This document shows positions 1 to 64,000 of a DNA stretch of 64,000 nucleotides, in pieces. How positions within the stretch are numbered: position 1 is the stretch's first letter; each line of letters opens with the position of its first letter. The stretch spans positions 1 through 64,000 of the IMG/VR virus record IMGVR_UViG_3300042691_017518; one strand, 5' to 3'. The stretch comes from a virus. The position numbers and the translations under genes were made by a program. The notes below the pieces were generated by a model. It was not told the DNA's origin. It ran no database searches and was given only the letters and a program-made list of their open reading frames with translations.

Positions 1-50
1 TGATTGTATTAGTATTAGCTTGGGATTGTTTCCTAAATATGATGTTTTAT

Positions 51-61
51 TAACCTTTAAA
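51..61 (+). promoter_or_regulatory. candidate promoter -7-like box before the first early gene
   Basis: TAACCTTTAAA lies 10 bases before the ATG at 72, with a TTG at 26-28 about 22 bases upstream. It resembles TA(C/T)CTTTA boxes seen before several other genes in this window, and loosely resembles the Bacteroidota -7 consensus TAnnTTTG. This is pattern matching only, in an AT-rich background. Confidence 0.25.
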
Positions 62-71
62 TCAGAGTAAG

Positions 72-428
72 ATGAAACTAATTAAAACAGAAGTAAATTA
101 TCTATTAGAAGATGATAAAGGTGTTATTATAGCTTCAACATCTACAAAAGAAAATAATAACAAACTCTCCAAACAAAACTGTGATGAAATATTTGGAGTC
201 ATAGATGTTGAGAAGTTGGCTGAAGAGTCTTGGGGAGATAAAATATCATCACCTTATCACGCTTACATAGAAGGCTTCAAAAAATCAATGGAGTTATATC
301 AACCAACAGAAATTGAAGTGGTGATTGAGATGGAACTTGAAATTGATACATCAAAACTTATTGGTGCTATTTATGGACATAAACCAAAACTTGACTCAGA
401 AGGATGTTTAATACTTAAAAAGATTTGA
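72..428 (+). CDS. hypothetical early protein, 118 aa
   Basis: I do not recognise a named domain. The protein is soluble and acidic, with a central helical segment (AYIEGFKKS, about residues 76-84) and a C-terminal stretch ending GCLILKKI. Proteins of this general look are common in Bacteroidota phages, but I cannot assign a function. It is the first complete gene of the plus-strand early block. The start ATG follows an A-rich leader without a Shine-Dalgarno sequence, as is usual for Bacteroidota and their phages. The next small gene starts 1 base after its stop. Confidence 0.75.
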   Translation: MKLIKTEVNYLLEDDKGVIIASTSTKENNNKLSKQNCDEIFGVIDVEKLAEESWGDKISSPYHAYIEGFKKSMELYQPTEIEVVIEMELEIDTSKLIGAIYGHKPKLDSEGCLILKKI

Positions 429-429
429 T

Positions 430-600
430 ATGCCAGATATAAGTATGTGTAAGAATGAAAAATGTCTTCAGAAGAAGACATGTTATAGATTTACAGCTGT
501 GCCTAGTAGGTATCAGCAAGCATATGGTGATTTTAAACCAGATGCTAACGGCAAGTGCGAGTATTATATTTATAAATTAAAAAAAGAAAAAAGTGACTAA
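430..600 (+). CDS. small cysteine-rich protein, 56 aa, possible zinc ribbon
   Basis: This short reading frame starts at ATG 430, one base after the upstream stop, and ends at TAA 598-600. Four cysteines are arranged as C-x4-C-x5-C near the N-terminus (CKNEKC then C18) plus one near the C-terminus (GKCEYY). This spacing could bind one zinc ion. The remainder is basic and aromatic. Function is unknown. Small Cys4 proteins of this kind occur in early regions of Bacteroidota phages, which is my recollection of the group and not tested here. The next frame overlaps its last codons. Confidence 0.6.
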   Translation: MPDISMCKNEKCLQKKTCYRFTAVPSRYQQAYGDFKPDANGKCEYYIYKLKKEKSD

Positions 601-673
601 AGTTTTTAGTACAGTAATGTTTATAGTTTGGGGAATGCTATTTATTCTCTTTTTATTTAAATTAAATAATTAA
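593..673 (+). CDS. possible one-pass membrane microprotein, 26 aa
   Basis: A short frame opens at GTG 593 (or ATG 617) and closes at TAA 671-673, exactly filling the space between the neighbouring genes. Its product is almost wholly one hydrophobic helix (FIVWGMLFILFLF), which would span a membrane once. Evidence is limited to the packing of the gene and its clean hydrophobic profile. It may be an accidental AT-rich frame. Confidence 0.35.
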   Translation: MTKVFSTVMFIVWGMLFILFLFKLNN

Positions 674-677
674 TCTT

Positions 678-860
678 ATGAAAGAAGGTAAATTTAAACT
701 AACACAGAAAGACACTGGAGCAAAGTCTAAAGCAAAAGAAATAATTAAAGGCACTTATTGGCAATGTTTAGGTAAATATCACCAACTTTGTTCTTTTAGT
801 TATCTGAACCACAAGATGTTCAGTGATATTCATTATGAAATTAAAAGTATAAAAAGATGA
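678..860 (+). CDS. hypothetical early protein, 60 aa
   Basis: A small basic soluble protein with no recognised motif. It has two cysteines (QCLGKYHQLC) nine apart and many lysines. Its stop overlaps the ATG of the next gene by 4 bases (ATGA), implying translational coupling within one early transcript. Confidence 0.6.
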   Translation: MKEGKFKLTQKDTGAKSKAKEIIKGTYWQCLGKYHQLCSFSYLNHKMFSDIHYEIKSIKR

Positions 861-1045
861 GAATTTATTTTTTAATAGTGATATTAGTATTAATAGTATT
901 AGATGCTTTAATATTTAATCTTTCAGGATTTACATTCTGGTTTTATATAGTAACTAGTATAGTAATTTTAAATATACTAGCAGTATTATTACTTTCAGGT
1001 ATAAATAATATTCATAATGAAATAGATGATCTAGAAAATGAGTAG
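857..1045 (+). CDS. small two-pass membrane protein, 62 aa
   Basis: Two hydrophobic helices are clear: residues about 3-20 (YFLIVILVLIVLDALIF) and about 27-47 (FWFYIVTSIVILNILAVLLL). They are followed by a short acidic tail (NEIDDLENE). It is likely an early inner-membrane protein of unknown role, such as a superinfection or host-takeover factor, which is only a guess. It overlaps its upstream neighbour by 4 bases and its downstream neighbour by 8 bases. It ends with a TAG stop, which shows TAG is not recoded here. Confidence 0.65.
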   Translation: MRIYFLIVILVLIVLDALIFNLSGFTFWFYIVTSIVILNILAVLLLSGINNIHNEIDDLENE

Positions 1046-1280
1046 ATATACTAAAAGTTTGGACGATGGTCGAAGTGTAGTATATGGCTACGATCATGCA
1101 TTAGGATACTTTATCGATGTATTTGGTATTCCTGATGATCAAGGAGTTTCGGAAAGTTTAATAGAAGAATCTAGTTTTTTAACTCGCATGTCTAATGGCA
1201 AGATGATAGAATTAATGGATTTGTTTGATCTTCCTGAATCTCACATAGAGAGAGTGGCAATGGATTTGCCGATTAATTAA
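1038..1280 (+). CDS. hypothetical early protein, 80 aa
   Basis: A small acidic soluble protein starting MSRYTKSLDDGR with a YGYDHALGYF segment at about residues 17-26. I do not recognise a characterised domain. Proteins with a DGR...YGYDhalgYF opening recur in tailed phages as unannotated families. It overlaps the preceding membrane-protein gene by 8 bases and is followed by a 20-base A-rich gap. Confidence 0.65.
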   Translation: MSRYTKSLDDGRSVVYGYDHALGYFIDVFGIPDDQGVSESLIEESSFLTRMSNGKMIELMDLFDLPESHIERVAMDLPIN

Positions 1281-1300
1281 AAACTAAAAAAACAGATAAA

Positions 1301-1483
1301 ATGGTAAAGTATAAAATACAAGAAGAAAAGATTTACGAGATTAGTAATGGATACTATGTGCTAACTAAGAAAAATTGGTGGTCACGTTGGAAATATGTTA
1401 AACGTGCTGATGGTATAATTGCTAAGTATAATACTCGTAAAGCGGCTCAAGCTTATATTAATCTAAATTTCAAAAAGAAATGA
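1301..1483 (+). CDS. hypothetical basic protein, 60 aa
   Basis: A lysine- and tryptophan-rich small protein (KKNWWSRWKYVKR at about residues 23-35), possibly nucleic-acid binding from its charge alone. There is no recognised domain. Its TGA stop overlaps the next ATG (ATGA at 1480-1483). Confidence 0.6.
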   Translation: MVKYKIQEEKIYEISNGYYVLTKKNWWSRWKYVKRADGIIAKYNTRKAAQAYINLNFKKK

Positions 1484-1614
1484 AAGGATTATATAAACTG
1501 GGAAAAGATGCTTTAATACAGAAAAAGCTAAAACGTCGTAGTAAAATATACATGGAATTCAAACATCTTCAACATAAATTTCTTGATACTAAGAAAGATT
1601 TAAGCGAAGATTAA
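1480..1614 (+). CDS. hypothetical basic protein, 44 aa
   Basis: A 44-codon frame starting in the ATGA overlap with the upstream gene and ending at TAA 1612-1614, just 12 bases before the DNA polymerase start. The product is strongly basic and helical (KKLKRRSK at about residues 15-22). Exact stop/start coupling on the left and snug packing on the right support it being real. Function is unknown. Confidence 0.5.
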   Translation: MKGLYKLGKDALIQKKLKRRSKIYMEFKHLQHKFLDTKKDLSED

Positions 1615-1626
1615 AACAACTCAAAA

Positions 1627-3636
1627 ATGATTTATTTAGTAACAGGTCAGCTGGAGTTATATACTCCAGTTGGCTATTCTATGGCTACTGTCGAAGAATC
1701 TTTAGAATATTTAGAAACATTAGACGTAATTGGTTTTGATACCGAGACTAGAGGATTTGATCCTTATACTAAAGAATTATTGTCGATGCAATTAGGTGAT
1801 GGAGAAAAGCAATATGTAATAGATTGCTTAAGTATCAATCCTAAGTTATATAAAGATATCCTAGAACGTAAGGAATTAATAATGCATAATGCAAAGTTTG
1901 ACTTAAGGTTTTTATATTATCAAGGCATAGTGCCTGTTAAAATCTTTGATACTTTTCTTGTAGAGAGAATTTTAACTACTGGTATAGATACAGCAAGAAG
2001 AAGTTTAGATGCTGTAGTATATAAATATTGCAAGATAGAACTAGATAAAAGTATTAGAGGCAATATTCACAGAGAAGGCTTAACTACTAGAGTAATTAAA
2101 TATGCTGCTGATGATGTGAAATATCTACATCAAGTAAAACGTAAGCAAGAAGTAGCTCTAGAAGAAAATCAGCTACAAAAAACTGCAAGTTTAGACAACC
2201 AGTTTGTAATGGCTCTTGCTTATATAGAACATTGCGGCATGTATCTTAATCCAACTGATTGGCAAAAGAAATGTGATGATGACTTAAAAGATCTTAATGC
2301 TGTTAAAATTACTTTAGATCAGTTTATCTTAGATAACATAGATAAATATCCTCAATATGTAGATAATCAACTAGACTTATTCTCAGAAGGGATAAAGTGC
2401 AAGATTAATTGGTCGTCTTCTAAGCAAGTGATTCCTTTCATGCAGTCACTGGGTGTAGATACTTTAACAAAGGATAAGGACACTGGACTGATGAAACATT
2501 CGGTAGATAAGAAAGTCTTAAATCAGCAGAAAAAGAAACATCCTATTATTAATACTTACATTGAGTATACTGAGTGTCAAAAAGTAGTTAGTACCTATGG
2601 TGAAAACTGGTTTGAATACATAAACAAAGTCACTGGTAGGATTCATAGTAATTATACTCAGATTATGAACACGGGTAGATTGTCTAGTGGTCAGAAAGGT
2701 TTTCCTAAAAAAGGCATACCTCAACAGCCAAATATGCAAAATATTCCTAGTGATAATAGAACTAGAGGATGCTTTCAAGCTCAGCCAGGCAATACACTAA
2801 TAGTAAGCGATTATAGCGGGCAAGAGCAGATAGTACTTGCTAATAAATCTTTAGATAAAGATTTGCTTGCGTTCTATCAACAAGGTCTAGGTGATATGCA
2901 TAGTTTTATTGCATCTAAGATATTTCCTGAGTTATCAGGTTTGACTTTAGATGAAATTAAAGATAACCACAAGCAGAAAAGACAGATTGCTAAAGGTGCT
3001 GGCTTCGCAATTAATTATGGTGGCACTGGGATAACTATCGCGCAAAACTTAAACATTTCTATGGAAGAAGGTGAAGAAGTCTATAAGGCTTACTTTAAAG
3101 CATTCCCTGGGCTTGCTAGTTATTTTAAGCAAGAAAAGAAAAGAGCGCTAGAATTAGGTTATATTCAATTCAATAATATTAGTGGTAGAAAATGCTTTAT
3201 TCCATTCTTTGATGAATATCAAAAACTTCACAAAGAAATTTATGAAACTGAAGGATTTTGGGATAATTATAAGTTGGAAAAGTCGCAAGATTCTGTTATC
3301 TTTAAGACTTATTTCAAGCCAAAAGTTCGTGAATATTTTATGAAGCGTGGTGACATCGAAAGAATGTCGCTGAATTATCCTATTCAAGGATCTTCTGCCG
3401 ATATTACTAAACTTGCGGGTGTATATTTCTTTAAGTATTTATTGGAGAATAATCTGATTTTTAAAGTGCTTTTGCCTAATGTAGTCCATGACGAATGGAT
3501 TGTCGAAGCTCCTTTAGAAATAGCTGATGAAATCAGCATTGTCTTGCAAGATTGCATGGAGAGAGCTGGTAGTGTATTTTGTAAAACTATTAAACTTAAG
3601 GCAGAGCCTTGTATAACTTTAAATTGGAAACATTGA
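1627..3636 (+). CDS. family A DNA polymerase with 3'-5' exonuclease
   Basis: Replicative DNA polymerase, 669 aa. The N-terminal third is a DnaQ-like proofreading exonuclease: ExoI motif FDTE with D38 and E40, then HNAKFD and a later ADDV segment. The C-terminal polymerase domain has motif A with D395 (SDYSGQEQ), motif B (KRQIAKGAGFAINYGG, about residues 448-465) and motif C VVHDE at 619-623. D395 and D622 would bind the catalytic metals. There is no 5'-3' nuclease domain, as in other phage family A polymerases. Motif A carries Q where cellular Pol I has R (DYSxxExR). It is the core of the early replication cluster and overlaps the next gene's start (TGATG). Confidence 0.95.
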   Translation: MIYLVTGQLELYTPVGYSMATVEESLEYLETLDVIGFDTETRGFDPYTKELLSMQLGDGEKQYVIDCLSINPKLYKDILERKELIMHNAKFDLRFLYYQGIVPVKIFDTFLVERILTTGIDTARRSLDAVVYKYCKIELDKSIRGNIHREGLTTRVIKYAADDVKYLHQVKRKQEVALEENQLQKTASLDNQFVMALAYIEHCGMYLNPTDWQKKCDDDLKDLNAVKITLDQFILDNIDKYPQYVDNQLDLFSEGIKCKINWSSSKQVIPFMQSLGVDTLTKDKDTGLMKHSVDKKVLNQQKKKHPIINTYIEYTECQKVVSTYGENWFEYINKVTGRIHSNYTQIMNTGRLSSGQKGFPKKGIPQQPNMQNIPSDNRTRGCFQAQPGNTLIVSDYSGQEQIVLANKSLDKDLLAFYQQGLGDMHSFIASKIFPELSGLTLDEIKDNHKQKRQIAKGAGFAINYGGTGITIAQNLNISMEEGEEVYKAYFKAFPGLASYFKQEKKRALELGYIQFNNISGRKCFIPFFDEYQKLHKEIYETEGFWDNYKLEKSQDSVIFKTYFKPKVREYFMKRGDIERMSLNYPIQGSSADITKLAGVYFFKYLLENNLIFKVLLPNVVHDEWIVEAPLEIADEISIVLQDCMERAGSVFCKTIKLKAEPCITLNWKH

Positions 3637-4022
3637 TGGATACTTATGAAAGATTAATTGAAAAAACTAAAAAAGATTTAGCAATGCTTCAAAAATATTA
3701 TGAAGTCTACCTTTATTTTAAAAAAGTTAAAAATTATCAAAATAGTTATATAGTAGAAATGCGTAGGATATGGGCTAATAAGCTTTATAAAGAAGGTTTA
3801 AACTTATCTGAAATAGGCAGAGTTATTTCTAAGCATCATTCTACTATAATTTATTTAATACAAACACAAAAAGATGATGAAGTTTATGATGAAGTATCAG
3901 AAAATATGATGAATTGGATGATTAGTAATCAATATCCAAAGACTTATAATATTACTGAGCCTTCTGCTATTCATAAACAAGGAGTAAAAAATGTAGTTAA
4001 ATATAAATTAATTAACCTATGA
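3636..4022 (+). CDS. DnaA domain IV-like DNA-binding protein, 128 aa
   Basis: Translation most likely starts at ATG 3636, overlapping the polymerase TGA stop; an in-frame ATG at 3609 would overlap far more. The middle of the protein (about residues 43-80) reads like the C-terminal DNA-binding domain of the bacterial initiator DnaA: an ANKLYKEG helix, then LSEIGRVISKHHSTIIYLIQ, comparable to the DnaA pattern LxEIGrxfgxrDHSTVxhA. There is no AAA+ ATPase part. It sits between DNA polymerase and an SF2 helicase, so origin recognition or replication control is a reasonable inference. Alternatively it could be a transcription regulator using the same helix-turn-helix. Confidence 0.65.
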   Translation: MDTYERLIEKTKKDLAMLQKYYEVYLYFKKVKNYQNSYIVEMRRIWANKLYKEGLNLSEIGRVISKHHSTIIYLIQTQKDDEVYDEVSENMMNWMISNQYPKTYNITEPSAIHKQGVKNVVKYKLINL

Positions 4023-5287
4023 AGACAGCTGTAATAGACAGAACAGCTCGGCAAATATTAGGATTAAGAAAATGGAGAGAAAGTAATTTTTGTGGTATAG
4101 CAGAGTATCCAACAGGTTTTGGAAAGACTTATACTGCAATAATGGCTATTAAAGGAATGATTCCTAAGAAGAGTATTACTACTTGTCTTATTGTTGTTCC
4201 GACTCTTGAACTTAAATCTCAATGGGAAGCTGAGTTAAAGAAAAACAAAATTACTATTGCTAAAGTAATGGTAATTAACTCTGCCATCAAGAATCTACAT
4301 AAAGTAGATATGTTAGTACTTGATGAGGTTCATAGATATGCAGCTGAAAGCTTTAGAAATATTTTCAATAACGTTAGTTGTGATTATATTCTAGGCTTAA
4401 CTGCTACTCTTGAAAGAGAAGATGGTTTTCATGAAGTAATTCTAGAATATCTTCCTGTGTTTGATCAGATTACTGTAGACGAAGCTTTAGATAATTTATG
4501 GATTGCACCTTATGTGGTTTATAATATTCCAGTTAGCTTATCAAGTAATGAACAAGTAGAGTATAATAAAGCTAATAATGCTTTTAAACATTTTGCTGCT
4601 AAATTAGGTCACGGCGCTAATGCTTTTAAGAACGCTACTAGTTATCTAAAATCTAGTGATAAAGTATTGCAAGGTCAAGCAGGTGCATATTATAATGCAC
4701 TACGTAAACGCAAGAATCTATGTCAAAACAATGAGAATAAGATTCTAGCTACTAAGCAAATTATAGACAGTTTACCTGGTCGTAATGGATTAATTTTTAG
4801 TGCTACTACTGAGTTTGCTGAAAGCTTGCAAGATTGTCTAGGCGATATTTGTATGACTTTTCATAGTAAGATAAAGCGCAAAGAACAAGAATTAATAGTT
4901 AAGAAGTTTAAAGACAAAAGAACTAAAGTAAAGTTTCTCAGTTCTGTACAAGCTCTTAACGAAGGCTTTAATGTTCCTGATTGTTCTTTAGCTATTATTG
5001 CTGGTTCTACAAGTACTAAACGCACGTTTATACAGCAATTAGGCCGTGTGGTGCGTAAACAACCTGATAAAGAAGCAATAATTATTAATCTTTATACTCC
5101 TGGCACACAGGAAGAAGTTTGGATGAAGAAGCGTTTAGAGGGAATTAATAAAGACAGAATTATTGTTTGTGAATTAGAAGATTTCTTAAAATTATTTAAT
5201 GATGGAAGTAACACTGAAGATAGCTCAAATGAAGAGCTTACAATTGAATCCGAATCAAATGATATTATTGTTTCTGACTTACCATAA
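4019..5287 (+). CDS. SF2 DEAD/DEAH-type helicase
   Basis: A 422 aa superfamily 2 ATPase. Motif I is PTGFGKT (K36-T37), motif II is DEVH at 102-105, motif III is LTATLERED, and motif VI is FIQQLGRVVRK near residues 338-348, preceded by a SSVQALNEGFNVPDC segment. The two RecA folds occupy nearly the whole chain, and the last 40 residues are acidic and Ser-rich. It resembles the UvsW/RadD-type helicases of phages that remodel forks or branched DNA. It overlaps the upstream gene by 4 bases and the downstream gene by about 29 bases. Confidence 0.9.
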   Translation: MKTAVIDRTARQILGLRKWRESNFCGIAEYPTGFGKTYTAIMAIKGMIPKKSITTCLIVVPTLELKSQWEAELKKNKITIAKVMVINSAIKNLHKVDMLVLDEVHRYAAESFRNIFNNVSCDYILGLTATLEREDGFHEVILEYLPVFDQITVDEALDNLWIAPYVVYNIPVSLSSNEQVEYNKANNAFKHFAAKLGHGANAFKNATSYLKSSDKVLQGQAGAYYNALRKRKNLCQNNENKILATKQIIDSLPGRNGLIFSATTEFAESLQDCLGDICMTFHSKIKRKEQELIVKKFKDKRTKVKFLSSVQALNEGFNVPDCSLAIIAGSTSTKRTFIQQLGRVVRKQPDKEAIIINLYTPGTQEEVWMKKRLEGINKDRIIVCELEDFLKLFNDGSNTEDSSNEELTIESESNDIIVSDLP

Positions 5288-5765
5288 AGATTTTGAGTCA
5301 ATCAAATCTATCTTTGGCATACAAGAAGCAATTAATATTAGAAATAGTTTATGTGGCAGTGATTTTATACTTAGTGATAATACAGTAAAATTTACTGAAA
5401 CTTTGTTAAGCAAGAAACATGTCGAGAAACTATTTGGCATTCGTGGAGATGGTGTTAATTTTTGGGAGTTTTATAATTGCTATCCTATTAGAGTCGGAAC
5501 CAGAGTTCTTAGGTCTTCTGGTCCGACTACTCAGATAGCATTAAAACATGAAAAGAAATATCTAGCAAGAGTCAAAACTGTAGAACAACATCAAACAGCT
5601 ATTGCTTCAATACGATCATTCGTAGGACAGCAAAAGTTGGCAAATAAGTTAAACTTTTTGCCTAATATGGAAACAGTAATGAATAACTCTATGTGGGAGC
5701 AATGGGAAGTATTTATTAAAGAAACAGGAAAGGAGGAACAAGAATGGAACACGGAATCGATCTAG
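5259..5765 (+). CDS. hypothetical early protein, about 168 aa
   Basis: I do not recognise a characterised domain. The start is uncertain: ATG 5259 gives the smallest overlap with the helicase gene, while ATG 5199 would overlap by 89 bases. The protein is basic in its middle and ends in an acidic Glu-rich tail. It lies between an SF2 helicase and the gene before a DnaB-like helicase, so an accessory role in replication is possible but unproven. It overlaps the next gene by 22 bases. Confidence 0.7.
   Translation: MILLFLTYHKDFESIKSIFGIQEAINIRNSLCGSDFILSDNTVKFTETLLSKKHVEKLFGIRGDGVNFWEFYNCYPIRVGTRVLRSSGPTTQIALKHEKKYLARVKTVEQHQTAIASIRSFVGQQKLANKLNFLPNMETVMNNSMWEQWEVFIKETGKEEQEWNTESI
5731..5736 (+). 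promoter_or_regulatory. strong Shine-Dalgarno-like AGGAGG
   Basis: AGGAGG lies 7 bases before the ATG at 5744, inside the end of the preceding gene. This matters because most starts in the window have A-rich leaders and no SD, as usual for Bacteroidota systems. It may help re-initiation at 5744, or be a coincidence of the Lys-Glu-Glu coding there. Confidence 0.35.
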
Positions 5766-6061
5766 AGTATAGTATCAAGCATTTTGAAAAGGAAATTAGA
5801 TATGTTAATGAGTTACTGCAACATATGAAGCTTGAACATGCTATAGGACGTAAACTAGTAAAGAAAAGAAGTAATTATGAAAAGTCTATTAGTATTCTAA
5901 AAGGAAACAAAGAATCAGATTATGATTCTGAACTGCCTTTAACAAGTCTTAGAGCTAATTTGTATCAATTAAATCAGCAAGTAGAAGTGATTCCTGAAGC
6001 GCAAGTTATTATTGATCAAATAAATTATGTTACTAAACTTTTAAAAGATGGCAAAAGTTAA
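5744..6061 (+). CDS. helical protein of unknown function, 105 aa
   Basis: The product looks mostly alpha-helical and charged, with likely coiled coil over residues 8-50 and 70-100. No enzyme motif is visible. It overlaps the preceding gene by 22 bases and the DnaB-like helicase gene by 14 bases. Such a small helical protein directly before a replicative helicase could be a loader or partner, but that is an inference from position only. Confidence 0.65.
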   Translation: MEHGIDLEYSIKHFEKEIRYVNELLQHMKLEHAIGRKLVKKRSNYEKSISILKGNKESDYDSELPLTSLRANLYQLNQQVEVIPEAQVIIDQINYVTKLLKDGKS

Positions 6062-7127
6062 ATATTGGGATAGACTCAAGAATGAAATAGAACGCGGTGA
6101 GCAAGGACTTAATACGGGCATTCCGTTTGAAGGCTTTACTACTCTAAGTGATCATATTCAGAATATTCAGCAACGTCGTTATGACTTAATATTTGCGCCG
6201 ACATCTATTGGTAAATCTGCTTTTTTAGATTCTACCTATGTGTATGGCGCAATAAGTTTTTTGCAGAATAATCCTGGGTATATTCATGATTTAGAGATTA
6301 TCTATTATTCTTTAGAGATTCCGCCAGAAGATCAGATTGCCAAACATATAGTAAGTTTGCTTTGGAAAGAACATGGGATATTATCAGACACTAATGAGAT
6401 TAAATCAAAGGGTAAATTACAAATAAGACCTGAGATAAAACAGTTAGTATTAAGCTATGAGAAACGAATGGATGAGATTCAAGATAAGTATATATACTTT
6501 AAAACTGCTCTTAGTCCAAAGTCTTTGTTTAGAGATTTAGTAACTTATGCAGAAAGACGCGGTGTGTTCCAAAGAGACGACGAAGGAAATATTTTAAGCT
6601 ACACTCCTAATAATCCTGGATTGATAACTTTAATTATCATAGATCATATCGGGCATATAAACTACAAAGATTTTAACAGCAAGAAAGAAGCTATAGATAT
6701 GGCTTCTAAACATCTTGTGTTTTTTAGAAACATGTGTAATTTTAGTCCTGTAGTTGTATCGCAGATTAATCGTGATAAGAATCAAAAACACAGACAAGCA
6801 GAAGAAGGATGGATGCCAGAGCTTCAAGATATTAAGGACACTGGTAATCTTGCCGAGGATGCAAATACTGTGATGGGTCTAGAAAGTCCATTTTATGTAG
6901 GAGTAGATAATTGTTTAGGCTATGATATTACTAAGTTTAAGGATCGTTATAGGCTTTTAAAGATTCTAAAGAATCGTGACGGTAAGCGTAATTTACTTGT
7001 TAGCTTTCTATTTATAGGCGAGTATGGGGGTTATTATCAATTGCCTCCAATAAATGAGCTTCAAGGTAAACCTGAAGAGCTCAAAAAGATTGATGAATAT
7101 TATCGTAATCAAACAAATAAACAGTAA
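6048..7127 (+). CDS. DnaB-like replicative helicase (RecA-fold ATPase)
   Basis: A 359 aa SF4-type helicase core. Walker A is PTSIGKSA at residues 51-58. Walker B is LIIIDH with D199-H200. A downstream VVVSQINRD-type motif III is present, followed by the KDTGNLAEDANTVMG segment, whose pattern (D-x2-x-S/G-x3-ED-A-x2-V) is typical of DnaB family motif H3/H4 regions. There is no N-terminal DnaB domain: the ATPase starts within the first 25 residues, so the protein is a minimal helicase. It most likely unwinds the fork with the TOPRIM primase at 10440. Its stop overlaps the next start by 1 base (TAATG). Confidence 0.88.
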   Translation: MAKVKYWDRLKNEIERGEQGLNTGIPFEGFTTLSDHIQNIQQRRYDLIFAPTSIGKSAFLDSTYVYGAISFLQNNPGYIHDLEIIYYSLEIPPEDQIAKHIVSLLWKEHGILSDTNEIKSKGKLQIRPEIKQLVLSYEKRMDEIQDKYIYFKTALSPKSLFRDLVTYAERRGVFQRDDEGNILSYTPNNPGLITLIIIDHIGHINYKDFNSKKEAIDMASKHLVFFRNMCNFSPVVVSQINRDKNQKHRQAEEGWMPELQDIKDTGNLAEDANTVMGLESPFYVGVDNCLGYDITKFKDRYRLLKILKNRDGKRNLLVSFLFIGEYGGYYQLPPINELQGKPEELKKIDEYYRNQTNKQ

Positions 7128-7606
7128 TGCCAATAGTAAAAACTGAAACAGGGAACTTGTTAGAAATGTTTAAACAAGCTCAAGTGCCACCTTTGTTAGC
7201 ACATGGAACAAATTGTTTAAAGACAATGAAAGGAATATCTGCTGAATTAGCTGAAGAATTTCCTGTATTAACCACAGTAGATGAAGAGTTTCCTTTACCT
7301 GCTTTGTATAGATTAGGTGATTATTCTGCAATTGGAGTAGAATATGGTACTATTTTAAATTTCTATACATCTTTAGAAGTAGAAGGAAACTTTGAGTATT
7401 CTGCACTAAAAAGTTGTCTTAAGAAATTATCTATGGAAGCTATAAATGCAGGTACTTACATTCAACTTACTTTTCCCGTAATTAACACTCAAGGTGTGAA
7501 TTGGGATATAGTTAAGAAAATCCTTAATTCTCAAGAACAATTACTTATAACAGTAGTACAACATGATAAAGGAGAGGTACGAATGGGTGAAGGAGAAGCT
7601 GAGTAA
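7127..7606 (+). CDS. macro-domain (ADP-ribose binding) protein
   Basis: A 159 aa protein resembling phage Appr-1-p processing/Poa1p-type macro domains. The opening TGNLLEM (residues 8-14), AHGTNCLKTMKGISAELAEEFP (about 25-46), the LGDYS turn (63-67) and ILNFYTS strand (76-82) follow the family order. The second ligand loop, normally a Gly-rich (F/L)PxIGxGxxGG(D/N)W segment, here reads FPVINTQGVNW at 116-126. The glycines are largely lost, so ADP-ribose hydrolysis may be weak or absent, leaving a binding role. Early expression beside the replicative helicase suggests action on host or defence ADP-ribosylation or NAD-derived signals; that is inference. Confidence 0.7.
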   Translation: MPIVKTETGNLLEMFKQAQVPPLLAHGTNCLKTMKGISAELAEEFPVLTTVDEEFPLPALYRLGDYSAIGVEYGTILNFYTSLEVEGNFEYSALKSCLKKLSMEAINAGTYIQLTFPVINTQGVNWDIVKKILNSQEQLLITVVQHDKGEVRMGEGEAE

Positions 7607-7856
7607 GCATCCAGAACTTAGAGATTCTAATGAAAGACTGTATTATCATTATCTTATACATATAGGATATGATATGAATAAGTCTTTTAAAGAAGTTCTA
7701 AAAGACATGGAGAAAAGAGTTATTCCTTATCTAGATACTTTCGGTAGAGCATCTCGTAAAGTACAAGAAGAGCATCCTCATCTGAGAGGAAAATACTATG
7801 GTAAAAGGAAAGGAAAAACTGAAGATGTTAAGCAAGAAATTAGGGATTTAACTTAA
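7563..7856 (+). CDS. conserved phage protein of unknown function, 97 aa
   Basis: The chain opens with EWVKEKLSKHPELRDSNERL and ends with a FGRASRKVQEEHPHLRGKYYGKR segment. The latter matches a pattern (RxxrklQeexPxLRG) seen in many small tailed-phage proteins of unknown function. The start at ATG 7563 overlaps the macro-domain gene by 44 bases. I keep it because the N-terminal WVKEKL helix belongs to the family pattern and no later ATG would preserve it. It is basic throughout and no enzyme motif is visible. Confidence 0.7.
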   Translation: MIKERYEWVKEKLSKHPELRDSNERLYYHYLIHIGYDMNKSFKEVLKDMEKRVIPYLDTFGRASRKVQEEHPHLRGKYYGKRKGKTEDVKQEIRDLT

Positions 7857-7863
7857 AAATTCT

Positions 7864-7872
7864 TATCTTTAT
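7864..7872 (+). promoter_or_regulatory. candidate promoter box before the HNH gene
   Basis: TATCTTTAT lies 31 bases before the ATG at 7904, in one of the few early intergenic gaps (47 bases). It matches the TA(C/T)CTTTA pattern found elsewhere in the window. An own promoter would fit an inserted selfish gene. This is weak evidence in AT-rich DNA. Confidence 0.25.
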
Positions 7873-7903
7873 TTAATGTAAATAATCTAAAAATCAATCA
7901 TTT

Positions 7904-8398
7904 ATGGACATTTTGGAACTCTGGAAAGATATTTCAAGTTATGAAGGATTATATGTTATTAGTAATCATGGGAGAGTAAAATCTGTAAAGAAAAATAAAG
8001 TACTAAAAAGTCTCTATGATACAAAAGGGTATTTATATATTGGATTATCTAAAAATGGTAAAGAAACTAAATTTAAAATACATAGATTAGTATGTATCCA
8101 CTTTTTAGAAAATCCTAAAAATTTACCTCAAGTAGATCATATTGATAGAATTAAAGATAACAATTTAGTAACTAATTTACGATGGGCTAATAATAGTATT
8201 AATGCTCATAATACTCGTAGTAGAGTTGGAGGAACTTCTTTATTTAGAGGAGTATCTTTTGATAAAAGCGCTGGAATTAAAAAATGGAAAGCTATAATAT
8301 CAATAGATAATCAAAATTACCATTTAGGTAGATTTTTAACAGAATTAGAGGCACATAATGCAATAATTAATTTTAAAAAACAAAAACAATTAATTTAA
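7904..8398 (+). CDS. HNH homing endonuclease (NUMOD4-HNH-AP2)
   Basis: A 164 aa protein with a NUMOD4-like start (WKDISSYEGLYVISNHGRVKS, residues 7-27), then an HNH_3-type nuclease (residues about 50-105, with VDHIDRIKDNN and LRWANNSINAHN providing the H and N residues). It ends with an AP2-like DNA-binding segment (FRGVSFDKSAGIKKWKA to YHLGRFLTELEAHNA). This architecture is typical of free-standing homing endonucleases in phage genomes. It has its own 47-base leader on the left, unlike its overlapping neighbours, and abuts Sak4 on the right (TAATG). This supports a mobile insertion into the early operon. Confidence 0.88.
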   Translation: MDILELWKDISSYEGLYVISNHGRVKSVKKNKVLKSLYDTKGYLYIGLSKNGKETKFKIHRLVCIHFLENPKNLPQVDHIDRIKDNNLVTNLRWANNSINAHNTRSRVGGTSLFRGVSFDKSAGIKKWKAIISIDNQNYHLGRFLTELEAHNAIINFKKQKQLI

Positions 8399-9072
8399 TG
8401 GGACAACTAGTATTTTTAGTGGGAAAAAGCGGGATGGGTAAGTCGACATCCCTAAGAAATTTAAATCCTGATGAAACTGTGATAATAAACACAGATCAAA
8501 AAGCGTTGCCGTTTAAGCAATTTAACCTTAAGTACAATGAAGAAAAACGTAATTATCGTAAGACTTCTGATGTAGGAATAGTAATCGCTACGCTTAAAAA
8601 AGTTAATGATCTACCTAATGTAAAAACTATTATAGTAGATACATGGTCGAGAATTATGACTGATGCTATTATGAATCCTAGTTTTCGAGCAGAGAAAGGC
8701 TTTGACAAATGGACTAAGATGGCAGCAGCTCAGTATGATTTAATAAACTTTATCAACGATTCAATGCGTGAGGATATTATAGTTTATCTATTTGCTCATC
8801 CAGAGACTCATTATGATGAAGCAGGATTTGGTTCTGAGCGTATAGGCGTTCAAGGCAAAATGTTAGAGCGTTTTGTGCCTGAATCATTCAGCACTATAGT
8901 TCTTTATGCTGAGATAATCAAAACACCTGGGCAACCAAACAATCATGTATTTAGAACTGTATCATCTGGTTCTGATACTTGTAAAACACCGCTAGAGATG
9001 TTTGAGAATAATACTATTCCAAATGATCTAGTAGAAGTAAATACGGCAATTCGTGAATATTATTCAATTTAA
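8398..9072 (+). CDS. Sak4-like RecA-fold recombinase ATPase
   Basis: A 224 aa AAA_24/Sak4-type ATPase. Walker A is GKSGMGKST at residues 9-17, and Walker B is KTIIVDTWSR near residues 77-86. A histidine motif (LFAHPETHYDE) lies near 138-148. Sak4 proteins are phage single-strand annealing/recombination ATPases that work with a cognate SSB, and a probable SSB gene lies two genes downstream. The gene begins inside the HNH stop codon (TAATG), so its original upstream junction may have been altered by the homing-gene insertion. Confidence 0.85.
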   Translation: MGQLVFLVGKSGMGKSTSLRNLNPDETVIINTDQKALPFKQFNLKYNEEKRNYRKTSDVGIVIATLKKVNDLPNVKTIIVDTWSRIMTDAIMNPSFRAEKGFDKWTKMAAAQYDLINFINDSMREDIIVYLFAHPETHYDEAGFGSERIGVQGKMLERFVPESFSTIVLYAEIIKTPGQPNNHVFRTVSSGSDTCKTPLEMFENNTIPNDLVEVNTAIREYYSI

Positions 9073-9087
9073 ATTAAAAACAGAAAC

Positions 9088-9762
9088 ATGGAGAATGTAA
9101 TCTGGGGAGGCGTTCCTGCACAAAGAAAACGCAAAGAAGAAAAGTATACAACTGCGGTTGTTACTATGTCAGCACTAGAGAAAGTAGGTGCTGGTCGTAA
9201 GTTTAGTTTTAACAGAGCTGCTCAAACAGTTTTGGGGATTCAAGGAGAAGAAAGAATTTCTTTCGGTTTTACTCCTGATGGTCAACACATCTTTATTCGT
9301 AAAGTAGAAGGTGATGCAGGTTTTCAGTTAACTAAGACTTGTACTATTAGTGATAAGAGGACATTTGAGTTTATCGCTAACAGACTAAAACTTGATACTA
9401 CTGTTGAAAATGATTTTGATGTAGTTGCTGTAGACGGCCAAGACTATTTTGAATTAGTAGCAAAGGAAGAGACTTTAGAGTTTACTACGATGCATGTAGG
9501 TGAAATTTCTGATGAAGCAGATTTATCTGCAGATTTAAGTTCTTTACCTCAAGTTCCTGAAGGAGGAGTGACTTATGAAGAAATTCCTGCAGTTATTGCT
9601 AGTCTAGATGTAGATGCAGATCATGATGTAAATGATGTTGCAGATCACGTAGAAGATTTACAAACTGGAGATGATTTTGATTTCGACACAGTAGAACTTA
9701 CTGAAGAAACAGTAGAAGATTCTATAGAAACTTCTGAGGAGTCAGATGAAGATGAATGGTAA
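9088..9762 (+). CDS. unknown protein with acidic, Trp-terminated tail, 224 aa
   Basis: I do not recognise the fold. Residues about 1-130 look like a compact beta-rich domain with a basic start (AQRKRKEEKY). Residues about 145-224 are very acidic and low-complexity, ending DEDEW. The next gene (probable SSB) also ends in an acidic tail plus Trp (EGDDW). Acidic tails with a terminal aromatic residue are typical of ssDNA-binding proteins, where they recruit partners and mimic DNA. Lying between Sak4 and the SSB, it may be a second ssDNA- or dsDNA-binding replication factor; this is inference. Confidence 0.75.
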   Translation: MENVIWGGVPAQRKRKEEKYTTAVVTMSALEKVGAGRKFSFNRAAQTVLGIQGEERISFGFTPDGQHIFIRKVEGDAGFQLTKTCTISDKRTFEFIANRLKLDTTVENDFDVVAVDGQDYFELVAKEETLEFTTMHVGEISDEADLSADLSSLPQVPEGGVTYEEIPAVIASLDVDADHDVNDVADHVEDLQTGDDFDFDTVELTEETVEDSIETSEESDEDEW

Positions 9763-9788
9763 TTAATAATTTTAAAACAAAGTAAACA

Positions 9789-10385
9789 ATGATCAATTTA
9801 AATGATGCGTCTTTTGACGCTAAAGAAGGAGCAGTAATTTTCAATGGCGGAAATGCTGGTATTGCAGAAAACGTAACACTTAGTGTTCAGAAAAAGAAAC
9901 CTGAAGATAAAGCAGGTTCTCCTGAATATAAGTTAACTTTTACTGATGCTAATGGTGGTGCTTGTAACAGTTCATTCTGGTATGTAGACAAAGACACTGA
10001 GTATTCTACAATTGCTGAGCAGATTCAAAAACAAGGTAAAGTGCTTAAGCATGTTATCCATGCAATCTATGGTGATGGATATTCTTTTCCTAGTTTTAAC
10101 TCTGCAAAAGAATTACTTGACGGTTGTATGAAAATCATTCGTGATGGTATTGGCGCTAATCCTAAGTTCCGTGTGTTTGCTAATTATGGTACTAAGACTA
10201 GCGTTAAGAAATATATCCAACCTCGTTCTTGGGTTCCATTTATGGAATCTATGAGTGTTGCTGCTACAGATACTCGCTTAAAAGCTGGAGATCTTGATGC
10301 AATGCAACGAGTTCAAGAAGATACATTTGTAAGTAATGGCGCAGTAGCCAATGCAAATGATCTTGTTGAGGGAGACGATTGGTGA
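9789..10385 (+). CDS. probable single-stranded DNA-binding protein
   Basis: A 198 aa protein whose composition and position fit the crAss-like phage SSB family. It has a beta-rich N-terminal half (NVTLSVQKKK, YKLTFTDANG, SSFWYVDKD) with aromatic and basic residues, a central helical part, and a C-terminus that turns acidic and ends EGDDW. SSBs normally end in an acidic tail with an aromatic tip for partner recruitment. It follows Sak4 and precedes the primase. An intrinsic terminator begins 20 bases after its stop. The assignment rests on tail, context and general fold pattern, with no single catalytic motif. Confidence 0.65.
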   Translation: MINLNDASFDAKEGAVIFNGGNAGIAENVTLSVQKKKPEDKAGSPEYKLTFTDANGGACNSSFWYVDKDTEYSTIAEQIQKQGKVLKHVIHAIYGDGYSFPSFNSAKELLDGCMKIIRDGIGANPKFRVFANYGTKTSVKKYIQPRSWVPFMESMSVAATDTRLKAGDLDAMQRVQEDTFVSNGAVANANDLVEGDDW

Positions 10386-10404
10386 GAAAACTAATTAACT
10401 TTAC

Positions 10405-10437
10405 AGAGGGGGACACTAATGTCCTCCTCTTTTTTTC
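10405..10437 (+). terminator. intrinsic terminator after the SSB gene
   Basis: An 11-bp stem (AGAGGGGGACA pairing with TGTCCTCCTCT, one G-U pair, loop CTAA) is followed by seven T residues. This is a strong rho-independent terminator on the plus strand. The next gene's start codon lies only 3 bases after the T-run. Confidence 0.88.
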
Positions 10438-10439
10438 TT

Positions 10440-11441
10440 ATGAAGGAGATTAATCTAAATTCCATTGTTTTTAATAGCATAATTACTAGAGAAGATATTC
10501 TTAAGTATCTTACTCAAGAAGAGATCTATTCTTATTATTTAGGAGAAGATATAAAATCTTTAGGTGTATATCATAGTCCATTAAGAGAGGATAATATTCC
10601 ATCATTTGCTTTATACTTTCATAAAGTAAATAGAGATATTCTAATGTTCTATGATTTTGCAACAAGAGATTGTGGAGATTTTGTTGTATTAGTCATGAGG
10701 CTATTTAAACTTCAATATCCTGAAGCTTTAAAAAAGATAGCTTTTGATATGGGATTAAGTGCCTTTGATGTAGATACTACTCGTCAAGTTGTTCAATATA
10801 CTAGAATAGTTGAAAGAGATAAGATCAAACTAGGCATAAAACTCCGTCCTTGGTTAAATAAAGATAAGGCCTACTGGTCTAGTTTCGGTATAAAAAAATC
10901 TACTTTAGAAAAATTTAGGGTTTATCCGATTGAGTACATATTCTATAATGACACTGCTGTCAAGGCTCATGAATATGCTTATGCATATGTAGAGCAAAAA
11001 GATGAAAGAATAAGCTACAAGATCTATCAACCTTATGAGATTAAGATAAAGAAATGGATTAACAATGCCGATTATAGTGTCCATCAAGGATATACTCAAT
11101 TGCCTGAATCTGGAGAATTGCTGATAGTGACTAAGTCCTTAAAAGATGTAATGAGTATTCACGATTGTTTAGGAGTCTCAGCAATAGGTCTTCAGTCAGA
11201 AAGTGTGATGATGAAAGATTCAGTAATGGATGAGTATAAGAAAAGATTTAATAAAGTAATTTGTTTGTTTGACAATGATGAAGCAGGTAAGAAATTATCT
11301 GAAAGCTTTACTGATAAATATAACATACCGCACTTTTTTGTGCCTGAGCTACCAAAAGTAACTGACTTCAGTGATCTTGTAAAAGCAGTAGGTAAAGAGG
11401 AAGCGGTTATTATTATTAATAATAAAATTAAAGAGTTATGA
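10440..11441 (+). CDS. DnaG-like TOPRIM primase
   Basis: A 333 aa primase. I place the start at ATG 10440 because the earlier in-frame ATG at 10419 lies inside the terminator hairpin and would add residues encoded by its stem and T-run. The N-terminal part keeps the CHC2-like ending (SPLREDNIPSF then FYDFATRDCGDFVVLV), but the usual C-x2-H/C-x-C zinc ligands are not evident. The TOPRIM part carries LLIVTKSLKDVMS, VICLFDNDEAGKK with the DxD-type acids, and a DFSDLV ending. It would prime DNA for the family A polymerase with the DnaB-like helicase. It overlaps the next start by 4 bases (ATGA). Confidence 0.85.
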   Translation: MKEINLNSIVFNSIITREDILKYLTQEEIYSYYLGEDIKSLGVYHSPLREDNIPSFALYFHKVNRDILMFYDFATRDCGDFVVLVMRLFKLQYPEALKKIAFDMGLSAFDVDTTRQVVQYTRIVERDKIKLGIKLRPWLNKDKAYWSSFGIKKSTLEKFRVYPIEYIFYNDTAVKAHEYAYAYVEQKDERISYKIYQPYEIKIKKWINNADYSVHQGYTQLPESGELLIVTKSLKDVMSIHDCLGVSAIGLQSESVMMKDSVMDEYKKRFNKVICLFDNDEAGKKLSESFTDKYNIPHFFVPELPKVTDFSDLVKAVGKEEAVIIINNKIKEL

Positions 11442-11635
11442 ATATTGAAGATTTTAAAGAATGGCTAGAAGATTTGGATATCCAAACTCTGACTCAAGAA
11501 CTAAAAGATGAAATTTTTACTTCTGTAGAAATAGTAGTTCTAAATAGCGGAGAAGAAAGATTTAATGATGGCCTAGAAGAAGGCATAGAAACAGCTAAAA
11601 AAGCTATTAAAAATTTCTTAGAAGATAACCTATGA
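11438..11635 (+). CDS. small acidic protein, 65 aa
   Basis: A strongly acidic helical protein with no recognised motif. Glu and Asp make up roughly a third of the residues, and the DGLEEGIETAKKAIKNFLE segment looks like an amphipathic helix. It is linked by 4-base overlaps (ATGA) to both the primase gene and the zincin/VWA gene, so it is probably co-translated with one of them. Function is unknown. Confidence 0.65.
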   Translation: MNIEDFKEWLEDLDIQTLTQELKDEIFTSVEIVVLNSGEERFNDGLEEGIETAKKAIKNFLEDNL

Positions 11636-12807
11636 CTAAGCAAGAATCACTTAGTAAAACTGGAAAAGATTTAATGTTGAAGGAGCCCTATTACGGGTTC
11701 TTTTTGATTGCACTAAATAAAATCTGGACTAATAAAGTCCCAACAGCAGGTGTAAGTAAGGATGGTATTAACTATAGACTGTATATTGGCGAGGATTTCT
11801 GGAGTGAATTATCCGAAGATCATCGTCGAGGTTTGTTAAAACACGAGTTACTTCATATTGCATTTGGGCATCTAACAATGTATTTTAAATTTTCTGATAA
11901 AAGGCGAGCTAATGTCGCAATGGACATGGAAATAAATCAATACATTGATGAGGAAGATTTACCTGAAGGAGGTATTAAAATAGAAGATTATTCTGATCTT
12001 AATCTTGATCTTAAAGCTGGTTGTAGATATTATTACGACAAGCTTAAACAGTTTCAAGATAAAAAAGATAAAGACGGCACTTGTGGCTGTGGAAAAATGG
12101 ATGAACTTCTAGATGGTATCCAAAGAGGTAATATTCCTGATCACTCTACTTGGGAAGAATTTGCAGATTTATCTGAAGCTGAAGAAAAGCTTTTAAATAA
12201 ACAAGTACAAAGACTTCTTAATGATGCTGAACAAAAAACTAAATCTTGTGGCGGACATGTACCTAATGAATTAAAAGACAAGATTATTCTTGAAGAGCTT
12301 TTGCCTCCTAAGTTTAATTGGAAAGAGCATATTAGAAGATTTACTGGAGTAAGTACTAAGATTTATACAAGAAAATCTCGTAGGAAACAAAATATTAAGT
12401 TTCCTGATAATCCAGCTCTTAAGATAAAGATGCGTCAAAAAATGTTAATAGCTATAGATACTTCTGGATCAGTAAACAACAATGAACTAAAAGAATTTAT
12501 GAATGAAATTCATCATGTTCACAAAGCAGGAGTTGATATTAGTATAATACAGTGTGATACAGAAATTAGATCTATTGACGATTATAATGGAGATTTTACT
12601 CTTAATGTCGTAGGTAGAGGTGGAACATCATTTGATCCTGTATTAGAATATTTTGAGCAGCATAAAGAATACACTAGCCTTATCTATTTTACTGATGGCG
12701 AATGTTCAACAAGTATTAAACCAAGTAAACCCATATTGTGGGTATTATCTGAGCAGTCTTCAATGAATGAAGAATTGCCAGGAAGAGTTATTAAATTAGA
12801 ATTATAA
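11632..12807 (+). CDS. putative metallopeptidase with VWA-like domain (DUF2201 type)
   Basis: A 391 aa two-part protein. The N-terminal zincin-like domain has HELLHIAFGH (H71, E72, H75, H80), a plausible zinc-peptidase site. The C-terminal part is a VWA-like metal-binding domain whose MIDAS motif reads IDTSGS (D276-x-S278-x-S280) with a later GGTSFDP threonine. A CGCG segment lies near residue 150. Proteins of this architecture pair with a MoxR-type AAA ATPase, and the very next gene is one. The pair resembles chaperone-like systems that remodel protein or DNA complexes. Their phage substrate is unknown. Confidence 0.82.
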   Translation: MTKQESLSKTGKDLMLKEPYYGFFLIALNKIWTNKVPTAGVSKDGINYRLYIGEDFWSELSEDHRRGLLKHELLHIAFGHLTMYFKFSDKRRANVAMDMEINQYIDEEDLPEGGIKIEDYSDLNLDLKAGCRYYYDKLKQFQDKKDKDGTCGCGKMDELLDGIQRGNIPDHSTWEEFADLSEAEEKLLNKQVQRLLNDAEQKTKSCGGHVPNELKDKIILEELLPPKFNWKEHIRRFTGVSTKIYTRKSRRKQNIKFPDNPALKIKMRQKMLIAIDTSGSVNNNELKEFMNEIHHVHKAGVDISIIQCDTEIRSIDDYNGDFTLNVVGRGGTSFDPVLEYFEQHKEYTSLIYFTDGECSTSIKPSKPILWVLSEQSSMNEELPGRVIKLEL

Positions 12808-12817
12808 ATAAAAAATT

Positions 12818-13987
12818 ATGAGTCAAGTACAATTAAATATAGACGAGTTAAAGGGATTTTTATCCCATATGATTAAGAATAATCAACACATTCAAGAGCA
12901 AGGTAAAGTTCCAGTTACTATTAACATCGTCGGCGATGCTGGCCTTGGCAAGACTTCTGCTATTTTACAAATGGCTAAAGAATCTAATATGGATATGGTT
13001 AAGTTAAATTTAGCACAGTTCGAAGAACTTGGCGACTTAATTGGCTTTCCTGTTAAAGAATATCAGATTAAAAATGCTGAAGGCAAAACTCTTTGGATTA
13101 CTGAGCAAGAGATTGAAAAAGCTAGTTCTAAAGGCTATCGCGTAGTAGGTAAAAGAATGTCTCATGCTGCTCCTGAGTGGATTCAGGGAAAGAAAGAAGG
13201 CGGTTTCTTGATACTAGATGACTTTACTCGTGCTGATCATAGATTTCAGCAAGCAGTAATGGAGATATGTGATCGTCAAGAATATGCATCTTGGAAACTG
13301 CCTAAAAATTGGCATGTAATTCTAACTTCTAATCCTGACAATGGTGATTATAATGTCACTAGTCTTGACGTTGCTCAGCAAACTCGTTTTATCTCTGTAG
13401 AGCTAAAATATGATGTTAATGTATGGGCTCGTTGGGCAGAGGATATAGGAATAGATGGTAGATGTATTAACTTCATGTTGATGAATCCAGAGCTTGTAAC
13501 TCAAAGAGTAAATCCAAGATCTATTACTACTTTCTTTAATGCTATTAGTTCTATTAATAATTTTTATGATGAGCTTCCTTTGATTCAAATGATCGGCGAG
13601 GGCTCTGTAGGTATAGATTTCAGTTCTATGTTTGTTATGTTTATTAATAACAAACTCGATACTTTAATTACTCCTGAAGAAATTATGAATAAAGATGAGA
13701 AGTCTGTATTTGAAATTTTAGAAGCTATCGTAGGCATAGAAGATAATTTTAGAGCAGATCTATCTAGTGTAATGGCTACAAGAATTATAAACTATTGTTT
13801 GACTAAAGCTAAAACTCAGAATATTTCTGATGCTATGATTAATAGACTTAGTAAAATAACTACAGTTTGTACAGCTTTTACAGATGATCTGAAGTATTAT
13901 ATGTCTAAAGAATTATTAGGTGGGAATAAGACTAAGTTTGCTAAACTGATGCTTAATCCTAAAGTCGCTAACATGGTAATTAAATAA
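12818..13987 (+). CDS. MoxR/dynein-related AAA+ ATPase
   Basis: A 389 aa AAA+ protein. Walker A is GDAGLGKTS at residues 39-47. Walker B is GGFLILDD with D134-D135. Sensor 1 is LTSNPDNGDYN near 169-179, and an arginine-containing DVAQQTRF segment follows as the finger region. This is the AAA_5/MoxR pattern. It lies 10 bases after the zincin/VWA gene, the classic MoxR-VWA partnership in which the ATPase activates a VWA protein acting on a metal cofactor or complex. In the phage it could remodel host or virion complexes; the target is not known. Confidence 0.88.
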   Translation: MSQVQLNIDELKGFLSHMIKNNQHIQEQGKVPVTINIVGDAGLGKTSAILQMAKESNMDMVKLNLAQFEELGDLIGFPVKEYQIKNAEGKTLWITEQEIEKASSKGYRVVGKRMSHAAPEWIQGKKEGGFLILDDFTRADHRFQQAVMEICDRQEYASWKLPKNWHVILTSNPDNGDYNVTSLDVAQQTRFISVELKYDVNVWARWAEDIGIDGRCINFMLMNPELVTQRVNPRSITTFFNAISSINNFYDELPLIQMIGEGSVGIDFSSMFVMFINNKLDTLITPEEIMNKDEKSVFEILEAIVGIEDNFRADLSSVMATRIINYCLTKAKTQNISDAMINRLSKITTVCTAFTDDLKYYMSKELLGGNKTKFAKLMLNPKVANMVIK

Positions 13988-13989
13988 TT

Positions 13990-15132
13990 ATGGAAACATT
14001 TTTAAAATTTGAAGCTGAAGTTGATGATAACGGTAAGCTATGGAATATTAAATTAGAACAAATTAGCTGTCTAACAGCGGGCACAAATCCATTTAATATT
14101 GTAAAGAAAGAATATACTCCTAATATGAAAGATAAACTTTTCTTTTTGCCTGGAGTAAATATTCCTAGAATTAAGCTTAAAGATTTTGCCCTTAATTATC
14201 ATATTAAAACAGTAAGGGATGTTGCTGACGCTAATGTAGTTTTTGGTGGTAATCTTAGTAACAGTAAAGTACTCTCAACAAACTGGACTTCTCAAGTTGA
14301 TACAGACAAGTTTAAAGCTTGTTTTGAAGCATTAGTAGAGCTAGGAAAACTTGATGATATTATTGTAGAAAGAGTAAAAACTGCTTTAGAATTTTACACT
14401 CAGCCTATTATATATTCTGATTACCGTTCTATTTCTATGGTAGGTGACGACAGTTTGTATACAGGCTTGATAGTAAATCCTGCTTATGAGTTTAATAATA
14501 GCAAAAATTCTACTTATGCTTATACAGTAGAAGAAGAATATTTTGAGCTAGTAGAATTCTTAGATGGCAAAGAAGTAATTGACGAGGGCTCTTTATTGAA
14601 ACATATTAACGGCGATGATGCTATATTGATTAACAAAGAAGTATATGAACAACTAGTAGCAATGTTAGATAGTTCTGATGTTGATAATCATGTATTAGCA
14701 ATAGAAATTATGTCTAATTGTAAACTTAATGAAAGCTTATTTTATATTTTAAAATTGCTGGGTAGATACAGTGTGACAATTTCATGTTGCAGAAGCGTAA
14801 ATCATGTTAATTTTAAGAGTTTACTTAGTTATTTAGGCGTCAATAAAAACTCTATGGCCTTTACTACTGATAGAAAAATCCAAATGTTAATGGAAAAAGG
14901 TGTGTTGACTCCAGGTATGTTAAATGCCTTAATTAAAGAAGAGTTATATAATCCTTCTACTTTCCATTCTACAATGGTGCAAATTAAAACAGTAACAGTA
15001 AATCAAAACATTCTTAAGTATCTAAATAAAAACTATGAGTTTAGATTTTTAGATGAGTTTGAGCCTGTGGAAGAAGTTATAGAAGAACAAATAGTATTAA
15101 CAACAACTGAGCAAACTCCTACTTGGTTATAA
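13990..15132 (+). CDS. unknown protein linked to the MoxR/VWA pair, 380 aa
   Basis: I do not recognise any domain. It starts 2 bases after the MoxR-type ATPase stop, so it belongs to the same translational unit. The protein is acidic and apparently globular, with a helical middle and a low-complexity C-terminal tail (VEEVIEEQIVLTTTEQTPTW) ending in an aromatic pair. It may be the adaptor or substrate of the ATPase/zincin pair. It encodes no obvious catalytic motif. Confidence 0.75.
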   Translation: METFLKFEAEVDDNGKLWNIKLEQISCLTAGTNPFNIVKKEYTPNMKDKLFFLPGVNIPRIKLKDFALNYHIKTVRDVADANVVFGGNLSNSKVLSTNWTSQVDTDKFKACFEALVELGKLDDIIVERVKTALEFYTQPIIYSDYRSISMVGDDSLYTGLIVNPAYEFNNSKNSTYAYTVEEEYFELVEFLDGKEVIDEGSLLKHINGDDAILINKEVYEQLVAMLDSSDVDNHVLAIEIMSNCKLNESLFYILKLLGRYSVTISCCRSVNHVNFKSLLSYLGVNKNSMAFTTDRKIQMLMEKGVLTPGMLNALIKEELYNPSTFHSTMVQIKTVTVNQNILKYLNKNYEFRFLDEFEPVEEVIEEQIVLTTTEQTPTWL

Positions 15133-15147
15133 CAAACAAGCGTAATT

Positions 15148-15642
15148 ATGGTAAGCGAATTAAAATTAGAATTTCCAGAATTTATTACGCATATTCCTCA
15201 GACTAAAAAGTTATGGATTAAAATTGGATATAATAAAATTCATGCTTCTGTGCATTATACCACGCGGGCTGCTCTTGTAGCAGCCATGCATGGGTATATT
15301 GAAAAACACATTCCAGAAAATTTAACTATTCAGGGACCTGTAGAAACAAGACTGACTATATATGCTCCAATAAACTTTGGTAACATGAAGATGGTTATGG
15401 ATAAAGAAACTAATAAACGCAAAGTACAATGGAAACCTGCTCTTGAAGACTATAAGCCTAATTGGGATATAGGTAATCTAGCACTTATCTGGCTTAAATG
15501 CTTAGATGATGTGTTAATTAAAAAGGGCATTCTTCCTGATGATACTGTAGAGTATCTTCAACGTACAACTTATGAGTTTATTCCTGTAAGTAACTTTCGA
15601 GACAGAAAATTGGTATATAAACTTAAAACAATTAAAAAGTAA
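15148..15642 (+). CDS. RusA-like Holliday junction resolvase
   Basis: A 164 aa protein with the RusA acid pattern in its second half. PNWDIGNLALIWLKCLDD (about residues 109-126) corresponds to PDxDNLxKxxxDxL, and ILPDDTVEYLQ (about 133-143) to the conserved DD before the last strand. The N-terminal strands (PVETRLTIYAP) fit the fold. RusA enzymes cleave branched DNA at the end of replication and recombination. It overlaps the PD-(D/E)XK nuclease gene by 1 base (TAATG), giving a nuclease pair. Confidence 0.75.
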   Translation: MVSELKLEFPEFITHIPQTKKLWIKIGYNKIHASVHYTTRAALVAAMHGYIEKHIPENLTIQGPVETRLTIYAPINFGNMKMVMDKETNKRKVQWKPALEDYKPNWDIGNLALIWLKCLDDVLIKKGILPDDTVEYLQRTTYEFIPVSNFRDRKLVYKLKTIKK

Positions 15643-16673
15643 TGGAGTATAGAGAAATAGACGCACTGAATCAAAGTATATTAAAAAAGATTCTAGAGAG
15701 TCCTCAAGAGTTTCTTAAAGCTAAAAGAAGACAAGAAACACGAGAAGAATCTACTGGAGATCATTTTTTATTTGGTTCAATTGTAGACTTAATGTTGACA
15801 GGGTCGAAAAAAGAATTTGATGCTAAGTATGCAGTAATAGATGACGAAACTAGTTGTTCTGATGGAGTAAAAGCGATAGTAGACGGAGTATTTTTAGATT
15901 ATTTAGATTTAGAAGATAATGATTTTCTAAGTTTAGAATCTTTAAAAGACTCTGTGTTACAACATTGTAAGTATCAGAATTATCAACCTAAGTGGAAAGA
16001 TGAAACTAGGATCAATAAAATTATAGAACTTGGATCTGATTATTTTGAAGCTCTTAAAATAACTAAGGGTAAAACTGTAGTATCCCAAACTGAATATGCT
16101 AAGGCAGTTAATTGCAAAGCAGCTCTACAGGTTGATCAGTTTACCCGTGAGTTTGTTGTAGAAAAATCTAAACCAAATAGAGAATTCTTAGATAAGTTTA
16201 TCATAAAGTTTGAATGGAAAGGCTATAATATTAAGGGCGAATTAGACAGAGTAATTATAGATCATGATGCTAAAACTATTACACCTATTGACTTTAAGAC
16301 TACAGGTAAAACAGTTAATAGTTTTGTTTCTGATTTCTGGTATTATCGTTATGATTTCCAAGCAGCTGTATACCATCGAGGTATTATGTTGTCTGACAAT
16401 GAGCTAATAGATAAGTTAATAGAAGATGGCTATAGGCTGAAAGATTTTCTTTATATAGTAGTAGAGAAGAATCTTTCTAATCCTCCTATGGTATTTACTA
16501 TTAGTCCAAGAGTCCTTGATGTAGGATTTTCTGGGGGAACCTTATCTAACGGCAAACAGTTAGATGGATTTGAACAAGCTATTATGCGGTATGAATTTGC
16601 TATGAATAATGATGCTTGGCACTATCCAATGGAGTATTATGATAATGGCGGATCCATATTTATAGAGCCATGA
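15642..16673 (+). CDS. PD-(D/E)XK superfamily nuclease
   Basis: A 343 aa protein with a Cas4/RecB-like nuclease core. The first motif is GELD with D202. The second is PIDFKT with D217 and K219. A following helix contains YRYDFQAAVYHRG, the QxxxY-like segment that completes the RecB-type site. The N-terminal half has the helical opening common to these phage exonucleases (LNQSILKKILESPQEF). It is a conserved crAss-like replication/recombination gene that likely trims DNA ends or degrades host DNA. It overlaps the next start by 4 bases (ATGA). Confidence 0.85.
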   Translation: MEYREIDALNQSILKKILESPQEFLKAKRRQETREESTGDHFLFGSIVDLMLTGSKKEFDAKYAVIDDETSCSDGVKAIVDGVFLDYLDLEDNDFLSLESLKDSVLQHCKYQNYQPKWKDETRINKIIELGSDYFEALKITKGKTVVSQTEYAKAVNCKAALQVDQFTREFVVEKSKPNREFLDKFIIKFEWKGYNIKGELDRVIIDHDAKTITPIDFKTTGKTVNSFVSDFWYYRYDFQAAVYHRGIMLSDNELIDKLIEDGYRLKDFLYIVVEKNLSNPPMVFTISPRVLDVGFSGGTLSNGKQLDGFEQAIMRYEFAMNNDAWHYPMEYYDNGGSIFIEP

Positions 16674-17293
16674 GTAAAATAAAATTTACAAAAACAGCAA
16701 CTTTTTTGTTTCCATTATTAGAAATTCCTAAATCTTTATTTGACTGTGATGTTAAAGATCGTTTTGGTAGATTTATATGCAATACTAGATTTCTAAATGC
16801 ATATCTCCACGATAGTAATATATCAAAATATCAAAGTACTGAAGAAATAGATTATGTTTTTATAGTAATTAGGAATTATCAAGATGTGGGATTTGCTGCA
16901 TTTCAATCAACCTTAAGGGCTTTTAGAAATTATGTAGATGATTATGATTATAAAGAATGTTTTGTAGCAGTTTTTTCTGTGCCCTATGATAATCAAAAAG
17001 ATTTTGATTTAATCAAATCGGGACGATATTCTGAAGTAAGCACTATAGGCAAAAAGTTAATTTTAGCCAATAATTTTTATAGTGGCAAACCTTTTACTTT
17101 GCCATTGATTTTAAATAAAGCAGAAGTCTTAAAAATAAGCTGGGAAGAAAGGTTAAGTAATCCTTGGTCTCCTGCATATCTATTTGATCAAGAAGTTTGG
17201 CCTATTATAGATTATTCTAAAGAAATTCTTAAAAAAGATACTTTAGAATCATTTGAAAAGAAAAAAGATTTTATACCATCAGAGGAGTTTTAG
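16670..17293 (+). CDS. hypothetical early protein, 207 aa
   Basis: I do not recognise a characterised domain. The chain is rich in aromatic and hydrophobic strands (YVFIVIRNYQDVGFAAF, ECFVAVFSVPYD) and looks globular. Its last codons are built into the stem of a terminator, with the TAG stop in the hairpin loop. It is the last gene of the second early transcription unit. Confidence 0.72.
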   Translation: MSKIKFTKTATFLFPLLEIPKSLFDCDVKDRFGRFICNTRFLNAYLHDSNISKYQSTEEIDYVFIVIRNYQDVGFAAFQSTLRAFRNYVDDYDYKECFVAVFSVPYDNQKDFDLIKSGRYSEVSTIGKKLILANNFYSGKPFTLPLILNKAEVLKISWEERLSNPWSPAYLFDQEVWPIIDYSKEILKKDTLESFEKKKDFIPSEEF

Positions 17294-17308
17294 CTCCTCT
17301 GATTTTTT
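17278..17308 (+). terminator. intrinsic terminator overlapping the end of the 207 aa gene
   Basis: A perfect 10-bp stem ATCAGAGGAG/CTCCTCTGAT has a 6-base loop containing the TAG stop, followed by TTTTT and more T. It is a strong rho-independent terminator. The next start codon (17319) lies 10 bases after the T-run. Confidence 0.9.
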
Positions 17309-17318
17309 AATTTTTATT

Positions 17319-18188
17319 ATGGAAAAACTTATTGAAACAGTTAATAGAAAAAGCATGTTGATTCGTCCTTCTGGTAGGTCTACTGATTTTATTTCACCAA
17401 GTTTTGGACACGGGTGTCTTTATAACTGCAGTTACTGCTACATGAAAAGACACAAGCCTGAAGGATTAACTATTGCTGACCCTAAAAGCGTTACAGATAT
17501 TTTAACAGAAATAAACTCTCATGCATGGTTTAACACAACAGAAAAGCCTAATCAAACTCATGAGGAATTTATTACTTATGATATTTCTTGCAACGAGGAT
17601 TTTGCTTTACATGCAAAGTTTCATAACTGGGAAAGAATTTTTAATTTCTTTAAGGATCATCCTATAGCTATGGGATCTTTTGCCACTAAGTATGTGAATA
17701 AGAAATTACTAGATTATAATCCAGAAGGCAAAATAAGAATTAGATTTAGTTTAATGCCTCAAAAATATGCTTATGTTTTAGAACATAATACTAGTTTTAT
17801 TGAAGATAGAATTAAAGCTATTGATACTTTTATTGATGCAGGCTATGATGTGCATATAAACTTTAGTCCTGTAATTATTACAGATAGTTGGCTTGTTGAT
17901 TATAAATGGCTATTTAAACAAGTAGATAAATATGTTATTAATAAAGACAAAGTTAAAGCTGAAGTAATCTTTCTTACTCATAATAACTCAAAGCATATTT
18001 ATAATACTCTAAATAATATTCCAGGGGAAGATTTAATATGGCGCCCTGATATTCAAGAAAGTAAAACTTCTCAATATGGGTCTGTAAATCTTAGATACAG
18101 ACATGATTTAAAAGCTGAATATATTAAGCAGTTTGTTAAATTACATGATGAAATAATTCCTTGGAATACAATAAGATACATTTTTTAA
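17319..18188 (+). CDS. radical SAM protein, spore photoproduct lyase-like
   Basis: A 289 aa enzyme. I start it at ATG 17319 because the earlier in-frame ATG (17253) lies upstream of the terminator and would add non-conserved residues. The 4Fe-4S/SAM motif is C33-x3-C37-x2-C40 (HGCLYNCSYC). A second cysteine motif, ISCNED with C91, sits where spore photoproduct lyase carries its hydrogen-donor cysteine (A-x-C-T-S-D pattern). This supports a DNA-lesion repair radical enzyme of the SPL family rather than an unrelated radical SAM protein. It neighbours a uracil-DNA-glycosylase-like gene, giving a small repair cluster. Confidence 0.82.
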   Translation: MEKLIETVNRKSMLIRPSGRSTDFISPSFGHGCLYNCSYCYMKRHKPEGLTIADPKSVTDILTEINSHAWFNTTEKPNQTHEEFITYDISCNEDFALHAKFHNWERIFNFFKDHPIAMGSFATKYVNKKLLDYNPEGKIRIRFSLMPQKYAYVLEHNTSFIEDRIKAIDTFIDAGYDVHINFSPVIITDSWLVDYKWLFKQVDKYVINKDKVKAEVIFLTHNNSKHIYNTLNNIPGEDLIWRPDIQESKTSQYGSVNLRYRHDLKAEYIKQFVKLHDEIIPWNTIRYIF

Positions 18189-18198
18189 TTTTAAACCT

Positions 18199-18420
18199 AT
18201 GGCAGAAGAAAAAGAAAAAATTGCTAAACTTAAAAATAAGATTAAGCAATTAAAAAGTGAACTGAAAATTGCTAGAGAACTAACAATAGCTTATCAGCAA
18301 AGATCCCATCACTATGAGGCAATGACTATTAATTTACGAAAAGAAATACATGGATCAAAATGGCTAGAGGAAAAGAATTTTGGTATAAACACCTCGGAGA
18401 AGGATGGGCTGAAGTTATAA
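18199..18420 (+). CDS. short coiled-coil protein, 73 aa
   Basis: The N-terminal 50 residues form a regular charged coiled coil (KIAKLKNKIKQLKSELKIAR). No other motif is seen. Its 3' end overlaps the UDG-like gene by 61 bases in another frame. It could be an oligomerisation or partner protein for a neighbour; this is not testable from sequence alone. Confidence 0.55.
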   Translation: MAEEKEKIAKLKNKIKQLKSELKIARELTIAYQQRSHHYEAMTINLRKEIHGSKWLEEKNFGINTSEKDGLKL

Positions 18421-19040
18421 AACCTTTGTTAAAAACTTCAGAGTTTAATAATATTCTTGATACTTTAGCAGTTAACTATGTATTTACTTCTCATTATCCT
18501 GAAGATGTAGATAGCATATTTAAAGCTTTTAAACTTTGTCCTTGGGACAGTTTGCAAATAGTTATCATTGGTACAGAGCCAGGACCTTATACAGGGACTG
18601 GTCCTCTGGCCTTTTCAGATGCTTCTGTACTCTATACTAATTCCTCAGCTAATCTAATAAGACAATGCGTAGCGGATTATAAAAAAGAGTTATATTTAGA
18701 TTTTGACACTAGTTTTGAACATTGGGCAAGTCAAGGAATTTTAATGCTTAATCGCAGCCTTACTTGCAAGCAAAATGAAAGTAGTAGTCATAGAGATCTT
18801 TGGAAGAAGTTTTTTGGAGCTATATTATATGTAATCGAAAAGTATAAGCCAGGTACAATATTTTTACTTTGGGGAAAAGAAGCAGAAAAATATAGCAAAT
18901 TGCTTTCTGTTAATCACCATGTATTTTCTTGTGAACATCCTATGAAGGCTTATGTAAACAAAACTAAATGGCGATGTAATAATTTTGCACAGGTAAATAA
19001 ATTATTAGAGTATTATGGGAGACAGCAAATTAACTGGTGA
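18360..19040 (+). CDS. divergent uracil-DNA glycosylase-like protein
   Basis: A 226 aa protein with the overall family 1 UDG layout: LQIVIIGTEPGPYTGTGPLAFSD (residues 65-87), LMLNRSLT (128-135), LLWGKEAEK (169-177) and a final HHVFSCEHPMKA (186-197). The catalytic motif GQDPYH is changed to GTEPGP: the catalytic Asp is Glu73 and the thymine-excluding Tyr is Gly75. The closing HPSP motif is reduced to HP (193-194). crAss-like phages commonly carry a UDG. Here substrate range or activity may differ. The ATG at 18360 gives a normal UDG N-terminus despite the overlap with the upstream coiled-coil gene. Confidence 0.78.
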   Translation: MARGKEFWYKHLGEGWAEVIKPLLKTSEFNNILDTLAVNYVFTSHYPEDVDSIFKAFKLCPWDSLQIVIIGTEPGPYTGTGPLAFSDASVLYTNSSANLIRQCVADYKKELYLDFDTSFEHWASQGILMLNRSLTCKQNESSSHRDLWKKFFGAILYVIEKYKPGTIFLLWGKEAEKYSKLLSVNHHVFSCEHPMKAYVNKTKWRCNNFAQVNKLLEYYGRQQINW

Positions 19041-19392
19041 TTATGAAAAGATCACTAAGAAAAAGTTTAATAGAGCAGAGCTCTTAGATATCAGACAGAG
19101 AATAATTGACGGACATCCTATATACTACATATGTAAAGTTTATAAAGTAGATAGATTAGTTGTACAAGAGTTGTTTAAAGAGTTTATATTAACTTTGGAT
19201 AGTATAAGGAAATATAGTCCTAGAGCTGTTATAGGCAATAAAAACACTAGTTACTTTACAGAAGATGAAATGCTAGCAGGTCTTCCAGTTTATACTTGGG
19301 AGGAATTAAGTAAATTAGAAAAACATTTTTATTTAAATTATGGAAAAGAAAACGATAACAGAAATGATAGCTCATTGGAGCCAGGTGTTTAA
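19015..19392 (+). CDS. hypothetical protein with HTH-like segment, 125 aa
   Basis: A segment at about residues 16-60 (RAELLDIRQRIIDGHPIYYICKVYKVDRLVVQELFKEF) reads like a helix-turn-helix of the small-terminase/resolvase kind, in which a short loop joins ICKVYKV and the recognition helix. No other domain is visible. It may be a small DNA-binding protein. The gene overlaps its neighbours by 26 bases on the left and 53 bases on the right. Confidence 0.6.
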   Translation: MGDSKLTGDYEKITKKKFNRAELLDIRQRIIDGHPIYYICKVYKVDRLVVQELFKEFILTLDSIRKYSPRAVIGNKNTSYFTEDEMLAGLPVYTWEELSKLEKHFYLNYGKENDNRNDSSLEPGV

Positions 19393-19783
19393 TCTACCTA
19401 TTAAAACTAATCCTGAGTTTCCTGATCAAGAAAGATTAGAATTATCTCTTAAGTTAATCAGAGAAGAGTTTAATGAAACTGAGGTAGGTTTTATCACTAG
19501 AAACTTCAAAGAGACTCAAGATGGCTTAGGTGATTTATTGTGGGTAACTATCAGAGCGATGATGGAATTAGGAATAGATCCACACGAAACCATAGAGGCT
19601 ATATATGAATCTAATATGTCAAAAGCTGATACTACTCAAGAAGATGCACTTATAACTTATAAACAGTATAAAGTCCAAGGTATAGATACATATAGTCGAG
19701 AGAAGAATGGTTTGTTTATAACTTACCGTATCTCAGATAATAAAGTATTAAAGAGTCATAAATTTAAAGAACCTAAACTATGA
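19340..19783 (+). CDS. MazG-like nucleotide pyrophosphohydrolase
   Basis: A 147 aa all-alpha NTP-PPase. The metal-binding motif is split in the usual way: LIREEFNETEVG (ExxE, about residues 39-50), then DGLGDLLWVTIRAM (DxxxD-type, about 61-74), and a later ESNMSK ending (about 89-94) typical of phage MazG/PRA-PH-like proteins. Such enzymes hydrolyse nucleoside triphosphates or the alarmone pool and help phage nucleotide metabolism. It overlaps the next gene by 4 bases (ATGA). Confidence 0.82.
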   Translation: MEKKTITEMIAHWSQVFNLPIKTNPEFPDQERLELSLKLIREEFNETEVGFITRNFKETQDGLGDLLWVTIRAMMELGIDPHETIEAIYESNMSKADTTQEDALITYKQYKVQGIDTYSREKNGLFITYRISDNKVLKSHKFKEPKL

Positions 19784-20097
19784 GACCTGGTCAAAAAGTA
19801 GTATGTGTGGATGATAGTGTATCATCACCTGAATTAATGTGGTCTATCATGCTTAACTTCCAACAGTGGATTAAGAAAGATGTGACATATACTATACGTG
19901 AGATATTAAATAATGATGATATAGTTATAGGAGTGTTATTAAAAGAAATAGTTAATAAACCTGTGTATATTAAATTAATTGATAAAACTCAGGAACCAGC
20001 TTTTGGAGCATTTAGATTTAGAGAGTTAGATGAATTTGAGGATCTAGAAGCTATTAACTCTGTAGAACAATTAGTAGAAGAAATAAACAAGTTATGA
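19780..20097 (+). CDS. conserved phage protein of unknown function, 105 aa
   Basis: A small protein beginning MRPGQKVVCVDDS with a GVLLKEI strand and a final FGAFRFREL segment. This pattern, GxkVvCvdds...YtiReI...gvlLeEi...epaFrxxRFrpl, recurs in tailed-phage small proteins with a predicted SH3/KOW-like barrel. No function is known. It is linked by 4-base overlaps (ATGA) to both neighbours. Confidence 0.7.
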   Translation: MRPGQKVVCVDDSVSSPELMWSIMLNFQQWIKKDVTYTIREILNNDDIVIGVLLKEIVNKPVYIKLIDKTQEPAFGAFRFRELDEFEDLEAINSVEQLVEEINKL

Positions 20098-20348
20098 CTA
20101 AAAGAGATTTTTTATTAGAAGCAGCAGGATTTTTTCTATGTGTAGATTATGAAGAATTATTACCTGTATCTAAACAGTTAGATTTATTATTAGCTGCACA
20201 AGAAGAGTATCAGCTGGATACTCCTGAAGGAGTTGTATTATGGAAACCTTTTGAATATTGGACATGTGAGCAAATATTAGAAGAGATACATAATTTAGCA
20301 GGATTATTAGAAAGGTTATATAATATGGGCAAGAATGAGCGACGCTAG
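20094..20348 (+). CDS. hypothetical protein, 84 aa
   Basis: A small acidic, mostly helical protein (LLPVSKQLDLLLAAQEEYQ, then ILEEIHNLAGLLERLYNMG). No motif is recognised. It overlaps the upstream gene by 4 bases and the downstream gene by 14 bases, consistent with a real member of this early transcript. Confidence 0.6.
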   Translation: MTKRDFLLEAAGFFLCVDYEELLPVSKQLDLLLAAQEEYQLDTPEGVVLWKPFEYWTCEQILEEIHNLAGLLERLYNMGKNERR

Positions 20349-20688
20349 TGAAGAATCTGTGACATATATTATAATGCTCTCTGCTATGCAAGTAGTTTTA
20401 AACTGCGCTTTAGAACTTCAGGGGACCATTTATGATCAAGGCAAAGTTAAAATTAAAGTTCGTGAAGCTATTAATATACTATCAGCACAAAACAGTAAAA
20501 ACAGAGATAAGATCTGGAAGACAGATGAAAAACATGCTGCTGATTTAATGTATGCTGTACAGATTATAGGCGAACAAATTGCAAAAGGGGACGGTATGGC
20601 TTTAGCTGCTATAACTAAACTAACTCGTGATGGATTTGATTTATCACGATGTGTAATTACTGAACTAAACGAAAAAGACCAGGTTTGA
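20335..20688 (+). CDS. hypothetical protein, 117 aa, last early gene
   Basis: A mostly helical protein with no recognised domain, and the last gene of the plus-strand block. Its final codons form the left arm of the convergent terminator, with the TGA stop (20686-20688) in the loop. Confidence 0.65.
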   Translation: MSDASEESVTYIIMLSAMQVVLNCALELQGTIYDQGKVKIKVREAINILSAQNSKNRDKIWKTDEKHAADLMYAVQIIGEQIAKGDGMALAAITKLTRDGFDLSRCVITELNEKDQV

Positions 20689-20698
20689 TCCTGGTCTT
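20675..20698. terminator. bidirectional terminator between early and late blocks
   Basis: A perfect 9-bp stem AAGACCAGG/CCTGGTCTT has a 6-base loop (TTTGAT). On the minus strand the hairpin is followed by TTTTT, so it closes the long late transcript. On the plus strand it is followed by a pyrimidine-rich CTTCTCT and ends the early transcript. Beyond it, 20699-20753 holds no gene. Confidence 0.85.
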
Positions 20699-20753
20699 CT
20701 TCTCTAGTTTAGATTATGGAGAGATAAACGGCTTGCTAAAAAAATTTGGCGTT

Positions 20754-23700
20754 TTAATTAAACTCGTTATATTCTTCTGGATCCTCTTGTAGATCCTGTA
20801 TTATAACTTGCATGTTTTCATTCTTACTATCAGCATCTTGGCCTATTCCTGAAGGCATAAACCAATTTACAAAACTACTAGAATTAGTCATACTATGAGC
20901 TTGTTCTGGAGTCATCCATTCATACCATTTAGAATCAGTCATAGTTTTAATAAATCTATTTTTCAGTTCAGGAAACTGCATTTCATAGACATTTTTTAAA
21001 GGCTGTTTTCTAAACCAGAATTTACCTGCATGACTAGATCCTTTGTACATTCCTGATTCATAAACTTCAGGATTAAATGCTTCAGAAAAATCTAATAAAT
21101 CTTTAATCATTCTTGCACCTACTACTGGTTCATCAATCATGTTAGCAAGTTCAGCAGGAGACCATGCAGCTCCTTGTTCTAATAATAATCGATTTAACTG
21201 ATAAGCCATGTATTGAGTAGTCCAATCTTCATCGTCAGCATCATCTGCTGCAAGGTTGGCAAGACCAGCTAGAACAGCTACAATATTTAAATAAAGTAAA
21301 TCTAGAGCAGTCTTCATAACTCCTCGTTTTCTTGCAGGACTTAAAGTATGCCAAGTAGCAAAAGCAGCTTGAAGACCTGCTTTGTCTTTTACTAATGTTT
21401 TATAGAAAGCATTATATAAGAAAGAACTAGTTGCACGATAAGTACCTATTTCTTCTTCTTCTGTGATTAAATTAGTTCCTTCTTTTCTAAATCTTGTATC
21501 TACTAATCCTATGAACCATCCACGGTGCATAAGTAAAAAATCTCCAGCAATACTTCTAGATAATTTTCCTTTATCTGTAGCAGATAAAGTACCGTCTACA
21601 TAAGTAGATACGTGCTCTATTTTTCCTTTAGCACTATTTAATACTTTATCTGTAACGTATTTTTTGAATTCAGGTTTAACACTTAGATTGCCATCTATGA
21701 CTTCATATGCGTTGTATAAACTTTTTTCTCTAAGATCTGCCCATTCTTTTGAAATTTGCTTGTCAAAAGTTTTATCAGTTACTCCTCCATTTTCTGCAAT
21801 TCTTTTTTGAAAGAAATTATAGCGAGTTAAGAACTGATTATTATATAAACGATAGTTATCATAAATAGCTAATGCTATACGACCCTTGATGCCATAGTCA
21901 CCAGTTGCAAAAGTAGTATACATTACATCTCTATTCAGTAATTTACGAGCTCCTCTAGTTCTAGTAGTTTCGTAAAGCATCTTTTCTAATCCTACTACTT
22001 CTGTTTGTTGAAGCATTAAGTGCATTTTATTAGTCTGTTTAGCTTTACCTACTTCTCCTAATACTTGAAAAAGATTACTACCAAATTCTAATCGAGCCCA
22101 GTTTTTACTTTCAGTAGTAGTATAAATACCTATCGCATCTTCAATAATACTATCGCCTGTACCTTTTAAATATCCTGATAAAGCAGTAGGTATATTAAAG
22201 GCAAGGTTATTATTTCTAATAAAAGCTGCAAATCTTTGAGAAGCTTTAGTTGCAGAAAATTGTTTACCTGCTATACCTAATGCTTTTGTAATTTTATTTT
22301 CAGGTATAGGATTAGTTGCTAATGCTTTTCTTTCTATTCCAAATACATGACTATCCATAAGATTTTCTAGTGTAGCATATTCAACAGATTCTACACCTTT
22401 CTTTCTTTGAGTTCTTTTAGCATCTGTAAAATAATTACGTTCTGCAAGAGCATATTGTAGAGCTCCTAAATCTCCAGAGATTTTATTCATCTCTTGAAAA
22501 TTTTCTGCCATCTCTGAAAATAAAGTAACACTACGTGCTACATCATAAGATAAATTATCTACACTATCTAGTTTTCTAGTAAAGTGAATAGGAACCATCT
22601 TATTATTTAAAACATTTAATTGCTTAAATACTTCACTAGAATTTTCTCCAAACTGTGTGTCGTTTGCATCTATAAATAAAGACTCTCTTCCTAAAGTAGC
22701 CATAGTACTCATAAAAGATTTTCCTCCTCTAACTTTTTCTAATCTTTCTAGTGTAGATTTTAAAACTGGAGGAACCATGTAAATAGTTTTTTCTGTTCTA
22801 TATTGAACAGGCAGTTTATTTACAGCTTCTTTTTTAGTTTTAATTAAGAGATCATAATAAGCTTTTGTAGCTGGGTTAGCCATGATCTCATCAAATCTTG
22901 GATTTCTAAAACTATCATTTGGAACAGTAATTTCTGTTTCTTCTCCTGAGTCACTAATTACTTTTTTCTTTATAGTATTTTCATCAAAAAAGTTTCTCCA
23001 AGCTTTATTATAAGCTATTAATTCAGCAGGATTTAAGAATACTACTTGAATCTGAGAGTAATCTTCAAAGCCTAAGTCTGCAGCCATTTTTGCTTTAGCT
23101 TCATCCATTTTAGCATAATACTTAGACCACTGATATTCGCGTATAAAAAAGTGAGTAGGATTTCCGTTCTCGTCTAATTCTATTAAATCTTGAATCTTAC
23201 CACCTGCTTTAAATAAATTTTCTTGTGCTTTAAGTAAGTCATTAGCAACTCCTGTTGCATATCTTTTAACTTTTGCTACAGAATCAAAAATAATTTTATG
23301 AGCTGCTTTAATAATCTTAGAATCTGCATACTTGTAGTTACCTACTTGGAATCTCCAAATAGATACATCTTCTGCAGTATCTTCTAGCATTGCTCCTGAA
23401 TCAAAATCTTTATCGATTTTTTCTCCATTAGCGTCAGTATTAGCGGCATCTACTACTTCTCTAGCAGATTTATTTAATAAGTTCTGAGCAATACCTCGTG
23501 TTTCTGTAAGATCGATAATAAGATTATGAATTAATTTTCTAACCTCTTCAGTCTCTTCATAAGGAATTTTATTATCTATTACAGATTGTATGAAACTATT
23601 AAAAAGATTCTCGTACATCTCTACAAACTTCATAGAAGTATTTAGAGTACCGTTATTAATAATACCAGAAGATCTGCCTTTAAGTAAAGCATTTTTTACT

Positions 23701-26618
23701 GTTTTTATTTCTTCCTCTCCAAGTTTAACAAAGCTTGAAATAGCTAAATCTAATTCTCCTTGAGCTAGTTTATACTCTAATAGTTGAATCTCTTTTTCTA
23801 AAGTTCCTATAGTAACCTGGCTTTTAGCACTTCTACTTAAAGTAGCTAATCTACTGGCTAATTGAGCAATAACTTCTTTAATGAATTTTTCCTTGTTCTC
23901 TATAATAGGATCCTTAACTTCTTGTTCTTCTGGTTGTTCTTCTTGTGCTTGCTCTTTTTCTATACTATACAATCTATCTTCAGGTAAAAAGTTTTCTTTT
24001 ACTAATGCTCCTAAATATTGAGCATCAAGAATACTTTTTGCTAAAGGCATTATAGTAGTTTGTAAATCTCTACGAGCAGTAGAATTTTGTTTATTAAACT
24101 TAGCTTTTACCCATTTAATAAATCTTTCTTTAGCAGCTTTTAAATAAGCCCAAAAACTTCTTTCTTCTGGTGCTAAATCTTGAGTTTCTTTAAACTGAGA
24201 AACAATTTCTTGAGCAAGAATTTTACCTAATGCTTCTTTTCTAAATTGAATTTCTTCAGTATAAATATCTTTATAGTCCTCTTTTACTACTGAATACTCT
24301 GTAGTATTTACTACTGTTTCTAAAGCTTTTTGTATAGAAGGATCATTAATCATGATCTCTACAGCAAAGTGACCAATTTCTTCAGGAAGAGTATCTAGTT
24401 TTGCATCATCTGCAATACCTATAAGAGCATTAGCAAAATCTGCTACACCTAGTATACCTTTTTCATATCTATCTTCAAACCTTTCTATTAAATCGTTTAT
24501 GGCAGCTATTTCAATACCGTGAAGTTTTGCCCAAACATAAAGTTTTTTAGTCAGTTCTTCTATTGGCGCTTCTTGAGTCTCACTTTCTAATTGCCTAAAC
24601 ATTCCATTGGCAAAAGGAGAATAGTAATCTGCTGAAGTAACGGCCATATTTTTATACCCAGCAATATAGTAATTACCTTTTTTGCTTAGTCTAAGATTCC
24701 AATCAGTATCTCCAATAGTTTTAGAAATATTTGCTAAAGCTTTGTTTAGTTCGTCTACTTGAGACTCACTTAAAGTTTTACCGTAAACATAATTCCAGTA
24801 AATATCATCAGCTGCTTGTTGGTAGTAGTTTAATTTTTTCTTTTGATAAAAAATAGGAGTAGGTTTAGCTTCTTTTTTAACTTCTACTTCATTCCAAGTA
24901 TTGCCGTATTCGTCAGTAATTACTTTAGGACTAAATCCTTGTTTTCTAAGAATATTAGCTACAGTATTTTCGTAGAAATTATATATAGGTTTAAGAGCAC
25001 CAAATCCTTCTGTCTCAACTCTTTCAAGTTCTTGTTTAAGTTGGTTTATTTCAGTATTTATTGGAAGTAATTCTTCTTCTATTTTACTTGACAAATCAAC
25101 AACTACCCAATTATTTTTTTTTGCTATTTCATTGGTTTTTAAAAAGTATTCTGCTTCACTTTTAGAAGTAAATTTATTTTGATATCTAAATGTAGGAGTA
25201 TTAGGTATTTCGCTAGCAGAACCCCCAATTACTCCATATCTTAACTTTGTGTCAGTACTTTTTTTTCTTTTTTCAAGTTCCGCAATTCTATCTTGTTTTT
25301 CTCTTTTAAACTCTTCTAATGTAGTGTGACCTTCTATTTTACTAGCTGTATTACCACTAGGAAATAATACTTTCTCATATCCTTTTTTAGCAGAGTCTTG
25401 AATGATAGATTTAACAAAGAATGTAACCCAGTTATTGTCTTTGTTTAGGAGTTGTAAGAATTGATTTCCTTTATTATCAAAAGCTGCATTTAAAACTTCA
25501 TTTATTAAAGGTTGTTCTAATGCTTTTTCTAAAAGTATTCCTTTTGATTGCTTACCATCAATTGTAAAATCAATATAAGGTTTGTATGTATCAGATGTTT
25601 TACCAACATTTGTTATTTTTATAATATTTCCTTTAGAGTTAGTATAGGTAAACCCTAATAGTCTTTTATAATCCCCTTTATCTAAAACTAAATCTTCTTT
25701 GCTCCTACCTTTTTGAAACAAATCAGATTGTACTTCTAGTATTCTACGAGTTTTGGTAGGAGTTCCTCCTTCATAAACTAAACCATATAAACCGCCTCTA
25801 ACTCCTAAATTAGTATCTCCTTCAAAAAATTCATCTTGTTCTGCTTGTTTTTGTCCTATGACTGCATCATCACTTCTAAACCACCCTATACCTTTATCTG
25901 TAGCAAACTGAGCATGCCCTTTAATAGAAGGAGTAATTTCTGGTGTAGCTATTTCTTGTTCTGTATAATTAGTTCCACCTGGAACTGTTAGGTTAGAGTA
26001 ATATTGAGAATTATTTCTTCTTCCTTTTGTTTCTATATCATTTATAGCATCATTATACGTTTCATAAATATTAAAAGCAGGTTGATTATTGTTGTCAAAA
26101 TACTCAATATAATATTTACCTACATTATCGCTACTATCTGATACATTATAAGAAGTTTCTACATCATTTATCTTCTTTATAGAAGCTTCATTTAAAGTAT
26201 TAGTAGTTAAAGTACCGCCTTTTAATATTTCTTCTTTAGCAGTATTAATCTCAACAGTATAACTATAGGTAGCAGCAATAGAAGTAGCTATTTCCCCTTT
26301 AGTCATACCTGGTTTAGCAATTTCTTTAAAAATCTCTAATTGGTCATTTGAAACTCCTTGTTTTTGCAAGTCATTTAGCCATCCTTGTAATTTATCTTGA
26401 GTAAATACATTACGTTGTATTTTTTCTAAAGCATCAATAATTTTTAAAGTAGCATTAACAGTTCCTGGAGTAATATTTAATTGTTCTAGAGTAGGAAACT
26501 TTTCATTTCCATTTTTATCCATCCAAACACTAATCATAGCTTTAAGAGCACTTGGATGAATTCTAGCAGAGTTTTTTAATGCTTGATAATCTGGATGTGA
26601 TATATTTATACAATACAT
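20754..26618 (-). CDS. giant late polyvalent protein, 1954 aa (probable ejected virion protein)
   Basis: The last late gene, starting 3 bases after the RNAP-protein stop. The N-terminus (residues 1-130) looks helical. Residues about 235-580 resemble a domain common in phage and plasmid polyvalent proteins, with hallmark pieces GHAQFATDKG (about 236), ILEVQSDLFQKGR (about 292), GYEKVLFPSG (about 412) and YGNTWNEV (about 573). An LPEEIGHFAVE segment near 740-752 is zincin-like but lacks a canonical HExxH. The rest is long and helical, with one hydrophobic stretch near 1765-1785 (LYLNIVAVLAGLANLA). In crAss-like phages the giant proteins next to the RNAP are packaged and ejected; I infer the same here. 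Enzymatic activity is not established. Confidence 0.8.
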   Translation of the reverse strand: MYCINISHPDYQALKNSARIHPSALKAMISVWMDKNGNEKFPTLEQLNITPGTVNATLKIIDALEKIQRNVFTQDKLQGWLNDLQKQGVSNDQLEIFKEIAKPGMTKGEIATSIAATYSYTVEINTAKEEILKGGTLTTNTLNEASIKKINDVETSYNVSDSSDNVGKYYIEYFDNNNQPAFNIYETYNDAINDIETKGRRNNSQYYSNLTVPGGTNYTEQEIATPEITPSIKGHAQFATDKGIGWFRSDDAVIGQKQAEQDEFFEGDTNLGVRGGLYGLVYEGGTPTKTRRILEVQSDLFQKGRSKEDLVLDKGDYKRLLGFTYTNSKGNIIKITNVGKTSDTYKPYIDFTIDGKQSKGILLEKALEQPLINEVLNAAFDNKGNQFLQLLNKDNNWVTFFVKSIIQDSAKKGYEKVLFPSGNTASKIEGHTTLEEFKREKQDRIAELEKRKKSTDTKLRYGVIGGSASEIPNTPTFRYQNKFTSKSEAEYFLKTNEIAKKNNWVVVDLSSKIEEELLPINTEINQLKQELERVETEGFGALKPIYNFYENTVANILRKQGFSPKVITDEYGNTWNEVEVKKEAKPTPIFYQKKKLNYYQQAADDIYWNYVYGKTLSESQVDELNKALANISKTIGDTDWNLRLSKKGNYYIAGYKNMAVTSADYYSPFANGMFRQLESETQEAPIEELTKKLYVWAKLHGIEIAAINDLIERFEDRYEKGILGVADFANALIGIADDAKLDTLPEEIGHFAVEIMINDPSIQKALETVVNTTEYSVVKEDYKDIYTEEIQFRKEALGKILAQEIVSQFKETQDLAPEERSFWAYLKAAKERFIKWVKAKFNKQNSTARRDLQTTIMPLAKSILDAQYLGALVKENFLPEDRLYSIEKEQAQEEQPEEQEVKDPIIENKEKFIKEVIAQLASRLATLSRSAKSQVTIGTLEKEIQLLEYKLAQGELDLAISSFVKLGEEEIKTVKNALLKGRSSGIINNGTLNTSMKFVEMYENLFNSFIQSVIDNKIPYEETEEVRKLIHNLIIDLTETRGIAQNLLNKSAREVVDAANTDANGEKIDKDFDSGAMLEDTAEDVSIWRFQVGNYKYADSKIIKAAHKIIFDSVAKVKRYATGVANDLLKAQENLFKAGGKIQDLIELDENGNPTHFFIREYQWSKYYAKMDEAKAKMAADLGFEDYSQIQVVFLNPAELIAYNKAWRNFFDENTIKKKVISDSGEETEITVPNDSFRNPRFDEIMANPATKAYYDLLIKTKKEAVNKLPVQYRTEKTIYMVPPVLKSTLERLEKVRGGKSFMSTMATLGRESLFIDANDTQFGENSSEVFKQLNVLNNKMVPIHFTRKLDSVDNLSYDVARSVTLFSEMAENFQEMNKISGDLGALQYALAERNYFTDAKRTQRKKGVESVEYATLENLMDSHVFGIERKALATNPIPENKITKALGIAGKQFSATKASQRFAAFIRNNNLAFNIPTALSGYLKGTGDSIIEDAIGIYTTTESKNWARLEFGSNLFQVLGEVGKAKQTNKMHLMLQQTEVVGLEKMLYETTRTRGARKLLNRDVMYTTFATGDYGIKGRIALAIYDNYRLYNNQFLTRYNFFQKRIAENGGVTDKTFDKQISKEWADLREKSLYNAYEVIDGNLSVKPEFKKYVTDKVLNSAKGKIEHVSTYVDGTLSATDKGKLSRSIAGDFLLMHRGWFIGLVDTRFRKEGTNLITEEEEIGTYRATSSFLYNAFYKTLVKDKAGLQAAFATWHTLSPARKRGVMKTALDLLYLNIVAVLAGLANLAADDADDEDWTTQYMAYQLNRLLLEQGAAWSPAELANMIDEPVVGARMIKDLLDFSEAFNPEVYESGMYKGSSHAGKFWFRKQPLKNVYEMQFPELKNRFIKTMTDSKWYEWMTPEQAHSMTNSSSFVNWFMPSGIGQDADSKNENMQVIIQDLQEDPEEYNEFN

Positions 26619-26621
26619 ATT

Positions 26622-29600
26622 TTAACAGTTTTTAGCATGTTCAATTGCAGCTATTTGTTGCTCATAATTCAAAGATATGAAAACTTCTTGAGGCATTCTT
26701 TCTTCTTCAGGTAGTTTTGCAGTAGCTTCTTGATATTCATTCCAATATTCTTGTTCGAATAATCCCATTTTTTCTGTTGTCGCTGTATCTAAAGATGCTA
26801 AGAAAGCAGGTTTAGCTGGAGTTACTGGAGTAGATGGTTGAGTAGTAGAAATATTTTGATAAGCTTTAGCAAGAGCTTCTATAAATTTATTCTCTCCTGT
26901 AGATTCCCAGAATTTATCTCCTATTACATTATGTGTAGATTGTTCAATATAAGCTAAACCACCTCTTTCATTTATTCCTTGAACTAACTCAGGATGTTGT
27001 TTAAGTTTTTCTGTAAGAATATCTGTCATTATAGAGAAAGTATCTCCAATCTTACCACCTCTAACCTTACCACCTTTTAAATCATAACCTGCTTGATTAA
27101 ACTCTCCAGATTTCCAAGTTTGATAAGCATGTTCAGAATTTACATATTCTTTTCCTTTATAAGTTAATCCTACTGTATTACCTACATTGGTAAGTTTTTT
27201 AGCAAACTCAGAACCTTTACTTGAAATATTTTCAGGTTTAACACTAGTAGCTGGTTGAGCGGGCTTTAATTCATTAATTATATCTTTATATGTTCTTTTT
27301 AGACCATACTTCTGTTGAAGAGCATTTGATACTATAAGTTGTTTATCTCCTGGATCAGGAATATTTGTGTCTTCATAAAGCTGATTAATTAAATCCATTA
27401 ATCCACTTTTATTTATATTTTCTAAATCACTTGCTGTAGAACCATCAGTTGCATAAAATGAAAAGTTACCTTCACCATAAACATCTTTCCATTCATATAA
27501 ACGTGGACTTACTTTATTATCTTTTTCTTCTAGTTTAACCATCCATGTTTTAGCATCTCTTTCAAATACAATTGCAGAAGTACCAGCTGGATCAGGATCA
27601 ATACGAATAACTTTAGTTTTGTTATTATCAAATAATAAAGGAGTTTTTAATTCTGTATCTCTAGCCCCAAAGAGATTACGACTCTTATATGTTGTTTCAA
27701 TCAGTCTAAGATTAGCACGTAACCATTTAACATCTTCTTCAGTTAATTGATTACTAACTTTGCCTTCAACACTAGTAGATGATTGAGTAGTAGGTAATAT
27801 AGAACCTAATTCAGGAATACTTTCTTCATTAGTTACTTTAGTAGGCGCTACAGTAGTTGTAACATCTGCTGCTGTTGGAGTTTCTCCAATAGCTGCTAAC
27901 ATTGCTGCATCATTTGAGGCTATTTCATCAGCTATTTGATTTGATGGCGCTGGTGTATTACTTACTTTTGGATTAGGCGTAGCTTTAATATCAGAAAGTA
28001 CAGAGTTTTCTATGTCTTTAAAATAATCGTATTCTAATGTAAAGTTAGAAGTTCCTAAAGTAGATACTCTTTGATACATTACTGTGTCAATATCTCTTTT
28101 ACCGTCAAAATTATCTGGATTTTTTTGATCAAATTTAGTAGGAACGTATTTATATAAGTAAATAGCATTTCTTTCTCCATAAACTTTGATAAAAGGCACA
28201 GGAGTATTGTTAGGAATTAACCCTTTGTTTTTGTCTTTGTTAATTATCAATGCTCCTTTAGGAGTTTGAATAATACCTCCTTTAGAATTCTTAGCTGCTT
28301 CGGTTACTACATTATTTAATTGCGTTCCCGTAGTTCCACCTTCTTTTTCTCCTATAGTTTTGTCAATTTTTACTGCAGGTACTAAGTTTTCTTTATCGTA
28401 GTTATTTCTTAAGAACTGATCAATAAATCTTTTTTCCCAAATAGCTTTATCGTCTGATAATTTTTGAGAATCTAGAGATTGTTCTAAGAAAACATTAAAA
28501 GGATTTCCTTTAGAGTCTACAATATTATTAGCAATCTGGAATTCATTAGTCCAGAATTTTACAGGAATCATATTTGCAAAACTAAAAGGACCAAAACCAT
28601 AACCATTAGCAAAGTAAGTGTATTTAACTAAGTCTAATGCTAGTTCTTTTACTTCTGGATTAGAATCTTGCATCATTCTTTCCCAAGCATATTTTACTCG
28701 TTGAATTTCTACAGGTTTTTTACCTGTATTGTAATATTCTATACGTCTAATAGGTGAATAAGCATTAGCTTCTACTACGTATAGTTTATCTAAGAACATT
28801 TTGTAAGGCGCATCTGCAGGAATTTTATTTTTTAATTCCATTAGTCTATTTGGCGTAGAACCTAAAATGTCTTTGCTTTGAGAATATCTGAAGAAAGGAA
28901 AATTAGAAGCTATAAAATTAATAAAATGAGTATTAATCATCTGTGCTTCTTTCTCTGTTAAAGACTTGTTTCTTTTAAATTCAGCAAAAGTATTTTTTAA
29001 TTCGCCTAGTATAGAAAAACTAAATCCACCTTGTTCATTAATAGTTCCTATTGAAGGGAAGATTTTATTTAAAACATTAATAGGAGATATTAGGCCATAT
29101 TTAGTAAAGCCAGGAATCATTATTTGCTCACTACCACCCCAGAAAATTTCTTCAGCTCCTTGAATTTTGTTTGTGTCTTTTTTAATTTTCTCTAATACAT
29201 TACGTTGTTTTTGCAACATTGTATAGTTAGCAGCACTTGTAGGCCCAACACCTGTAGTATCTACTCTAGATGCTTGAATGCCTTGACCTAATTCTCCAGC
29301 AGTTTCATACCAATCTCCAAAAGCTTTTAATACAGCTGATTGTACAATATAGTAATCTACTGATTTATCAGGATTAAGATTCTTTTCTAGTAAATCTGTT
29401 GTAAAATCTACAGCTGCTACTGTAGCAGGATCTATACCTGCTTCTTTTAATTTAGCATTTAATAGTCCTTGCCATTTGTTTTTAATATCTGAGAATTGTT
29501 TTTCTTCAGAAAGAGACCCACGATCATTGTAATATTTTTGAGTTAACTCTAAAATTACAGGTTGGTTTATGAAAGCATAAATGAAATCTTCCTGTATACC

Positions 29601-32600
29601 TAATCGTTGCATTAGAGCAATTGTATTAGCAGTAAAGGTGTTCATATTCAAGAACGATGCGATTGGATCTTTGGCGTTATCTACTACTGCTGCCAAGTCA
29701 GTTGCTAATAATTTAGAGATTCTTTGACCTTGATTATTATAAACTTGATTTAACATTAAGTATTCTTGGCCATTAACTGTTATAGGAGACTTCAAAGCTA
29801 AATTAGTAAACTGAGCTTTAGCATGATGAGTATTATGGTTAGCAAATATACCAATCAGTTGTTTACCCATCATATTACGACGGAAAAGTTCTAACTGTGT
29901 AGAAGGATAGTTAATGTTAAAGTCTGCGTCATCTAAATCATCAGCAGCTTTTGTTAATTCTTTACCTTTTAATTTATTAGCTTTAGTTACTTCACCAGCT
30001 TGTAATAATCTAATTCTAGCAGATGATTCTCTTAATGACTCGAAGTTACCTGGATTAAGAATAGATGCTGCAGTATTCTCGTTTTCTAATATACCGTGGA
30101 TAATATCTAATTTTTTATTATCTCTAGCTTTTTTAGAGTTAGCTGTTATAGGATTAAAATCTTTAGACATTAATCTTTTAGCAATAAAGTTAATAGCATT
30201 TTGATCTACTTCTTTTATTTCTGCCATAGCCTCGTTAAAAGGCATATATTCTTCCTCTAATTCTTTGTAAAATCCGTCAATAGTATCCTGAATAAATTTC
30301 ATCCAAACTGGATCAGGATCTTCACCAGTAGTTTGAGCCATTGCTAAAGCCGCTTTTTGATCGTCTTTTGCTTGCTTAATTGCTTCTTTAAGTTCTAAAA
30401 ATTCATCTGTTTCAGCAATTTCTTTTTTAAGTTCATATGCTTCTGCTTGTTTTTCAAGAAGATCTCTACGCACTTTAATCATTCTATCTTGATCCTCTTC
30501 TTTTTTAACAGTAGCTTTTATAAACCTAACGTAATCTCTGAAGTTTTTATAAATATTTTCTGCAACTAATGTAGCCTCTTCTTGTGTTTTAGCGCTATCA
30601 TAGTATCTTACAGTTTTAGCTTCACCTTTTTTATTTACAGTAAAAGCTTTAGCCATAAAATAAAGTTTATCAATATCGAAGTCAAGCCCTGCTACAGTTG
30701 TAACTTCTACAGGTAATATTACAGTTCCTCCCATTGAAATAGGGGTAAACCCTACTACTTCAATATTAAACATAGAGTATTTATCTTCCGTTGGAATACG
30801 ATATCCTACTATTTTTAATAAATCTGCTGCCTGCGGATTATTACGAAGTGCTTCAATGTCTACTTCTCCTTTAGAGTTCTTAGGAAAGAATTGTTTAGAC
30901 CAAGCAGGCAATAAAGCTTGATAAGTTATAGTTCCTGTCTCTTCATTTACAATCATTTTTAATTGATCAGATACTCCAAAAGCAGTAGTGTTGATCAAAG
31001 CGCCTCCATTAATTTTTTGCTTAGTTACACGATTCTTAAAGAAGGAGTTCATAACTGCTTCCATTTTGTAAGCAATCATAGGGTGGTATAAAGGCAATGC
31101 AGTTCTTACTGCTTTCTCACCATTCTTTAAAACTACCTCAATAGGAGCTAAAGCATCAAGATATTCTTGACCCATCTCTCTATCAATAACTTCCTTGCGT
31201 AGTTCCGCAGCTAATTTTTCGTAGTTAATTGTACCATCAGGATTTTCAAAGATTTCTCGTACATCTTCAAAAGATGTTTTTAAATCTTCTACTATTAATT
31301 CTTGAAATAATCTAGCAACTTCAGATCCTTTCATAGACTTTCCACCTACAGTATAATCTCCGTCTAATTTAATATCTCCGATAATTAGATTTCTTAACTG
31401 AGTACCAAAGTTACCACGCTCATCTACATAGTGAGGAGGAGTCTCTTGCTGAAGTCTCCAGTCTTCTGTTTTAAGATTTATAATTTCAGCATTTTCAGGA
31501 AGTTTATAACTACCATCTGGTTGTTCTTCATACTCAGTAAATCTTACTTTGTTTTCTTTATCTATAGTATTTCCTATACCTCCTACTTTAACAGCAGATT
31601 CAAAAATAGCTGTGTCAATTTTTCCTGATTCCATATCAGCATATAGTGCTGCAAGTTTTGGGTATAGAAAATTACCCGCTGCATCTTTCTTTTCTGCGAA
31701 AGATTTAGTAAGTACTGTTTCAGCATTTTTAATTTGTGTAGGAATTACCACTCCATCTTCTATTCTATGAGAAAAGATAAATGGTTTTTCTGGTTTAAAC
31801 GGAGGGTTTAAAAGATTTAAATCTTCTATAGTTTCTTTCCCCGCTTTCATTCTAACCATAGCTGCATCGTGTTCAGGAGTCCATCTTCCTAAACCTTCCA
31901 TAGTTTCTTTTCTTCTCTCTGCAGAAATAAAAGTAGCAGCATCTGTATAGTTATGATCAGTAGTAGTCCAAGTAGTTCTTAAAACTTTTTTCTCTGCTTC
32001 TGGTATATTAGCTCTATCAATAATAGCTAATATATGGGATTGAGTTTCTTTTTTTGTAGGAGCAGCTTCATCATTAAGAATGATAGCTTTATAATAATCT
32101 CTTTGATTTTCTGTATTTGAGAACATTCCTGGACTCAATACTTGCTTAAATCGTTTTTGATAATCTGTAGTGTTTTTATAAAACGCAGGATCTCCTCCTA
32201 GTAAAGTCGTTAACTGCGTGTTCATATAATAAGTATTCAATAAATAGCTTTTAAAGAAGTCAGTAGAATCTTTAATAGTTTTATCAATTACTTTTTCAGA
32301 GAAAGCGATCTTTCCAGTTGTATCGTTAACTGCTAGAATAACCCCTTTCTTCTTTAAACTATCTATTTCTTTTTTAAAGAACTTAGATTTAGTAATATCT
32401 GCATCTAAGAATTTTTCAATCTCTGCTCTAACCTTAGCTTCGTTAAAACCTTTTTTAGTATCTATTTTACCGTTAAGGAAATCTAGAATCTGAAACTTGG
32501 TTCCTTTATTAAAATAGTTAGGTATACGTCTTAGTACTGAATCAGTTTTACTTGTTTGTAGTTTTTTAATTCTACCAAATTCTGCTTCAGCCGTCTTTAC

Positions 32601-35600
32601 TAATCTATCTACTATTTCTTCTCTACTAAATTTTTCTCCTCGGATGTAAGCAATAGTAGGAGAATCTGAAGGAATAGGGAGTTTATAATAAGCTTTCTTT
32701 AAAGAGTTGCTGTTATAAAACATTGCCATAGAAGTAGCTTCCATTTCAATATCAGACATGTCAGCATAACTAGCTGCTTGCTTTTTACCTTTACGAGTAA
32801 GACCGTCTAATAAAACAGAGTGAAAGTTTTTCTGAAAGTTTGAATCTTGGTCAAGTAAATCTTCCAATATAGGTAAGTTACTCATCAAAGGATCTCCTGC
32901 AATCTCTTTTAAATACTCTTGTAATTTATCATAATCAGTAAACTTACTTAATTGCTTATCTAGGAATCCAGATAAAATAAGATTGTAGACAGTTTTATTA
33001 TCTATATTTCTAAAAGAGGAAACAACTTCTCTTTCTAGTACAGGAGTTATTTTTCTAGCAAGTTCTTCTATTAAAGTTTTTTCTTTTCTGTTTTCTTTTG
33101 TTATTAGCTCTTCTGTAGGTTTTAAGAAAGCAAAAACATTATTTCCTTCAGAAAGTTCCTTAGCTATTTTATTAACAGTACTTAAAAGGTCGATAAGATT
33201 TTTCCATTCAAACTTTCCTTCTTTAGGACTTACTACATTTTGTAAATCTTGTTTGCTTAAATTGATACCGTTTTTAGTAAGCAACTTAGATACGTCACTT
33301 AAAGTTCTATCAATAGTTTCTGCAGTTAAAGTACCTCCTTGAGCACTTTGATTTTTTACTAAGAAATCATAGATAGTTAAAAGATTTTTAGCAAACTGCT
33401 TTGCCTTTTCAGTATCAATAGTTTCTAAATCTTCTTTTAATAGAGGATTACTATGAGTTAAAAACTGTGCAATAATCTCTTCTTTAATTACTGCATCTAA
33501 ACCTTTTCTGTTAGAGTCAATAATAGAATAAGTCCCATTCTTTTCGTAGACAGCTTTAAACACTGCATAGTTTTTAGAACCTACTGAAGCAAATAATTCT
33601 GTTTTAAGAATAGGATCAACTGCTAATCTTTTTAGAATATCTTTAATATAAGGCTTTTCTTTTTCTATATCTTGAAGCTTCTGCATCATCTCTGACATAG
33701 AATAGCTATTAGCAATTTTAGAAATTAGATATCTAAATACTGCAGCGGGGTCTTCTTTAGACACTACTCCAAAACCATTTATCACTTGTGCAGCATTAGC
33801 ACGGTTGGATTTATATTTAGGGATAGTAGCAAAGAAAGCCTTGAGTCTTTGGCTTACTGATTCAAAAGCATTTGTTTCAATATGAGAAGTCATCCAAGAT
33901 TCTTCATAAACTTGGTCTTCATTTTCATATTCTTTAAAGCTATCTTCTTCAGCAGTCTCTACTTCTCTTGCAGTTTCTTTAGTATTTTTAATACCTGAAT
34001 AAGAGATTTTTAAACCTCTGCGTAGTAAGCTTTGATTGAATCTTTCTAGAAGATCTGTAACACCAGTAAATTGAAGTATCTTTTTCTCTACTAATTCTCC
34101 GTCTTCATTCTTTACTTTAATAGCAATTTTTTCAACTTTTTCTCCTCGATTAGTTAAAACATTATATAATTTTTCTAATCTTTTTAAGTGCTCTATTTTA
34201 TTTTTAGCAAGACTGTATTTCATCTCTCCTGCTAATCGAGATAAAACAGTTGAATACAACTTATGGACACCTATTTTAGAGATTACTTCTTTATCGTTTA
34301 GTCTAGATTCAGGATCTAACTTATTACGATACTGAGTAATTATCTCGTCCATTAAAGTTTCTAAGTACTCAAAAGCTTGTCTTTCTTCTTCTACATTATC
34401 GTATCTAAGATCAGGTGCAGTTTCTTGTCTAAGTCTTATACCTTCAGGCATTCTAGTGCTCTTAAACTTAATAGCATGTTTGTAAATGCCTAAGTTTATA
34501 TCTTGGAAAATATTATCTATGTTTATTCTAGCTTCTGGAAAGAAGAATACTTTAAGCATTTTTCTCATAGCATTAAACTGTTTTGCAAGTTTAACACTGC
34601 CATTAAAAGCATCAATTAAATCTCCAGCAGGAGTAGTAAGAGACTTCATAGCCTCAGAACGAAAATCAAAGCCAGCATCAGCTTCTTTAGTATTCTCTTC
34701 TGCTACAAAGTCCATGAATTTATCAGCAAGTAATTCCTCTACTTGTAAGAAAGAAGGCATTCTATAGATAACAGTGCCGTCTTTTTTAGTAACTTTTCTA
34801 AGAGGCAATTCATCTTTAAATCTTTCGTAAGCTTCGTTAATTAAATCTATTCTTACACTAAGAGGTAAAGCTAAGTTAAATACAATATGGAATGCTTCGT
34901 GGTAACTAGTTCCAGGTAAAGCATTTTTACTTAAGAATAAAGCAGCCTTAGTAAATACTCCATGAAGTTCTTTTCCATTTTTGCGAGCTTCTAATAATTG
35001 CTCATAAGTTTCTTTTGGAAGATATTTCTCAAGAGACTCTAAGTTTCTAAAAACTTTAACAGTTCCTTTTTTACCACTTCCTCTTGTATAAGCTTTGCCT
35101 ATTTTATCTTTAAGCCAGTTTAACTCTTCTTCTTGATTCCAAGTAGTAGCATCTTCTCTAGGAGCTAATCTAAAAGGAGTATCTGTATTAGGTTCTGGTC
35201 TGTCAAAGTTTCCATCAAAATCTAAATCATCATCATTCCAAGCAGCAGCTCCAGGAGTATAAGTCTCTGTGCTAGTAGGATCTTCTGGTACTATTTCGTT
35301 AGATACTTCTATAATAGAATTAAGGTCAGGTGCTTCGTCTTCAGGTAAACTTGTTTCTACTTCTGATTCTATAGTAGCAGCTAAATCAAAAGATGCTAAA
35401 GCTGCACCTATAATGCTGGACGCCGCTTCTGTAGCAGCTTCTTCTATATCAGATACTTTTTCATTTATCTTTCCTTCAGTCTTTAATTTTTCTTGAAAAG
35501 CTACAACATGTTTATCTTCAAAAAACTTTTTAGTTGCTGCAGATCTTACTGCGCTAGTAACATCAGGCCCTAAAGTAAATGTATCATTAGCATTTTGTCT

Positions 35601-36797
35601 TTTAATTTTCTGCACACTTTGCACAGCTACTACAGTAAGTTTACCGTCCATTACTTGAGCAGTAACTCTAGCAAAAGGATAGTTTCCTGACATACCTGGA
35701 ATATCAGTATAGTCTCTAATAATAAACTTACCTTCTTGAATATTAGAAAGATCTTCTACAGATGCATTAAATACAGGACTCTCTGCGCTTTTATTTTGAG
35801 AAGAGTTTTGTAAAGGAATTGTATTTTGTACTGCTGATGCTCCAGTTTGAGTTGCTGCAGGTAATGGCTTATCAAAAGTAAAGATCTTGTCTAGAGAATC
35901 TTTATCATTTTCAGACATCTGATATGCCTCAAGAACAAACGAACTAGAGTTAAAGAAGTTACCATCTTCTGAATATAAATCTGTACTAACAGCGCCATTG
36001 TTAGCCACTGTTTCATTATAGTTTCCTTTGTTAATTTTAGTATAGTCAATTCTAAATAACTGCTCTCCTAAAAAATCTGCTAATTCTTCATTAGTATTAA
36101 AACTATAAGGAACGTTTTTATTAGCTTTAGTATTAAACCTTACTACTTCAAATTTGCCATTTGTAAATTCTACCGTAGTTCTGTAGAGCATTTTCTCTAT
36201 AGTTTTTCTAGCAGCATTTATATTTTCATTAGTAGTGGCGGTTCTTAAAGTATTTATCGCATTCTTTAATGCAGTAAAGTTTTTAGTATCTTTAATTTTA
36301 TGAGACTTCATTTGCATAGGATATAATCCATATGCAGAAGGAACTAAAAGATAAGGTATACCTTCTTTTAATCTATTTATTTCTACATACAATTCCTTTG
36401 AAGAATTTTTTAAATCTTCTTGTATTTTAGCACTGTTAGTACCTTCTCCTGTTTGTAAAACACCTCCAACTTTAATAACCATAAGAAAAGGAATATTCTT
36501 CCCACTTTCTTCGCTAGCTTTTTTAAGTACTTCTATAGGATTATTGTTAGCAAAACTGCCATTTTCATTGCGCTCATTGTTAATCCTTGTTTGGGACTTA
36601 TGACGAATACGTAAAGTAATAGGAGCTTTCTTAGCTCCCATCTTTTCAAATTGCTTTAACTTAGCCTCGTTCATTTCGAGACCAGGAATATTTATTTTAT
36701 CGTCCTTGATTAACTGGTCAATAAGACCGTTATTAAGAATACTTTTGAATTCTTCTTCTGTACGCCATTGATTATCGTACCAGTACTTACAAGCCAT
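26622..36797 (-). CDS. giant virion RNA polymerase protein with zincin and NADAR domains, 3391 aa
   Basis: This is a crAss-like virion RNAP. The metal-binding motif LDFDID (D2039, D2041, D2043) lies after GYRIPTEDKYS and ILPVEVTTVAG, lining up with the RAPT...HPLVCxAFNADFDGD region of cellular RNAP beta-prime. In phi14:2 the homologous single-chain polymerase (gp66) is ejected and transcribes early genes. Upstream, residues about 600-660 hold a zinc-peptidase-like HEAFH motif (H633-H637). The C-terminus (about 3185-3335) is a NADAR/YbiA-like domain: SEHAYQTWK with E3222, KQHPELVQG, and GENKFIEAL match the YbiA blocks SEHYFQAQK, EQHAELRAL and GKNRLGYLL. At 3391 aa it is much longer than the phi14:2 enzyme (about 2180 aa as I recall). 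Self-processing by the zincin is a hypothesis. Confidence 0.9.
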   Translation of the reverse strand: MACKYWYDNQWRTEEEFKSILNNGLIDQLIKDDKINIPGLEMNEAKLKQFEKMGAKKAPITLRIRHKSQTRINNERNENGSFANNNPIEVLKKASEESGKNIPFLMVIKVGGVLQTGEGTNSAKIQEDLKNSSKELYVEINRLKEGIPYLLVPSAYGLYPMQMKSHKIKDTKNFTALKNAINTLRTATTNENINAARKTIEKMLYRTTVEFTNGKFEVVRFNTKANKNVPYSFNTNEELADFLGEQLFRIDYTKINKGNYNETVANNGAVSTDLYSEDGNFFNSSSFVLEAYQMSENDKDSLDKIFTFDKPLPAATQTGASAVQNTIPLQNSSQNKSAESPVFNASVEDLSNIQEGKFIIRDYTDIPGMSGNYPFARVTAQVMDGKLTVVAVQSVQKIKRQNANDTFTLGPDVTSAVRSAATKKFFEDKHVVAFQEKLKTEGKINEKVSDIEEAATEAASSIIGAALASFDLAATIESEVETSLPEDEAPDLNSIIEVSNEIVPEDPTSTETYTPGAAAWNDDDLDFDGNFDRPEPNTDTPFRLAPREDATTWNQEEELNWLKDKIGKAYTRGSGKKGTVKVFRNLESLEKYLPKETYEQLLEARKNGKELHGVFTKAALFLSKNALPGTSYHEAFHIVFNLALPLSVRIDLINEAYERFKDELPLRKVTKKDGTVIYRMPSFLQVEELLADKFMDFVAEENTKEADAGFDFRSEAMKSLTTPAGDLIDAFNGSVKLAKQFNAMRKMLKVFFFPEARINIDNIFQDINLGIYKHAIKFKSTRMPEGIRLRQETAPDLRYDNVEEERQAFEYLETLMDEIITQYRNKLDPESRLNDKEVISKIGVHKLYSTVLSRLAGEMKYSLAKNKIEHLKRLEKLYNVLTNRGEKVEKIAIKVKNEDGELVEKKILQFTGVTDLLERFNQSLLRRGLKISYSGIKNTKETAREVETAEEDSFKEYENEDQVYEESWMTSHIETNAFESVSQRLKAFFATIPKYKSNRANAAQVINGFGVVSKEDPAAVFRYLISKIANSYSMSEMMQKLQDIEKEKPYIKDILKRLAVDPILKTELFASVGSKNYAVFKAVYEKNGTYSIIDSNRKGLDAVIKEEIIAQFLTHSNPLLKEDLETIDTEKAKQFAKNLLTIYDFLVKNQSAQGGTLTAETIDRTLSDVSKLLTKNGINLSKQDLQNVVSPKEGKFEWKNLIDLLSTVNKIAKELSEGNNVFAFLKPTEELITKENRKEKTLIEELARKITPVLEREVVSSFRNIDNKTVYNLILSGFLDKQLSKFTDYDKLQEYLKEIAGDPLMSNLPILEDLLDQDSNFQKNFHSVLLDGLTRKGKKQAASYADMSDIEMEATSMAMFYNSNSLKKAYYKLPIPSDSPTIAYIRGEKFSREEIVDRLVKTAEAEFGRIKKLQTSKTDSVLRRIPNYFNKGTKFQILDFLNGKIDTKKGFNEAKVRAEIEKFLDADITKSKFFKKEIDSLKKKGVILAVNDTTGKIAFSEKVIDKTIKDSTDFFKSYLLNTYYMNTQLTTLLGGDPAFYKNTTDYQKRFKQVLSPGMFSNTENQRDYYKAIILNDEAAPTKKETQSHILAIIDRANIPEAEKKVLRTTWTTTDHNYTDAATFISAERRKETMEGLGRWTPEHDAAMVRMKAGKETIEDLNLLNPPFKPEKPFIFSHRIEDGVVIPTQIKNAETVLTKSFAEKKDAAGNFLYPKLAALYADMESGKIDTAIFESAVKVGGIGNTIDKENKVRFTEYEEQPDGSYKLPENAEIINLKTEDWRLQQETPPHYVDERGNFGTQLRNLIIGDIKLDGDYTVGGKSMKGSEVARLFQELIVEDLKTSFEDVREIFENPDGTINYEKLAAELRKEVIDREMGQEYLDALAPIEVVLKNGEKAVRTALPLYHPMIAYKMEAVMNSFFKNRVTKQKINGGALINTTAFGVSDQLKMIVNEETGTITYQALLPAWSKQFFPKNSKGEVDIEALRNNPQAADLLKIVGYRIPTEDKYSMFNIEVVGFTPISMGGTVILPVEVTTVAGLDFDIDKLYFMAKAFTVNKKGEAKTVRYYDSAKTQEEATLVAENIYKNFRDYVRFIKATVKKEEDQDRMIKVRRDLLEKQAEAYELKKEIAETDEFLELKEAIKQAKDDQKAALAMAQTTGEDPDPVWMKFIQDTIDGFYKELEEEYMPFNEAMAEIKEVDQNAINFIAKRLMSKDFNPITANSKKARDNKKLDIIHGILENENTAASILNPGNFESLRESSARIRLLQAGEVTKANKLKGKELTKAADDLDDADFNINYPSTQLELFRRNMMGKQLIGIFANHNTHHAKAQFTNLALKSPITVNGQEYLMLNQVYNNQGQRISKLLATDLAAVVDNAKDPIASFLNMNTFTANTIALMQRLGIQEDFIYAFINQPVILELTQKYYNDRGSLSEEKQFSDIKNKWQGLLNAKLKEAGIDPATVAAVDFTTDLLEKNLNPDKSVDYYIVQSAVLKAFGDWYETAGELGQGIQASRVDTTGVGPTSAANYTMLQKQRNVLEKIKKDTNKIQGAEEIFWGGSEQIMIPGFTKYGLISPINVLNKIFPSIGTINEQGGFSFSILGELKNTFAEFKRNKSLTEKEAQMINTHFINFIASNFPFFRYSQSKDILGSTPNRLMELKNKIPADAPYKMFLDKLYVVEANAYSPIRRIEYYNTGKKPVEIQRVKYAWERMMQDSNPEVKELALDLVKYTYFANGYGFGPFSFANMIPVKFWTNEFQIANNIVDSKGNPFNVFLEQSLDSQKLSDDKAIWEKRFIDQFLRNNYDKENLVPAVKIDKTIGEKEGGTTGTQLNNVVTEAAKNSKGGIIQTPKGALIINKDKNKGLIPNNTPVPFIKVYGERNAIYLYKYVPTKFDQKNPDNFDGKRDIDTVMYQRVSTLGTSNFTLEYDYFKDIENSVLSDIKATPNPKVSNTPAPSNQIADEIASNDAAMLAAIGETPTAADVTTTVAPTKVTNEESIPELGSILPTTQSSTSVEGKVSNQLTEEDVKWLRANLRLIETTYKSRNLFGARDTELKTPLLFDNNKTKVIRIDPDPAGTSAIVFERDAKTWMVKLEEKDNKVSPRLYEWKDVYGEGNFSFYATDGSTASDLENINKSGLMDLINQLYEDTNIPDPGDKQLIVSNALQQKYGLKRTYKDIINELKPAQPATSVKPENISSKGSEFAKKLTNVGNTVGLTYKGKEYVNSEHAYQTWKSGEFNQAGYDLKGGKVRGGKIGDTFSIMTDILTEKLKQHPELVQGINERGGLAYIEQSTHNVIGDKFWESTGENKFIEALAKAYQNISTTQPSTPVTPAKPAFLASLDTATTEKMGLFEQEYWNEYQEATAKLPEEERMPQEVFISLNYEQQIAAIEHAKNC

Positions 36798-36813
36798 AGA
36801 CTTAATATTTTAA

Positions 36814-37287
36814 TTATCCAGCAAGATCTTTATCAAATAGAAGCATGTCGTTAGTAAGAGCTAATCTAGCTAATAAATCTAAATATTCCCCTACTGCCCC
36901 TACTTGATGTGTAGTAAAGTCTTGTAACAAAAGTACAACTTTTAAAGAAAGATCTGCACGTCTTGCAGACTTTTCATACTCATTAAGTAGATCCTTTTCC
37001 ATTTGGTAAGCCATTTCTAAAGCTGACTTAATATCAGTACAGCTACAGTCTACTGCATCTAATGCCTCAACACTTAGTTCTCCTCCTAAATCATTAGCAA
37101 ACTTTTCTATTTTTAAGTAATGCTCACGTTCTCCATTAGACTCATCTAAGAAAAACTTTTCTGCGCCAAAATAAGATAAAGACTTCATTCTGTTGCTTAG
37201 TTTTAAATAAGCTTGTGAAGCTGTTAGTTCTAGTTTACCAAACTTGTTGAGTTCTTTTTGTTCTATGTCTGTAAGTAATTTTTCCAT
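36814..37287 (-). CDS. ferritin (non-haem, ferroxidase type)
   Basis: 157 aa from ATG 37287, 2 bases after the upstream stop; an ATG at 37296 would add three residues and overlap. It aligns by eye along its length with bacterial ferritin FtnA. The helix A ligand E20 (GKLELTAS), E53 and H56 (GEREHYLKI, the ExxH motif), E97 (YQMEKDLL) and Q128 (LLQDFTTHQ) match FtnA E17, E50, H53, E94 and Q127, and the ending LFDKDL matches YFIDKEL. The ferroxidase centre therefore looks complete. It lies between genes for two giant ejection proteins in the late operon. Packaging in the virion is possible but unproven. Alternatives are Dps or a ruberythrin-like protein; the C-terminus favours Ftn. Confidence 0.85.
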   Translation of the reverse strand: MEKLLTDIEQKELNKFGKLELTASQAYLKLSNRMKSLSYFGAEKFFLDESNGEREHYLKIEKFANDLGGELSVEALDAVDCSCTDIKSALEMAYQMEKDLLNEYEKSARRADLSLKVVLLLQDFTTHQVGAVGEYLDLLARLALTNDMLLFDKDLAG

Positions 37288-37289
37288 AA

Positions 37290-40200
37290 TTAACATTCTT
37301 TTTTAAACTGTTCGTTGAAGAACACATTTACTTTTGATTTAAGCAATTGTTTTATAATATCATTAAAGTTATTATCTATTATTTCTTTTCTTGATGGAGT
37401 TCCTTCTAAAGCAGCTAGTTCTGCATAAGCACTACTATCTTTTCTACCAGCTTCTTCAAGAGCTTGCATAGCTTGCTCTCTAGTCATTGTGCCTTTTTTA
37501 ACAGCATCTATGTATTCTGCATCATATTTAGCATCTATATCAACAGCTAATTCTTTTCCTCTTTTTTCAATAGCTACTTCTAATTCATTTATTTCATCTA
37601 ATAATCTTTTTGCAGGAGTAAGAGCATAAGAGCTTTTTAAACCTGTAAGTTTACTTTGAAGTTTTGCAAAAGCAGAGTCAGACATTACATCAATAGTCCT
37701 ATATGCTTCTTGTCTTCTTCTTTCTATATCAGCTTTCTTAGCTTCTATGTCAATTGGAGTTTCTGTTTCTTCTTCAATAGCTATTCCAGATTCTTGTGCT
37801 ACGATAGCTTTACGAAGAGCTAAGAAATGCTCAGGCATACCTTTTTTAAATGCAGGTAGTTGGCCTATAAAAGTATCTCCTTGATAAACATTTATTGCTA
37901 CATCTTCAGGAGAACGATCTACTTTATTATAATCATTGTCAGATAACTTAAAAGTAGCTTCTACAGTATTTTCATAAAGCTCTTTATTATTTAAGAAATC
38001 AGGAGAGTTAATTAAAGCATTATCAGAAGGTTGATCAGATTTTTCTCCTCTAGGATTAGTCCATGCTTCCCATCTACCTGTTTTAGGATTACGAACTAGC
38101 TGTCCATCTTTTATTTTCTTATCATATAAAAGAGGTATAATAGAATTATTACCAACATTACTAGTTTCAAAGATTGACGCTTCTTCTATTTTCTTAGTCT
38201 CACTTGCATAAAAATCTGGATCAAACTCAGCATCTTCATCTAAAGGTGCAGGTTGATTAGCATCAGTAGGGTCTGCAAAATCTTGCTGTAGGGTTGGTTC
38301 AGTTTTCTCTTCATTAAAAGTTTTTAATAACTCTGTGAGTGCATTAGAAATTTTTCCTGCAGCATTTGGATCATTGGCAAGTACTTCAGCAAGTTGGTCT
38401 ATATTATATAATCCAGGAATAGCTTTATTCTCTTTTTCTAATTTATCAATGATTTCTCTAAACAATGCAGGTTTTGATTGTAGAGTTTGAATAAGAGTAT
38501 CTGTATCTACAACAGTGGCATCTTTAGCTTTAGGATCTAAATCAGCAATTAAACTAGCTAATTCTTGATCTGTAGCAGCTAATTCCGCAGCAGCTCTTTC
38601 ATCTACTATACTAGTGTTGCCTGTTAAAGATTTCTCATCAGCTGCTACTTTATTTAAAGTGTCAGAAGACTTAGCTGCGGCAGCAGCTTTTTTAGTATCC
38701 TCTTCAGCTTCTTGAGCCATTGCTATTTTAGAATTCTCATATAACTGCGTGTAGATATTTAAAAAGTCTTTTGCGCCTTTATTAGTAAAGAGCACATCAT
38801 ACATTTTAGAAATCTTAGCTTTACGTTCTTTGATTAAAATTAAATCTTGTAATAAAGGCTCTATTTGTTTTCTGTATAGATTATAACTTGTTGGGTCGTT
38901 TTCTTTCCAGTTATTAAGTTCTGCTTGATATAGTTCTTTTGCAGTAGTAGCAAACTCTGCTGAGTCTTGAGCACTAACTCCTGCAATTTGAGCAATAAGT
39001 TTATTTAAAACTTTAGGACTTACATTCCCTTTACTTAGTTTATTAACTACTCCTTGTAGTTCATCTTCACGATTTTCTAAATTTAAAGTAGCGCCATAAA
39101 GGAAAGTCATTTGATCTTTTAAAGGTTCTGTAAGACCTAATGGATCTTCTACACCTTTAAAGTTTTTTCTCCAGAAATCTACAAATACTTTGCTATCATT
39201 AAAAGCTGTGTCTACTTCATTGTGAGCTTTAATAATATTATCTGTGTTAAATCTAGCTTTATCTAAAGCAGCTTTTCTAGTTTCTTCTGTAAACTCTAGA
39301 ACTCCTTGGATACCAAACTGCTGATTAAAAGTTTCTAAAGGCAGTTGCTCAAGAGCATCGAGTTCTTGAATAACAGTTTCTCCAATACGATTTTTAACAC
39401 GAGTTGAAACAAAAGAATGGAATTGTTCGTATTCTTTGTTTTTATAATTAAAGATATCCCCCTTATCTAAAGCTTCATCCATCTCTGATTGAATGGTAAA
39501 GTTTTTAGCCATGTTCTCAAAGTTATTTTTAAGAACAGGGTTAACAGGATTATCATTAATATTTTTAGCAGTAGCTCTAGCTTTTTCTACTTCTTTTTTA
39601 ACTTCTTTAATTTCTTGTCTAACTCCTCCATAAGATTCCCAACCTCTAGAAAGTTCTCCTGTTTGAGCATCGTATTTAAAAGGCAGCTTTAATCCTAACA
39701 TACCCATCAAGAATCCTATACTCATAGAATCAAACCCTTCTACTGATCCCCCGTAGTTACGAGCAGCAGTAGTCATTGACTTTAAGAAAGTAGTAGAGTT
39801 CTTGATTGCTTCATCAGAGAATTGAGCACTCCAATAGTTAGAATATCCTTCCTGAATTACTCCTTGTGCGTATTCTTCAAATCCTTCAGTTAATCCAGAT
39901 TTTAAAGCAGTTGTACCGTAACCTAAAGCTCTTCCAAATTTACCCATTGCATCCGCACGAGCAACTACTTTTCCTCCTTTGGCAACAGTTCCTGTCATCC
40001 TTAAAGGATTAAGGCGGGAAATAGCTTGATTTACTCTATAGCCAGAACTAAAAGCTTTAGAGAACTGAATCATATTAGAAAAACCTACAAGAGGAATGTT
40101 GGTAAACCAAGCTAACTCAGATGCATCCTCTGCTCCTTTTTTAATAAGAGCCATTTTTGCTGGAGGAATAACTGCTTCCTCCATATCAGAATTCTGAAGA

Positions 40201-41363
40201 ATTTTAAAAATTTCTTCGTCAGTAAAATTCTGAGTTTTTAAATAATTTCTTTTAGCTTGATCTAATGTTTGATCATAAGTATCTCTAGCAATTAAACTAG
40301 ACTCATATCCAGCAGAACGAACCATAGAAGTAGCCGTACCTATACCTGCTCTATAAGTCTTAGTTAGGTTAGCTATCTTTCTCATGTTATTAAAGTCAGA
40401 TAATTGATCTAATCCTCTAATAACTTTATATCCTTTAGCAAATGAGTTTGTTAATTTAGCTGCTCCTACAAGTGTATTGCCAAATAAATTAGATGCTTGT
40501 GCAGCAAGTCTTGCAGTGTTACCTGCTAATATAGCAGATCCTGTTCCAAATGTTGCAGCAGTAATAGCTCCTGCAGCCATTTCAGTTAATACTGCTCCTG
40601 CAACAAAAGATACTGCTGGAGCTACATCAGCATTAAGAGACTTCATTGGATGTGTGATAAACCTAGAAAAGAAATTTTTAGGTTGACCATTTACATCATA
40701 AGCATAATCAGATCCTCCGTAAACAGCTAAATGTTTATCAAGACCTTGATCCATAGTTTCCCATGCATCAAATACACCATTGTTAAAAATATTTTGAGCA
40801 TCCCAAGTAAATAATCCTTTAGCTAAACCATATGTTAAAGGAACTAAACCTCCTACATTTAAAGCCGTCTTGCCTACTAATTTTAGTAAAGTGTTTCCTG
40901 ATTCTGCTAAAAATCCTTGATTCTCGTCAAGCTCGTCTAAGAATTTTTTAACTTGAGTATTATAATTCTTTTGTTTAAAAGCAGCATAATCCTGTAAATC
41001 TCTGTCAAAACGAATTCCAAATTTATTAGGATCTAATAACTGAACCATTCTCGTTCCGTTATCATTGATAAACTTTTCTCTTTCAAATTTATCTGGAATT
41101 CCTTTAGCTAAATCTATAGGAGTAAATAGCTGATTTATATTGCCTTGCACTAATAAATTACTTCCAGCAATATTAGTACCTGACTTATATTCAAAAGCAG
41201 CTTTACCTAAACCTGTTTGCCAAGCTTCCTGTCTAGTTTTAGGTTCTCTATATGCTATTTCAGGACGAAACTCTGGAGTAGTAATCTTTCCATTATCACT
41301 AGCAGTATTAACTCCTTTAACTGTTTTAGGGTCAACTGTTTCTTCTTTATCGTCTTCTGCCAT
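37290..41363 (-). CDS. large membrane-active virion/ejection protein, 1357 aa
   Basis: The third of the giant late proteins. An acidic start is followed by two hydrophobic, glycine/alanine-rich regions at about residues 160-185 and 240-300 (AVSFVAGAVLTEMAAGAITAA type) that could enter membranes. Long charged coiled coil and low-complexity acidic stretches follow to the end. No enzyme motif is visible. In crAss-like phages a similar large protein sits beside the RNAP and is ejected with it. A pore or conduit role is my inference from the hydrophobic segments. The start ATG at 41363 follows a 34-base gap holding a promoter-like box. Confidence 0.78.
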   Translation of the reverse strand: MAEDDKEETVDPKTVKGVNTASDNGKITTPEFRPEIAYREPKTRQEAWQTGLGKAAFEYKSGTNIAGSNLLVQGNINQLFTPIDLAKGIPDKFEREKFINDNGTRMVQLLDPNKFGIRFDRDLQDYAAFKQKNYNTQVKKFLDELDENQGFLAESGNTLLKLVGKTALNVGGLVPLTYGLAKGLFTWDAQNIFNNGVFDAWETMDQGLDKHLAVYGGSDYAYDVNGQPKNFFSRFITHPMKSLNADVAPAVSFVAGAVLTEMAAGAITAATFGTGSAILAGNTARLAAQASNLFGNTLVGAAKLTNSFAKGYKVIRGLDQLSDFNNMRKIANLTKTYRAGIGTATSMVRSAGYESSLIARDTYDQTLDQAKRNYLKTQNFTDEEIFKILQNSDMEEAVIPPAKMALIKKGAEDASELAWFTNIPLVGFSNMIQFSKAFSSGYRVNQAISRLNPLRMTGTVAKGGKVVARADAMGKFGRALGYGTTALKSGLTEGFEEYAQGVIQEGYSNYWSAQFSDEAIKNSTTFLKSMTTAARNYGGSVEGFDSMSIGFLMGMLGLKLPFKYDAQTGELSRGWESYGGVRQEIKEVKKEVEKARATAKNINDNPVNPVLKNNFENMAKNFTIQSEMDEALDKGDIFNYKNKEYEQFHSFVSTRVKNRIGETVIQELDALEQLPLETFNQQFGIQGVLEFTEETRKAALDKARFNTDNIIKAHNEVDTAFNDSKVFVDFWRKNFKGVEDPLGLTEPLKDQMTFLYGATLNLENREDELQGVVNKLSKGNVSPKVLNKLIAQIAGVSAQDSAEFATTAKELYQAELNNWKENDPTSYNLYRKQIEPLLQDLILIKERKAKISKMYDVLFTNKGAKDFLNIYTQLYENSKIAMAQEAEEDTKKAAAAAKSSDTLNKVAADEKSLTGNTSIVDERAAAELAATDQELASLIADLDPKAKDATVVDTDTLIQTLQSKPALFREIIDKLEKENKAIPGLYNIDQLAEVLANDPNAAGKISNALTELLKTFNEEKTEPTLQQDFADPTDANQPAPLDEDAEFDPDFYASETKKIEEASIFETSNVGNNSIIPLLYDKKIKDGQLVRNPKTGRWEAWTNPRGEKSDQPSDNALINSPDFLNNKELYENTVEATFKLSDNDYNKVDRSPEDVAINVYQGDTFIGQLPAFKKGMPEHFLALRKAIVAQESGIAIEEETETPIDIEAKKADIERRRQEAYRTIDVMSDSAFAKLQSKLTGLKSSYALTPAKRLLDEINELEVAIEKRGKELAVDIDAKYDAEYIDAVKKGTMTREQAMQALEEAGRKDSSAYAELAALEGTPSRKEIIDNNFNDIIKQLLKSKVNVFFNEQFKKEC

Positions 41364-41377
41364 GATTGAAATAATAT

Positions 41378-41385
41378 CAAAGGTA
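41378..41385 (-). promoter_or_regulatory. candidate Bacteroidota-type -7 box upstream of the 1357 aa gene
   Basis: On the minus strand TACCTTTG, a perfect match to TAnnTTTG, lies 14 bases before the ATG at 41363. No clear TTG -33 element is seen at the usual distance. Confidence 0.35.
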
Positions 41386-41397
41386 ATAAAAAATTAC

Positions 41398-44250
41398 TTA
41401 GAATTTTCCTCCTGCATGTTGGCTTAGTTCTTTTACTATTCCAGGAGAATCAAATGCAGGCACATACATACTACCATCCCAACCTTCTACTAAGTCTTCT
41501 TCTCTTCCTGTTCCGTATATTAAATCCATAGAAACTAAAGCACTTGGTATATTATTACCAATAGTATTTAGATTATAACTACCTACGTCTTCCCAACTAG
41601 TTTTACCGTCTCTGTTCATAGTACCTTTGTTTACTTGAGCTACTATTTCTCTATCAACTACTTTATAAACAACTTGGAAAGCATTATAAGTACCATTATC
41701 ATTCTGATGCCATGCTGCAGGTGCTTGAATAATTTCTGTGTATTTGTGATCATTTTTTACAGCATCATCTAAACGAGCAGCCATTTTTAAATAAGCTTCT
41801 CGTCTTCCTGCATTTTGCACCATGTGAATAGGAGCAAAGTTTTTTAAATTTTTAGTAATAGATCGCATATCATTATAAGCAGTAGCAGCTTCACCTATAT
41901 CAATATAGTTAGCTTCTACGTTGTTAGTAATGTTATTTGATCGACCTTTTACACTGATATATAAATCTTGTGGATTAGCTTTATTAAATGCAGCTATTTC
42001 TTCTTTAGTAGGAGGAGTAGTTTTCAAAGAAGCTTCTGACCTTCCTTGTCCAGATATCAACCATTTAGCTACAGCCTCTTTTCCTGTTTGTGTATTAGGG
42101 TCAAATTGTTCTTGACGAACATATCGTAAAATAACATTGCCATCTCTATCTACACCATCATAGTGAGGTTCTGTATTATAATTAGCAAGAGTAAACTCAT
42201 TTTCACCAGTTTCTTTAGATTCTCCAGTTAAGATATTAAAGTTTACTTTTTTAACATCACTAGCGCCTCTTTGGTTTTGTAAAACATATTGTTTAATTTC
42301 TTCAGAAGCTCCTCCAGCAAAAGTATCAAAACCTTTAGTCATAATAACTTCTTCTCCTACAGCACTTGTTGCTTGGACTGATAAGTTCCATTTATAAGCT
42401 TTCATCACATTATTAGCTAATTGTGTGTAAGCATCTTTAGTAGGGGCTTTTACATCAGGCATTGTTCTTGGAAACATTGCATCTTTTTGTTCTGCTGTTA
42501 ATGAAACATTATTAGCAACTTCAAATTCTTGAATACGTTGTCTTCTACCTTCTTCATCAACTCTTTGTACTTCTGAACCTACTTTAAGATAATCATTAGC
42601 ATGAGCCCTCAAAGTTTCTAAAAACTTTGCAGGATCTGTTGAATATTCCTTCTCATATAATTTTCTTAATTCAGGAGTAATATAATCAGCATTTATTTCT
42701 GCATCTAAAATATTATCTAAAGTTCTAGTATCATCTGTAAGAGCAATACGTTTTTCTTCTTTATCTTGATATAATAGATCAAGTTCTGCAGATAGCTTAG
42801 CTTTTTCTTCTGTACTATTTGCTTTAACTAACTCTTCTTTCTTTAAAGTTATTTCATTTTCTTTCTCTCCTATACCTTTATTAAACTCTCTCATACGACC
42901 TAAAGTGACAAATAAATCTTTAGAAGTATTTTTTACTTCATTAAATTCAGGTTGTTGCTCAGGTGCAATATAATCTGCTTTATAATTTTTAATATCAGGA
43001 ATACTATCTGTAGGAGTATTTTTTATTTGCTCAAAAGCATTTACGGCATTATTATGTGCAATATTCTCATCAGTAGTAGCAGTAGACGTTCCTGATATAA
43101 TTTTATTTTTATCACTAGTAATTCCTGTTATGTTAGTAGCAATGTCTATTTCTTTCAATAGTTTAAGTGCGTCATTTGCTTTTGCTTGACCTGCTGTATC
43201 TACTTGATCTGTGAAAGTATATGTTTTAGATTTCATATCTCTTATGTCAGATGCAGCATAACTAGTAGTTCCAAACCTACCATTTGCTTCGTCAAAGAAT
43301 AATCCTTTAGAAAATTTATCAAAAGTTCCATTATTTATTGCAGCGTTAGCATCGTTTAATGTCTTTTCTTTTTCACCTTGTAAATTTGCTATTTGTTTTT
43401 GAGCAGTTTGTGCAGCATTAGGATCATCTAAAAATTGTTCCCAGTATGCTATCTTATCATCATATTGATTAATCTTAGCATTTACAAATTTTTCTTTGAA
43501 TTCAGGATCTGTATTGTCGTTGTAATACCATTTATAATCAGCATCTTCATTTACCCAATCTTTATATTGATCAGAAGTTCTTAAAAATCTTTCAATTTCG
43601 CCAGCTACTTGCTCTCTATCTCTTACTTTTAATAAAGTTTGAATACGCTCTTTTGTAAAAGCATCTACTTGATTAGTAGTTACCCATTCTTCAATTTGTT
43701 CTTCAGCCATACCTGCAAGCTTTAGAGATTCTTCTCTAAGCTCTTTTTCCATATTCTTCATACGAGGATGAACATTTATAGAAGTATAGGTATCGTCATC
43801 TTTTTTATAGTCAGTTCCTTTAAAACTATTTTTAACTTTAAAGTCCCAAACATCAAAATCTTTTTGAGTTATATCTCCTTTATCAACTCTTTCTTTTTCT
43901 TTTTTAACTGCTTCTTTATAAGCTTCGTAATTACCTTTAATAGCATTAGTCTCAGTATCTTTATTATAAACTTTATTAAGCTCTCTTAACTTAGAAGTTG
44001 CTTGTCTATAATTTCCTGTAGATATTAAGTTGTTTGCTAAATCATCTCTTTTTTGCTCAATTTCTTTTAAAAGATCTTTTGCTCTAGTATCATCTTGTGA
44101 TAATCTAGCTAAGGCAAAATCTGCTGATTCAATACTTTCTTTGGCAGTATCAAATTGAGCCTGCATATCAGATAATGGTTGAGCAAAAGCCTCTAATCCT
44201 AGAGGCTTGTATTCAGTTTTTAAAGGTGTTGATAATGGAGTAACTGCCAT
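41398..44250 (-). CDS. large coiled-coil virion protein, 950 aa (cargo/ejection type)
   Basis: No enzyme motif. Residues about 20-260 and 440-560 are rich in heptads and charged residues (for example KDLLKEIEQKRDDL), and the rest looks soluble and mixed. It follows the lysozyme-bearing protein in the late operon, 11 bases downstream. In phicrAss001 and relatives, long helical cargo proteins occupy this position between the tail proteins and the RNAP group; I assign a cargo or ejection role on that basis only. Confidence 0.7.
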   Translation of the reverse strand: MAVTPLSTPLKTEYKPLGLEAFAQPLSDMQAQFDTAKESIESADFALARLSQDDTRAKDLLKEIEQKRDDLANNLISTGNYRQATSKLRELNKVYNKDTETNAIKGNYEAYKEAVKKEKERVDKGDITQKDFDVWDFKVKNSFKGTDYKKDDDTYTSINVHPRMKNMEKELREESLKLAGMAEEQIEEWVTTNQVDAFTKERIQTLLKVRDREQVAGEIERFLRTSDQYKDWVNEDADYKWYYNDNTDPEFKEKFVNAKINQYDDKIAYWEQFLDDPNAAQTAQKQIANLQGEKEKTLNDANAAINNGTFDKFSKGLFFDEANGRFGTTSYAASDIRDMKSKTYTFTDQVDTAGQAKANDALKLLKEIDIATNITGITSDKNKIISGTSTATTDENIAHNNAVNAFEQIKNTPTDSIPDIKNYKADYIAPEQQPEFNEVKNTSKDLFVTLGRMREFNKGIGEKENEITLKKEELVKANSTEEKAKLSAELDLLYQDKEEKRIALTDDTRTLDNILDAEINADYITPELRKLYEKEYSTDPAKFLETLRAHANDYLKVGSEVQRVDEEGRRQRIQEFEVANNVSLTAEQKDAMFPRTMPDVKAPTKDAYTQLANNVMKAYKWNLSVQATSAVGEEVIMTKGFDTFAGGASEEIKQYVLQNQRGASDVKKVNFNILTGESKETGENEFTLANYNTEPHYDGVDRDGNVILRYVRQEQFDPNTQTGKEAVAKWLISGQGRSEASLKTTPPTKEEIAAFNKANPQDLYISVKGRSNNITNNVEANYIDIGEAATAYNDMRSITKNLKNFAPIHMVQNAGRREAYLKMAARLDDAVKNDHKYTEIIQAPAAWHQNDNGTYNAFQVVYKVVDREIVAQVNKGTMNRDGKTSWEDVGSYNLNTIGNNIPSALVSMDLIYGTGREEDLVEGWDGSMYVPAFDSPGIVKELSQHAGGKF

Positions 44251-44261
44251 GATTAATATTT

Positions 44262-47204
44262 TTATTTTCCTTGAAAGTATTTTTCTCTTAATACATCTAT
44301 GTAGGGAGTATATCCGAATTTTTTAAATCTTGTAATATCTGGTGCTCCTAGTGCTGCATATTGCATAGCTAAGTCATTAGAAATTTGAGTATTTCTCCAA
44401 TCTTTAACTCCAGTAAGAGCTTCTTTACCGTGTTCTTGTCTAGCTGTTTGCGAAGCAAGATTAAGTTGTTCTGCAGCTGCTCTAGCTTTATCGTATGCAG
44501 AAGTGTTAATATCTCTTACATGTATTTTATCTGCTAGATAAGCATTCTCTTCTGCCATACCAATATTTCCTAATTGTTTAGCACGTTCAGCTGCTATAGC
44601 CTGTGCATACCCTGGAGTATTAGTAGTGCCCTTAATAGTTTTTAAAGTAGCTGCAAAGTTTTCTCTTGCATCATTTTCAGCCTGAGTATAGTCAGGACGA
44701 ATAGCTTCCATTGGAGTATAGAAATCTTTAGCACTATAACTTTTAGGTTTAGAAAATGCTTGATAAGCATTATAAGCAATAGGAGCTGCATTAGCAATTA
44801 CATCCCAAGCAGTTCCTTTAGTACTGATATCTTGTGTAGTATCTGTAAGAGTAGTATCTACATCGTAATTACCTCCATTATCATACATATGTCCGCCCAT
44901 CCTTTCTACGTTATCTAAAGGCATATACATTTGTTGACGAGGCATTTGAAAAGAACCACCGTATTTATAAATCTGTGTATTAGTCAATCCTTGACCCATT
45001 GGACCTGCATGATTTTTCCAATCAGGATTAATCTGAGGAAACTCGTGGTAAGAAACTTTTGGTTGATAACCTCCATACTTAGCATAGCTACCTGCTGCCA
45101 TATCTGTTGTCAACATAGCATTAGGATACATGTTTTGAGGTGTACCAGGTAAAGCTGCTACAGGTTGTAGATTATTATCAGTAATAGGATTAAGTTGTTT
45201 CTGTGCCGTATCAGCATTTTCTTGACTAATTCTTTGTGTTGCTGCAGTTGCTGCTGCATTAGTTATTCCTGCACCAACTGTTGCCGCTGCAGATAAAGCT
45301 GGGCCTGCAAAAGGTATAAAGTTTAATAGAGGCGCAGCCATTCCAAGTCCTTTAGATATTTTTTGAACTTTTTCTGGATCATCAATATTTCCTCCAAACT
45401 CATACATGTTTCCTCCATAACCACACATTTTTCCGCCTCTCATATACATAGAGCCTCCGTAACTCATAGGCAATTGAGAAGAAGGAATTATTTCTCCTCC
45501 GCCTTGTGGAGCAGCCATTTGTTGCATCATTGCAGGATCCATAGGAGCTCCACCTTGTTGTTGCATCATAGCTATTTCTTCAGGAGAAGGTTGTCCTTCC
45601 ATTCCTTGTTGCATAGCCATATCTTGTTGTGCAGCCATTTGATCTTCAGGACTCATTTCCATCTGTCCTCCAGAAGCACCGCCTTGTAATAAGGCGCCCA
45701 TCTCTTCTGGATATTTAGTTATCATCTCTTGCATGTCAGCTTGCATTTGCATCTGCTTTTGCAATTCTTGAGCATTCATTAGAGTTTCTAATTCAGTATC
45801 TCTAGCTTTATCTTCTATACGATCATAGCCTTTTTCTCTACGAGAGTTACCATTTCTACTATTAATATTTTTAGATACTTCTGCAAAAGTTTTACCTACA
45901 AAATTTTTAGGTAAGTTTAATTCTTTAGCAATATCTTTATCTACTTTAATTTTATCAGAGAAGATATAATTAGCAGCATTAAGTTTTGTCTCTCCTTGTT
46001 CTACAAGATTAGCTCTTCCATCAGGAGCAGTTCCTTGTGGAATTCCTCCAAGAGGATTTTCTTCATGAGAACCTCCTGCATTAAACTCAGTTAAAGGATC
46101 CATCGACCCTCCTTCAGCAAAAGATCTAGACTTAATTTTATTCTGAACTTCTGTAGGCAATGCTCTAAAACCAGGATTATTAAATCCTCCTTGAGCATAC
46201 ATATGACTCCCCATAGCATTTTGTTTAAAATTCATAGTTCCTCCTTGTTTAAATATTGATTGTCCGCTTCCAAACCATCCTTTTGGAGCAGTCATTGATA
46301 TAGGTTTTGTTTCTTTAACTTCTGTTTCATAAGGTACTGAACCATACATACCTGGACTACTACTAGGTTCTGTACTAATTTCAGGACTAAATCCTTCAAG
46401 CATTTGAGGTGCTAAGGTAGGTAATTGGTTTACATGCACTTCTGGTTTAGCTGTAAAAGTACTAGGTTTTAATTTTTCACTTTTTGTTGTACCAAAACTT
46501 TTAGGTCTAGTATCTCCTGATTCAGGATTATTTTCTTTAGGTGCTACGTAATCTTCATACAACTTTGTACCATAATTAGGAGCAGTAGCATAGCCAGCTT
46601 TTTCTAAACCTATAGCAAAGTCTTTTGCTGTAGCACTTGCTAAAGCTTTTTGGTAACGTTGGTTAGTTTCTAAAAAAGCTCTATGTGCAGCAAATCCTTC
46701 AAAAGCATTATTGAACTCCATAAAACTAGATTTAGTTTTAGTTCCTGCGCCTTCTTTAGTATCTGCTTCTTTTCCTTTAGAAACATCTATACCTCGTTCT
46801 GCTAATTTATTTCTAACAGCTTCGTTATGAGATTTAATTCCAAAGTAATTATAAGGTGAAGATAATCTAGCACCTCCGCTAGATTCAAATTGCCATTGTC
46901 CCGCAACTACTTTAGCTTGTTCTGGATTATATCCTACAGCTTCTGCTAGTAGTTTAGCTTGATTATAAGTTTGTGGTTCGTTAATGCCTAAATTAAACCA
47001 TGCTAATACTTTATCAGGATTAACTCCAGGCATTCTCATATAATGTTCTACTTCAGGAGGTAAATCTCCATAAGTAGTTTCATATGCTGACAAATCAGGA
47101 GTACCTTCTTCTAAATCTCCTCCCATAGCATATGAATTAAAATAGATACTTGGATTAAATCCTAAAGCTCTTAAGTCTTCTTTTTTATTTGAATCTTTTG
47201 CCAT
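44262..47204 (-). CDS. GH73-like peptidoglycan hydrolase with GG-motif repeat region, 980 aa
   Basis: Residues about 75-235 form a glucosaminidase (FlgJ/GH73) domain: catalytic-glutamate motif GQWQFESSGG with E107, YNYFGIKSH (118-126), a FEGFAAHRAFLETNQRY helix and AGYATAPNY near the end. This would open host peptidoglycan at DNA entry. The middle and C-terminal parts contain many copies of an aromatic-x-x-Gly-Gly-x-hydrophobic motif (FKQGGTM, YAQGGFN, FAEGGSM, FNAGGSH, YEFGGNI) and a Met/Gln-rich low-complexity tract (about 490-575). The GGSHEENPLGG...GETKLN...YIFSD block (about 378-423) is a pattern I have seen in other crAss-like phage proteins. The next gene shares the GG motifs. Confidence 0.8.
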   Translation of the reverse strand: MAKDSNKKEDLRALGFNPSIYFNSYAMGGDLEEGTPDLSAYETTYGDLPPEVEHYMRMPGVNPDKVLAWFNLGINEPQTYNQAKLLAEAVGYNPEQAKVVAGQWQFESSGGARLSSPYNYFGIKSHNEAVRNKLAERGIDVSKGKEADTKEGAGTKTKSSFMEFNNAFEGFAAHRAFLETNQRYQKALASATAKDFAIGLEKAGYATAPNYGTKLYEDYVAPKENNPESGDTRPKSFGTTKSEKLKPSTFTAKPEVHVNQLPTLAPQMLEGFSPEISTEPSSSPGMYGSVPYETEVKETKPISMTAPKGWFGSGQSIFKQGGTMNFKQNAMGSHMYAQGGFNNPGFRALPTEVQNKIKSRSFAEGGSMDPLTEFNAGGSHEENPLGGIPQGTAPDGRANLVEQGETKLNAANYIFSDKIKVDKDIAKELNLPKNFVGKTFAEVSKNINSRNGNSRREKGYDRIEDKARDTELETLMNAQELQKQMQMQADMQEMITKYPEEMGALLQGGASGGQMEMSPEDQMAAQQDMAMQQGMEGQPSPEEIAMMQQQGGAPMDPAMMQQMAAPQGGGEIIPSSQLPMSYGGSMYMRGGKMCGYGGNMYEFGGNIDDPEKVQKISKGLGMAAPLLNFIPFAGPALSAAATVGAGITNAAATAATQRISQENADTAQKQLNPITDNNLQPVAALPGTPQNMYPNAMLTTDMAAGSYAKYGGYQPKVSYHEFPQINPDWKNHAGPMGQGLTNTQIYKYGGSFQMPRQQMYMPLDNVERMGGHMYDNGGNYDVDTTLTDTTQDISTKGTAWDVIANAAPIAYNAYQAFSKPKSYSAKDFYTPMEAIRPDYTQAENDARENFAATLKTIKGTTNTPGYAQAIAAERAKQLGNIGMAEENAYLADKIHVRDINTSAYDKARAAAEQLNLASQTARQEHGKEALTGVKDWRNTQISNDLAMQYAALGAPDITRFKKFGYTPYIDVLREKYFQGK

Positions 47205-47220
47205 AGTTAACTATTTGAAA

Positions 47221-47229
47221 GTAAAGGTA
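47221..47229 (-). promoter_or_regulatory. candidate promoter box upstream of the GH73 gene
   Basis: On the minus strand TACCTTTAC lies 16 bases before the ATG at 47204, in a 30-base gap. It shares TA(C/T)CTTTA with the boxes at 51, 7864 and 60281. Confidence 0.3.
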
Positions 47230-47234
47230 CGAAA

Positions 47235-50200
47235 TTATCTATTAAATAATTGAGAAGATTTTATAACTCTTGCTTGTCCTCCCATTTTAAATTGTATAGC
47301 TGATAAGTTTTTCCAATCAATATCTTTGGTGTCTTTGATATTATATAACTTTCCACTGTGAATAGCATCTTCAATGCTACGAATACTTGCTCCATTTTTT
47401 ATAGCTTCGTTAACAAGATCTGGGTCTACATTATTTTCTAAAGCTCTTACACGGAGATCTTCTAATTTTTCGCGTAATTCTACTGCAGCTCTGAATCTTT
47501 CTTTAGACCCAGCGTTTTGATTTTTTCCAATAGCATTCCAGTCAATTTTACCTCTACTTACATCTTGTATAGGACCCCTATTAAGGAACGATTCAGGATA
47601 AGCTTGTGGAAATTTCGACTGCATTACTGCTTTTGCAGCACCTGGTTCAGTATAACCTATATTCATTGACCAATAACTGTCTGGATCAGGATGTTTTGTA
47701 TTTAAATCAATTAATGAAAATTTATCAGTTGCAGAATCATACATTATGTTTTCAGGATTCATGAAGTCATATGATACTCCTTTTGATTGAAGATCTTCTA
47801 CTTCAGATATAAATCTGTCAATGGCTTCTCTCGACGGATCTGCTGGAATACCAGGTTCTCCTGGTACACGATTCATTACTTTTAATGTTTTAAGTTCTGG
47901 TCTGGCAGAGTTGTTAATTTTTACAACAGATAATGGAAGGGCAATATGAGGTTTATCTTGGTATTGTTTTCCTAAATCAACTAGTGATTGTAAAGATTCT
48001 AATGTTTCATGTTTTGGTTCTTCCCCAATTTTAACTAATAAATTTTTATCAATAGTAGTAGGATACACAGATCCAAAACTACCTTCACCTATCTTATTTT
48101 CATAAGATAAATTAAGCGGTAAACCTTGTTCATTTGCAACTCTAGACATCCACTGATTTTGTAAATCTCCATAGTCACCGAATCTAAATGTAGAAGTTAA
48201 TTTACCAGTTGCAGGGTCTATATTCTTTTTTATGGTATTATTAAGTTGTTTGTATTTAATAACATCGGCAATTGAATTATTAAATAAGTTAACTGGTAAT
48301 GCTTTTGATGACTGCAAATCTCCTCTAAATGAAGTTGCGCCTTCCATTGCATCAAATAATCTATTTACTTTATACTCATTAGCCAGATTAGCTAATGCTT
48401 CTTCTTTAGATATAGCAGCTGGTTTATAATATTTAGTGGCTCCAAGTAATCCACGTTCTCTACCAAGTACATTACCCACAAGACCATTAGAAGGAAGGAA
48501 TCTTAATCCTTGCATTGCTGCAGTAAAATAATTACCTTCTCCTATATTTCTTACAACTTTATCCCCAGCATCAACTAGATTTGTACTTGCATTTAATGCA
48601 TCACCTACTAAGTTAGCTCCTTTGCCTGCAGAGGGATCTATACCTGCCATAAGCATATCATTATAGTTATGTGGCATATTTCTAAAGTCTCCTGTTCTTA
48701 CAGCATATTCAAATGCTACTTGAGGATTAGTAATCATATCCCATGCTCTGCTTCCATAGCTCTGAGGTGCGGTAGATTTTTTTGCTACTGTTTCACTTGC
48801 TGGTCCAGATCCAATATTTTTTGCATCTTCTTTTTGTATATATTCTCCTGAATTAAAATTTGATGATTGAACAGCTTTATTAGCACTTTCTAAAGCAGTA
48901 TTATAATCGACACCTGTTTTTTGTGCATCTTTTGCAGCCATCATTTTAGCTGCTCTTTCTCTTAACTCTGCTCCTCTTTTTTGATCTTCCGCTACATTTT
49001 TAGAATACGCGGCAGTTTTTTGTGTAGTCTCAGATTTTTGAGGTTTGTTGTCAACTAATGGATCATATTTATTTATTCCTGCTGCTTTGTTCTTAGCTTG
49101 TTGCATTTGATATGCATTAGGACGAACAGTTACTTCTTGTCCTTGAGTTACTCTTTGGTATTCAGGATTTAAGAATTGAGCAAGTTGTTGATTAGTTGGA
49201 TAGATAGGTCCTCCTGGGGCAAATAACTTTCCTCCGTAATTATAAACATATGCACCATCAGGATAAGTTAAATCTTTTCCTTCTCCTTCTAACTGAGGAG
49301 TATTAGACATAGATAAAATACTTCCTCCATTTTCAAAAGTTACACCTTGTAAATCAAGTTGTTTTAATTCTTTTGGTCTTTCTTCAACTTCATTGCCTTT
49401 ACTATCAATATAAAGTACTCTTGGAGCATTTGCAGGTTGCCAACCTTCACCAGGAAAATATGCAGAATAAGGAACTTGCCTCATTTCTTTCATTCTATAC
49501 TTACCTTCTCTATCAGGATCAGCTTCCATAATAGTTTGAGATCTATTAGCAACTTGTATAGGTTTGTATTTTTGAGGAATATAATTATAATTATTAGGAA
49601 TGATTTGTGTTTCTATTTGTGGTAATTTTTTAGTAGGTAGGTTTAGTATCTCTAACTTAGGATTTGTTTTTGGTGCAACTGGCTTATATAAATATTGATT
49701 ACCTGCTTCGGTATAGCCATCTATTCTAGGATCATTTGGATCAGATAAATAAATAGGTGGGTACTTTTTTTCATAACTGCTTTTGCTCAGAGCAAAATCA
49801 TGGCTTTTGCTCCAATCCACAGTTGTTGGCTCTACTTTTGATTTTTTTAATATTACCTTTTGTTTTGGAAAAGGAAATAATTCACTTGGATAGTCATCCA
49901 TACCTACAAACAAACTTCCTTTATAAGGTACTGCATGTGCATCATCAAGTCTTAAGTCATCTTTAGCAGTAGTAAAATCATACCAAGATTTTTTATATTT
50001 ACTAGATATATCTTTTCCTTTCCAATCAGGATGTCTTTTAAAAGCTCCTTCCGCTTTTTCACTATATCTATTTTTATCTCGAGTTTGTATATAATTTTGT
50101 GCTACTTTCTTTTTTTGATCTTGTGTTTTTGCAGCAATTAGTGCATCAGCATAGTTCATAATATGGTGACTTAATTGTGCCCTACTCAAACTATCATTAT

Positions 50201-52373
50201 GAGCTAGAAGTCTTGGATCATTCGGATTAGTTACATATATAGGTTTAGGTTTTACAGGATCTCCTGGTCCACCTAACATTCCTCCTTCTGCGTATTGATT
50301 AGGGTTTTCTTTATGCCATTGTTTAGTTGCAGCTATTCCATCTGCTACTGTTTTAGCTCCTGCTTTAGTAGTAAGATCTATAGTATCCCATTGACCTTTA
50401 TCCATTGTAGGATGATTAACTATTATGTGACCTTCCATTCCTTCTCCATTTCCTGTAGGAGAAGTTTTCTTATAGATCTTATGTTTCTCTCCTCCAGCTA
50501 CTACAAGTTTTCCTCCTTTTGCAAATTTAGTAGCACCTGCACTAAAAGGATCTGCTAAGTATTGAACAGGAGTTAAACCTGCTGCTCGCATAGCTGCCTT
50601 TTGCTCTGGAGTCATAGTTTTTAATAACTCCATATTATTAAGTCTCTCTGCTTCTAATGCTTGTTGATTTTCTTTAGCTGCAGGAGAATTAGCAACTTTT
50701 TCTAAGTAACTAGAGTATTGTGTATTTCCAAAACTATTAGGAATTTCTCTTGGAGTTGCAACTCCTGTTACAGGATTAAAATCTTTTACTACTTGTCCTG
50801 TATAAGGATCTGTATAATAGTTAGTCTTAGCTACTTCAGGTATAGGAGGAGTAGAAGGAATAACGGTATTTATATTTACTGGTCCTGGAGCAATAGGAGA
50901 ACCTGCTTGGTTTCTTTCCCAATTTTCTGCAGCAGTTACATAATCACCTACTGTTTTAAAATTAGCTGTAGCAGCACCACTAGTAATTTGGTTTCCAATT
51001 CCAGGTAAAGAAGTTAAAGGTAGACTTAAATTATGTCCTTGTGGAATCATGCTATAATCTCCCATCCAAGAATTTCTATTAGCAAGATTAAAAGGAGTTC
51101 CTGCAGGAGCATTATCAGGAGGTAATAAAGCTCCTCCTTCTGCATATATCCCAGGATAAGGCGCAGAGGATGATGCATAAACACTGTTATGTAAATTAGT
51201 TCCTCCTTGTTTAAAACTATCTTCAGGTAAACTATAAGGTCTAGGAAACTGTCCGCCTGTTCTGTATTCTCTAGCAATTTTTCTTCCTTGAGCTAGCATT
51301 TCTTCACTAGGCTCTTTGCCTTCTTTTCCTGCTCTTTTATTGGAAGCAGCCTTAGCTCTAATATTATCCCAAAGACCTCTTGGAGAATAACTACCGTCAG
51401 CACGTTTAATCATTCCTCCTTGAGCATAATAGTTTCCTGGTTGAGAAGCGTAGATACTTGTAGCATAATCAAATACTCCTTGATCTTCCCCAAATGGCCC
51501 ACCTTCTCTAAACATATTTCCTAATGCAGAAGCGTAAGTACTTTGTAATAATTTGCCGTTAATGTCTCTATCATGAAGAGGTCCTCCATCTGCAAACTTT
51601 TCTGTAAGACTTACAGGTTTAGGATTTGGATTTGCTAGTAATTCTTTTTGTGCTTGAAGTTCTTGATCTAAATAATAGGGGTCTACAAAAGAACTTCCAG
51701 GAAATGGAGATCTAGTCCCATACCCCATAGGCATTTGGTAAGTATCTGACAAATACTTTATATGCTTTAAATTTTCTTTATCGCTTTTATTATTATAAAC
51801 TAATTCAGCTCCTCTAGTATTGTTACTCATGTCATCATAACTTTGACTACTATTTTCAAAATTAGCTGCTTCATGTGCTGCTCCTAAAAGCAGTGAACCA
51901 ATATATCCTAAAGTAGGAGAACCAGTTGCATCAGCAATTGCTTTAGCAGTATGATAGCCTGCATTTGCGTGACGAATATTATCTACATTATCTTCTCCTT
52001 TTGGTGCATGGAATTCTCCTGCTCTTCCTGCCCTACCCATTGCGTCATTAAGCCTACTATTAATAGTTCTTTCAATACCTGGTTTAGGTATCCAAGCCAT
52101 TTTATCTATCTTGGCATTTTTGTTTAATTCTTTTGTTCTATTACCTGTTGGATCTTGAATAGGTTGAAATTTAAAATCAGTTACATCATTACTAATATAC
52201 CATTGGTTACCTATTTTTTTGTATTTATTTTTAGTATCACCGTAGGTATAGTATTCTGTTTTTGGAGGATTATTTAAAGAACCTCCTGCTGCAAAAGGCA
52301 ATGCTGTAGTATCTCGATATATCGGCGTTCCTGCTGATTTATAGTAAGTCGGTATGTTTTTAGGCTTCTTCAT
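47235..52373 (-). CDS. GG-motif repeat virion protein with C-terminal protein kinase domain, 1712 aa
   Basis: Two parts. Residues 1-1300 are mostly disordered and carry about 13 copies of an aromatic-x-x-GG-x-hydrophobic motif (FAAGGSL, FADGGPL, FREGGPF, YAQGGMI, YAEGGAL, FAKGGKL, YAEGGML and others), plus two NPNDPRL/DPNDPRI blocks. Residues about 1415-1620 have a protein kinase fold: glycine loop GEGSFGSV (1429-1436), lysine K1448 in LLVKIG, catalytic loop YDFMNPEN with D1536 and N1542 (D-x5-N as in HRDxKxxN), and a metal-binding D1556 in LIDLN, replacing DFG. All four key residues are present, so activity is plausible. It lies between the muzzle-type and lysozyme genes, implying a virion or ejection protein. 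Confidence 0.8.
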   Translation of the reverse strand: MKKPKNIPTYYKSAGTPIYRDTTALPFAAGGSLNNPPKTEYYTYGDTKNKYKKIGNQWYISNDVTDFKFQPIQDPTGNRTKELNKNAKIDKMAWIPKPGIERTINSRLNDAMGRAGRAGEFHAPKGEDNVDNIRHANAGYHTAKAIADATGSPTLGYIGSLLLGAAHEAANFENSSQSYDDMSNNTRGAELVYNNKSDKENLKHIKYLSDTYQMPMGYGTRSPFPGSSFVDPYYLDQELQAQKELLANPNPKPVSLTEKFADGGPLHDRDINGKLLQSTYASALGNMFREGGPFGEDQGVFDYATSIYASQPGNYYAQGGMIKRADGSYSPRGLWDNIRAKAASNKRAGKEGKEPSEEMLAQGRKIAREYRTGGQFPRPYSLPEDSFKQGGTNLHNSVYASSSAPYPGIYAEGGALLPPDNAPAGTPFNLANRNSWMGDYSMIPQGHNLSLPLTSLPGIGNQITSGAATANFKTVGDYVTAAENWERNQAGSPIAPGPVNINTVIPSTPPIPEVAKTNYYTDPYTGQVVKDFNPVTGVATPREIPNSFGNTQYSSYLEKVANSPAAKENQQALEAERLNNMELLKTMTPEQKAAMRAAGLTPVQYLADPFSAGATKFAKGGKLVVAGGEKHKIYKKTSPTGNGEGMEGHIIVNHPTMDKGQWDTIDLTTKAGAKTVADGIAATKQWHKENPNQYAEGGMLGGPGDPVKPKPIYVTNPNDPRLLAHNDSLSRAQLSHHIMNYADALIAAKTQDQKKKVAQNYIQTRDKNRYSEKAEGAFKRHPDWKGKDISSKYKKSWYDFTTAKDDLRLDDAHAVPYKGSLFVGMDDYPSELFPFPKQKVILKKSKVEPTTVDWSKSHDFALSKSSYEKKYPPIYLSDPNDPRIDGYTEAGNQYLYKPVAPKTNPKLEILNLPTKKLPQIETQIIPNNYNYIPQKYKPIQVANRSQTIMEADPDREGKYRMKEMRQVPYSAYFPGEGWQPANAPRVLYIDSKGNEVEERPKELKQLDLQGVTFENGGSILSMSNTPQLEGEGKDLTYPDGAYVYNYGGKLFAPGGPIYPTNQQLAQFLNPEYQRVTQGQEVTVRPNAYQMQQAKNKAAGINKYDPLVDNKPQKSETTQKTAAYSKNVAEDQKRGAELRERAAKMMAAKDAQKTGVDYNTALESANKAVQSSNFNSGEYIQKEDAKNIGSGPASETVAKKSTAPQSYGSRAWDMITNPQVAFEYAVRTGDFRNMPHNYNDMLMAGIDPSAGKGANLVGDALNASTNLVDAGDKVVRNIGEGNYFTAAMQGLRFLPSNGLVGNVLGRERGLLGATKYYKPAAISKEEALANLANEYKVNRLFDAMEGATSFRGDLQSSKALPVNLFNNSIADVIKYKQLNNTIKKNIDPATGKLTSTFRFGDYGDLQNQWMSRVANEQGLPLNLSYENKIGEGSFGSVYPTTIDKNLLVKIGEEPKHETLESLQSLVDLGKQYQDKPHIALPLSVVKINNSARPELKTLKVMNRVPGEPGIPADPSREAIDRFISEVEDLQSKGVSYDFMNPENIMYDSATDKFSLIDLNTKHPDPDSYWSMNIGYTEPGAAKAVMQSKFPQAYPESFLNRGPIQDVSRGKIDWNAIGKNQNAGSKERFRAAVELREKLEDLRVRALENNVDPDLVNEAIKNGASIRSIEDAIHSGKLYNIKDTKDIDWKNLSAIQFKMGGQARVIKSSQLFNR

Positions 52374-55300
52374 TAGAACATTTGGTAATCAAAGTAAGAC
52401 ATCAAACGATTTGTAATCAACTCTTTATTATCTTGATTGTCGAAGTATAAAGTTAAAATAAAATATGTACTACGCAAACGACCTTGTTTAGAAACACTTA
52501 ATTGATCTCTAGGAATTTTAACTCTCCATTTATCAAACTTACGCATGATTCTTCCTGAAGAGAATGGAGTCTTAAGAGTATCTTGATATTGAGTTTGAAT
52601 TCTAAATGCAGTAATAGTTTTAGTTCTATCAATAACTTTATTATCATCTCTAACTATACTGTTGAATTCTATTGTTCTAAGAACTTTATTCATATCTGCT
52701 TGTGGGTTAATCACTAAGCTAATAGAACATTCTTCTGTATTACCATAAAACTCTCCCCAATTTCCTATATTATGAGTATAAACTGTATCTGGTTGAGAAG
52801 GATCAGAACTCATTAATATATCAGAATTCTCTACCCATATTTTAGGTGTAGCGGAATATCTTGAAGAAAACTGTTGCATTAAATCATCTAGTACTATACT
52901 GTCATCTTCTAGATTTAATTCTTCAGGAGTTTTAACATCTGCGTTGGCAGCTAGTTCAAAAAATATTGTTAGAGGATTTTCTCCTGTTGTAAAAGTATCT
53001 GTTACTAAAAAGTAAGTATCAGTTTTTGGTATATATACAACTGTTCCTTGAGTATACTCTGTATTAATAGTAAGTAGTTTATAATCTCCTGATCCTAAGA
53101 AAGTAAAGATAACTTCATCATTTATTTTATCATATCCTATAGCTACCCCTTTTTTAAGAATAGAGTTATCTCCTCCATCTTCTTTTCTAAAGAATACAGC
53201 ATCAGGCAATGCTTGTAACCAAGAGTGAATTCCTTTTACTTCTGATATAGGTGTGTTAGTACTTTTAATTCCTGCTCCAGCAAGTTGGTACAACTTTCTA
53301 GAAATAGCATCAAAAATATAAATACAGTTTTCAGTAGCTTTTACTCCATATTGATGAATTGCTCCATGCTCCTTAGAGTAATATTGATGCTTACCAAATC
53401 CCGCACCTATACCTAATTGTGTAGGAACTCCGTCTAAAGTTGTAGTAATAGCTGCTCTATTAATCGCAAAGATTCCTATTCCTTTATCTTGAATAAAATA
53501 AACTGTATCTCTCCAGTTTAAAATTTTATTGATAGGGCCGTAATCATCTACGTCATAATAACTATTGAGAGGAAACTGTGTCCATGAATCTATGACTTCT
53601 CCATTAGTTTTAACATTAGAAAGATATGTTCTCACATCATTGACTAAACAATTTGCTGTTCCTTCTGGTTTTATAAAGTAAGTGACAGTAGAATTTTCTA
53701 CAGAATTTACAGCATTATACGCATACATTTCTGCTGCTGTTTTGCCATAAGTAGTATTAGTATTATTAGTCTCTTGTCTAAATGCAATTATTTCAGTGCC
53801 ACTAAAAGTATATTTAACTCCTGTTTTTATTGTAGCTCCATATGCTAAATCTACATTAATACTAGACTCTACAGGATAAATTGCAGTTTCAGTATCATCT
53901 CCTGTATATTTATTACTAGCTAAGTTTCCATAGAAATTAGTATCAAACTCCATTGTCTGCGGTTGCACTGTAAACATATTGATAAAAGTGTCTCCTCCAA
54001 ATACTATTGGGTTTAAAACTGTTTTATCTATAACTGGAGAAGCTTGAATAAAAATATTATTTTCTAATGCATTTTGATTATAGCCGCCATATACTTCTAA
54101 TTTAGGCAATACATAGTCTATAAGTGGATAAGCATCGTGAGAGATTCCAATATTAGGAGCTCCTGTAAAAGGATCTTTTACATAAATGTAAGATACATAA
54201 GGAGCTTTAAAATAATTAAAAGCAGAATATGTAGGCAGGGCTATTCCAGTTAATATATCAGTTTGTATATTACTTAGTACTCCTATAATACTTGTACCTG
54301 CTTTATTAAGTGTACCTCCTTTAGGATTATTTAAATCAGCGCCTGTAGTTAAATATGCATCAGTAGCATAATAATTACGCATGTAATAACTTGCTGAGTA
54401 TCCATCAGAAAAACTAGGGGTAACTTTAGTAGTATAATCTGAGGTATCAGGCATTTTTACAACTTGTGTATTAGCCCATTTTTTAATATTTTCTATACTG
54501 TTATAACTAACAGGATAAACACTTCTATAAGTTTTTCTAAAATCAAAATCAGTTATTCCTAATCCTTCCGCACTATGGTCAACTGCAGAAGGAGTATTTT
54601 GTGATAAATTATAATAACTTCCTGTAATTAATAAACAAGGATTGTTAGATAAAGATCCCATTGTATTTTGAGATCCGCCGTAATTATAAGAAATTTCTGG
54701 GGAATAGAATCCTAAATACTGACCTTTAATGTAATAATCTGGTTCTCCAGGTATACCGTATACTGGTGTATAAGGAGAAGGATCATTTTCTTGATCTTCT
54801 AAAGTTCCAAAAGAAGCGTTACTAAATGATAAGTTAACGGGATCAGAAACGTCAGGATACTGACGGTATAAATGTACTACTTGTCCACTTCCACTAACTT
54901 TTAAATCAAAATCATGTGTTTTATCTCCAATAGAAGCAAACCAAAATCCTTTTACAAATCCTTGCGAGTATCTTCTTTTATCAGACTCTTGTCTTTGTAC
55001 TCTTACTATTTGATAACTTTCTATTTGACCTAAAAATAAAGGACAAGTAGAAAAGTCTAAGGTAAATTCTATTCCTATATTAAAACCTATTGTATCATTA
55101 GGATTTGCTGCTCCAGGTACATCTGATCCTTTACTAGCAGTAGGCCAAAAGTTAGTCCCTGAATTATTAGTACTTCCGTCTTCTTCAGAGATATCTGGAA
55201 ACTTAATATCTCCTATATATTCTACATACGTAGCTTCTCCTTTAATAGTATAAAATACTATCCCAAATCGATAAGTTTCTCCGCGTTTGTATCCACGCAT

Positions 55301-56746
55301 TAAACCAGATAAGAATGGCGAAGCAAAATTAGGAAAGGTAGTATTTTCATAAGTGCCATACCCATCATTAAAATTATGGGTAAAAACAAAATCAGGAGTA
55401 TTGCTTACGTTAGCAAATCCTTTATCTGTATTATTACCGTCTAAGGTAAAAGGTTCTAGATGAAATTTATAACTAATATTAGGACCATTTCCTCCTAAAG
55501 TAACTCCATCATTTTGATATCTAAATTGTTCTGCAAACTGCCAGTTTTCATCCCAATGAGCATCTAAATTATAATTAGTATTAAAAGCTAAATCTAATTC
55601 TGATTTAACAGGTCCTAATGGATTTACGGTATTCCAATCATACCCGTCAAAATTAAAGCGCTTAGTTTTAGCATCAAAAGTCTCACCAGGCCCTAATAAA
55701 TCTTGAACATCAACAGTAGATCCTTTAATATTAGAAATAACTAAAGAACTATCTTTTTGTGTAATAGTCTTTGGAGTTTTAAAAGCATAAGACTTAACTA
55801 TAAAATCAAATAATTCAATAGGAACAATTGATCCTTCTGTGCCTGTATAGTTAAAAGTTACTGTAGCATTAGTGCCTATAGATATTTGTTCTACAGCAGT
55901 AACTTCAGGTGTTGCTGTGCTGTTAGCATAATAAGCAACTATAAATTCTATTTTGTCAAAATTCGTATACCCACTAGTATCTACTTGAATCTGAATACTT
56001 TTTCCTGTATTTACTTGAGTAGGATTTCCATTATATTGTGCAGATTGAGGTAAAGATTCTGAGTCTTCTACAATATGAAATAATATACTTGGCGGAGCAA
56101 TTAATGTTTGTTTACCGTCAGTAGTAATTAGTCTATAACTAACTTGGTATTCTCCAGATAATAAAGCACCTCCACCTGTTACAATTTTTAATAAAGGTTG
56201 TGTATAAGTTATATTAGGAAAGATATCAATGTTTCCAACATCTAATGTTTCTAAATCAGGATCTTCTAAATTTACTGTTCTAAAAAAATTATTATAATCA
56301 GTCCAATAAACTCTTTGAATACAATCTGTTTCATATCGTCCTAAAGCTTCTATAGGCCATTTCTTTTCAAAATTTAAAAGAGGATTGTAATATTTTAATT
56401 CAGGAAATCCAGGAAGTATTTCTCTAGTAGCGGTGTTGTATTGTACGTCGTAAATCCATCCTTTAGCATCTGAATCATCTGCTACAAAAAGAATTATTCT
56501 ATTTCTAATTGTAGTGTATCCGATAATTTCTGGATTGCTAGCAGTCCAACCAGAACCGTTAAAAGTTCCTGAACTAGGAATAGTAAATGCTTCGACGTTT
56601 CCTTTGATATTAGTCCATGCTCCCATCGATTCACCTGTAGTAGTGGTTATTCGAATATCTAAAGCATCTATGTAAAGAGTTGGGTCAATACTGTCATAGG
56701 CAGTATCTTTATTCATTCCTTGATATGTATTGATATGTCTTTCCAT
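52373..56746 (-). CDS. crAss-like tail muzzle/stabilisation-type protein, 1457 aa
   Basis: The opening (INTYQGMNKDTAYDSIDPTLYIDALDIRI) is a hallmark of the very large tail protein found in crAss-like phages, called the stabilisation or muzzle protein in annotated relatives. The whole chain is beta-rich, with repeated Asn/Gly/Tyr-rich strands (for example GEYQVSYRLITTDGKQTLI at about 197-215) resembling beta-propeller and tail-tip folds. There is no enzyme motif. By analogy with phicrAss001 it would form the distal tail structure. It starts 9 bases after the upstream ring-protein gene and overlaps the kinase gene by 1 base. Confidence 0.78.
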   Translation of the reverse strand: MERHINTYQGMNKDTAYDSIDPTLYIDALDIRITTTTGESMGAWTNIKGNVEAFTIPSSGTFNGSGWTASNPEIIGYTTIRNRIILFVADDSDAKGWIYDVQYNTATREILPGFPELKYYNPLLNFEKKWPIEALGRYETDCIQRVYWTDYNNFFRTVNLEDPDLETLDVGNIDIFPNITYTQPLLKIVTGGGALLSGEYQVSYRLITTDGKQTLIAPPSILFHIVEDSESLPQSAQYNGNPTQVNTGKSIQIQVDTSGYTNFDKIEFIVAYYANSTATPEVTAVEQISIGTNATVTFNYTGTEGSIVPIELFDFIVKSYAFKTPKTITQKDSSLVISNIKGSTVDVQDLLGPGETFDAKTKRFNFDGYDWNTVNPLGPVKSELDLAFNTNYNLDAHWDENWQFAEQFRYQNDGVTLGGNGPNISYKFHLEPFTLDGNNTDKGFANVSNTPDFVFTHNFNDGYGTYENTTFPNFASPFLSGLMRGYKRGETYRFGIVFYTIKGEATYVEYIGDIKFPDISEEDGSTNNSGTNFWPTASKGSDVPGAANPNDTIGFNIGIEFTLDFSTCPLFLGQIESYQIVRVQRQESDKRRYSQGFVKGFWFASIGDKTHDFDLKVSGSGQVVHLYRQYPDVSDPVNLSFSNASFGTLEDQENDPSPYTPVYGIPGEPDYYIKGQYLGFYSPEISYNYGGSQNTMGSLSNNPCLLITGSYYNLSQNTPSAVDHSAEGLGITDFDFRKTYRSVYPVSYNSIENIKKWANTQVVKMPDTSDYTTKVTPSFSDGYSASYYMRNYYATDAYLTTGADLNNPKGGTLNKAGTSIIGVLSNIQTDILTGIALPTYSAFNYFKAPYVSYIYVKDPFTGAPNIGISHDAYPLIDYVLPKLEVYGGYNQNALENNIFIQASPVIDKTVLNPIVFGGDTFINMFTVQPQTMEFDTNFYGNLASNKYTGDDTETAIYPVESSINVDLAYGATIKTGVKYTFSGTEIIAFRQETNNTNTTYGKTAAEMYAYNAVNSVENSTVTYFIKPEGTANCLVNDVRTYLSNVKTNGEVIDSWTQFPLNSYYDVDDYGPINKILNWRDTVYFIQDKGIGIFAINRAAITTTLDGVPTQLGIGAGFGKHQYYSKEHGAIHQYGVKATENCIYIFDAISRKLYQLAGAGIKSTNTPISEVKGIHSWLQALPDAVFFRKEDGGDNSILKKGVAIGYDKINDEVIFTFLGSGDYKLLTINTEYTQGTVVYIPKTDTYFLVTDTFTTGENPLTIFFELAANADVKTPEELNLEDDSIVLDDLMQQFSSRYSATPKIWVENSDILMSSDPSQPDTVYTHNIGNWGEFYGNTEECSISLVINPQADMNKVLRTIEFNSIVRDDNKVIDRTKTITAFRIQTQYQDTLKTPFSSGRIMRKFDKWRVKIPRDQLSVSKQGRLRSTYFILTLYFDNQDNKELITNRLMSYFDYQMF

Positions 56747-56755
56747 TAGATTGTA

Positions 56756-57580
56756 TTAAGAAGTCGCTGGATTCGGTCCTTGTGCTGCACCTGTAAGTAC
56801 GTTGATTGTAGATACAAGAGCGATACCTGCTTTAGGTCTAAACTTACGTTGTTCTGGTAATTGCATATTAGCAAAGAATGAAGCATGTGCTTGTACATCT
56901 GGGATAGTACGTAGTACTGAATTCTTAACTGTCTCAGCTTCGTCTACGCCATTCCATTGCTTAGCATGATTTACTGCTTGAGCAAAGTACCATTCTTTAT
57001 CTCTTTCTATAATTTGAAACTTATCTCCTGATAACTCATTACGAAGCCAAAGTTTTCTAGCTATACGATGAGCAATATAATGTGCTCCTGCTTCCATCCA
57101 TTGCTGCTCTGCAGGAATAGTAGGATAACCACAATCGTCAGTTGGTATGGCTGAATAGCTCATTGCTACAAATCCTTTAGCCATAGAAGGAAAAATGTAA
57201 CCTTGGCCAACTGTATAAGTTTCTCTGGATTCTGTAGTATAATCTCTGTTGTCTAGATGATAGCGCTTATGAAAGTAATCAGTCTTCCATCTCATTGGGT
57301 ATAAAGTTCCGTGTCCGCATTCTGCTTCTTCTAGAGTTTCTATACCAACAATATGGGCTACCTGGCCTATTTTGTAAAGGTCAAATGGTAAATCTCCACG
57401 ACCGTCACATATTTCAATATAGGCAATTCTTTCCTCCATAGTCACACCTACATTAGTATGAGCCATAAACTCTGCTAGCCATTCGATACCTTCTTCTTCT
57501 TTGATATCGTAATTAAAGCCAAAATCCCTGATAGTTTTATCAAGGATTGCTTTGTATGAAACGGTCTTTCCTGCGTGCAT
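56756..57580 (-). CDS. tail tube/ring-type structural protein, 274 aa
   Basis: A conserved-looking structural protein of the crAss-like tail module. It has an acidic helical start (RDFGFNYDIKEEEGIEWLAEF, about residues 18-38), a middle with CDGRGDLPFDLYKI, and a late helical part (HYIAHRIARKLWLRNELSGDKF, about 167-188). Its position just before the muzzle gene and after the IHF-like gene matches the ring or tail-tubular proteins of crAss-like genomes. No catalytic motif. The exact ring number cannot be told from sequence. Confidence 0.65.
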   Translation of the reverse strand: MHAGKTVSYKAILDKTIRDFGFNYDIKEEEGIEWLAEFMAHTNVGVTMEERIAYIEICDGRGDLPFDLYKIGQVAHIVGIETLEEAECGHGTLYPMRWKTDYFHKRYHLDNRDYTTESRETYTVGQGYIFPSMAKGFVAMSYSAIPTDDCGYPTIPAEQQWMEAGAHYIAHRIARKLWLRNELSGDKFQIIERDKEWYFAQAVNHAKQWNGVDEAETVKNSVLRTIPDVQAHASFFANMQLPEQRKFRPKAGIALVSTINVLTGAAQGPNPATS

Positions 57581-57858
57581 TACATTAAGCCTTTAAGTAC
57601 TGATTCTAGTCTTTCAGCAATTCCTGAAGAAGATTCATCTCGCATCGGATCTTCCGTTGTTACAGATTTTTCTTCATCATATTGCCAGCAACCTTCTTTA
57701 TCTTTGTAGCGTTTACAAACAGTTTTAATAAAACCGCCTTCTACTTGCTCTACTTTAATTTCTTCTGAGCTACCATCTTCAAACTCTTTACGAGTTATCT
57801 TCACTACTGATTCTACATCTTTAGAAGAACCTTTGTCTTCCATCATTTCACTATCCAT
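57580..57858 (-). CDS. small acidic protein, 92 aa
   Basis: A charged protein with the segment VKITRKEFEDGSSEEIKVEQ and two cysteines. No domain is recognised. It overlaps the upstream IHF-like gene by 8 bases and the downstream ring gene by 1 base (TAATG), so it is co-translated with the tail module. It may be a minor virion or assembly protein. Confidence 0.65.
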   Translation of the reverse strand: MDSEMMEDKGSSKDVESVVKITRKEFEDGSSEEIKVEQVEGGFIKTVCKRYKDKEGCWQYDEEKSVTTEDPMRDESSSGIAERLESVLKGLM

Positions 57859-58393
57859 AATAAAATACTTTTCTGTTAGGGTCTTTTACAACCTTAGCAA
57901 TTAAACGAGAAAATTGTCTAGAAGCTTTAAACTTATAAAAACTTTTAAACTTTAAATTAATTGTAGCTTTATCCCAATGGTGATCATAAAATTCTTGATT
58001 GCTATGATCGTTCTCGTGATAAATTACTTTTTTATTTGGTATTTCTGTAATCTCTTGTCTAGATAAACCAGGATGTTTACCGTGCCAGTAGGCCCAAGTC
58101 TCATGCCAGTTTACTTTTAAACTTTTAAAACGAGTTCCGTCTTTCTTAAAAAATTTAAGAGGATTACTTCTTACTCTTAGTTTTCCTACTCTATTTACTT
58201 TTAATTCTAAACCTTCTTCTACTACACTTGTACTAAAAGCAGTAAGTAATTCTTTAATAAAATTATTATAAACAGGTCTGTTAACTAAAACTTCTTTAGA
58301 GTTTTTGACATAGAAATCATAGAAATCATTTTTCTTAATGTTTCCTTTCAGCTTTCCTTCGCCTCTTTTAAGATATGTATTAGTCTTTTGCAC
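57851..58393 (-). CDS. basic IHF/HU-like protein of the crAss tail module, 180 aa
   Basis: A strongly basic 180 aa protein. The first 70 residues (IKKNDFYDFYVKNSKEVLVNRPVYNNFIKELLTAF, then a VNRVGKLRVRS strand pair) resemble the IHF/HU pattern of two helices followed by beta strands. crAss-like genomes carry IHF-like genes within the structural block. The C-terminal half is Lys/His/Trp-rich (WAYWHGKHPG). It may bind DNA at the portal-tail junction or in the capsid. A purely structural role is the alternative. Confidence 0.55.
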   Translation of the reverse strand: MQKTNTYLKRGEGKLKGNIKKNDFYDFYVKNSKEVLVNRPVYNNFIKELLTAFSTSVVEEGLELKVNRVGKLRVRSNPLKFFKKDGTRFKSLKVNWHETWAYWHGKHPGLSRQEITEIPNKKVIYHENDHSNQEFYDHHWDKATINLKFKSFYKFKASRQFSRLIAKVVKDPNRKVFYYG

Positions 58394-59102
58394 TGTTACC
58401 TGTTATAGTAGCGTTAGTATCTGCTCTTTGATCTTCAGCATTGTTAGCATCATCAAGAGGATACATTCCTTTCTGAGCCAATTGCTGAATAATATAAGGC
58501 TTCATATATGCCCACATCCATTGATTTAATGGATAAGGGTCTGTTGGTTTCCAACAAGTTTGATTTGTTTCACAGTTGATATAATCTCCAAGAGCAGTAG
58601 GGTCTTCGAAGATGCCTCTCAATGTAATATACTTAAGCATTAAATGCGCAGGATTCTTACTAGTTACATACATGTAACCTCCGTAAAGAAATGCGTAAAT
58701 ACTATTCTGTGTAGTCCTGCCTTCTCCTATGTAAGGTACTCTAGAGTAATCTATAAGTATAAAGCGTGGTTTCATGATATCAGCAGGCCCCACAGAAGTA
58801 ATGCCTTTAGTGTAAAAAAATTCTATCGTATTTGGAATTTGCTTTTTAGTTCTAAGAACTTTACAACCTGTAGGAACTGAAATACAACAATCTATAGGAT
58901 CAACTAATTCTAATTCCATACATTTTAGATCCTGAAGTACATAAGGATCTATAGAACGGTTTTTATTGTATTCATTACGAATCCATAAAGCTCGTTGCTC
59001 ATTGATTAAGTCCGTGTATAATTCATAAGAATACGAAGATTCTATTGAGTTAATCGCAAGGAACTCATCTATTTGTGCTTGGTAATCTTGAAGTGACAGC
59101 AT
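58380..59102 (-). CDS. ring/adaptor-type tail protein, 240 aa
   Basis: A structural protein starting MLSLQDYQAQIDEFL. It has a helical first third, a beta-rich middle (GCKVLRTKKQIPNTIEFFY, about residues 82-100) and a C-terminal tail (about 200-240) that is probably disordered. This is the layout of portal-proximal ring or tail-tubular proteins in crAss-like phages. It is the first of the ring/IHF/muzzle gene run and overlaps the next gene by 14 bases. The assignment is by layout and position. Confidence 0.6.
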   Translation of the reverse strand: MLSLQDYQAQIDEFLAINSIESSYSYELYTDLINEQRALWIRNEYNKNRSIDPYVLQDLKCMELELVDPIDCCISVPTGCKVLRTKKQIPNTIEFFYTKGITSVGPADIMKPRFILIDYSRVPYIGEGRTTQNSIYAFLYGGYMYVTSKNPAHLMLKYITLRGIFEDPTALGDYINCETNQTCWKPTDPYPLNQWMWAYMKPYIIQQLAQKGMYPLDDANNAEDQRADTNATITGNSAKD

Positions 59103-59107
59103 AATAA

Positions 59108-59115
59108 CAAATATA
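59108..59115 (-). promoter_or_regulatory. candidate Bacteroidota-type -7 box upstream of the ring-protein gene
   Basis: On the minus strand TATATTTG, matching TAnnTTTG exactly, lies only 5 bases before the ATG at 59102. If used, the transcript would be leaderless or nearly so. No clear -33 TTG is present. Confidence 0.25.
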
Positions 59116-59130
59116 CGATTTTATTAATAA

Positions 59131-59271
59131 CTATCGACCCTGTCCTTTATAAGCTTTCTTATAGTTTCTAGAGTGTTTAGATTTAGAAATTTTAGTTTTC
59201 GCATGTACGCCTGGGCGTGATACTTTAACTGAAGCTTTTCTTCCTACTGATGATGTGTTTGTTTTAGCCAT
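59131..59271 (-). CDS. very small basic protein, 46 aa
   Basis: A short frame from ATG 59271 (sharing a base with the endolysin stop, TAATG) to TAG 59131. The product is extremely basic, beginning [12 protein letters not shown] and continuing with VSRPGVHAKTK and ending YKGQGR: about one third Lys/Arg/His and no acidic residues. I recall very similar short basic proteins (with VSRPGVHAKTK) in other crAss-like phages. It could condense DNA in the capsid or bind RNA; nothing in the sequence distinguishes these. Confidence 0.75.
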   Translation of the reverse strand: MAKTNTSSVGRKASVKVSRPGVHAKTKISKSKHSRNYKKAYKGQGR

Positions 59272-59738
59272 TATTCCTTGATTTCAAAGTGCATCCAGTC
59301 ATAGTCTTTTTCTACTCCTAAAGAAATAAATCCATGTCTGTAAAATATATCTATCATAGGTTGGTATTCTGGCCTAGCAAAACGTGCAGTACGTTTTGTT
59401 TCTTTTAATGTATTTCTAGCAGGATCAAGATCTACTGCTATTCCCCAAGCATGTTTGCTCCAAGAAGCTCCTCCACGCATTTTGCGATAATTAAAACAAC
59501 CACCAAAAAGATCAATGCCAAGTTCTTTTATTCTTGCTGACCCATAGTGAGAAAGAAGATCATTAAATACAGCAAGAAGATTATCTGCTATATCTTTATG
59601 ACATCTTACTCTACTTGTTGTAGTGTCAGTATCCCATGCTATACGCAAAGGATAAGGACATATAATTGTAGTTAAATAACCTGCACCTGTTTCATTAGGC
59701 TTACCGTATTTAGCTATTGTTTGCGCTGTCGTCATCAT
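59271..59738 (-). CDS. M15-family peptidase endolysin
   Basis: A 155 aa single-domain peptidoglycan peptidase of the D-Ala-D-Ala carboxypeptidase/L-Ala-D-Glu endopeptidase type. The zinc site is S-K-H-x6-D ([13 protein letters not shown], with H96 and D103) and the final WMHFE (H150). The catalytic-loop [12 protein letters not shown] precedes it. There is no cell-wall-binding domain or signal peptide, so it depends on the holin encoded just upstream. It overlaps that gene by 29 bases. It would lyse the host at the end of infection. Confidence 0.9.
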
Positions 59739-60261
59739 CTTTTTTCTTGTCTTGGTTTATTTTTAAAATATTACTAAGCTGAGAAATAAGAGGTAAAAAA
59801 TTTCCCCAACCAAGTCGCATAAAGTTTTCTAGATTAGAAATAAAAAGTTGAATAATTATAAAGTTATAAAACAAATAATGTAACCAATCGTAGATATTAA
59901 ATTGAAATCCAAAAAAAGGTCTGTTTGGTATATATCTTGCTGCTAAATTTGAGCAGATTATAAAGACCATGTAGATAAAAAGTTTTAACCAACCTTTTTG
60001 GAATTTTTCAGAAGAGAATCCTTTACCTTCTTTAATCGATGCTCTTATGCCTGTAAAAAGTTCTAGACCAAACAAAATAATAATTAATATTCCTACAGGA
60101 ACATTAATACCCATGATAGCTTCAAAGTAGTAAGCGGTAGTGGCGGCTATAGAACTGATTCCTAAAACTATAGGTAAGCTATTAGGATGAAAAGTACTAT
60201 CAATTAAATGACTTCCGTTGTTATATCCACTTATTTTTGCTATACTTTCTAAAACTTTCAT
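59710..60261 (-). CDS. holin (phage holin family 4-like), four membrane helices
   Basis: A 183 aa membrane protein with hydrophobic helices at about residues 29-48, 54-73, 91-113 and 125-147. A charged loop ([19 protein letters not shown], about 75-93) separates helices 2 and 3, which is the layout of the toxin-secretion/phage lysis holin family. The C-terminal tail is Lys/Asp-rich (KKKDDDD). It overlaps the M15 endolysin, completing a lysis cassette. Confidence 0.8.
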
Positions 60262-60280
60262 GGTCTAAAAAATTTTAACC

Positions 60281-60289
60281 GTAAAGATA
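60281..60289 (-). promoter_or_regulatory. candidate promoter box upstream of the holin gene
   Basis: On the minus strand TATCTTTAC lies 19 bases before the ATG at 60261, in a 30-base gap. It is nearly identical to the box at 47221-47229. Confidence 0.3.
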
Positions 60290-60291
60290 AA

Positions 60292-60516
60292 CTATTTTTC
60301 TAAATCTTTAGAACCTTCTACGGTTAATTGTGATAAAGCAGCTGCTACTCCTCCTGCGGTTACTAAGTATCCTCCTAATGTTACGAGAGTAACTGGCAAG
60401 GCAATAGGCGCAGCGATAAGAATTCCTCCGACGGCTCCTGCTACCAAACCCACCTTTTGTATTTTCTTCCAAAATGTTGGAGTCTTAGAACTCCATCTGT
60501 CTTTAAGTGTTTTCAT
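60292..60516 (-). CDS. small membrane protein of the lysis region, 74 aa
   Basis: A basic N-terminus (KTLKDRWSSKTPTFWKKIQK) is followed by two hydrophobic glycine/alanine-rich helices at about residues 22-40 and 43-63. No domain is named. Lying directly before the holin and endolysin, it could be a second holin, an antiholin or a pinholin-like protein. Confidence 0.65.
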   Translation of the reverse strand: MKTLKDRWSSKTPTFWKKIQKVGLVAGAVGGILIAAPIALPVTLVTLGGYLVTAGGVAAALSQLTVEGSKDLEK

Positions 60517-60518
60517 AA

Positions 60519-60758
60519 TTAAGAGTTAAATTCTATTGAATTGTATTGTGCTTTTATTGTTCCGTCTTGCAATGTAAAATTGTATAAATAAGGAAAATCA
60601 GGAACAATGTAAATATTCGCAATTGATTCAAATGTTGCCGCGTCTGAAGTCCAATCAGACATTACAACAACATAAGATATTGTATTATTAATATCGCAAA
60701 ATACAACATTCCCGTATTGTTCTAGTTCTTGCACTAAAGCATTTCTATCTACTGCCAT
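60519..60758 (-). CDS. small accessory protein next to the fibre gene, 79 aa
   Basis: A short soluble protein with mixed beta-type segments (VVFCDINNTISYVVVMSDW). No domain is recognised. It sits between the tail-fibre-like genes and the membrane proteins, separated from each by 2 bases. It is possibly a minor tail or chaperone protein. Confidence 0.6.
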   Translation of the reverse strand: MAVDRNALVQELEQYGNVVFCDINNTISYVVVMSDWTSDAATFESIANIYIVPDFPYLYNFTLQDGTIKAQYNSIEFNS

Positions 60759-60760
60759 AT

Positions 60761-61351
60761 TTAATATTTAAAGCGTATATTCATTCTATAACTATATCTA
60801 AGTCCATTGCCTGTAGGAAAAGCAGGATCACTATTTGCATAAGCCCCTTTATTTGTTATTAAGGTTGACTCGGCAGAACCAAATCCACTTGTCCAACTTC
60901 CATCACGATTTTCCCATCCTAATATTAAATTGCTTGTCCCATTATAACAAAAAGGCGTATCAAAATTAATAACTAACCATCCACTTGTTGATATAGTCCA
61001 GTTAAATGTTTTTACAATAGTCACGTCTGAAACTGGCATATCTGACCAATCAATTGCAGGATTTGCATCAAATGTTGTCGTCGCTGGTGCTAAATGCGCT
61101 AATTTAATTGTTTGGTTGTTGTATGTGTAAGGAACAGTATACCCACCTATTTCTATCTCTATTCCTGTAATTTGTTTTGCTCCTGCCATTTCAGCAGCAT
61201 TCCAAATCATAGAAGTCCAAGAAAAATTAAATAACCCATAAGCAGGATATTGAAAAATATTAGTCGTACCAGTACCAACTTGAAGGTTTAAACCTTGAAC
61301 ATTTACACAGCCTCCTAAATTGCTTAAATATGGATTAATAATCATTGACAT
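60761..61351 (-). CDS. beta-rich tail/adhesin-like protein, 196 aa
   Basis: A Gly/Asn/Trp/Thr-rich beta protein with features of jelly-roll adhesins (QITGIEIEIGGYTVPYTY, about residues 79-96; GWLVINFDTPF, about 122-132; NLILGWENRDGSW, about 140-152). Similar strands occur in Flavobacteria surface proteins and phage receptor-binding tips, from memory of the pattern. It follows the fibre gene by 3 bases and could be its distal tip or a second receptor-binding protein. Confidence 0.6.
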   Translation of the reverse strand: MSMIINPYLSNLGGCVNVQGLNLQVGTGTTNIFQYPAYGLFNFSWTSMIWNAAEMAGAKQITGIEIEIGGYTVPYTYNNQTIKLAHLAPATTTFDANPAIDWSDMPVSDVTIVKTFNWTISTSGWLVINFDTPFCYNGTSNLILGWENRDGSWTSGFGSAESTLITNKGAYANSDPAFPTGNGLRYSYRMNIRFKY

Positions 61352-61354
61352 AAC

Positions 61355-64000
61355 TTATGCTCTAGTTCCTATTAAAGTTATTTTTAGCCCTCTTGCTCCC
61401 GCTGTACCTACAGCATCTATATCTACAGTAATCTCTCCATCATCTGTAAGGGCAGAAGTAACAATAGTTGCAGGAGTTGCTGCAGTTACAGTTGTTCTTT
61501 CGTTATTATCAAATGTAAGTTTTGTACCTAACACAGATACACCATTTAGATTAATATCTACAGTAAGCAATGCTCCTGCTGTTTGTGCTGTGGTTAGTGA
61601 AGCTCTAACTGCTGTTAATGTCATTGCGTGAGGCATTCTAAAAGTAACTTTTGAAGTTCCAATAGTTAAATTGGTTGTTTCATCTGAGGCCGCTGCTTGA
61701 ATTTCAGCAGGCAGTGCTTGAAATTCCGTTAAACCTAATGTCGTACTTGTTAAAACTTGTCCAGTTGTCCCGCCTGACGTTGGCAAACTATACGCGTTGT
61801 TTAATCTAAATGCGCCGTTTGTTCTTGAAATTGAAAATGCAGTTCCTTTTATTACACCAGCGTCATCGTAATAAGACATTGCTAACTGACTTCCAAGGTC
61901 ACCGCCTATTTCAGCACCTGACACTTGTTGCTTCCAACGAAGACCTGAACCAACTTGAAAATTCAATCCTTTTGCTCTATTTGCCGCCGACGAAATATTT
62001 ATTTGTGAACCATTTGAGCCTCCTGCGCCGTTAAAAGTTAACCCGAAATTATTCATGGCTACTGTTCTATCAGCTGATAGAGTTCCATCAGAATTGTAAA
62101 TGTTTACATCAGAAAGTGCGCCTGTATTATCAATAGTGAAGTTAGGATATGTTCCTGTTACATTAATACCACTGCCTGCAGTAAGTGCTACAATTTGATC
62201 TGGTGCAGCATTTGTAACTGTTAAATCAGTTGCAGTACTTGACAAAGAAATGCCTGTTCCTGCTGTAATTCCTTTAGTTGCAAGTGAAGGCCCTGTTCCG
62301 TCATTTACAAGAGTTTCTGTTCCTCCTGCTGACGCAAGAGTTACTCCTGTTGTAGGATCAGTATTACTTATAGTAAAATTAGGGTAAGTACCTGTTACGC
62401 CAATCCCTGTTCCAGCATTAAGTACTACTGTTTGGTCAGGAGCTGAGTTAGTAACAGTAATAGTACCGCTACTTGTAATAGGATTTGTTCCTGCTAATGA
62501 AATACCTGTTCCTGCACTTAACTCTACTGAAGTAACAGTCCCGTTACCATTTGCTTGCCAAGTACCATTACCACTAGCATCAGATGTCAAAACATGACCT
62601 GCTGTAGGTGTTGTAGTCATTTGGAAAGTAGTAGTCTTTGTTTTACCAGCTACCTCTAACTTTTCAGTTGGTGTAGTAGTGCCTATACCAACATTACCGT
62701 TGGGAAGCATTGTCATTATATTTAATGTCCAATTTCTAAACTGATAAACAGGTCTTGTTACTACTTGAACTAAAGTAGCTAAACGACTTTGGAATATAGT
62801 AACTGGTACTGTTCCTGTATCATCCGCAACATCTATAACACCTTCAAGTCCAATTGCTTGTTGAGTACTGCTTCCAATTTGTCTACCTTGTATAAGAGGT
62901 CCAAATGTTCCATCAAGCGCTGTACTATTTGCTATTTGAACATATCCTGAAGCATCACTTACATCAAATCTTGCAATTGGTTCACCTGCTGATGGAATAG
63001 CTGTTGATCTTACATGTAATGGTGTAGATGGAGTAGTTGTTCCTATACCAAGGTTTCCATTGGCAAGAATTGTCAATAAACTAGTACCAGCATTTCTAAA
63101 CTGATATAATGGTCTTGTTACAATTGCCGTAAGTGTACTTAAAGCTGTAGAAAATACAGTAACTGGTGTTGATCCTGAATCTTGTGTTGGTTGAATATAT
63201 GATGTTTGTTTAAATGCATTATCTGTATTAAGACCTTGCAGTCCTGAAATCTCAGGTACAAATCTTCCATCTGTACTTGAAGCGTTTAGTATTGTTAAAG
63301 CTGCTCCTGCAGCATCACTTACTGTAAATCTAGCAATAGATTCATTACTAGAAGGTACAGCTATAGTTTGTACATGGAGAGGCGCAGTTGGAGTAATATT
63401 AACACCTACCTTACCATCATTAAAATTTATTGTATTACCATCTAAGTCAACGGTTCTAGTACCTGTTACAGTTCCGTCAGCTGTATAAATATTATCATCT
63501 ACCTTATTGTTAAAAGTATTCCAATCAGTAGAAGAAAGATAACCGTCTGATGCTGTACCTGACTGACTTATACTAATAGCAGGTGCTGCACCTCCTGAAG
63601 ATACTACTGGAGCTGTACCTGTTACACTTGTTACTGCACCTGTAGGTATAACTTGATTAAGTGTAGTAGTAGCTACTGAGTAATTTGTATTTCCTTCTGT
63701 ATGAAAAGTAATTGAGTTAGTAGTAGAGTCTGTATTAGTTACTCTAACTTTAACTACAATTCTGTCTGTTGTAAGTACAGTTGATGCAGGAAACACTCCA
63801 TCAGTAAGCAACATAACTGCTGCTCCTGTAAGAGTTGATGTAGGAACAGCATCTGTTGTTAACAATAATGTTTCTATTCCACCTAGATCTCTTTTGTATA
63901 CCTCAGCAAATACATCCCAAGAATCTCCTGTTGTTCCTGAAAAATGTAAATAAAAAGCCCATCTTCCTCCAGGGATATTTGTAGTACCTGGTACACCTGA
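61355..64000 (-). CDS. tail fibre-like repeat protein, 5' end beyond the window
   Basis: The frame stays open to the right edge (position 64000), so the N-terminus is missing and at least 881 residues are in the window. The first visible part reads GGRWAFYLHFSG. The middle holds two related units of about 130 residues, each running from a P-L-H-V start through a V-T-R-P-x-Y-Q-F-R-N block to N-G-N-(L/V)-G-I-G-T-T-T-P. Then come three shorter units with TGTYPNFTI(S/D)NT endings. This is the usual repeat texture of Bacteroidota phage tail fibres and appendages. There is no enzyme motif, and the C-terminal part (about the last 140 residues) is a distinct beta domain. Confidence 0.8.
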   Translation of the reverse strand, partial: SGVPGTTNIPGGRWAFYLHFSGTTGDSWDVFAEVYKRDLGGIETLLLTTDAVPTSTLTGAAVMLLTDGVFPASTVLTTDRIVVKVRVTNTDSTTNSITFHTEGNTNYSVATTTLNQVIPTGAVTSVTGTAPVVSSGGAAPAISISQSGTASDGYLSSTDWNTFNNKVDDNIYTADGTVTGTRTVDLDGNTINFNDGKVGVNITPTAPLHVQTIAVPSSNESIARFTVSDAAGAALTILNASSTDGRFVPEISGLQGLNTDNAFKQTSYIQPTQDSGSTPVTVFSTALSTLTAIVTRPLYQFRNAGTSLLTILANGNLGIGTTTPSTPLHVRSTAIPSAGEPIARFDVSDASGYVQIANSTALDGTFGPLIQGRQIGSSTQQAIGLEGVIDVADDTGTVPVTIFQSRLATLVQVVTRPVYQFRNWTLNIMTMLPNGNVGIGTTTPTEKLEVAGKTKTTTFQMTTTPTAGHVLTSDASGNGTWQANGNGTVTSVELSAGTGISLAGTNPITSSGTITVTNSAPDQTVVLNAGTGIGVTGTYPNFTISNTDPTTGVTLASAGGTETLVNDGTGPSLATKGITAGTGISLSSTATDLTVTNAAPDQIVALTAGSGINVTGTYPNFTIDNTGALSDVNIYNSDGTLSADRTVAMNNFGLTFNGAGGSNGSQINISSAANRAKGLNFQVGSGLRWKQQVSGAEIGGDLGSQLAMSYYDDAGVIKGTAFSISRTNGAFRLNNAYSLPTSGGTTGQVLTSTTLGLTEFQALPAEIQAAASDETTNLTIGTSKVTFRMPHAMTLTAVRASLTTAQTAGALLTVDINLNGVSVLGTKLTFDNNERTTVTAATPATIVTSALTDDGEITVDIDAVGTAGARGLKITLIGTRA

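What the first reader, a model, noticed from the sequence alone, without database searches (positions are those of the whole stretch)
36814..37287. Ferritin gene inside the virion-RNAP ejection cluster of a crAss-like phage
The 157 aa product aligns by eye along its length with FtnA, and every A-site ferroxidase ligand is kept (E20, E53, H56, E97, plus Q128); even the LFDKDL ending matches. It sits between two giant late genes whose products are ejected in related phages. A ferritin made late, and perhaps packaged, could store iron, remove Fe(II)/H2O2 to protect incoming DNA, or exploit host iron uptake. That part is inference; the family match is seen in the sequence. I do not know whether other crAss-like phages carry one here.
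Basis: partly seen in the sequence, partly recalled or inferred. Interest (0 to 1): 0.85.

Follow-up and report, generated by a model that had tools for sequence, protein, structure and literature searches.

The report
Phage ferritin beside virion RNA polymerase
A lineage of uncultured crAss-like phages carries its own ferritin, the iron-oxidising and iron-storing cage protein, wedged between the genes for the giant RNA polymerase proteins that such phages carry inside their particles, which suggests that these phages control iron during infection.

Summary
Window 36814-37287(-) encodes a 157-aa ferritin (Pfam PF00210, E=3e-14) with a confident five-helix model (pLDDT 94.5) that superposes on solved ferritins over its whole length (Z 22-23). 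All diiron ferroxidase residues (E20, Y27, E53, H56, E97, Q128) are invariant in 29 phage homologues. The window is a Crassvirales phage. The ferritin lies between homologues of PhicrAss001 gp47 (upstream) and gp47 C-terminus plus gp50 (downstream), which are virion-borne RNA polymerase proteins. It recurs in 33 other viral contigs; in 29 of 30 junctions read it directly precedes the same gene. It is under strong purifying selection (dN/dS 0.04-0.13), forms one phage clade about 30% identical to cellular ferritins, keeps the A/B iron sites and has lost the bacterial C site. Two related lineages lack it: four distinct junctions show a clean empty site and one a fused gene. No annotated phage record held has a homologue and no paper found reports one. 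Most likely it is a working iron-oxidising cage made with the virion RNAP proteins. Packaging or ejection is unproven. The likeness to FtnA is loose (18% identity; metal site of H-chain type).

The parts
36814..37287 (-). Ferritin gene, 157 aa; diiron residues E20, Y27, E53, H56, E97, Q128
   Evidence: PF00210 E=3e-14; model pLDDT 94.5; Z 22-23 to solved ferritins; ligands invariant 29/29
37290..41363 (-). Upstream giant gene, 1357 aa, homologue of the N-terminal part of PhicrAss001 gp47 (virion RNAP-associated cargo); its stop lies 2 nt before the ferritin ATG
   Evidence: blastp 24% over 798 aa, E=1e-21; junction spacing
26622..36797 (-). Downstream giant gene, 3391 aa: gp47 C-terminal part fused to gp50-like RNA polymerase; DFDID motif at residue 2039; N-terminus MACKYWYD..EEEFKSILNNGLIDQLI
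   Evidence: blastp to gp50 E=3e-61 and gp47 E=3e-8; motif
20754..26618 (-). 1954-aa gene, homologue of PhicrAss001 gp49 (virion RNAP-associated cargo)
   Evidence: blastp E=8e-34
41398..44250 (-). 950-aa gene of the same block, conserved upstream neighbour in relatives; function not assigned
   Evidence: synteny
44262..47204 (-). 980-aa gene of the cargo block with endolysin-type matches
   Evidence: PHROGs endolysin matches
52373..56746 (-). Crassvirus muzzle protein
   Evidence: PF25731 E=1e-136
56756..57580 (-). Crassvirus tail ring protein 1
   Evidence: PF24228 E=4e-43
58380..59102 (-). Crassvirus tail ring protein 2
   Evidence: PF25702 E=2e-31

Best explanation
The gene encodes a real, catalytically equipped ferritin that a crAss-like phage lineage keeps as part of its virion RNA polymerase/ejection module. 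It is probably co-translated with the giant RNA polymerase genes when virions are made, assembles into a cage, and oxidises Fe(II) at an H-chain-like two-iron centre, so that free iron (and the O2 or H2O2 that reacts with it) is removed from the cell in which phage DNA and virions are being made. Shown: family, predicted fold, conserved diiron ligands, loss of site C, purifying selection, conserved location and tight gene spacing. Inferred: late expression, cage assembly, ferroxidase activity and the protective role. Packaging is possible and not needed for this explanation.
For: PF00210 match; confident five-helix models for the window protein and a divergent homologue; full-length superposition on 24-mer ferritins; all A/B ligands invariant in 29 phage proteins while the rest diverges to about 45% identity; dN/dS 0.04-0.13; start close to, or overlapping by 1 nt, the upstream stop in relatives, with promoter-like signals no commoner than chance in the region; same slot in 29 of 30 junctions. 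Site C changes in other ferritins can leave the diiron centre oxidising iron, with faster regeneration in E. coli FtnA and faster mineralisation in diatom ferritin (PMC4653698).
Against: No expression, assembly or activity data. In P. furiosus ferritin, site C changes abolished oxidation (as reported in PMC4653698), so loss of site C is not always harmless. Related lineages live without the gene. The protective role is one of several uses of an iron-oxidising cage.
Confidence: 0.55

Rival explanations
1. The ferritin is itself virion cargo: it is packaged near the portal with the RNA polymerase proteins and ejected into the next host, where it removes iron and peroxide around the incoming DNA and polymerase or supplies iron early.
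For: It lies between genes whose homologues gp47, gp49 and gp50 are virion cargo (PMC10172136). The slot is kept across two RNAP module architectures and a distant lineage. The reported capsid cargo zone (about 5.1 MDa) would hold a cage of about 0.42 MDa (arithmetic: 24 x about 17.6 kDa).
Against: No proteomics. It lacks the terminal sequence signatures of the neighbouring cargo genes and any extra tail relative to cellular ferritins. Tail constrictions under 50 A (PMC10172136) would stop an intact 12-nm cage, and unassembled ferritin subunits were catalytically dead in P. furiosus (PMC4646333).
Confidence: 0.3
2. The protein keeps the ferritin fold but now serves as a scaffold or assembly partner for the RNA polymerase proteins, with iron oxidation secondary or lost.
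For: Constant position at the polymerase split point; phage-specific invariant residues E49, E105, K116, E134, D137, R141 not conserved in cellular ferritins; loss of site C.
Against: The complete A/B ligand set plus Y27 and Q128 is invariant in all 29, which is not expected if catalysis were lost. The gene is absent in lineages with homologous polymerase genes.
Confidence: 0.07
3. Iron carrier on or in the virion used to reach the host through its iron uptake systems (the Ferrojan Horse idea).
For: The idea exists in the literature (papers listed) and ferritin could load iron.
Against: The gene is in the internal cargo/RNAP block, not with receptor-binding genes; nothing ties it to the virion surface.
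Confidence: 0.04
4. A passenger gene recently picked up from a host, without a special link to the module.
For: Presence varies between lineages, and ferritin sequences recombine independently of the flanking genes.
Against: Best sampled cellular relative is about 30% identical; phage proteins form one fully supported clade; slot conserved in 29 of 30 junctions; strong purifying selection.
Confidence: 0.04

Closest known systems
Non-haem ferritins (PF00210): E. coli FtnA, Vibrio cholerae and Thermotoga maritima ferritins
   Same: Five-helix subunit with E helix, full-length superposition, same A/B diiron ligands and Tyr, Gln on helix D
   Different: About 18-21% identity; site C glutamates (FtnA E49, E126, E130; E129 mostly) absent; encoded by a phage within its virion RNAP block
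Eukaryotic H-type ferritins (human H chain, shrimp ferritin)
   Same: Two-metal centre without the bacterial site C; best sequence-profile hits in PDB are animal ferritins (E about 1e-12)
   Different: 22-26% identity; shorter loop before the E helix; phage-invariant E49 (Gln or His at that position in the cellular ferritins aligned)
Diatom ferritin PmFTN
   Same: Glu at the PmFTN Glu-44 position (window E49, 29/29), inferred from spacing to the shared ligands Glu-48/His-51
   Different: PmFTN also has Glu-47 and Glu-130, which the phage proteins lack
Phage Dps and ferritin-like proteins (Lactobacillus phages, Gratiaviridae; uncultured marine phage ferritin A0A8D9C9X5)
   Same: Ferritin-superfamily iron proteins encoded by phages
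   Different: Dps lacks the E helix; the marine phage ferritin is 22% identical by Foldseek; none was seen in a crassvirus cargo cluster
PhicrAss001 cargo region (gp45-gp50)
   Same: Homologous RNAP and cargo proteins, muzzle and rings
   Different: No ferritin in PhicrAss001; its gp47 is one protein and in the other orientation to gp50/gp49

Membership tests
Ferritin (PF00210) | Significant match to the family HMM | tested here: met
   E=3e-14, 53.6 bits, cut-off 24.5
Ferritin (PF00210) | Four-helix bundle with long B-C crossover and C-terminal E helix | tested here: met
   Model helices 7-36, 40-66, 86-108, 115-145, 148-156; Z 22-23 across residues 1-157
Ferritin (PF00210) | Diiron A/B site ligands (FtnA E17, E50, H53, E94, with Y24 and Q127) | tested here: met
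   Window E20, E53, H56, E97, Y27, Q128; 29/29 phage proteins
Ferritin (PF00210) | 24-subunit cage | not testable with these tools
   Single-chain prediction only
Ferritin (PF00210) | Ferroxidase activity and mineral core | not testable with these tools
   Needs purified protein
Bacterial non-haem Ftn (FtnA type) | Third iron site C (FtnA E49, E126, E129, E130) | tested here: not met
   Columns are Glu in 27/27 Bacteroidota ferritins; in 29 phage proteins E49, E126 and E130 are never Glu, and E129 is Glu in 8
Bacterioferritin | Glu and His at the helix D metal ligands (Bfr E127/H130, recalled) | tested here: not met
   Window has Q128 and A131; Q invariant
Dps | No E helix; inter-subunit site; often Lys-rich N-terminus | tested here: not met
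   E helix predicted; net charge -10 and no Lys-rich tail; inter-subunit site itself not tested
Crassvirales | Muzzle and ring proteins, gp50-like RNAP | tested here: met
   PF25731, PF24228, PF25702; crAss_CARG1 in one ORF; gp50 homology E=3e-61
Virion cargo protein | Present inside the virion | not testable with these tools
   Needs virion proteomics

The most novel reading that the evidence does not exclude
A phage packages a ferritin with its virion RNA polymerase and injects it, so that an iron-oxidising protein enters the new host with the polymerase and the DNA.
Probability: 0.27. Interest if true: 0.85.

Novelty: new variant of a known kind. Interest (0 to 1): 0.62.

Why it matters
Phage Dps-like proteins have been reported. 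I found no report of a ferritin conserved in a crassvirus lineage and embedded in the gene block for the particle-borne RNA polymerase. It makes the long-discussed question of whether phages manage iron testable on a named protein with a clear assay. The phage clade (intact A/B site, no site C, Glu at the diatom Glu-44 position) is also a natural test of what site C does in ferritins.

Tried and rejected
Considered chance or a spurious ORF: rejected by HMM, structure, 33 homologous contigs and dN/dS. Considered Dps, bacterioferritin and rubrerythrin: rejected as above (rubrerythrin PF02915 matches far more weakly, E=3.5e-5). Considered recent host acquisition: no cellular relative in genome contigs by pattern scan, and the best of about 420 Bacteroidota genomes is about 30% identical; other phyla were not sampled beyond E. 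coli. Looked for ferritin in the annotated phage collection with the window and a group III protein: none; FtnA finds only six other, unannotated records. PHROGs gave no useful family. First thought the ferritin always travels with its RNAP module; rejected, since L005/L007 ferritins are 98% identical with neighbours at about 67%, and L020/L021 ferritins 85% with unalignable neighbours. First took the 36 ferritin-free records as true absences; most are short of the junction, so only junctions actually read were used. No iron-dependent ribonucleotide reductase was seen among the window ORFs scanned. A promoter scan was uninformative. Habitat and host could not be determined.

Full report
What is there. 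The minus-strand ORF at 36814-37287 encodes 157 aa. Relatives show that MEKLL is the true start, because the upstream in-frame ATG is followed by a stop in several of them. Pfam Ferritin matches at E=3e-14 and PDB sequence profiles return ferritins. The AlphaFold2 model is confident (pLDDT 94.5, pTM 0.88), with helices A-D and a short E helix. It superposes on Vibrio, Thermotoga, shrimp and E. coli ferritins with Z 22-23 over essentially the whole chain. A divergent homologue (L045, 45% identical) gives the same five-helix fold.

The metal site. Aligned to E. coli FtnA, the window has E20/E17, Y27/Y24, E53/E50, H56/H53, E97/E94 and Q128/Q127, and all six are invariant in 29 phage proteins. The site C glutamates, present in 27 of 27 Bacteroidota ferritins aligned, are gone: E49 is G, S or D; E126 is H, I, K, F or L; E130 is A or S; only E129 survives, in 8 of 29. 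Window E49 is invariant in the phages and Gln or His in cells. By ligand spacing it is the position of Glu-44 in diatom ferritin, an inner-surface and site C ligand (PMC4653698). So the protein has a two-iron, H-chain-like centre, not the three-iron FtnA centre. In E. coli FtnA, site C mutants give Fe:O2 near 2:1 and regenerate faster, and in diatom ferritin the equivalent change speeds mineralisation; in P. furiosus it kills activity. The prediction for the phage protein is therefore oxidation with quick release of Fe(III) to the cavity, but this must be measured.

The phage. Muzzle, ring 1 and ring 2 Pfam families and a cargo-1 domain place the window in Crassvirales. Its ring 1 is about 30% identical or less to that of the best annotated phages, so the lineage is far from the named ones. 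The 3391-aa gene downstream of the ferritin matches PhicrAss001 gp50 (E=3e-61, with the DFDID/DFDVD motif) and, near its N-terminus, the C-terminal part of gp47. The 1357-aa gene upstream matches the N-terminal part of gp47, and the 1954-aa gene matches gp49. gp47, gp49 and gp50 were found in PhicrAss001 virions (PMC10172136). The ferritin thus sits exactly where a gp47-like protein is divided in two.

Distribution. Two scans of viral contigs found 33 other records. Of 28 records checked, including the window's own, 17 carry muzzle and ring 1 over the cut-off. Two more are fragments without them. Nine (group III) have only weak muzzle matches in seven, plus a P22-like portal, SU10-like capsid protein and a weak ring 2 match in the one examined, so they are remote relatives. 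In 30 junctions read, the ferritin starts between 1 nt inside and 12 nt after the upstream stop. In 29 it is followed within 1-16 nt by a gene beginning MACxY...EEEFKxxLNNGLLDxLI or its group III form. The exception, L045, has a longer gap and a different downstream start.

Absence. Relatives read at the homologous junction without ferritin (L185 and its twin L196, L186, L187, L188) have the same kind of upstream end, a spacer of about 30 nt and the same downstream start; in L189 the two giant genes are one 4631-aa gene. On the ring 1 tree these fall in two places. Records sharing 74% or more ring 1 identity that lack ferritin hits mostly end before the junction, including G029, so no true absence was seen there.

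Evolution. The phage ferritins form one fully supported clade apart from Bacteroidota and E. coli ferritins, although the root is unknown and long branches meet. The nearest sampled cellular protein is 30% identical. dN/dS is 0.04-0.13, though several dS values are near saturation. Two unalignable versions of the RNAP genes interleave on the ring 1 tree, with the ferritin at the same split point in both, and ferritins recombine partly independently of neighbours and of ring 1.

How it most likely works. Tight spacing behind a virion RNAP gene, in a block of virion genes on one strand, implies co-expression with particle proteins (inference; promoter-like signals are no commoner than chance). 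The simplest role is an iron-oxidising cage made in the infected cell, lowering free Fe(II) and its peroxide chemistry while DNA and virions accumulate. Packaging with the RNAP is attractive from position but lacks evidence. The tail is narrower than a cage, so subunits would have to pass and reassemble, and unassembled subunits were inactive in P. furiosus (PMC4646333). I put packaging near 0.3.

Verdict. Real, conserved and functionally equipped; a new variant of a known family in an unexpected place. Literature searches in the held library found no crassvirus ferritin; related reports are Dps and manganese catalase in Gratiaviridae (PMC8008677).

Noticed in passing
L005 and L006; ring 1 loci L110 and L111: Two unalignable architectures of the virion RNAP genes (1357/3391 type and about 3018/1479-2478 type) interleave among close relatives: ring 1 is 99% identical in this pair while the RNAP genes barely align.
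   Followed up: partly
window 37290-37400 and 36700-36797; L018, L040 and others: The split point of the RNAP genes has conserved ends in all groups: upstream ...NFDxIV..L...KKC(D/E/K) stop in most, downstream MACxY...EEEFKxxLNNGLLDxLI; the role of these terminal pieces is unknown.
   Followed up: partly
window 3391-aa protein residues 3178-3329; L014 downstream gene residues 1533-1685: A 153-aa stretch is 96% identical between two RNAP proteins that are otherwise about 23% identical, which suggests a recently exchanged domain.
   Followed up: no
L189:4253-18148: A 4631-aa ORF fuses homologues of the window's 1357-aa and 3391-aa proteins, with no ferritin.
   Followed up: partly
L018:40-8007 and L018:8495-12931: The alternative RNAP proteins contain a NUDIX domain (E=4.5e-18) and a SprT-like metalloprotease match (just under the Pfam cut-off).
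   Followed up: no
window 11632-13987(+): A VWA-like putative metallopeptidase (DUF2201) gene next to an AAA ATPase gene.
   Followed up: no
window ORFs in alignment A3, exact ORF not identified: Spore photoproduct lyase-like (radical SAM) and uracil-DNA glycosylase family matches.
   Followed up: no
L037-L045: Group III records look like a remote crassvirus-related lineage (weak muzzle and ring 2 matches) that shares the ferritin at 44-50% identity while virion proteins are almost unrecognisable.
   Followed up: partly
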